DNA from: Lysobacteraceae bacterium UBA6001
GTDB taxonomy: Bacteria; Pseudomonadota; Gammaproteobacteria; Xanthomonadales; Xanthomonadaceae
Direction: 5' to 3'
NCBI GenBank assembly: GCA_002429615.1
Contig: DJAN01000315.1
Coordinates: 1-27,501, forward strand
DNA length: 27,501 nt
Of the stretch, positions 1 through 27,501 are shown piece by piece (within the stretch, counting starts at the first letter, position 1; each line of letters starts with the position of its first letter). The notes beneath the pieces were generated by a model. That model was given only the letters and a program-made list of their open reading frames with translations, made no database searches and had not been told where the DNA came from. Both the position numbers and the translations under genes were made by a program.

Positions 1-135
1 CGGGGCGGCCTGATCGGCAGGCGGCGGCGTGGCCGACGGCGCGGCTACCGGCTCGGCGGGTTGCCGCTGGCAGGCGACGAGCAGGACGGCGCAGGCCAGC
101 ATGGCCGGAGCGCTGCGGAGGGCAGAAGCGTTCAT
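1..135 (-). CDS. Putative lipoprotein, N-terminal part (runs off the window)
   Basis: An open frame starts at the ATG at 135-133 on the minus strand and stays open for 45 codons to the window edge, so only the N-terminus is visible. It begins with a signal peptide (hydrophobic AMLACAVLLVAC, residues 11-22) ending in a lipobox-like LVAC. Cys22 is therefore the likely lipidated residue, which would make it a lipoprotein anchored in the inner or outer membrane. Residues 26-45 form a Pro/Ala-rich linker, common just after the lipid anchor. A short AGGT lies upstream of the start as a weak ribosome site. The functional domain is outside the window, so no function is given. The tRNA-Thr lies upstream on the same strand but has its own terminator. 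Confidence 0.6.
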   Translation of the reverse strand, partial: MNASALRSAPAMLACAVLLVACQRQPAEPVAAPSATPPPADQAAP

Positions 136-267
136 AGGGACCTGGCGACATGTGGATGACCGCCGCAGCGTAGGACCCCGGGCAATCCTGGCACATCGGA
201 AAAACTACTGACTCCCGTCGCGCTCGACATGACGGACGGAAGACGGCTTTGGCCGGCCCTAAACAAC

Positions 268-291
268 AAAAGCCCGCTGGCGCGGGCTTTT
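268..291 (-). terminator. Rho-independent terminator after tRNA-Thr
   Basis: AGCCCGC (271-277) pairs with GCGGGCT (282-288) around a four-base loop and is flanked by A and T runs. It lies just downstream of the tRNA on the minus strand. Read leftward, the stem is followed by a T run, and the flanking A run would also let it act from the other side. Confidence 0.75.
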
Positions 292-299
292 GGACTTGC

Positions 300-375
300 T
301 GGTGCCGGAAACAGGAGTCGAACCTGCGACCTACGCATTACGAATGCGCCGCTCTACCAACTGAGCTATTCCGGC
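300..375 (-). tRNA. tRNA-Thr (anticodon CGT)
   Basis: The minus strand holds a full 76-nt cloverleaf. The acceptor GCCGGAA pairs with TTCCGGC, followed by discriminator A and an encoded CCA (302-300). The D-arm has the usual AGCTCAGTTGGTAGAGC, the anticodon stem is GCGCA/TGCGT with loop TTCGTAA, and the T-arm contains GGTTCGACTCC. The anticodon CGT reads ACG (threonine). A sigma70-like promoter lies upstream at 385-414 and a terminator follows, so it looks like a monocistronic tRNA gene. Confidence 0.96.
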
Positions 376-705
376 GAGCCGCGAATTGTAGGTTCGAGGC
401 AGGTCCGCGGTCAATTCGGGTCCGGCCTGGGCCGAGCGCCGTGTGCGTGGCCAAGCGGCCCATTGCAGCCCCCCCCTTCCCCCCCGTCGGCGGGCGCGAG
501 GCTCAAGAATCCCTGGGCCTTCCGTCAGGCGCCTTCGTCCCGATCGGCTGCCGCGCGAAGCTGATGCTACCCAACCGACGCCGAAGATCACCAGCATCGG
601 CCCATTCCCGAACGTGAAGCACTCCGGCCGCCGTTCGACACTGTCGTTGTAAAGCACCCAACCGATGAGGGAGATGCCGATCCTGGCACACAGCAATCCG
701 AACAA
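376..705 (-). other. Gap with a possible remnant membrane ORF
   Basis: Between the tRNA and the pilus operon no gene is convincing. A minus-strand frame from a TTG at 705-703 begins with two hydrophobic stretches (for example ISLIGWVLY and MLVIFGVGW) around a short polar loop, which looks protein-like for about 50 residues. It then turns Arg/Gly-rich and runs on into the reverse strand of the tRNA, giving the familiar spurious tRNA translation. It may be the decayed 5' end of a small two-helix membrane protein. No homologue is recognised. C runs at about 468-485 are the other visible feature. Confidence 0.25.
385..414 (-). promoter_or_regulatory. Candidate sigma70-type promoter of tRNA-Thr
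   Basis: On the minus strand, TTGACC (414-409) and TACAAT (390-385) are separated by 18 bases. The -10 box is ten bases upstream of the tRNA 5' end, a plausible distance for a tRNA start with a short leader. This is a sequence match only. Confidence 0.6.
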
Positions 706-752
706 TGCTTGCGCCCCCCATCAACCGACCCGCAAGGCAGAGCATCCGGCTG

Positions 753-1760
753 TCAGTAGTAAATCGTCGCTACCACTTGATCCCGATACGCCCCTGGCAC
801 CGCGTCCGGCTGCGCGGGCACATAGCCATACACCGTGACGTCGACGTGCGTACCTTGGCCATCTGTTTGCCCCGTCGCCATCTCGCCCGGGATATCGCCC
901 CACGATTCGGTTCTACCCGGGTCCCGATACAGTTCGTAGTCCATGTATTCGCCGGACGGCCCGGCCATCCGGCGTTCGCCCGCCACGCTGTACTGGCCCA
1001 GGCCCAGGCCGATGCGCCACACGGTATCGGCCGGGCACTGCACGCGGATGTCGGCCTGCGCCTGCACGCCTTGCTCGGAGGGCGTTACCCGCCCGAAATC
1101 CAGATCGCTCGCGTTGATCGTGCAGCTGTTCTGGAAAGTGGCCAGCACGCCAGAGGAGTTGAACCCCGTCGCGCCACCGCCAGTGCCCCCGGTCGTGCAG
1201 TCGTCGGCCTGCGGGAAGCCGGCCGTGTCGTACCGCCAACGCAGGATGCCGATGATGCCCTGCTCCTGGAACCCGACGAGCGCCGGCACGGATTGGCCGG
1301 GGTAAACGCGCCCGTATACCTGTGCGTGCCGCGTCTCCGGCGCACCCGGGGACACCTGCAGCTGAAGCCGGTAGATCGGGAACGATCCCAAGCCACCGAT
1401 CAGCTGCGTATGCGCGGGGTCGGCGAACAAGTCATAGCGCAGGAACACGTTGTTGTAGTTGCTCATCCTGCGAGTCGTCTGGCCAATGCTCCAGTTGCCG
1501 GGCTCCAGGTACAGGCAGAGCTGGTAGTAGTAGGTCGTGCCCGCGCCCGAATAGTCCGGCGCGCAGCTGTAGGTGATCGAACTGTTGGACGCCTTGCCGG
1601 CTGCGGTGACCTCGCCGAAATTCAGCCCGAAAGCGCCCGATACGTAACAGCTCTGCGCCAAAGCCGGCGTGCTGGCAGCGGCGGCGAGGAGCAGCAGCGC
1701 CAGCAAACTGCTGGCGAGCACCCTTCGCGCGGCGCGGCAGGCCATCACTGCGGCAGGCAT
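753..1760 (-). CDS. Two-domain spore coat U (SCPU) protein, probable pilus tip adhesin
   Basis: The 335-residue protein has a signal peptide (residues 1-36, ending ALAQ) and two SCPU-type beta domains, about 37-185 and 212-335, joined by a Gly/Thr-rich linker. Each domain has the family pattern of an N-terminal Cys segment, a phrase like LNFGEV or LDFGRV, and a C-terminal strand ending in alternating aromatic and hydrophobic residues. Two-domain SCPU proteins at the end of archaic chaperone-usher operons (CsuE type) are tip adhesins. The start at 1760 is chosen because GGGGGAG lies eight bases upstream. A second ATG at 1745 overlaps the usher stop as TGATG and is an alternative. The gene overlaps the end of the usher gene, which implies translational coupling. 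Confidence 0.82.
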   Translation of the reverse strand: MPAAVMACRAARRVLASSLLALLLLAAAASTPALAQSCYVSGAFGLNFGEVTAAGKASNSSITYSCAPDYSGAGTTYYYQLCLYLEPGNWSIGQTTRRMSNYNNVFLRYDLFADPAHTQLIGGLGSFPIYRLQLQVSPGAPETRHAQVYGRVYPGQSVPALVGFQEQGIIGILRWRYDTAGFPQADDCTTGGTGGGATGFNSSGVLATFQNSCTINASDLDFGRVTPSEQGVQAQADIRVQCPADTVWRIGLGLGQYSVAGERRMAGPSGEYMDYELYRDPGRTESWGDIPGEMATGQTDGQGTHVDVTVYGYVPAQPDAVPGAYRDQVVATIYY

Positions 1761-4168
1761 GGAAGCTCCCCCAGGTCCAGCCATCCCGACTCGGGAAGCG
1801 CAGCGGGCAGCGTGGCGGCGCATCGCGCTTCGTCCAGCGGCACGACCACCTGCGCACCTGCCGGCGGGTCTTCGACGAAAACCCCGCCGTCGTAACCCAC
1901 CACCACATCGATCGACGTAGCGCCGCCCTGGATCCTGGCCACCGTTCCCGCCTCGATGCCTCCACCATCGCTCCTGCGCAACGAGAACGCCACGGCGAGC
2001 ACCTTCTTCATCGGGAACCGCGCCAGCACGCCGCTGCCGGTGGTGGGCACCGCGTCCAGCCGCGTGCGCGCCAAGGTGACATCCGGCGGGACGACGAGCG
2101 GGTCGATGGACACATCGTTGTTCTGCCATGCATTGAGCGGCGTCACCAGCAGGTAGCCCTTACGGTTCGTCTCACCCACATGGCGGTTCTCCAGCATCAC
2201 CGGCACGCCCGCCACGCCATCGGTGGATACCAGCGCGAAGGCGTCATACACCCGGCGCATGGCCAACAGTTGGCCTTCCATCAGCAGCAATGCGCCGCTG
2301 GCGTCGGCATAGGTCGCCGTGCTGCGCGCATCGTCCGTGCGCCAGCGCAGCGCACCCACGCGCCATTGCCCGAACGAGGCCAGCTGCCCCACTTCGCCCT
2401 GCCATCCCACCTGCTCGCCGGCGCTGGCCTGCAGCCGCCAGCCGAATCCGTTCTCGTCGCCCGGCAAGGCGCGCCCCGCGCCCGCGGTGGTCGTCGACTT
2501 GCCGTCGCTTCGCTCGGTACTGGCCCATGCATGCCCGCGCTCGCCGAACTCGGTAGACCAGTACAGGTACGCATCGATCGCCTTGCCCTCGGCTTCGAGG
2601 TTGCGGCTGAGGTTCAAGCTCAACGAGCCCCAGCGCGGAAACTTCACCGATGCGCTCAGGCTGGCATAGCGGACGCTTCCGAAGATCGGCAGGTCCTGGC
2701 GTACGTAGCTCGCGCCGAGTTGCGAGCGGCCCAGGCTGAGGCCCACGAAGGCCTGGTCGGTTTGCCGCGGCAGCAGCGACTTCTGCAGGCTGGCCACGTC
2801 GCGAAACGCGGTATCGCGGCGCAGGCTGCTGTAGCTGGCGCTGACATAGGGACCTTGCCACTGGTAACCAAACCCGTACTGATGCCCCCGGTTTCCGCGA
2901 TGACGGCTTTCGGCATAGGAGCCCTGCAACACGCCGCCTATGCCCGGCACCCGCGACATCGCACCCGCGCCGGCCATCACCAGGTCGCGGGTCGATTCCA
3001 AATGGGATTCGAAGGTGATCGCATCGCTCGCGCCGACGCGCAGGCTGCCGCTGAAGAACGGCGCATCCGCGTAGGCGAAGGAAGCCAGGCCGTAGTCCTC
3101 CCGCAGGTAGCCGGCCTCCACCGACCAGTCCGTGAGCCCCTTCTGCAGCAGGTCGGGGCTGCTGTAGAAGGAGAAGTTGAGCGTCCGCTGCTGGCCCGTG
3201 ATGTCGGTCAGTACGACCTGCGCCACGCCCGCGCCGCTCAGCACCGGCAGGCTCTGCACTTCGAACCGTCCTGGCGCCACGGGCAGCCGCGGTTGCTGGA
3301 TGCCTTCTATGAACAGGTCCGCCGTCGAAGGCAGGACGGTTTCGCCCTCGAACCGCGCCAGCGGCATGGTGACGCGATAAGGCTGCAGGTCGAAATCGCG
3401 CGAGACGCGGATGCCGCCGAGCCGGGTGACGCGCGTCCATGCAAGGCCCGAGGTGAAGTCGTCACCGACGGATACCCGGATCATTCGCTCGGGGAAATCC
3501 AGGGTGAAGTTGCTGTCCAGGCGAATCGTGCCGGCCTTCTGGCCACTCACTGCGTCACTGCCGAAGCGGCTCACTGCGCTGCTACGCCACAGGCCACCGC
3601 CAACGCCAAACAGCCGGAACTCGCTCCAGGCACTCAAGGTCCTGTAGCCGGAGGCGCTTTCGCCGTAGAGGTCGTAATCCAATAGCAGGCCGGGCGCGCG
3701 GCTTTCCGGCGCCTGACGCGGCGCAGGGGGCGGGGTGTATCCCAACTGCGCGGGAGGCGCGCCGAGCAGCGAGACCGGTACATCCAGCAGCAAGCGCTGT
3801 TCGAGCGCGTCGTAGTCGATCACGGCGCCCGGAAGTTCATCGAGCGGCAGCAAGCCGCGCTCATCGGGCGGCATGGGAATGGCCAGCCCAATCTCGCGCA
3901 AGGTCTCGGGAGTGGCCAGCATCCGGCCTCCCCGTCGCGTAAAGGGATAGACGCCCGCCAAGGTGACGCGGTTGACCACCACTTCGAGGTACAGCAGCTC
4001 GTCTTCCGGGGCATGCGTACCGGCCACGTCCGGACGATCTGCCGCCGCGCCCACCGGCGCGTCACCCGACGGATATGCCGCGGCCTCGCCCAGCCAGCCG
4101 CAACACCCGAACACGCAACTAGCTGCCAGGCTCCGCCAGCGGAACCGGGCGCGATTCCCGGTCATCAT
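1745..4168 (-). CDS. Outer-membrane fimbrial usher (archaic/Csu type)
   Basis: The 807-residue protein has a signal peptide of about 30 residues. An N-terminal usher domain follows (LEVVVNRVTLAGVYPF region). A long beta-barrel region rich in YGxxxxFxY-like strands comes next, then C-terminal domains containing a GVAGVPVMLENRHVG-type plug or carboxy-terminal motif. Ushers form the outer-membrane pore through which chaperone-pilin complexes are delivered and assembled. The length is typical of the archaic (sigma, CsuD-like) branch, and the flanking SCPU genes fit that class. Two adjacent ATGs (4168, 4165) are possible starts. The gene overlaps the chaperone gene by 50 bp and its stop overlaps an internal ATG of the tip gene, so the operon is tightly coupled. 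No break is seen in the frame. Confidence 0.9.
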   Translation of the reverse strand: MMTGNRARFRWRSLAASCVFGCCGWLGEAAAYPSGDAPVGAAADRPDVAGTHAPEDELLYLEVVVNRVTLAGVYPFTRRGGRMLATPETLREIGLAIPMPPDERGLLPLDELPGAVIDYDALEQRLLLDVPVSLLGAPPAQLGYTPPPAPRQAPESRAPGLLLDYDLYGESASGYRTLSAWSEFRLFGVGGGLWRSSAVSRFGSDAVSGQKAGTIRLDSNFTLDFPERMIRVSVGDDFTSGLAWTRVTRLGGIRVSRDFDLQPYRVTMPLARFEGETVLPSTADLFIEGIQQPRLPVAPGRFEVQSLPVLSGAGVAQVVLTDITGQQRTLNFSFYSSPDLLQKGLTDWSVEAGYLREDYGLASFAYADAPFFSGSLRVGASDAITFESHLESTRDLVMAGAGAMSRVPGIGGVLQGSYAESRHRGNRGHQYGFGYQWQGPYVSASYSSLRRDTAFRDVASLQKSLLPRQTDQAFVGLSLGRSQLGASYVRQDLPIFGSVRYASLSASVKFPRWGSLSLNLSRNLEAEGKAIDAYLYWSTEFGERGHAWASTERSDGKSTTTAGAGRALPGDENGFGWRLQASAGEQVGWQGEVGQLASFGQWRVGALRWRTDDARSTATYADASGALLLMEGQLLAMRRVYDAFALVSTDGVAGVPVMLENRHVGETNRKGYLLVTPLNAWQNNDVSIDPLVVPPDVTLARTRLDAVPTTGSGVLARFPMKKVLAVAFSLRRSDGGGIEAGTVARIQGGATSIDVVVGYDGGVFVEDPPAGAQVVVPLDEARCAATLPAALPESGWLDLGELPCLPQ

Positions 4169-4898
4169 TGAACCTGGCCTTCAGCGTGTGCCCCGACGGC
4201 AGCGGATAGGGGATCGCCAGCGGCCAGCGCATCTGCTGGCCCGGCAACACATAGCCAACCAAACCCTGCGCCAGCCATGTGCGGGCGCCGGCGGCATCGG
4301 CCAGGCTCGCGAAGCTGATGCGCAAATGGGAAGGGCCTTCGTTGCGCACCTGCAGCGCAGCCTTTCCGTCAGCGTCACGCACGACGCTCGCGCGCACGCG
4401 CGACAGATCCGTCTGCTGGGCCGCTGCCGGGGACGCCGCCGCCTGTGCCCGGTTCGGTTCGACGAACACCGGTATCGAATAACGCATGAGCACTTCGAGT
4501 CCGGAGCGCTCGGCGGGCATCTTCCTGGGAAGCTCATCGACCAGTAGCCGATAGGACTTCTCCTGCGATGTCTCCAGCGGCTTCTTGCGCGCCAGCCGGA
4601 CCACTTGGCGCTCGCCCGGTGCCACGCGCACGATGGCGGGGCTGGCGACGAGATCTTCCGCCTTTTCGAGCACGTCGCGACCATTGGCTTGCGACCAGCG
4701 CATGACACGCACTTGGGCTTCCAGGGGTTCTGTCCCGGTGTTCTGCAGGTAGAGCGCCTGCGACTGGTCGGTGGGTGCGTAGGTGAACTGGATTGGCGAA
4801 ACCTGCAGTGAGGACGCAGCCGCATCAGACAGGATGCCTGCGGACAGCAGGCATCCCAACACGCAGCCGGCAACTTGGTGGATCAGGCCGCAACGCAT
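4119..4898 (-). CDS. Periplasmic pilus chaperone (PapD/CsuC family)
   Basis: The 259-residue protein has a signal peptide (about 1-28, ending DAAAS). It continues with SLQVSPIQFTYAP, the first strand of a PapD-like Ig domain. The G1-strand region (EKSYRLLVDELP, about 113-124) and the following LMRYSIPVFVEP are typical of archaic pilus chaperones. A second Ig-like domain occupies about 160-250. Such chaperones bind pilins in the periplasm by donor-strand complementation and hand them to the usher. AGGAG lies eight bases before the ATG. The upstream pilin stop is only 11 bp away and the downstream usher overlaps, so the genes form one transcription unit. Confidence 0.9.
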   Translation of the reverse strand: MRCGLIHQVAGCVLGCLLSAGILSDAAASSLQVSPIQFTYAPTDQSQALYLQNTGTEPLEAQVRVMRWSQANGRDVLEKAEDLVASPAIVRVAPGERQVVRLARKKPLETSQEKSYRLLVDELPRKMPAERSGLEVLMRYSIPVFVEPNRAQAAASPAAAQQTDLSRVRASVVRDADGKAALQVRNEGPSHLRISFASLADAAGARTWLAQGLVGYVLPGQQMRWPLAIPYPLPSGHTLKARFNDDRESRPVPLAEPGS

Positions 4899-4909
4899 GG
4901 CGGAAGCTC

Positions 4910-5419
4910 CTAGTAAGTGAGGGTGGCGGTGACGGTGTCGCGATACGTGCCCGCAGGCTCGTTACCCACCAGCGTCGCCCGTCCGTAGACGTCGATGTTG
5001 ATGGCATAGGCACTACCCAGCCCTGCACCCCGCCCCTCGTACCAATTACCGCTGTCGTTGCCCCAGGCCGAACCCCCGAAGGCGTCGCGCGACAAGGAGT
5101 AGGCGATCTGCACGGGCTGCGCAGGGGCGATGGGCGTGTTCGTCATGGCACGGGCGTTGACCTGACCCGTCGTGGTGCCCCCGTCCAGCCCCAAGGTAAA
5201 AGGGGTGTCCTTCGTGCACTGGACCGAGATCGTGCCTTGCTGGTCCCGAGTGCCCGCCGTCGATACCTGCGTACCGAAATCGATGTCCGTCGCGGTGAGC
5301 ACCGAGCAGGTACCCACCACATCCATCCTGACCTCGAAGGTATCCGTGATCGGGCTCTGCGCCCTGGCAGCACCCGCGAACGCGATCAGGAGCGCCGTGG
5401 ATAAGAGGAGTTTCGTCAT
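4910..5419 (-). CDS. SCPU-domain pilin subunit (Csu-type pilus)
   Basis: The 169-residue protein has a clear signal peptide (MTKLLLSTALLIAFAGAARAQ, residues 1-21) and one SCPU domain. The domain shows the N-terminal Cys strand (GTCSVLTATDIDFGTQ) and a C-terminal TYRDTVTATLTY strand typical of archaic chaperone-usher pilins. It is the only single-domain pilin in the operon and therefore the likely major subunit. GGGTGAC lies before the ATG. It is the first gene of the unit that also encodes the chaperone, usher and tip. The region directly upstream is taken up by the arylsulfatase pseudogene, so the original promoter or extra pilin genes may have been lost. Confidence 0.85.
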   Translation of the reverse strand: MTKLLLSTALLIAFAGAARAQSPITDTFEVRMDVVGTCSVLTATDIDFGTQVSTAGTRDQQGTISVQCTKDTPFTLGLDGGTTTGQVNARAMTNTPIAPAQPVQIAYSLSRDAFGGSAWGNDSGNWYEGRGAGLGSAYAINIDVYGRATLVGNEPAGTYRDTVTATLTY

Positions 5420-5463
5420 AAGTCACCCATTTGCAAACGTGATGGTCCCGGGGCCGCGCGCAT

Positions 5464-5940
5464 TCAGTTCTGGTGTGGGCCGGCGGGCTGGATCTTCTCC
5501 ATGGCGTCACCGACGGTGAAACTGGCGGCCTTCGCGCGGGGGGAATTCCTTGAAGGACTCCAGCATCCTGGCCACGATGGCCTGCGCCGGGACAGCAAGG
5601 GAAGCGTGCTGGATCTGCCGGCCCGCGTAATAGATGCTGCTCGTCGCGCGCTCGAAGGGATCGGCACGAAGATCGAACATGTTGGGCAAGCGCAGCTGCG
5701 TGAAGGGCGACTGCCATACCCCATGGGCGTCTGCGCGCTCATCTCGCCATGCTGTTCGAGGAAAGTGAGCTTTATGTGTTTGACGCGCAGGGCCATGAGG
5801 TCGCCGTCATCGCTCCAGTAGAAGAAGCCCTGCCGCGGCGGCTTGATCGTGCCTGGCCAGCGGATCAGGCAAGGCACGCGGAAGCCGCCTTCGCAGTTGG
5901 TGGCCTCTTCCCCACGGAACCGCGTATTGGGCTTTCCGCT
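5464..5940 (-). pseudogene. Arylsulfatase C-terminal remnant (truncated, frameshifted)
   Basis: Three minus-strand segments spell the C-terminal third of an arylsulfatase. The first (about 5937-5840) contains GGFRVPCLIRWPGTIK. After an apparent in-frame deletion of roughly 70 codons relative to the family, GFFYWSDDGDLMALR follows. Near 5720 the frame shifts to VWQSPFTQLRLPNMFDLRAD and on to ESFKEFPPR. At a G6 run (5537-5542) it shifts back to KAASFTVGDAMEKIQ and ends at the TGA at 5466-5464. The N-terminal catalytic half, with the Cys/Ser that becomes formylglycine, is absent. The loss of the start, an internal deletion and two frameshifts mean this is a decayed gene. One frameshift at a homopolymer could in isolation be a sequencing error, but the other lesions could not. 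Confidence 0.85.
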
Positions 5941-6482
5941 GGCCACGTGACTTCTCCTTCGCTCTGATCGGTCTAGACCCTGAAGCAACGAACCGCATAC
6001 CCGGGCGCCTGCGTGAATGGCCCGAATTCCAACTTTCGCGCCGTAGTGCATTGCATGATTCTGCGCCAGACCTAGTTGGAGGGAAACGGGGCAACTACCT
6101 TGGAAATCTAAGAAAAATTACTTAGATCTCGCCCGGCACGAGGCGCACTGGAAAACCAAGCGAGCTGTTCCTGTTCAAGTCAGCACTTCGTACCTGTGCC
6201 GGTTTCGAACTCGGAAGCGGCATCAGAACACGCCGCCTGTAGCGGCGCGGAACAAAGCAGCACAAGCCATGCCCGCACCAGCACATGGATTTCGCTCGCG
6301 CTCATTGGGTCAATTGGCCGGGATCGACCCCAAGCGCCCTTGTGCACGCCGTATGCTTGCGCTATATCTGCGCTGCCGGTCGCCATAACGCGCCGGTGTT
6401 GTGCCTGCATAGCCAATGGCTGCAGGTACCCGAGGTCCACTCGATGAGGGCACGGGAATCCTTCTGATTCCAGAGCCCGTCC
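5941..6482. other. Gene-poor interval
   Basis: About 540 bases between the sulfatase remnant and the HNH gene contain no convincing gene on either strand. The base composition is less GC-rich than the surroundings around 6090-6130, where an inverted repeat lies. A 41-codon minus-strand frame (6305-6180) with a hydrophobic stretch and a lipobox-like LQAAC has no ribosome site and is not called. Confidence 0.5.
6106..6127. repeat. Perfect 7-bp inverted repeat in AT-rich DNA
   Basis: ATCTAAG (6106-6112) and CTTAGAT (6121-6127) are exact inverted copies around an eight-base A/T loop. It could be a regulator site or a weak hairpin. No T run marks it as a terminator. Confidence 0.4.
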
Positions 6483-6893
6483 ATGACCCGCAATGTCATC
6501 AAGACTCTTCGTACCCGGTCCTTCCGCGCCCAGCGGGGCCGTTGCTACTACTGCGACCAACCCATGTGGCTTCGCGACCCGTCCGAGCTCGGGCTGCACC
6601 CAAAGTCCGCTCGCCACTGGCAATGCACTGCCGAGCACCTGATTGCCCAGCAAGACGGTGGCAAGGACGTGCCGGGCAACATCGTCGCTGCCCACGCGAT
6701 CTGCAACCAGCGCCGGCACCATCGATCCGGTCCAGCGCCCGACGCCGTCACTTTTCGTGACCACATCCGGCGACGAATGACCAAGGGCACGTGGTTACAG
6801 AAGCCCGGGCGCCAGATCGCGAGCCCGCAGTTTCGCAGTCCGGGCCCATCCAACGTAGTGATACCAAGGACAACGAAATCACTGCATAGGTAG
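6483..6893 (+). CDS. HNH endonuclease family protein
   Basis: The 136-residue protein carries a compact HNH nuclease core. A CYYC zinc-knuckle-like pair (residues 21-24) is followed by AEHLIAQQDGG (50-60), holding the catalytic-type His52, and then GNIVAAHAICNQRRHH (65-80), holding the Asn and second His. HNH folds cut DNA using one metal ion. The partner or substrate is not evident, and no restriction, phage or toxin gene is adjacent. The C-terminal 50 residues are basic and unrecognised. The ATG at 6483 has only a weak upstream GAG. The gene stands alone between a gene-poor region and a broken membrane gene, which is compatible with a horizontally acquired or residual element. Confidence 0.75.
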   Translation: MTRNVIKTLRTRSFRAQRGRCYYCDQPMWLRDPSELGLHPKSARHWQCTAEHLIAQQDGGKDVPGNIVAAHAICNQRRHHRSGPAPDAVTFRDHIRRRMTKGTWLQKPGRQIASPQFRSPGPSNVVIPRTTKSLHR

Positions 6894-6961
6894 AGCGGCG
6901 TAGAAACTCCGTGGCCGGGGTGGTGCAGCGAGTGCGACATCCGATCCTGGCAGTCGGCACG

Positions 6962-7207
6962 TCATTTGACAGGTCCGTGACTCGACTTCTGTGGCACATC
7001 TATCAGCAGGCAGGCGATGCGCTGCACCCGGCTCGGCGAGGGGGTGTTATGCAGCTCACCGGCCAGATCGAACCCGTACAGGATGGACGGGATGAGCCCC
7101 ACCGGTGTCCCCAACCCGAACCAACCGCTGGCACCGAGCAAGGCGACGCTGCCGAAGCGCAGCGCCAGCGACAAGGCCAGTTTGCGCGGGGTGTTGTCCT
7201 TGGGTGC
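6962..7207 (-). pseudogene. In-frame continuation of the membrane ORF beyond a stop
   Basis: Right after the TGA that ends the 165-residue membrane protein, the same frame stays open for 81 more codons. They include a hydrophobic helix (VALLGASGWFGLGTPVGLI) and a polar tail, and end at the TGA at 6964-6962. The composition and frame match the upstream gene. The simplest reading is a single gene of about 247 codons split by a nonsense mutation. A separate gene starting at a TTG (7174) is possible but has no good ribosome site. The family is not recognised. Confidence 0.45.
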
Positions 7208-7705
7208 TCAGCAGCGCCGCCTGCCCACGCCGGCCAACAGATGCGTCGCATGTTCGCGCAGCGGCTCCAGTATCAGAAACATGCCCAGCGACAGGGTCAC
7301 GCTGGCCATCACCAGCAGGCCGGCCGAGGAAGCCGGATTCAAGAGCATGCGTTGCGCCCGCCTGGACAAATTTTCCGGCAACCCGGCAAGCAAGGACAGC
7401 ACCACCACACCCGCGATGAAGAAGCCGACGAAGAAGCCGGTCGCCTGCGCTACTGGACCTGCGTATGTGCAAAGCAGGCGAGGCTTCATGAGCACATGGA
7501 ATGCCGGATAGGCCCCGAAGAACGCCCAAATGGCGGGTCCCGCAAAGCCGGTCCTGTCCAGGAGCGGCGAATGAAACGGCGCGGGCACCTCCAGGCCCAG
7601 GGAAAGCAACGCCAGCACACCGTAGAGGGCGAAATAAGGCCAGACACCAATCGTGCGGAGTCTTAGGTCCCAAGGTGTGTTGTATCGGTACTTACCTGCA
7701 TCCAT
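7208..7705 (-). CDS. Multi-pass membrane protein of unknown function (possibly truncated)
   Basis: The 165-residue protein has about four transmembrane segments: WPYFALYGVLALLSLGL, GPAIWAFFGAYPAFHVL, GFFVGFFIAGVVVLSLLAGL and SAGLLVMASVTLSLGMFLIL. Its N-terminus is short and polar. GGGAGGGG lies seven bases before the ATG, a strong ribosome site. It ends at a TGA after a basic RRRC, and the same frame continues coding-like beyond that stop, so this may be the front part of a broken gene. It sits 42 bp after the 35-residue microprotein and is probably co-transcribed with it and the secreted 170-residue protein. I do not recognise the family. Confidence 0.6.
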   Translation of the reverse strand: MDAGKYRYNTPWDLRLRTIGVWPYFALYGVLALLSLGLEVPAPFHSPLLDRTGFAGPAIWAFFGAYPAFHVLMKPRLLCTYAGPVAQATGFFVGFFIAGVVVLSLLAGLPENLSRRAQRMLLNPASSAGLLVMASVTLSLGMFLILEPLREHATHLLAGVGRRRC

Positions 7706-7747
7706 CGTCCCCTCCCACGACTCGATTTTCTCACCGCGAAAAAGCCC

Positions 7748-7855
7748 TCAACCTTCATGCAACCGATGCCGAGGGAAACGACGCTGGGCGAGCAGAACGA
7801 AGCACGACACCGCTATACCGATCAGATAAACAAGGTGCTCCGCCTCGCCTTCCAT
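7748..7855 (-). CDS. 35-residue single-helix membrane microprotein
   Basis: The ATG at 7855-7853 shares its A with the TGA of the upstream gene (TGATG), the usual sign of coupled translation. The peptide has an acidic N-terminus (MEGEAEH), one hydrophobic helix (LVYLIGIAVSCFVLLA, residues 8-23) and a strongly basic tail (QRRFPRHRLHEG). By the positive-inside rule the tail should face the cytoplasm. It has no separate ribosome site and relies on termination-reinitiation. The gene lies between a secreted protein and a multi-pass membrane protein on the same strand, so it may be an accessory subunit of that membrane protein. It is too short for homology by eye. Confidence 0.5.
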   Translation of the reverse strand: MEGEAEHLVYLIGIAVSCFVLLAQRRFPRHRLHEG

Positions 7856-8367
7856 CACAGGCAGCCCTCGATGTAGCGGATCGCATCCGCGGTTCCAGAG
7901 TAGAAGCGTGTCACCACGCTTCCATCGGTTTCAAAACGAATCCCCGTGGCGCGGTCCGGGGAAAGCAGCGTGAGATAGTGCCCATCCGGCTCGTCATAGG
8001 CGTGGGGTGTCTGGACAATTCTTGCCCCGTAGATGCGCTTCACATCAGTCTCAAGCGTCCCCACTCCCACGCCAGACAGGGTGAGAATGCCCGGCCCGAA
8101 GACATCGATGCGCGCCAGCCGACCCTCCAGCATCATCAGGCCAACTCCCGCGGGAAGGCCGTGCCCGAGGGCGTAGTAGCACCCTTCTTCTTCCGCGACC
8201 GGGTCCGCGTGGACAAGCGGCGCACCCAGTGCACGGGCCAACGCCTTTTCGCTCATGCCGATTCGTGCCTTGTCGATCGAGGTGAACGAAAGCCGTGGCG
8301 GCGTTTTCGCCGCGAGGGATCCGGACAGCAGCGAGCACAGCACCAACAGGTACGCGAACCGCCCCAT
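7855..8367 (-). CDS. Secreted periplasmic protein of unknown function
   Basis: The 170-residue protein has a signal peptide (MGRFAYLLVLCSLLSGSLAA, residues 1-20). The mature part has two similar segments, DKARIGMSEKALARALGAPL and VGVGTLETDVKRIYG. Each looks like the helix-turn start of a BLIP/SmpA-type repeat, in which a G-M/T-S/E-x-x-L/V pattern leads into a small beta sheet. This fold assignment is inference. Two cysteines (in EGCYYA and near the C-terminus, IEGCL) could form a disulfide. GGGGG lies seven bases before the ATG. Its stop overlaps the start of the microprotein, so it heads a small membrane-linked transcription unit. Confidence 0.65.
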   Translation of the reverse strand: MGRFAYLLVLCSLLSGSLAAKTPPRLSFTSIDKARIGMSEKALARALGAPLVHADPVAEEEGCYYALGHGLPAGVGLMMLEGRLARIDVFGPGILTLSGVGVGTLETDVKRIYGARIVQTPHAYDEPDGHYLTLLSPDRATGIRFETDGSVVTRFYSGTADAIRYIEGCL

Positions 8368-8463
8368 CCTTCCGCCCCCATGCCCGGACCCGAATCAAGA
8401 TTGGCATATCCGTGAACGGATGCAAGAAGGCCGGAAACCGCCCGCGCCAGTGCCTGGCCTGGC

Positions 8464-9582
8464 CTACCCTCGCCGCCCCTGCCACCGCGCTCGAAGCCAT
8501 GCCCGCACGGGCTCATCGAAGTACCGGGACGCCAGCCACGCAAAGGCAACCATCAACGCGAAGAAGCCAAACGCAGCCGGCACCAGCACCTGTGCCGGCG
8601 CCCTGGCGGTCAGTGCCAGGTTGAGGAACAGGTAGGCGAACGGGAAGTGCGTGATGTAGATCGGATAGGAAATCCGTCCACTCCACTGGCAGAGGCGATG
8701 CCGCCAACCGCCCGCTTCCGAACCGATGCCCAGCACGAGGATCATGGGGAACAGCAGCGCCACGCAGACGAAGTCGTAGACGGCGTCAAGCTTCACTCCA
8801 TGCCAGGCGGGCAGCGACGGAAACGCGAACAGCACCGTCATGACCACCGAAAGCGGCAGAAACCCCAACCTGCCGCGCGGCAGCCGATGCCGCAGACGGT
8901 AGATCAGCAGGCCGCTGACGAACGGATAGAGCAGCCGCACCGGCGCACCCCACAGGTTGTTCCAGCCATAGCCGATGTCCAGCGAGCCGGCGTGCAGCGC
9001 GCCGGCCAGCAGTGCGAGCAGTCCCAATCCGGCGAGCACGGCCAGCGCGCGCACCGACATCCTTCGCAGCACCAGCGCGTAGGCGATGTTGGCGATGTAC
9101 TCCTGCAGCAGCGTCCACGAGGGACCGTTGAGCGGATGGGTATCTTCCCAGCGGTTCTCCAGCATCGGCGATGGCAGCACCCACAGTGCCAGCACGAACG
9201 CGATCATCACCACGCCCAGGGCGCTGGACTGTGCGCTACCTGCGAATGGATCGAACAGGTAGCTCAGCAAACCCAGCACCGCGCCCAGCACCAGCATGGG
9301 ATGCAGGCGGATCAAGCGGCTGACCAGGAACGCCCGCGTCGTCATCGCAGGCCAGCGATCGTCGTAGGCATAACCGATGACAAAACCGGACAGCGCGAAG
9401 AAGAAGTCCACCGCCAGGTAGGCATGCGGAATCAGCAGCTTGTCGTGCGCGAATGCCACGGTGATCCCCTGTATGTGGAAGATCACCACCAGCAGAGCGG
9501 CCGTGCCACGCAGGCCGTCGAGTACGTCGAAATGCACCTTTCCGTTCGAGGTGCGTGCATCCGCCAGGATCGTTTCCACCAT
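8464..9582 (-). CDS. Acyltransferase 3 family membrane protein (OafA/YrhL-like)
   Basis: The 372-residue protein shows the acyltransferase-3 signature. It starts with HFDVLDGLRGTAALLVVIFHIQ (residues 17-38), which carries the catalytic-type His36. AVDFFFALSGFVIGYAYDDRW (about 57-77) follows, then LIRLHPML and about ten transmembrane helices. These integral inner-membrane enzymes transfer acetyl or other acyl groups to sugars of lipopolysaccharide, exopolysaccharide, peptidoglycan or antibiotics. The substrate cannot be read from the sequence, and no glycan gene is adjacent. GGGGA lies four bases before the ATG. There is no C-terminal SGNH domain, so it is the short single-domain form. Confidence 0.9.
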   Translation of the reverse strand: MVETILADARTSNGKVHFDVLDGLRGTAALLVVIFHIQGITVAFAHDKLLIPHAYLAVDFFFALSGFVIGYAYDDRWPAMTTRAFLVSRLIRLHPMLVLGAVLGLLSYLFDPFAGSAQSSALGVVMIAFVLALWVLPSPMLENRWEDTHPLNGPSWTLLQEYIANIAYALVLRRMSVRALAVLAGLGLLALLAGALHAGSLDIGYGWNNLWGAPVRLLYPFVSGLLIYRLRHRLPRGRLGFLPLSVVMTVLFAFPSLPAWHGVKLDAVYDFVCVALLFPMILVLGIGSEAGGWRHRLCQWSGRISYPIYITHFPFAYLFLNLALTARAPAQVLVPAAFGFFALMVAFAWLASRYFDEPVRAWLRARWQGRRG

Positions 9583-9678
9583 CGTGTCCCCAGTGAGTCA
9601 TCGCCACCGGTCCAGCAGCGGCGGCGCGACGTTAGGGAGGTTTATGGCTAAACACAACGCACCGGAGCCATGTGGCGA

Positions 9679-10158
9679 CTACTTCGGCCTGGGCTTCGCG
9701 TACCACAGCGCGTTGACGATCACCCAGCGTCCGTCGAAATTCCCCATGTGAAAGAAGTCCACGAACCACGGCGTCTCCGCGCGCACCGCCGCCACGTTGC
9801 CGGCCACGTCCAGCACGACACACGACCGGTCCCACTTTTCCTTCGGCGTCTTCAGCGCGCCCTGCCGCGTCAGCTCCACCAGTTCTTCCTTGCTCATGCG
9901 GCGCAGGCCCAGCCGTTCGTCCGGGGTGTCCCCCAATACGCGGCGCTTGGCCAGGTCAGGATGCAACGCGCGCGCGACGCGTGCGGGATCCCCTTCCAAC
10001 TGTCCGTCGACGTAGTCAAAGCACGTCGCCTCGACCGCCGCGCGCGTGGCCGCATCGATCTCGGCCGACCCGGGCGCGGGGGCTGCGGAAGCGGAAGCGG
10101 AGGCGGAGGCGGAGGCGGAGGCGGATGCAACAACGAATACCAGGCCCATCATGGACAT
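9679..10158 (-). CDS. Secreted NTF2/lumazine-binding-like protein with Ala-Ser repeat
   Basis: The 159-residue protein has a short hydrophobic N-terminus (MSMMGLVFVV) followed by about seven Ala-Ser dipeptides encoded by a tandem hexanucleotide. The mature domain starts near residue 34 (EIDAATRAAVEATCFDYVDGQLEGDPARVARALHPDL) and ends FDGRWVIVNALWYAKPR. This matches the pattern of the NTF2-like 'putative lumazine-binding' family: an N-terminal helix with YxxG and a final sheet with W-I-V. Members are small ligand-binding or steroid-isomerase-like folds, often secreted, and usually of unknown role. GGGAG lies seven bases before the ATG at 10158, which favours this start. It is divergent from the YCII gene. 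Confidence 0.75.
   Translation of the reverse strand: MSMMGLVFVVASASASASASASASAAPAPGSAEIDAATRAAVEATCFDYVDGQLEGDPARVARALHPDLAKRRVLGDTPDERLGLRRMSKEELVELTRQGALKTPKEKWDRSCVVLDVAGNVAAVRAETPWFVDFFHMGNFDGRWVIVNALWYAKPRPK
10085..10126. repeat. Hexanucleotide tandem repeat GCGGAN x7
   Basis: Seven consecutive six-base units (GCGGAA twice, GCGGAG four times, GCGGAT once) lie inside the signal-peptide region of the NTF2-like gene and encode (Ala-Ser)n on the minus strand. Because the unit is a multiple of three, copy-number change would lengthen or shorten the leader without breaking the frame. Confidence 0.9.
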
Positions 10159-10311
10159 CGAAGAACTCCCGTCGGGGGCAAGACATGCCGTCTCGGCGAC
10201 GGACGTTATCAGACGTCGGACCCGTCATCGCGAACCGACCTCTGTCGATTCGCCGCGCTCGCATCCGTCGTCCCCATGAGCCGCCCACCCCGGACGGGCC
10301 AGGAGCACGCC

Positions 10312-10740
10312 ATGCGCGTCATGGTCTTCGCAAAATCCACCGAATCGATGCAGGACGGCACGCCCCCGACGCCGGAAGCCTTCGCCGCGATGGACCGGTT
10401 CACCGAGGAACTGGTGCAGGCCGGCATCTTCGTCGCCGCGGCCGGCCTGAAGAACGGTCCGCAGGCCAAGCGCCTCACCTTCGAAGGCGGCCACTGCAGC
10501 GTCGCCGATGGTCCGTTCGCCGAGACACGCGAGCTGGTGGCCGGCTTCTCGATCTGGCAGGTCAAGGACATCGAGGAAGCCCTTGCCTGGGCCAGGCGCT
10601 CGCCGCAACCCTTCCCGGGCCGCAGCGAGCTGGAAATCCGCCCGTTCTATGAAGCCGAGGACCTGGCCGAGTTCCTCAGCCCCGAAGAACTCGCCGCGCC
10701 GCCGCATGCCGGGTCGCGCGGAAAGCTCGGGGTGGCCTGA
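10312..10740 (+). CDS. YCII-related (DGPF) domain protein
   Basis: The 142-residue protein begins MRVMVFAKSTES and contains the hallmark DGPFAETRELVAGF (about residues 67-80), followed by the IWQVKDIEEALAWARR helix. Together these define the YCII/DGPF family of small ferredoxin-like dimeric proteins. Members often sit next to ECF sigma factors or act as peroxidase-like enzymes. No sigma factor is adjacent here, so its role is open. The start at 10312 is chosen because AGGAG is seven bases upstream. A longer frame further upstream is open but has no such signal and would overlap the divergent gene. Confidence 0.85.
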   Translation: MRVMVFAKSTESMQDGTPPTPEAFAAMDRFTEELVQAGIFVAAAGLKNGPQAKRLTFEGGHCSVADGPFAETRELVAGFSIWQVKDIEEALAWARRSPQPFPGRSELEIRPFYEAEDLAEFLSPEELAAPPHAGSRGKLGVA

Positions 10741-10746
10741 GGCCGC

Positions 10747-11346
10747 TCAGGGCGACGGGCGGATGCTCAGCGCGACCGCTTCGGTGTAGGAGATCCGCAG
10801 CAGGTCGCCCTTCTTCACGTTGGGGAGCTTGGCCCGCAGGTCCTCGCGTTCCACCGCGATGAGCTGGGTGTTGCCGCGCGGCCCCTTGAGCGCGATGGTG
10901 TTGGCCACCGGATCCACCGCCACCACCTCGGTAGTGACGCTGACCGTGCGCGACAACGATCCCCCCGGCCGCCCGCCCGCCGGCGCGACCGTCCCGCCCT
11001 GCGCCGAGGTCACGCCCACCTGCCCGCTGCCCGCCGGCTGCAGTTCGAGGGCGATGGCCTCCTCGTAGTCCAGCGCCACCTTGTCGCCCACCTTGAGCTG
11101 GTCGAAGTTGCGCACGGCAGGGCTGGCGATGAAATCCAGACTCGCCCCGTCGTTGCCGCTGATCGTCAGCGCCCGGCTGGCCTTGTCCACCGCGGTGATG
11201 GTGCCCTGCAGGGTGACCTGCGAGGTGCCCGCGGTATACGGGCCGGCCGGCGCGGGCGGCGCCTGCGAGGAAGTCGGCGTGCTGCTGCATCCGGCCGCCA
11301 GCGCGACGACCAGGGCCAGGGACGATGACGGGAAAAGTGTGCGCAT
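10747..11346 (-). CDS. Lipoprotein with two similar beta domains
   Basis: The 199-residue protein has a lipoprotein signal peptide (MRTLFPSSSLALVVALAAGC, lipobox LAAGC, lipid Cys at residue 20) and a Pro/Ser linker. Two related segments follow. The first is VTLQGTITAVDKASRALTISG with VGDKVALDYEEAIALEL. The second is VSVTTEVVAVDPVANTIALKG with KGDLLRISYTEAVALSI. The internal duplication suggests two OB-like or similar small beta barrels. The function is unknown. The start at 11346 is set by GGAG six bases upstream and by the signal peptide. It is convergent with the YCII gene, with only 6 bp between stops. Confidence 0.75.
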   Translation of the reverse strand: MRTLFPSSSLALVVALAAGCSSTPTSSQAPPAPAGPYTAGTSQVTLQGTITAVDKASRALTISGNDGASLDFIASPAVRNFDQLKVGDKVALDYEEAIALELQPAGSGQVGVTSAQGGTVAPAGGRPGGSLSRTVSVTTEVVAVDPVANTIALKGPRGNTQLIAVEREDLRAKLPNVKKGDLLRISYTEAVALSIRPSP

Positions 11347-11400
11347 GGCGATCTCCAGACGACCAGGACGGTCTACAGGCACCATTGCAGCAACTGCCCA

Positions 11401-11418
11401 GCGCCGACGCGTCGGCGC
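11401..11418. repeat. 18-bp perfect palindrome between the XRE gene and the lipoprotein gene
   Basis: GCGCCGACGCGTCGGCGC reads the same on both strands. It lies 55 bases upstream of the lipoprotein start and 59 bases after the XRE stop. It could be an operator for the lipoprotein gene or a stable transcript hairpin. There is no T run to make it a terminator. Confidence 0.7.
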
Positions 11419-11476
11419 AACTACTGGGAAAGCCTCAGAAAATATACTGGCCGCAGGCGTCCGCACGCGCGGCCAT

Positions 11477-11875
11477 TCAGCCTTGCGCATCCTCCAGGAA
11501 ACGCGCCAGCGCGGCCCGCACCCTGGGCGTCATCCGCACGCCGTGCCCGTTCATGCCCTGGCGCACCTCGTACAGCAGCGCCGCCTCACCTTCGGTGAGC
11601 CGCTCGCAGGCGTACATCTGGTCGCAGATGCGCAGCAGTTCCGGCATGTATTCCCCCATCGCCAGCCGGAAGAATTCGACTTCATCCACCTCCAGCGCAC
11701 GCGCCATCTGCGGGATGCGCGCCAGCGGCATCTTGGTCTGCCCCTGCTTGATCATCGACAACACGCTGGACCGGGGAAAACCGGCTTCAGCGGAGATCTC
11801 CAGCTGGGTCTTGCTGCTTCTTTCGATGGCCGCCGCGATGAAGGCAGCGACCTTGCTTGTGCCGTTTTCGGACAT
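11477..11875 (-). CDS. XRE-type helix-turn-helix regulator
   Basis: The 132-residue protein has an N-terminal helix-turn-helix. TQLEISAEAGFPRSSVLSMI (residues 23-42) matches the XRE pattern of helix 2, turn and recognition helix 3, followed by GQTKMPLARIPQMARALEVD typical of phage-repressor-like folds. The C-terminal half is helical (PELLRICDQMYACERLTEGEA) and may dimerise or bind a ligand. GGGGA lies four bases before the ATG at 11875. Longer upstream starts lack this and would run through the divergent promoter. The regulator is divergent from a small unknown gene, and palindromes in that gap are candidate operators, so it may control itself and its neighbour. Confidence 0.82.
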   Translation of the reverse strand: MSENGTSKVAAFIAAAIERSSKTQLEISAEAGFPRSSVLSMIKQGQTKMPLARIPQMARALEVDEVEFFRLAMGEYMPELLRICDQMYACERLTEGEAALLYEVRQGMNGHGVRMTPRVRAALARFLEDAQG

Positions 11876-11950
11876 CGATTCCCCGCGTACAGCGCCCCCG
11901 AAAACTATACCATCGACGCACGTCACAACATGTGCCACGGCGCTTGATGC

Positions 11951-11999
11951 CCACCGGTGGCTGATGCACCATGCCGCGGCACCATTGTTAGCGCTCTCA
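11951..11999. promoter_or_regulatory. Cluster of palindromes in the XRE divergent gap
   Basis: Three dyads lie within 49 bases: CCACCGGTGG (11951-11960), TGCCGCGGCA (11972-11981) and TGTTAGCGCTCTCA (11986-11999). The last matches 12 of 14 positions of the LacI/GalR-type consensus TGTTAGCGCTAACA. They lie between the regulator start and the downstream ATG at 12005. Operator function is inferred. Confidence 0.35.
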
Positions 12000-12004
12000 A
12001 TCCC

Positions 12005-12301
12005 ATGGCCCCACCCGATCCCCTCTCCACCAACATCCTGGGCGACTTCGCCCGTGCGCACGGCTTCACCCATGGCGAGGAAGTCAGCTGGCTGACCGCC
12101 GTGGCGCTGCTGGAAGACCTGCGCATCGACCGCCATGTCGACCTGGGGGAGCGCGAGAGCTATCTGGGCCAGCACCCCCAGCTCGGGACGATCGCGCTGT
12201 TGATGTCCAGCATCTCGGCCTGCTGGGTGTTCGCCTATGAGGAGCTAGGCCCGCGCCTGCAGCCCTACCGGGACGCGGCGGATGAGCGTTTTAAGCAGTG
12301 A
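12005..12301 (+). CDS. Small protein of unknown function
   Basis: The frame encodes 98 residues from ATG 12005, or 114 from ATG 11957. It looks globular and mostly helical: NILGDFARAHGFTHGEEVSWLTAVALLEDL, then a hydrophobic stretch TIALLMSSISACWVFAYEEL that could be a buried or membrane helix. I do not recognise the family. Neither start has a good ribosome site. I prefer 12005 because the longer version would place the palindrome cluster inside the gene. It is divergent from the XRE regulator, so a regulatory link is plausible but unproven. Confidence 0.5.
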   Translation: MAPPDPLSTNILGDFARAHGFTHGEEVSWLTAVALLEDLRIDRHVDLGERESYLGQHPQLGTIALLMSSISACWVFAYEELGPRLQPYRDAADERFKQ

Positions 12302-12309
12302 TGGATTTA

Positions 12310-12346
12310 TCAGTCAGTGCTGAATAAAATTTCAGTCAGCGCTGAA
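12310..12346. promoter_or_regulatory. Twin palindromic sites, 22-bp spacing
   Basis: TCAGTCAGTGCTGAA (12310-12324) and TCAGTCAGCGCTGAA (12332-12346) are near-identical direct copies, each with a dyad core: TCAGTGCTGA imperfect, TCAGCGCTGA perfect. The centre-to-centre distance is 22 bp, two helical turns. They lie just upstream of the Cys-rich ORF and read like a paired operator. Confidence 0.5.
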
Positions 12347-12359
12347 GCACCGGATATTG

Positions 12360-12617
12360 ATGAAACGCACTTGTGAGTTGTGCCGCAACTTCTGTTCCCA
12401 ATTGCTGGATCTGCGGCTGCGCGAAAGCGACCAGCTGCTCGGAAGGATCGGCCCCTGCTGCCTGCAGAAGGCCGCGCAGCGACTGGACCTGCTGGCCTCC
12501 CGCCACCCCGAGCGCGTGGCTGGCCCGATGTGCATGGCCGAATTCCGCGAACTGACCCGCGCCGTGCGCCCCCGCTCCCACCAGCCGTTCGGCCGCCCCC
12601 GCCGCGAGACCCCCTGA
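12360..12617 (+). CDS. Cys-rich small protein of unknown function
   Basis: The frame encodes 85 residues beginning MKRTCELCRNFC, a CxxCxxxC cluster. Further cysteines at PCC (about 33-34) and MC (about 59) could bind a metal with it. The middle is helical (QLLDLRLRESDQLLGRIG) and the C-terminus is basic and Pro/Arg-rich. The ribosome site is weak, and an antisense frame also runs here, so coding status is moderate. The twin palindromes 14 bases upstream suggest a regulated promoter. It is convergent with the c-di-GMP enzyme gene, 9 bp away. I do not recognise the family. Confidence 0.45.
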   Translation: MKRTCELCRNFCSQLLDLRLRESDQLLGRIGPCCLQKAAQRLDLLASRHPERVAGPMCMAEFRELTRAVRPRSHQPFGRPRRETP

Positions 12618-12626
12618 GCCCCGGGC

Positions 12627-14708
12627 TCAGCCCACCGCCTGCAGCGGCGCCTCGTCCGTGGGCGTGCGCGCGATCCGCTCCGCTTCCATCGGCCGGCCCA
12701 GCAGGTAGCCCTGATAGATGTCGCAACCCAGCCGGCGCAGGTGTTCGCGCTGGCCGGCGGTCTCCACGCCTTCGGCGACGACACGCAGATTGAGGGTCTT
12801 CCCCAGCGCGACGATGGAAGCCACGATCGCCGCATCCTCCGGGTTCGACTCCAGGTCGCGGATGAAGGCCCGATCGATCTTGAGCTCGCTCGCGGGCAGG
12901 CGCTTGAGGTACAGCAGGCTGGAGTAGCCGGTGCCGAAGTCGTCGATGGCGATATGCACGCCCATCAGGGTCAGCTGGTCGAGGATGTCCAGGCTGGTCT
13001 CGGCATCGCGCATCGCCGTGGTCTCGGTGATCTCCAGCGTCAGGCAGGAAGGATCCAGGCGATGGCGCGCCAGCACGTCTCGCACCATCGTCACCAGTGT
13101 CGGCGAGGAAAACTGCAGCGGCGACAGGTTGACCGCGACGCTGGGCACGCCCCGGCCGCCATCCTGCCAGGCACGCATCTGCCGGCACGCCTCCTCCAGC
13201 ACCCACTCCCCGAGCGCGATGATCAGCCCGCTGCGCTCGGCCAGCGGAATGAACGCCGCCGGCGACAGCAGGCCAAGCTCCGGATGCTGCCAGCGCAGCA
13301 GCGCCTCCACACCCGCCAGGCGGTAGTCCGGCGCGGCGAATTTCGGCTGGTAATGCAGCACCAGTTCGTTGCGGTCGATGGCGCGGCGCAGGTCGTTGAG
13401 CACCTTGAGCTGCTTGTGCGCGCTGACATTCATCGAGGGCGCGAAGAACGTGTAGCCGTTCCGGCCGTTGTCCTTGGTGTGATACATGGCCGCGTCGGCG
13501 TGTGCCATCAGGTCGCGCTCGCGGGTGCCGTCGGACGGATACACCGCGATGCCGATGCTGGCGGTGACCTGGAGTTCGACTCCCTGCACCTGGATCGGCG
13601 ACACCAGCGCATCGATGATGCGCTGGGCAACGACCGCGGCGTCCTCCGGGTCGGTGGTCGGCACGACCAGCACGAACTCATCGCCGCCCAGGCGCGACAG
13701 CGTGTCCTGGCTGCGCAGCAGGGCGCGCACGCGCGTGGCCACCTCGGCCAGCAACGCATCGCCGGCCTGGTGCCCGAAGGCGTCGTTGATGCGCTTGAAG
13801 CCATCCAGGTCGAGGAACATCACCGCGAAGCGCTCCTGCTTGCGCCGCGCCTTCTCGATCGCCTGCTCGATGCGGTCCTGCAGCAGCACGCGGTTGGGCA
13901 GGCGGGTCAGCGGGTCGTGCAGCGCGGCCTGCACCAGTTCCTCGTTGGCCTGCGCCAGCGAGTGCGCCAGGTGATGGGTGCGCAGGTGCATCTGCCGGTC
14001 CAGCACGGAAACGATCAGCGCGATGCCCATGATCGCCACGGTGGTCACCACCACCAGGATGGCCAACCACTCGGCGGGCACGCCGCCGTCCCGCGCCGCG
14101 CCGCACCAGCTGCCTTCGGGGAACTGCGCCGCCGCCATGCCGGTGTAGTGCATGCCGACGATCGCCACGCCCATCACCAGCGCGGCGAGCAGGCGCAGGC
14201 CGTGGCGACGATGGCCGCGGCGCAGCTGGAAGGCGATCCACAGCGCGGCGCCGGAGGCGACGATGGCGATGAGGATCGACAGCGTGAACCACACCGGGTC
14301 GTAGTCGATGCCCGGCATCATCCGCAGCGCGCCCATGCCGGTGTAGTGCATCAGCGCGATGCCGGCGCCCATCAGCACGGCGCCCAGCGACAGCAGCCTG
14401 CGTGGCAGTTCCGGGCGCGACACCAGCCACAGCGCGAAGGCCGAGGACGCGAGCGCGGCGATCATCGAGTACACGGTGATGACCGGGTCGTAGCCCAGCG
14501 GAATCGGCAGGTTGAAGGCGAGCATGCCGACGAAATGCATCGACCACACGCCCAGGCCCATCGCCAGCGTGCCGCCGGCCAACCACCAGCGCGCGGCGGT
14601 GCCCTGCGTGGTGGCCACGCGGCCGGCCATGTCCAGCGCGGTATAGGACGCGAGGATCGCCACCAGCAGGGAAAAGAACACCAGGGTTTCGTTGTAGGTT
14701 CCGGACAT
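12627..14708 (-). CDS. MHYT-GGDEF-EAL membrane c-di-GMP enzyme
   Basis: The 693-residue protein starts with an MHYT sensor of seven predicted helices carrying three motif copies (MHFVGM at 57, MHYTGM at 120 and 186). MHYT domains are thought to bind copper and sense O2, CO or NO. A GGDEF domain follows, with an intact GGDEF active site (341-345) and an intact RxxD inhibitory site (RSQD, 332-335). The EAL domain is also intact by eye: EALLRWQHPE (468-477) and DDFGTGYSSL (589-598). Both c-di-GMP synthesis and hydrolysis are therefore possible. The start at 14708 is chosen because the MHYT helices begin there; the open frame upstream is Pro/Arg-rich and unlike the family. It is divergent from the roadblock-GTPase operon, 237 bp away. 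Confidence 0.93.
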   Translation of the reverse strand: MSGTYNETLVFFSLLVAILASYTALDMAGRVATTQGTAARWWLAGGTLAMGLGVWSMHFVGMLAFNLPIPLGYDPVITVYSMIAALASSAFALWLVSRPELPRRLLSLGAVLMGAGIALMHYTGMGALRMMPGIDYDPVWFTLSILIAIVASGAALWIAFQLRRGHRRHGLRLLAALVMGVAIVGMHYTGMAAAQFPEGSWCGAARDGGVPAEWLAILVVVTTVAIMGIALIVSVLDRQMHLRTHHLAHSLAQANEELVQAALHDPLTRLPNRVLLQDRIEQAIEKARRKQERFAVMFLDLDGFKRINDAFGHQAGDALLAEVATRVRALLRSQDTLSRLGGDEFVLVVPTTDPEDAAVVAQRIIDALVSPIQVQGVELQVTASIGIAVYPSDGTRERDLMAHADAAMYHTKDNGRNGYTFFAPSMNVSAHKQLKVLNDLRRAIDRNELVLHYQPKFAAPDYRLAGVEALLRWQHPELGLLSPAAFIPLAERSGLIIALGEWVLEEACRQMRAWQDGGRGVPSVAVNLSPLQFSSPTLVTMVRDVLARHRLDPSCLTLEITETTAMRDAETSLDILDQLTLMGVHIAIDDFGTGYSSLLYLKRLPASELKIDRAFIRDLESNPEDAAIVASIVALGKTLNLRVVAEGVETAGQREHLRRLGCDIYQGYLLGRPMEAERIARTPTDEAPLQAVG

Positions 14709-14901
14709 GCGCACGACCGCAGCCCGTGGGGAGGGCTGTCGAGGCGGATATCGGCCGCCCGCAGCGGAACTTGATCCGCCGGGGCGACATGCCCGGTCGT
14801 CAAGATGCCGACATTGTCCCGCCATCGCCGCCAAAGAAACGGCATTCAGCAGTAATTCCGAATTCTCGCCAGCGATGCCTCATACTCGCGCCGTTTTTTC
14901 G

Positions 14902-14923
14902 CCTCACCGCCAGAAGAGTGAGG
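14902..14923 (+). promoter_or_regulatory. Hairpin in the leader of the roadblock operon
   Basis: CCTCAC (14902-14907) pairs with GTGAGG (14918-14923), ten bases apart, a short distance before the AGGGAG ribosome site. It may influence translation of the first roadblock gene. The stem is short, so the call is tentative. Confidence 0.3.
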
Positions 14924-14945
14924 GCTATCACAGGGAGTTTGTGTT

Positions 14946-15380
14946 GTGCAGCGTTCGACTGTCGAAAAAGTAGTCAATGCCATGGGGGACGGCGAACGTC
15001 CCGCGATGGACGTGCCCGCGATCAGTGCCGAGTTCGAGCGTACCGTCGCGCGCACGCCGGGCATCGCGATGCTGCTGCTCGCCACCGCCGATGGTCGCGC
15101 GGTCGCCGATTGGTCCACCCTGCAGGCCGATCCGCGCCGCCTCGCGGCGATGACCAATTCCCTGCTGACCCTCAGCGAGACCGTGGTACGCGAACTCGGC
15201 CTGGCCTCGGCGGACAACGCCACCATCGCCACCCGCCAGGGCAACATGGTGCTGATCCGCCTCGACCACGCCCGCCCGCTGACCTTGGCCGCGATGGGCA
15301 CGCCCGACACCAACACCGGCACGCTGCTGTTCGCCGCGCGTGACTGCGCCGCGCGGCTGACCCAGTTGCTCGGCGCCTGA
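14946..15380 (+). CDS. Roadblock/LC7 domain protein (MglB/CvnB-like)
   Basis: The 144-residue protein has a roadblock/LC7 core from about residue 25. It runs [28 protein letters not shown], a central helix [21 protein letters not shown], then [40 protein letters not shown]. This order is typical of bacterial regulators that pair with Ras-like GTPases, as GAP-like or scaffold partners (MglB with MglA, CvnB with CvnD). The GTG at 14946 is chosen with AGGGAG about nine bases upstream; ATG 14982 is an alternative. It heads a four-gene run ending in a small GTPase. The first 20 residues are probably disordered. Confidence 0.8.
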
Positions 15381-15402
15381 TCTCTCCGTTTGTCAGCTGC
15401 CT

Positions 15403-15419
15403 CCCGCGATTCGCGCGGG
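15403..15419 (+). repeat. Intercistronic hairpin between the two roadblock genes
   Basis: CCCGCG (15403-15408) and CGCGGG (15414-15419) form a GC-rich stem with a five-base loop in the 76-bp gap. No T run follows, so it is more likely an mRNA stability or attenuation element than a terminator. Confidence 0.35.
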
Positions 15420-15456
15420 CGGGTGGCGCCTCCCTACCCCACAGAAAGGCAGCACA

Positions 15457-15816
15457 ATGGCAAGGTTCGAATTGAATGGTTTGCAGGAAATCGCCGGCTT
15501 CGTCGGCGCCGCGCTGGTCGACGGCGACAGCGGCATGGCGATGGCCACCATCGGTGGCAACCAGGTTGACCTGGACGTCGCCGCGGCGGGCAACAGCGAT
15601 GTGGTGCGCGCCAAGCGCCGCGTCGCCAGCCAGCTCTCGCTGGACGACACCATCGAGGACATCCTGATCACCCTCGGCAAGCAGTACCACCTGATCCGCC
15701 CGCTGGAGTCGAACGCGACGCTGTTCCTGTACGTCGTGCTCGACCGCGCCCGCGCCAACCTGGCGATGGCGCGCCACGAGCTGAAGGCGTTCGAGAAGAC
15801 GCTGGATTTCAGCTGA
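15457..15816 (+). CDS. Second roadblock-like protein
   Basis: The 119-residue protein has the alpha-beta-beta-alpha-beta outline of a roadblock fold. It opens with helix [12 protein letters not shown], then strands [17 protein letters not shown], and contains [23 protein letters not shown], strand [10 protein letters not shown] and C-terminal helix [17 protein letters not shown]. Sequence identity to the first roadblock protein is low, so the two may form a heterodimer or bind different partners. AAAGG lies eight bases before the ATG. It is the second gene of the GTPase run, 76 bp after the first. The family call is by pattern and not certain. Confidence 0.65.
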
Positions 15817-15898
15817 TCCCGATGCGGCATGGCGACCGGGCCCGCGGCGCGCACGCGCCCCGGGCCGGCGACTTGCGCCAAGACCACGCGACCCTCTC

Positions 15899-16864
15899 GT
15901 GAACACTCCGCTTACCTCGCGCCTGCGGGTTGCCATCGCCGGGCTCGACCTGGTGTCCGCCACCCGCTTGAAGGTGGCGTGCTCGCTGTTGATGGCCGAC
16001 CGCCTGGAAATCCAGCTCGACGACTGGGGCAGCGCGCCCGCCGCCGCACTCGTGGCCCATGACGGCCACGACGAAGGGCTGCGCGCGATCGCCGCCGCAC
16101 GCGCCGACGGCACCCCCTGGCTGGCGATCAGCCGCCAACCCGGCGCGGGCGACCTCGCCCATGGCGCCAGCGTGCGCGATATCGCCGATGCATTGCGCAC
16201 GCTGCTGCTGTCGCCGCGCGCCACGCCCGGCGTGCTGGCCACGCCGGCACCGCCACTGCCGCCGTTCCTCGACGCCATCCGGCTCGACCGCACCGGTGCG
16301 GACCATGTCCTGCTGGAGAACGGCCTGCTGCGGCTGGTTGTCGACCGGCCGAACGGACGCCTGCACCTGCTGCGACGCGCCACGCTGGCGCAGGTGCTCG
16401 CCGCGGCCAACGTCGCCTACTGGCGCGTGACCCCACTGGCCGCGGACGAATGGCAGACAGCACACGCGCCGGAGGTCGTCGATGCGTGGCCGCTGGAAGT
16501 GGTGTGGTGGCGCGCGGCAAAACATATCGACCCGGCCCTGTTGGGCACCGACATCGACATGGTGGGATTGTCCGCGTGGCCCGACCTGGAGCCTGACTCG
16601 ACCGATCCGCAATGGCTGCCCGTGCTGGCGCACCTGCAGCGCCGCGACTGGACGCCGACCGCGCTGGCCAGCGCGACCGGCATTCCGCATGCTGTCGTCG
16701 AACAGGTGGCCGCGCTGGTCCGGCTCAGCGGACTGGCCCGTCGTGCGGGCAGCGCACCCGCCACCCGCCCTGGCCGCCAGGCCTTCGCCCCGGAACAGAT
16801 GCGTTCCTTCCTGCGCATTGCCAAGCGCTTCGGACTGAGATTGATGGGAGTCCAGCATGGATAG
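15899..16864 (+). CDS. Unknown protein with probable pseudo-receiver N-terminus and winged-helix C-terminus
   Basis: The 321-residue protein starts at GTG 15899. Residues 9-105 look like a degenerate receiver or Rossmann-like domain: RVAIAGLDLVSATRLKVACSL, later PWLAISRQPG, then DIADALRTLLL. The acidic pocket and phospho-Asp of a true receiver are not evident. The middle (about 120-220) is unassigned, with LLENGLLRLVVDRPNGRLHLL. Residues 235-285 (LAHLQRRDWTPTALASATGI then VVEQVAALVRLSGLARR) resemble a winged helix with a wing. In conservons the equivalent slot is the small winged-helix protein CvnC (DUF742), so this may be an enlarged functional counterpart. That is inference from position. 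The gene overlaps the GTPase by 8 bp and is certainly co-expressed with it. Confidence 0.6.
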   Translation: MNTPLTSRLRVAIAGLDLVSATRLKVACSLLMADRLEIQLDDWGSAPAAALVAHDGHDEGLRAIAAARADGTPWLAISRQPGAGDLAHGASVRDIADALRTLLLSPRATPGVLATPAPPLPPFLDAIRLDRTGADHVLLENGLLRLVVDRPNGRLHLLRRATLAQVLAAANVAYWRVTPLAADEWQTAHAPEVVDAWPLEVVWWRAAKHIDPALLGTDIDMVGLSAWPDLEPDSTDPQWLPVLAHLQRRDWTPTALASATGIPHAVVEQVAALVRLSGLARRAGSAPATRPGRQAFAPEQMRSFLRIAKRFGLRLMGVQHG

Positions 16865-17411
16865 ATACGGCAACAAGCTGGTGTTCGTCGGCAACATGGG
16901 CGCCGGCAAGTCCACCGCCATCCGCGCGATCTCCGATGTCGAGCCGGTCAGCACCGACATGCCGATGAGCGAGGCCAGCACCGGCGGCGGCAAGACCACC
17001 ACCACCGTCGCGCTGGACTACAGCACGGTGGAGCTGGAAGGCGGTGAGCTGCTGCACCTGTATGGCGTGCCCGGCCAGCGCTACCTGGATTTCATGTGGC
17101 CGATGGTCTGCGAAGGTGCCATCGGCATCATCGCGCTGGTCAAGGCCGGGGATGTGGAACCGCTGGAAGACATCGTGGCGCTGCTGCGCGAATTCGCACG
17201 CCTGGCACCGGACGCCAGTTTCGTGGTCGGGGTCAGCCATGCCGACCTGACGCCTGGGTTCGAGCTGGTGCACTTCCGCGATGCGCTGGCACGCCAGGGC
17301 TTCAACCTGCCGGTACTCAAGGTCGATGCACGCGAACCGTTGCAGGTCGATTTCCTGATCAAGGCGCTGCTGTCCTGCCGTCATGCCGGCAGCCAGCTGC
17401 TGGAAGCTTGA
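16857..17411 (+). CDS. Ras-like small GTPase (MglA/CvnD-type, COG2229-like)
   Basis: The 184-residue protein has a P-loop (GNMGAGKST, residues 12-20) and a Thr-rich switch I (GKTTTTVALDY, 45-55). Its G3-type motif is YGVPGQ (69-74), with the usual Asp replaced but the PGQ glutamine kept. A G4 segment SHAD (127-130) stands where most Ras-like proteins have NKxD. These features match the prokaryotic small GTPases that work with roadblock proteins. GGGAG lies six bases before the ATG. Overlap with the upstream gene (8 bp) and the two roadblock genes before it place it as the output switch of the operon. It likely binds GTP, but the altered G4 needs testing. The gene is convergent with ispH, with a GC-rich hairpin between. 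Confidence 0.85.
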   Translation: MDRYGNKLVFVGNMGAGKSTAIRAISDVEPVSTDMPMSEASTGGGKTTTTVALDYSTVELEGGELLHLYGVPGQRYLDFMWPMVCEGAIGIIALVKAGDVEPLEDIVALLREFARLAPDASFVVGVSHADLTPGFELVHFRDALARQGFNLPVLKVDAREPLQVDFLIKALLSCRHAGSQLLEA

Positions 17412-17419
17412 TGCCAGAC

Positions 17420-17439
17420 GCCCCGGCTGCGGCCGGGGC
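17420..17439. terminator. GC-rich hairpin between convergent GTPase and ispH genes
   Basis: GCCCCGG (17420-17426) and CCGGGGC (17433-17439) form a seven-bp stem in the 33-bp gap between two convergent stops. There is no T run, so intrinsic termination is uncertain, but the position suits a shared transcript-end element. Confidence 0.4.
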
Positions 17440-17444
17440 CGCGC

Positions 17445-18395
17445 TCAGCTGACCAGCTGCAGCCGCAGTTCCTTCGGCAGCGCGAACACCATCGATTCCG
17501 GCTCGCCGGCCAGCTCGGACACATTGCCGGCACCGAGCTCGCGCAGTCGCGCGATCACGCCATCCACCAGCACCTGCGGCGCCGACGCGCCGGCGCTCAG
17601 GCCGATGCGCTGCTTGCCGGCCACCCAGTTCGGGTCGATCTCGTCGGCGTCGTCGATGAGGTACGACTCCACGCCTTCGCGCCGCGCCAGCTCGCTGAGG
17701 CGGTTGGAGTTGGAGCTGTTTGGCGAGCCGACCACCAGCACCAGGTCGCATTCGCGTGCCAGGTCGCGCACGGCGTCCTGGCGGTTCTGCGTGGCGTAGC
17801 AGATATCGTCGTTCTTCGGACCCTGCATCGCCGGATAGCGCGCGCGCAGCGCCTCGATGATGCCGCGCGTGTCATCCACCGACAGCGTGGTCTGGGTGGT
17901 ATAGGCGAGGTTCTGCGGCTGGGCGATCTCCAGCGTGGCCACGTCGTCGATGTCCTCGACGAGATAGATGCGCCCCTGCCCCGCCTCGCGGCTCCACTGC
18001 CCCATCGTGCCCTCGACCTCGGGATGGCCGGCATGGCCGATCAGCACGACATCGCGGCCGGCACGGCAGTGCCGCGCGACTTCCAGGTGGACCTTGGTCA
18101 CCAGCGGACAGGTCGCGTCGAACACCTTCAGTCCGCGCCGGTCGGCCTCACGCCGCACCGCCTGCGATACGCCGTGGGCGCTGAAGATCACCGTGGCGCC
18201 ATCCGGCACCTCGTCCAGCTCCTCGACGAACACCGCGCCACGCTGCTTCAGGTCATCGACCACGAAACGGTTGTGCACGACTTCGTGGCGCACGTAGATC
18301 GGCGCGCCCAGGGTTTCAATGGCGCGCTTGACGATCTCGATCGCGCGGTCGACACCGGCGCAGAAACCACGGGGATTGGCGAGCAGGACTTCCAT
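17445..18395 (-). CDS. ispH: 4-hydroxy-3-methylbut-2-enyl diphosphate reductase
   Basis: The 316-residue protein is full length for IspH (LytB). It begins [20 protein letters not shown], with Cys12, Cys96 (DATCPLVTK) and Cys199 ([11 protein letters not shown]) as the three iron-sulfur ligands. Substrate-site histidines lie at HEVVHN (41), SAHG (74) and [12 protein letters not shown] (124). The enzyme performs the last step of the MEP isoprenoid pathway, reducing HMBPP to IPP and DMAPP. The start at 18395 is chosen because it begins at the conserved N-terminus. A longer open frame overlaps lspA and does not look like the family. lspA lies 7 bp upstream, so the two are co-transcribed. Confidence 0.98.
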
Positions 18396-18402
18396 GCGTC
18401 GA

Positions 18403-18927
18403 TTATCCCGCTTTTTGCTTCGACTTGCCGTCCATGATGCCGAACAGGGCGATGCCCACGGCGCCGACGACGATCGCCGAATCGGCGACATTGAACGCCG
18501 GCCAGATGTGGTCGCCGACGTACCAGAGGATGAAATCGACCACGTGGCCGTGGATCTGGCGGTCGATGACGTTGCCGATGGCCCCGCCGATGACCAGCGC
18601 GAACGGCAGCGCCGAGCGCCAGTCGGCGCGGGCGGTGCGCGAGAGCCAGAACGCCATCAGCGCGCTGATGCCCACCGCCAGCGCGGTGAACAGCCAGATC
18701 TGCCAGCCGCCGGCGTCGCTGAGGAAGCTGAACGCGGCGCCGGTGTTGTAGGTGCGGCACCAGTCCCAGAACCCGGGGATGACCGGGATGCGGGTGCAGC
18801 GGCCGGTCAGCGGATCGATGTCCGGCAGGCTGTTCAGCACCCAGGCCTTGCTCAGCTGGTCCAGGCCGATCACCACCGCCGACAGCAGCAGCCAGATCAA
18901 CGCGTTGGGTTTGGGACGAGGGGTCAT
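18403..18927 (-). CDS. lspA: Lipoprotein signal peptidase II
   Basis: The 174-residue inner-membrane protein has four helices and the family motifs. [10 protein letters not shown] lies near residue 21, [13 protein letters not shown] near 58, and the two catalytic aspartates are in GNVIDR (Asp122) and FNVADSAI (Asp149). It cleaves the signal peptide of prolipoproteins just before the lipid-modified Cys. The order murJ-ribF-ileS-lspA-ispH is the standard one in gammaproteobacteria. A 108-bp gap with a REP-like repeat separates it from ileS, the widest gap in this block. Confidence 0.98.
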
Positions 18928-18985
18928 GCGCAGGAGTGCCCTTGGAATTCGGTGGTGAAGCCGGCCCCGGCGCTGCGCGCCAGGG

Positions 18986-19013
18986 CGTCGGGGCTGAAGC
19001 CCCTCCTACAGGG
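18986..19013. repeat. REP-like intergenic element
   Basis: GGGGCTGAAGCCCC (18990-19003) forms a 5-bp stem with a TGAA loop, followed by TCCTACAGG. The complementary form, CCTGTAGGAGGGGCTTC, matches the short 'GTAGGAGCGGCTTCAGCC' type of repeat common in xanthomonad and pseudomonad intergenic regions. It sits in the ileS-lspA gap. It may act as a transcript boundary or a target of a RAYT transposase, though no RAYT gene is in the window. Confidence 0.65.
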
Positions 19014-19035
19014 GATCAGCGGATGCAACGGCCGG

Positions 19036-21870
19036 TCAGAACCAGCGGCGGTCCTCGCCCGGCCCTTCGACATTGGTGGCACAGCGGCCACACAGTTCCG
19101 GGTGGCGCGGATCGACGCCGACGTCGGCGCGGTGGTGCCAGCAGCGCACGCACTTGGTCTTGGTGGTCGGCGCGGCGCTGACGTAGATATCGTCGGTGCT
19201 GGCCGGGGTCACGCTGACGTCGCCGCTGATGAAGAAGAAACGCAGCTCATCGGCCAGCGGCTGCCAGCGCGCGGCGCTGACCGCATCGGCGGCGACGGTG
19301 ATCTCCGCTTCCAGCGCCGCGCCGATCGCGCCGTTGGCGCGCATCGGCTCCAGCACCTTGGCCACCTGCTCGCGCAGCGCCAGCAGCTGGTCGAAGTCGG
19401 CCGCGTTGAGTGGCGCGTCCACCGGCAGCGGCGCCAGGCCGTCGTACCAGGTCGCGAACAGCACGTTCTCCTCGCGCGCGCCCGGCAGGTAACCCCAAAG
19501 CTCCTCGGCGGTGAAGCTCAGCACCGGCGCGATCCAGCGCACGAACGCCTCGGCGATATGGAACATCGCCGTCTGCGCCGAACGCCGGCCACGCGAGTCC
19601 TCGCCCATCGTGTAGAGGCGGTCCTTGGTCACGTCCAGGTACAGCGAACCGAGGTCCACGCTGCAGAAGTTCAGCAGCGCCTGCACGATGGCGGCGAAGT
19701 CGTAGCGCTCGTAGGCGGCCTTGATCTGCTCCTGCAGTTCAAAGGCGCGATGCACGATCCAGCGATCCAGCGCGACCATCTCGGCCAGCGGCACGCTGTG
19801 CGCGGCGGGGTCGAAGCCGTGCAGGTTGCCGAGCAGGAAGCGCGCGGTGTTGCGCAGGCGGCGGTAGGCGTCGGCGTTGCGCTTGAGGATCTCCTGCGAC
19901 AGCGACATCTCGTTGCTGTAGTCGGCCGAGGCGATCCACAGGCGCAGGATGTCCGCGCCCAGCGTCTTCATGATGTCCTGCGGCTCGATGCCGTTGCCCA
20001 GCGACTTGGACATCTTGCGGCCGTGCTCGTCCACGGTGAAACCGTGGGTGAGGCACTGCTTGTAAGGCGCCTGGCGCTCCAGCGCCACGCCGGTGAGCAG
20101 CGAGGACTGGAACCAGCCGCGATGCTGGTCCGAACCTTCCAGGTAGAGGTCGGCCGGCCACGGCAGGCCGCGCTCGCGCAGCACGGCTTCATGGGTGACG
20201 CCCGAGTCGAACCAGACGTCGAGGATGTCGGTGATCTTGTCGTACTGCGGCGCTTCGTCGCCAAGCAGTTCAGCGGCGTCCAGCGAATACCACACGTCCA
20301 CGCCGCCCTGCTCCACGCGCTCGGCGACCTGGCGCATCAACTCGGTGCTGCGCGGATGCGGCTCGCCGGTTTCGCGGTGCACGAACAGCGCGATCGGCAC
20401 GCCCCAGGTACGCTGGCGCGAAATGGTCCAGTCCGGGCGACCTTCGACCATGCCGGCGATGCGCGCCTGGCCCCAGCCCGGGTACCAGGTCACCTGCTCG
20501 ATCGCCTTAAGCGCATCGCTGCGCAGGTTCGCCTGGTCCATCGAGATGAACCACTGCGGGGTGGCACGGAACGCGATCGGCGTCTTGTGGCGCCAGCAGT
20601 GCGGGTAGCTGTGGGTCAGCTTGAACGTCGCCAGCAGCGCGCCGTTGGCGCGCAGACCTTCGATGATGACGTCGTTGGCCTTCCAGATGTGCAGGCCGGC
20701 CAGCACGATGTCGCCGAACGGCGGCGTCGACGGCAGGTACACGCCGCGGCCATCGACCGGATTGATCTGCGCGGCGCTGTAGCGATCCAGCAGGCCGTAC
20801 TGCTTGGAGACCTGGTAATCCTCCTGGCCATGGCCCGGCGCGGTATGCACGGCGCCGGTGCCGTCCTCGGCGGAGACGTGGTCGCCCAGCAGCAGCGGGA
20901 TGTCGCGCTCGGCATAGAACGGATGCGCCAGCAGCAGGCCATCAAGCGCCTGGCCGGCCACGCGGCCGTGCACCACCGGCTCGCCGGCCACGCCATAGCG
21001 CGACAGCGCCTTGCCGACCAGCGCATCGGCCAGCACCAGCCAGCGCGGCTGGCCGTTGTGCGCCGGGCCTTCGACCAGCGCGTATTCGAGTTCCGGGCCG
21101 ATGCTCACCGCCAGCGAGGCCGGCAGCGTCCACGGCGTGGTGGTCCAGATCGGCACCGCGACCTCGACGCCCGCCGGCAGCTGCACGCCGAAGCGCGCGG
21201 CCAGCGCCTGCGCGTCGCGCGCGGCATAGGCCACGTCCACCGCCGGCGATTCCTTGTCGGCGTACTCGATCTCCGCCTCGGCCAGCGCCGAGCCGCAATC
21301 GAAGCACCAGTGCACCGGCTTCACGCCGCGGCTCAGGTGGCCGTTGTCGACGATCTTCGCCAGCGCGCGGATCTCGTTGGCCTCGAAGTGGAAATCCAGC
21401 GTCTTGTACGGGTTGTCCCAATCGCCGATCACGCCCAGGCGCTTGAAGTCGCGGCGCTGCAGGTCGATCTGCTCGCGCGCGTACTCACGGCACTTCTGCC
21501 GGAACTCGACCGCGTCCAGCTTCACCCCGACCTTGCCGAACTTCTTCTCGATCGCGATCTCGATCGGCAGGCCATGGCAATCCCAGCCCGGGATGTACGG
21601 CGCGTCGAAGCCCGCCAGGTGCTTGGACTTGACGATGATGTCCTTGAGGATCTTGTTGACCGCATGGCCGAGGTGGATCTGGCCGTTGGCATACGGCGGG
21701 CCGTCGTGCAGCACGAAGGTCGGGCGGCCGGCGGCGTGCGCGCGCAGCTTGGCGTACAGGCCCTCTTCCTCCCAGCGCGCCAGGATCGACGGCTCGCGCT
21801 TGGGCAGATCGCCGCGCATCGGGAATTCCGTTGCCGGCAGTTGGAGGGTGGCTTTGTAATCCTGGCTCAC
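19036..21870 (-). CDS. ileS: Isoleucyl-tRNA synthetase
   Basis: The 944-residue class I synthetase carries HLGH (residues 66-69, the HIGH signature), the editing-domain region ([11 protein letters not shown]), and KMSKS (619-623). A C-terminal zinc site [13 protein letters not shown]...ELCGRC is typical of the bacterial type. It charges tRNA-Ile and edits valine. The start is a GTG at 21870 that overlaps the ribF stop by four bases (GTGA), which links its translation to ribF. Length and motifs are complete and no frame break is seen. Confidence 0.98.
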
Positions 21871-22814
21871 GCGGTGGCTCGCAGTCGTTGTTCGGAAAGG
21901 ATGCGACGCGCCTGCTCGGCGTCGCGGTGCATTTGCGCGGTCAGCGCGGGCAGGCCGTCGAACTTCTCTTCATCGCGCAGCTTGGCGACGAACTCGACCT
22001 CGATGTGGCGGCCGTACAGATCGCCGTGGTAATCGAACAGATGGGCTTCCAGCAGCGGCTCCACGCCGGCCACGGTCGGCCGGGTGCCGAAGCTGGACAC
22101 CGACGGCCACGGCTGCTCGAACACGCCGTGCACCCAGGTCGCATAGATGCCCGACAGCGCCGGGACATGCGGAAAGCGCAGGTTGGCGGTCGGAAAGCCC
22201 AGCGTGCGACCGAGCTGTTTGCCGCGCACCACGCGGCCGTCGATCGCGTAAGGACGGCCGAGCAGCTCGCCGGCGTGCTCGAAATTGCCCGCGCGCAGCA
22301 GTTCACGGATGCGGGTGCTGGAGATGCGCTCGCCGTGCAGGTCCACCGGGGCGATCTCGCCGGCCACGAAGCCGAGCCGGGCGCCCAGCTGCTGCAGCAA
22401 GGCGATGTCGCCACCGCGCTTGTGGCCGAAGCGGAATTCCGGCCCGATCCAGACTTCCTTCGCCCGCAAGCGCTCGACCAGGCAGCGCTGGACGAAGTCC
22501 TCGGCGCTCAGCGCGGACAGACGGCCATCGAAACGGACCAGGCCCACGCCATCGGCACCGAGGCCACGCAGCGCCTCGACCTTGGTGCGCGCCAGGGTCA
22601 ACCGCGGCGGCGGGGTCTGCGCGGCGAAGAACTCGCGCGGCAGCGGCTCGAAGCTCACCGCCACGGCGGGAACGCCACGCACCTGCGCACGCGTCACCGC
22701 ATGGCGCACCAGCGCACGGTGACCCAGGTGCAGGCCATCGAAGGCGCCGATGCAGACCACGCTTCCGTCCGGGTACAGCGTCCCGCCTTCGACGTCTCTG
22801 AATAGCCTGCTCAT
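21867..22814 (-). CDS. ribF: Bifunctional riboflavin kinase / FAD synthetase
   Basis: The 315-residue protein has the FAD synthetase (adenylyltransferase) domain first: [17 protein letters not shown] (about 20-36) with the GxFDGxHxGH signature, then [10 protein letters not shown]. The riboflavin kinase domain follows: [19 protein letters not shown] near 190, and later GIYATWVHG and [11 protein letters not shown]. It converts riboflavin to FMN and then FAD in the cytoplasm. The ATG at 22814 is chosen because the family N-terminus (MSRLFRDV) starts there; a much longer frame runs upstream through murJ but is out of family. It overlaps the GTG of ileS by four bases. Confidence 0.97.
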
Positions 22815-22891
22815 TCCGTTCGCGAATCCGGCCCGTGAAAGGCCGCCAAAGTGTTCATGGGGATTGTGAAGTATAGCCGGGCGGCGCCTTA

Positions 22892-24499
22892 TCAATGCTC
22901 GCGCAGGTCCCGCGGGCGGAAGCCCAGCGCGACCAGCACCACCAGATAGGTGGCGCCGCCGCCGCCCACCAGGCAGGCCAGCCAGCCGGCGCGGTGCCAC
23001 TTGTCCATTTCGGTGAAGGACGGCAGCCACCACAGCAGCGCCAGCAGCACCGCCACCATCGCCACGCAGGCGGTGGCCAGCCGCGCGACATACGCGCCCC
23101 ACCCCGGCCGGCGCTGGTAGACGCCGCTGCGGCCGAGCCAGTACCAGAGCAGGCCGAGGTTGAGATAGCTGGACAGCGCGCTGGCGATGCCCAGCGCCAG
23201 ATGCAGGCCCGGCTGGCGACCGATCGCCTCCATCACGCCCAGTGCGCGCAGCTCCGCCGGCACCATCACCTGGTAGAGGATGGCCAGGAACAGGAAGTTC
23301 AACACCATGTTGGCGACCAGCGCGGCGATGCCGGCGCGCACCGGGGTGCGGGTGTCCTGGCGGGCGTAGAACGCCGGCAGCACCACCTTCAGCAGCGCGA
23401 ACGCCGGCAGGCCGAAGCTCAGGCCGTAGACCGACAGGGCGGTCATGCGGGTGTCGAAGGCGGTGAACTCGCGATACTGGAACAGCGTGGCGATCAGCGG
23501 CTCGGCCAGCAGCACCAGGCCCAGCATCGCCGGCACCGAGATCAGCAGCGTCGTGCGCAGGCCCCAGTCCAGCGCGCCGGAGAAGCCTTCGCCATCGGTC
23601 TTGACGTGGTGGCGGGCCAGCGCCGGCAGGATCACCGTGCCCAGCGCCACGCCGAACACGCCCAGCGGCAGTTCGAGGAAGCGGTCGGCCAGCGACAGCC
23701 AGGACTGCGAGCCATCGCTCAGGCGCGAGGCGATCACCGTGTCCAGCAGCAGGTTGATCTGCGCCACCGAGGAACCGAACAGGGTCGGCACCATCAGCGT
23801 CAGCACCTTGCGCACGCCCGGGTGATGCCAGCCCCAGCTCGGCAGGGTCAGCAGGTCGATGCCGCGCAGCGCCGGCAGCTGGAACAGCAGCTGCAGCGCG
23901 CCGGCCACCAGCACCGCCCAGCCCAGCGCCAGGATCGGCACCTGCATGCGCGGCGCCAGCCACAGCGCGCCGGCGATCATGCACAGGTTGAGGATGACCG
24001 GGGTCAGCGCCGGCATCGCGAAGCGCTGGAAGCTGTTGAGCGCACCGCCCGCCAGCGCGGTGAGCGAGACGAACAGCAGGAAGGGGAAGGTCAGCCGGAA
24101 CAGGTCGACCAGCAGGCCCTGCTTGACCGGATCGCTGCCGGCGCCGCTGCCGAACAGCCACGCCAGCTGCGGCGCGAACAGCAGCCCCAGCGCGGTGACC
24201 ACCAGCAGCGCACCACCGAGGGTGCCGGAGACACGCGCCATCAGCTCGCGCAGGTCGCCATGCGGGCGGGTCTCCTTCACCTCGGTGAACACCGGCACGA
24301 AGGCGGTGGCGAAGGAGCCTTCGGCGAACAGCCGGCGCAGGAAGTTCGGCACCCGGAACGCGACCCAGAAGGCGTCGGTCATGGCGTTGGCGCCGAAGTG
24401 GGTGGAGATGACCTGGTCGCGGACCAGCCCCAGCACCCGCGAGACCATGGTCATGCTGCTGAACGACAGCAGGCCCTTCCACATGCGGGGTTTGCTCAC
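22892..24499 (-). CDS. murJ: Lipid II flippase MurJ (MviN)
   Basis: The 535-residue integral membrane protein starts MSKPRMWKGLLSFSSMTMVSRVLGLVRDQVIS and has about 14 transmembrane helices. Signature stretches include DAFWVAFRVPNFLRRLFAEGSF (about 42-63) and LLDTVIASRLSDGSQSWL. MurJ flips the peptidoglycan precursor lipid II across the inner membrane. The start is GTG (24499) with GGGGG seven bases upstream. It is first in the leftward run toward ispH and is divergent from rpsT. A 77-bp gap separates it from ribF. Confidence 0.97.
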   Translation of the reverse strand: MSKPRMWKGLLSFSSMTMVSRVLGLVRDQVISTHFGANAMTDAFWVAFRVPNFLRRLFAEGSFATAFVPVFTEVKETRPHGDLRELMARVSGTLGGALLVVTALGLLFAPQLAWLFGSGAGSDPVKQGLLVDLFRLTFPFLLFVSLTALAGGALNSFQRFAMPALTPVILNLCMIAGALWLAPRMQVPILALGWAVLVAGALQLLFQLPALRGIDLLTLPSWGWHHPGVRKVLTLMVPTLFGSSVAQINLLLDTVIASRLSDGSQSWLSLADRFLELPLGVFGVALGTVILPALARHHVKTDGEGFSGALDWGLRTTLLISVPAMLGLVLLAEPLIATLFQYREFTAFDTRMTALSVYGLSFGLPAFALLKVVLPAFYARQDTRTPVRAGIAALVANMVLNFLFLAILYQVMVPAELRALGVMEAIGRQPGLHLALGIASALSSYLNLGLLWYWLGRSGVYQRRPGWGAYVARLATACVAMVAVLLALLWWLPSFTEMDKWHRAGWLACLVGGGGATYLVVLVALGFRPRDLREH

Positions 24500-24523
24500 C
24501 GGGCATCCCCCTTGACAACTGAC

Positions 24524-24552
24524 TTGACGTAGATGTTTGAGACGATCATAAT
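24524..24552 (+). promoter_or_regulatory. Sigma70-type promoter of rpsT
   Basis: TTGACG (24524-24529) and CATAAT (24547-24552) are 17 bases apart, the optimal spacing. A second TTGACA copy lies 12 bases upstream (24512-24517). The start of the rpsT transcript would fall near 24559, leaving a leader of about 40 bases. Confidence 0.7.
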
Positions 24553-24600
24553 TTCGCGCTTGCTTTTTCCACTACACCGATTTTTCAGGAAACCACCACC

Positions 24601-24870
24601 GTGGCCAATATCAAGTCCGCCAAGAAGCGCGCCAAGCAGACCGTTGTGCGCAACGCGCGCAATACGGCTCAGCGTTCGATGCTGCGCACCGCCGTCAAGA
24701 AGGTGATCAAGGCCCTTGACGCCAACGATGCCGCCGGCGCCGAAGCCGCTTTCGCCGTCGCCCAGCCGATCCTCGACCGTTTCAGCTCGCGCGGTCTGAT
24801 TCACAAGAACAAGGCTGCTCGCCACAAGAGCCGCCTGACCGCCCGCATCAAGGCCCTCAAGGCCGCCTGA
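24601..24870 (+). CDS. rpsT: Ribosomal protein bS20
   Basis: The 89-residue protein [21 protein letters not shown]... has the basic helical character and length of bS20, which binds 16S rRNA early in 30S assembly. The start codon is GTG (24601), and rpsT is known in other bacteria to use a non-ATG start linked to autoregulation. AGGAAA lies about ten bases upstream. It is divergent from murJ and ends before a strong terminator at 24911. No fusion or truncation is seen. Confidence 0.97.
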
Positions 24871-24910
24871 TCCGGCAGTCGCGCCGGGGGCCCAGCCCTC
24901 GGCGGCATGC

Positions 24911-24937
24911 AAAAACCCGGCCTTGGCCGGGTTTTTT
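24911..24937. terminator. Intrinsic terminator between rpsT and obgE (bidirectional)
   Basis: AACCCGGCC and GGCCGGGTT form a GC-rich stem with a short loop (TT), preceded by A5 and followed by T6. It ends rpsT transcripts and, read leftward, can also end the obgE transcript (obgE stop at 25040). Confidence 0.88.
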
Positions 24938-25039
24938 GTTGCCTGCCGGCCAGCGGCATGGCGACCGGCCATCCAGCCGGACCGGCCTGCGCGCGATGGC
25001 GCGCAGGCCCGGGATACGTCCACGTCGCCCTGCGCCGAC

Positions 25040-26173
<1,134 letters not shown>

Positions 26174-26203
26174 TTACGGACGCGCAGCGCGCGCCCTAGA
26201 AAC

Positions 26204-26229
26204 AAAAGCCCCGCCGGAGCGGGGCTTGT
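26204..26229 (-). terminator. Intrinsic terminator after rpmA
   Basis: AGCCCCG (26207-26213) and CGGGGCT (26220-26226) form a seven-bp stem with a six-base loop. On the minus strand the stem is followed by TTTTG, so it ends or attenuates the rplU-rpmA transcript before obgE. Confidence 0.8.
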
Positions 26230-26266
26230 TGTCAGCGGAGCCGGAAAGGCTCCGTCACAGGCCGGA

Positions 26267-26524
26267 TCAGGCCTGGACGACGCTGACGGTACGACGCTTG
26301 TTCGGGCCCTTGACCGAGAACTCAACGGTGCCGTCGACCAGCGCGAACAGCGTGTGGTCACGACCCAGGCCGACGCCGGCGCCCGGATGGAACTGGGTGC
26401 CGCGCTGACGCACGATGATGTTGCCGGCATCGATGGCCTGGCCACCGAAAATCTTGACGCCGAGATACTTCGGGTTGGAATCGCGACCGTTGCGCGAGGA
26501 GCCTACGCCCTTTTTATGTGCCAT
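26267..26524 (-). CDS. rpmA: Ribosomal protein bL27
   Basis: The 85-residue protein starts [24 protein letters not shown], the conserved N-terminus that reaches toward the peptidyl-transferase centre. It continues with [28 protein letters not shown]. It lies 18 bp after rplU. There is no N-terminal extension of the cleaved (Firmicute) type. Confidence 0.98.
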
Positions 26525-26542
26525 GACGGATTCTCCTTTGGC

Positions 26543-26851
26543 TTAGCCGGCAATGCCGGTGATTTCGATTTCGGTGAAGTGCTGGCGGTGGCCCTGGCGC
26601 TTCATGTGGTGCTTGCGGCGACGGAACTTGATGATGCGGACCTTGTCGGCGCGGCCGTGCGAGACGACCTTGGCGGTGACCGAAGCGCCCTTCAGCGCGT
26701 CGCCGATCTTGATGCCATCGCTGTCGCCGAGCATCAGGATGTTGTCGAACTTGATCTCGTTGCCGGCTTCGACATCGAGCTTTTCCACGCGGAGCGTTTC
26801 GCCCTGCGCGACGCGGTATTGCTTACCGCCGGTGACCAGTACTGCGTACAT
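26543..26851 (-). CDS. rplU: Ribosomal protein bL21
   Basis: The 102-residue protein [25 protein letters not shown]... ends with [26 protein letters not shown], the typical C-terminus of bL21, which contacts 23S rRNA in the 50S subunit. It is the first gene of the rplU-rpmA pair and has a promoter match at 26915-26944. An AGAAGAGAC-type purine stretch precedes the ATG. Confidence 0.98.
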
Positions 26852-26914
26852 GTGGGTGTCTCTTCTGTAGTTATTCTATGAATGCCTGCCGCCCAGTGGA
26901 CGGACAGACTCGGG

Positions 26915-26944
26915 ATGATAGCCCGCGCAACGCCCTGCGGTCAA
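26915..26944 (-). promoter_or_regulatory. Candidate sigma70-type promoter of rplU
   Basis: On the minus strand TTGACC (26944-26939) and TATCAT (26920-26915) are 18 bases apart. The start would fall near 26908, giving a leader of about 56 bases to the rplU ATG at 26851. Confidence 0.6.
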
Positions 26945-26973
26945 ACCCGCCCCTGCCCTGAAACCCGGCCCGG

Positions 26974-27014
26974 CCGCCCGGCCTGAACGACGGCCCACAC
27001 GGACGGCCGGGCGG
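26974..27014. repeat. 10-bp inverted repeat upstream of the rplU promoter
   Basis: CCGCCCGGCC (26974-26983) and GGCCGGGCGG (27005-27014) are exact inverted copies 21 bases apart, in the gap between divergent rplU and the YidB-like gene. It may be a hairpin or a protein site. The very high GC makes chance similarity a real possibility. Confidence 0.35.
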
Positions 27015-27142
27015 GCGTGATCGATGCAGCAATCGCGTGGCGGGGCCGCGGGGCGCTTCCCAGAATCGCGCCCCGCCCGGCCCTGTGCCCGGGCCGGCCA
27101 GGCGCCCCCGACCGGACGCCAGAGCGAGGACACACACCCGCG

Positions 27143-27493
27143 ATGTTCGATCAACTGATACAGCAAGTTTCCGGCCGCTTCGGCCTGGACACCGACAAGA
27201 CCCGCCAACTGCTCGGCAGCACCATCGCCCTGGTCTTCGATGACCGCCGCGGCGGCGTGGCCGGCTTTGCCGAGCGCCTGCGCGCCAATGGCCTGGCGCA
27301 GGCACTGCAGGCCTGGCGCGACCCGGCCGCGGCGACGGAGCCGGTGCGCCCGGCGCAGGTGGAGGCGCTGTTCGGCATGCCGGTGCTCGGCACGCTGGCG
27401 CGACAGGTGGGCCTCAGCCCGGCGGTGGTGGCGGCCGCACTCGGCGGGCTGCTGCCCGGGGTGATGCGCCAGCTGGGCGGCAAGGACGCCTAG
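27143..27493 (+). CDS. YidB-like (DUF937) protein; 3' end likely artefactual
   Basis: The 116-residue frame starts MFDQLIQQVSGRFGLDTDKTRQLLGS and continues with FAERLRANGLAQALQAW and LSPAVVAAALGGLLPGVMRQL. These are features of the YidB/DUF937 family of small helical proteins of unknown function. The ATG at 27143 is preferred because the family N-terminus starts there. The stop TAG at 27491-27493 uses two bases of an apparent Illumina adapter (27492-27501), so the true C-terminus is unknown and the protein may be longer. It is divergent from rplU. Confidence 0.7.
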   Translation: MFDQLIQQVSGRFGLDTDKTRQLLGSTIALVFDDRRGGVAGFAERLRANGLAQALQAWRDPAAATEPVRPAQVEALFGMPVLGTLARQVGLSPAVVAAALGGLLPGVMRQLGGKDA

Positions 27494-27501
27494 ATCGGAA
27501 G
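27492..27501. other. Probable Illumina adapter remnant at contig end
   Basis: The final ten bases, AGATCGGAAG, are identical to the start of the standard TruSeq adapter (AGATCGGAAGAGC). Its position exactly at the right edge suggests untrimmed adapter, not genome. Confidence 0.85.

Follow-up and report, generated by a model that had tools for sequence, protein, structure and literature searches.

What kind of system is formed by four co-directional genes that encode two roadblock-like proteins, a third protein and a Ras-like GTPase, and does the c-di-GMP enzyme encoded divergently beside them belong to it? The question is raised by positions 14946-17411 of the window, i.e., of the whole stretch of 27,501 nucleotides that was analysed. 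An earlier note had described this operon together with an intact MHYT-GGDEF-EAL gene 237 bp away, and all of its coordinates hold. The features discussed below are as follows.

12627..14708, minus strand, MHYT-GGDEF-EAL c-di-GMP enzyme, 693 aa; a neighbour, outside the component count
14709..14945, no strand, divergent intergenic region, 237 bp
14946..15380, plus strand, Robl1, roadblock/LC7 protein, 144 aa, GTG start; Robl_LC7 31.6 bits (cut-off 23)
15457..15816, plus strand, Robl2, second roadblock-like protein, 119 aa; Robl_LC7 20.7 bits, slightly below the cut-off
15899..16864, plus strand, third protein, 321 aa; predicted receiver-like domain, middle domain, winged helix and basic C-terminal helix (structure models, alignment A1)
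15914..16228, plus strand, predicted receiver-like (pseudo-receiver) domain, third protein residues 6-110
16568..16588, plus strand, L..WPDL motif, third protein residues 224-230
16613..16726, plus strand, predicted winged-helix helices, third protein residues 239-276 (structure models, fold comparison, weak MarR_2 match)
16790..16834, plus strand, predicted basic C-terminal helix (KRFG motif), third protein residues 298-312
16857..17411, plus strand, MglA-family GTPase, 184 aa (motifs, Pfam, alignment, trees)
about 12620..17436, no strand, block of MHYT gene plus operon in genomes G000 and G002; in G001, of the same genus, 80 bp stand instead (blastn, junction read)

The order of the four genes is not due to chance, because 18 of the 19 named loci with a GTPase relative keep it (Robl1, Robl2, third protein, GTPase); at one of the 19, L047, the GTPase alone is visible, and at another, L031, the third gene is matched in two frames. 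The GTPase gene overlaps the third gene by 8 bp, and its product matches the Pfam family ATP_bind_1 with 38 bits (cut-off 27) and carries the motifs G1 GNMGAGKS, G3 GVPGQ, G4 SHAD with D130, and G5 DAR. In alignment A2, whose 29 rows are the window and 28 of 65 GTPase loci, T50, D157 and R159 are invariant and T49, which we take to be equivalent to the Arg finger place at G2, is kept in at least 90% of rows. Regarding G3, all 16 A-type rows, the window included, read GVPGQ, the second set of the source genome reads GTPGQ, and the other 12 rows differ at that residue. In a tree calculated without an intact Neisseria reference, 23 gammaproteobacterial rows fall on one side (96/89) and 10 conservon rows form a separate group (100/98), while the long-branched L122 groups with two Deinococcus rows; a further GTPase tree comprised 67 rows after removal of identical rows and of odd lengths.

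Taken together, these genes make up a complete Group 3 MglA-family module, a known kind, because Wuichet and Sogaard-Andersen (PMC4316618) reported the Group 3 MglA systems of beta- and gamma-proteobacteria in 2014, with Stenotrophomonas and Xanthomonas named among them. They based the MglA groups on tree and taxonomy and used motifs to describe them. The earlier suggestion that such a module had not been described in xanthomonads is therefore not supported.

We assign a probability of about 0.6 to the following reading of the module, which starts from how the four genes are ordered and conserved and from the MglA-type motifs of the GTPase, all directly observed, and from the modelled architecture of the third protein. 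Robl1 would be the MglB-like GAP; it has a D49-G50 pair, in which G50 is invariant and D49, like T47, is kept in at least 90% of the 37 rows of alignment A3 (36 of 38 Robl1 loci plus the window). Robl2, which is the best-conserved part of the system, with 26 invariant residues in the 27 rows of alignment A4 (26 of 52 Robl2 loci plus the window) drawn from several system types, may be a second roadblock and anchor the switch to a shared partner. The third protein would be an input adaptor, whose front domain receives the signal and whose module of WP motif, winged helix and basic tail would act directly on the GTPase as a GEF, a GAP partner or an effector. The most likely output would be a surface behaviour exerted through type IV pili; pilT-family genes occur in all 43 genomes with a match to the third-protein profile, which is compatible with pilus control but is no proof of it.

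The third protein is where new evidence can be offered, on its receiver-like front, WP motif, winged helix and basic tail. The winged helix that had been proposed for this 321-residue protein is borne out by structure models, fold comparison and a weak MarR_2 match (residues 236-286, E 0.0022, below the cut-off). Foldseek returned no match at E <=0.001 for either structure model, and the middle domain (residues about 120-215) obtained no assignment. Alignment A1 has 47 rows, i.e., 37 of 41 distinct third-protein loci, nine further proteins and the window, with the two-frame third gene left out. In it, A308, R310, F311 and G312 of the C-terminal helix are invariant, and residues 297-316 carry a mean net charge of +2.64. 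At the end of strand 3 of the receiver-like domain, which in the model lies at residue 54, no conserved phosphoacceptor Asp was found in the 47 rows: Asp stands at positions 53, 54, 55 and 56 in 0, 9, 6 and 19 rows, respectively, Glu occupies 56 in 13 rows, and in the window the only Asp among these positions is at 55. The front domain thus lacks this mark of a response regulator; in this clade it is a receiver fold by model, and since the conserved phosphoacceptor is absent, it probably takes up its signal through protein contact and not through phosphorylation.

L224, W227 and P228 are invariant in the 15 third proteins of alignment A6, an invariance that is partly built in because 11 of the 15 rows were picked for the presence of the W-P motif. 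A profile of the third protein matches 43 of 274 genomes of the class, and the W and P, mostly as WPN, are kept in all 28 further loci that it found (one per genome, from 60 profile-matched places outside the family). A narrow motif search that allows no N after WP was positive at 12 of 26 paralog loci and at 4 of these 28. A GTPase lies close by in 26 of the 28, and the two loci without a GTPase match, L143 and L144, each have a contig end close by to one side. With L134 excluded from the domain reading, three loci have a BLUF light sensor as the front domain, and in one genome the WP module and the GTPase are fused; a BLUF-type protein is present in Agarilytica. The A-type and B-type modules are clearly homologous (hhalign 96.8-97.3%, against at most 0.7% for reversed controls); the BLUF protein tail of L122 gives a moderate match to the B-type profile (57.6%) and hardly any to the A-type profile (1.3%).

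These observations suggest an adaptor role for the third protein, with an input that can be exchanged and direct action on the GTPase. A wider claim is put forward tentatively, as one that may well fail: that it founds a family of GTPase adaptors, in which a module of WP motif, winged helix and basic tail joins interchangeable receiver, pseudo-receiver or BLUF inputs to an MglA-type GTPase on which it acts directly, GATOR1-like and not as a transcription factor. If true, a single protein would connect light, or the signal of a receiver, with a Ras-like switch of bacteria, and the BLUF-type module would be a potential light-driven handle on that switch. The conserved module, the swappable sensors and the one GTPase fusion make a direct test possible. 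A search that left most subscription journals outside found no literature on BLUF with roadblock and GTPase, or on the role of the Group 3 third protein.

The strongest competitor, which we nevertheless hold to be unlikely, is the suggestion made in PMC4316618, by which the third protein is a DNA-binding factor, similar to a response regulator, that is set by the GTPase and the roadblocks to switch transcription. Its REC-like plus winged-helix layout and its basic C-terminal tail favor this, as does the match (53.6%) between the A-type module profile and MarR helices from the same genome, and mutants of the conservon Cvn8 alter transcription according to PMC13343842. The charge of the recognition helix (p 0.018) is weak evidence, as the rows are related and the nine control helices were cut by eye. 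A specific homology to CvnC (DUF742) was tried and rejected: hhalign gave 0.6-1.3% with single sequences and 7-24% with profiles, and neither the third protein nor any of 38 C-terminal pieces gave a DUF742 match, even at E up to 1. Because the MarR comparisons, the one just given and that of CvnC with MarR (77.8%), score higher than CvnC against the third protein, only a generic winged-helix likeness to CvnC is left.

As for the divergent neighbour, its MHYT, GGDEF and EAL Pfam matches are all far above the cut-offs, and its motifs are MHFV/MHYT/MHYT, RSQD-5-GGDEF, EAL and DDFGTGYS. That GTPase module and enzyme belong to a single pathway, in which c-di-GMP and the state of the GTPase act on the same output, is in our judgment very improbable. 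The two are divergently arranged over 237 bp, both the module and the enzyme (91% identical) are conserved in G002, and they behave as a single block, gained or lost as one because 80 bp replace both in G001. In addition, a GGDEF-EAL match begins 1.2 kb after Robl2 of L114, a B-like set in another genus. These points count in its favor, but the linkage in relatives that the earlier note had set as a test fails across the family. A GTPase ortholog is found in 57 of 395 family genomes, and 43 of these 57 have a relative of the enzyme (E <=1e-125), which adjoins the operon in only two, G000 and G002, both of the small genus to which the window belongs; it lies about 11 kb away in G161, and on a different contig or at least 140 kb apart in the other 40. 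Flanks could be read for 29 A-type loci, and only at L031 does a GGDEF/EAL gene directly adjoin the operon. Stenotrophomonas rhizophila (compare L044) is an example of a species with the operon but no MHYT gene beside it. Moreover, the genome has 21 GGDEF domains, so a GGDEF neighbour would arise by chance in 1-7% of cases, for one to six operon sites and an assumed ~3,400 genes. A scan for sigma-70-type promoters and Rfam had no match in the divergent intergenic region, and sigma-70, terminator and Rfam searches at the operon found nothing. The linkage rules out the enzyme as an obligate partner; it is probably a genus-level neighbour and not a fixed part of the GTPase system, a result that spares others the pursuit of a c-di-GMP link apparently local to one genus.

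Least probable of all is a metabolic role, in which Group 3 modules would adjust enzymes of central carbon metabolism and for which the evidence is adjacency throughout: five of seven B-like loci, in two genera, read icd, third protein, GTPase, Robl1, (Robl2), aceK, and the second set of the source genome lies between icd and aceK, but the other two B-like loci, L114 and L115, show neither icd nor aceK over the stretch read, and the window set lies elsewhere, with neighbours that vary by genus.

The preferred reading, that of a Group 3 module with an input adaptor, can finally be set against the closest known systems, among which the GATOR1/SEA subunits of eukaryotes are also listed. The earlier note had seen kinship with MglA/MglB and with conservons but no CvnA, and rightly so, there being no kinase gene between the MHYT gene and ispH. 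The conservons (CvnA-B-C-D) share with the window a roadblock, a small third protein and a GTPase in the same order, and both conservon GTPases inspected have the G5 DAR as well; they differ by their CvnA histidine kinase, which the window operon lacks, and their GTPases and the window-type ones form separate groups in the tree. The Myxococcus MglA/MglB/RomR system (Group 1) likewise combines a Ras-like GTPase, roadblock partner(s) and a receiver-type protein (PMC4316618), whereas the window has no Arg at the finger position, and its receiver-like protein has a winged helix and is encoded inside the operon. A Rup system of Group 1, with its GGDEF-EAL output, is excluded by YGVPGQ, which is not a Ras-like DxxG G3, and by the two roadblocks. 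From the Group 3 description the window departs in its G3 (GVPGQ here, GTPGQ there), in the receiver of this clade, which is without a conserved phosphoacceptor, and in the MHYT neighbour, absent from the published account. With it the window shares an MglA-family GTPase of less than 240 aa (184 aa) coupled to two MglB-like roadblocks, a third protein with a REC-like N-terminus and a winged-helix C-terminus, a Thr and no Arg finger at G2, an atypical G4, a G5 DAR, and a GTPase placed by the tree in the beta/gamma-proteobacterial clade, separate from Group 2.

The genes and coordinates of the earlier note proved correct when the window was re-read, and the genes concerned are the following.

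14946-15380, plus strand: Robl1, whose profile meets six chains in the PDB, including CvnB5
15457-15816, plus strand: Robl2, with a Pfam match below threshold (20.7 of 23 bits) and a weak profile match to one Roadblock/LC7 chain in the PDB (7yh1, E 0.013)
15899-16864, plus strand: the third protein, 321 residues
16857-17411, plus strand: the GTPase, its gene overlapping that of the third protein by 8 bp
12627-14708, minus strand: the MHYT-GGDEF-EAL protein, 693 residues, divergent from the operon by 237 bp, with all enzyme motifs present in a motif read
17445-18395, convergent, downstream of the operon: ispH
convergent, downstream of the operon together with ispH: lspA

The window also carries chaperone-usher genes (usher, 1745-4168; PapD-type chaperone, 4119-4898) and a tRNA (303-375, minus strand).

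The genes for Robl1, Robl2, the third protein and the GTPase are one unit. A scan of named genomes found GTPase relatives at 19 loci, and all four genes occur in the same order at 18 of them, spanning Stenotrophomonas, Pseudoxanthomonas, Luteimonas and Rhodanobacteraceae among others; the exception is L047, where the GTPase alone was seen, and in L031 (S. panacihumi) the third gene is matched in two frames. A GTPase ortholog (E ≤1e-48) is present in 57 of 395 family genomes and in 8 of 54 genera, and a tree of 67 GTPases places all 41 rows of the window-operon kind (A-type) on one side of a branch with support 100/97. The operon is flanked by arginase and SPOR/biotin-ligase genes in Stenotrophomonas and genus g18, and by S9 peptidase, DUF819, CstA or CorA genes in several other loci, so that no neighbour outside the operon is constant in the loci read.

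Some individual loci deserve mention. A record labelled Bacillus subtilis SK7B5 (L042) carries Stenotrophomonas-like DNA, its GTPase grouping with Stenotrophomonas in the tree, and is either mislabelled or contaminated. In S. panacihumi (L064, ~14765-17080), where the third gene is matched in two frames, the GTPase gene and ispH are separated by an ORF of 771 aa that by eye resembles a sulfatase. In L100 (G078, 7259-8261) the set is reduced, Robl1 running straight into the GTPase, with no Robl2 or third-protein match across the 16-kb stretch, and L116 (G031, 7479-7820) holds an orphan Robl2, 75% identical to that of the window, with no GTPase match within the surrounding 15 kb.

The earlier note had proposed that the MHYT enzyme and the GTPase are functionally linked, and had made this depend on the two genes remaining linked in relatives; by that criterion the link is not supported. 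Among the 57 family genomes with a GTPase ortholog plus G001, a further genome of the window genus, a relative of the enzyme (E ≤1e-125) occurs in 43 of 58, and it lies beside the operon in only two of the 43, namely the window genome (G000) and its congener G002. In G161 (L095) the distance is ~11 kb, and in the other 40 genomes the gene is on a different contig or at least 140 kb away. The flanks of 36 loci, 29 A-type and 7 of the kind of the genome's second set (B-like), were also surveyed: a GGDEF/EAL gene immediately adjoins the operon in L031 only among the A-type loci, three more have one at 2.5-11 kb, and B-like L114 and L113 have a match at 1.2 and 3.8 kb, respectively. The L114 match (G017, 9255-11745), starting past Robl2, is the sole such case besides the window genus. 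With 21 GGDEF domains in the window genome, and assuming ~3,400 genes, the probability of finding a GGDEF gene next to an operon site by chance is 1-7% when one to six sites are considered. One result runs the opposite way. In G001, which is without an enzyme relative at E ≤1e-125, 80 bp take the place of the enzyme gene and the operon, flanked on one side by the counterpart of window positions 10311-12619 and on the other by that of 17437-26704, and thus both were gained or lost as one block. What this demonstrates is common inheritance across three genomes and not a common function. A c-di-GMP partnership of the GTPase module is not supported.

The worthwhile part of the result concerns the third protein, which we read as an adaptor with a swappable input that acts directly on the GTPase. 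Its C-terminal module consists of a WP motif, a winged helix and a basic tail, and L224, W227 and P228 are invariant in an alignment of 15 rows from various system types, 11 of them selected through the W-P motif. A profile built from this alignment matches 43 of the 274 genomes of the class, spread over 37 of its 222 genera. Of 60 places listed outside the family, 28 loci, one per genome, were read; WP, mostly WPN, stands at the expected position in all 28, and a GTPase lies inside the locus in 26. The front domain varies: many non-A-type fronts have, by eye, an Asp close to the end of strand 3, and in three loci, with roadblock and GTPase genes alongside, the WP winged-helix module is preceded by a BLUF domain.

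3255-3983, L122: Agarilytica plasmid, between Robl2 and the GTPase, BLUF, then ISWPDF, then a similar tail
1510-2247, L147: genus g215, BLUF at 84.1 bits, one of two such cases among the 28 loci
1066-1815, L160: genus g215, BLUF at 75.4 bits, the other case

In G534 (L139, 1261-2796) a natural third protein-GTPase fusion is found, a single 511-residue frame in which a front domain, WPDF and the winged-helix region are joined to a GTPase that carries GTPGQ; no roadblock match was found within this 3.7-kb locus. Elsewhere, L136 (G679) has the WP module a second time, in an adjoining frame of 266 aa, and a record of a Neisseria gonorrhoeae chromosome that is classed as a plasmid (L117) contains a Group 3-like locus whose third gene and GTPase look frame-disrupted.

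The window genome has a second Group 3-like set on contig C136 (L061, 721-8514), between monomeric icd and aceK. Its third protein has 317 residues, and its gene order (third protein, GTPase, Robl1, Robl2) is permuted relative to the window. The two third proteins are homologous (hhalign 82%; C-terminal module 96.8-97.3%). This position recurs in five of the seven B-like loci read (G000, G001, G002, G031, without Robl2, and G218), from two genera, and neither gene is in the stretches read of L114 and L115; a tie to isocitrate dehydrogenase control is possible.

Regarding the output, pilT-family genes occur in 232 of 274 class genomes, including all 43 with the module against 189 of 231 others (Fisher 0.0004; 0.024 under a crude size guess), an association confounded by kinship and genome size; the pilT family also gives hits in E. 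coli. For Snodgrassella, with an mglA placed in Group 3, orphan mglB mutations are reported to change soft-agar spreading and gut colonisation (PMC11112851). Taken together, these make control of type IV pili or of the surface our best guess, with transcription as its main rival.

As for the action on the GTPase, MfpC, at the equivalent place in a Mycobacterium conservon, is an exchange factor according to the introduction of a preprint (PMC13015309), one figure legend of which swaps the two roles. An exchange factor is accordingly a reasonable first guess for the third protein, and no more; hhalign profile comparison did not establish homology with MfpC/CvnC. In a tree with actinobacterial conservon GTPases, 23 gammaproteobacterial rows group together (96/89) apart from 10 conservon rows (100/98), and the Agarilytica GTPase sits on a long branch outside the gammaproteobacterial group.

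The closest known systems are the Group 3 MglA systems, described in 2014 from beta- and gamma-proteobacteria, with Stenotrophomonas and Xanthomonas named (Wuichet and Sogaard-Andersen, PMC4316618). In that description an MglA homolog is combined with one or two MglB proteins and with a further conserved, uncharacterised protein that is receiver-like at its N-terminus and has a winged helix at its C-terminus. Across 29 aligned GTPases, G12, G15, G17 and K18 of G1, T50, PGQ of G3, D157 and R159 are invariant; the window differs in that G3 reads GVPGQ instead of GTPGQ, as in all 16 A-type rows, at a place also variable in the other rows. The window set fits the Group 3 description, and its operon is a real, complete module of an already known kind.
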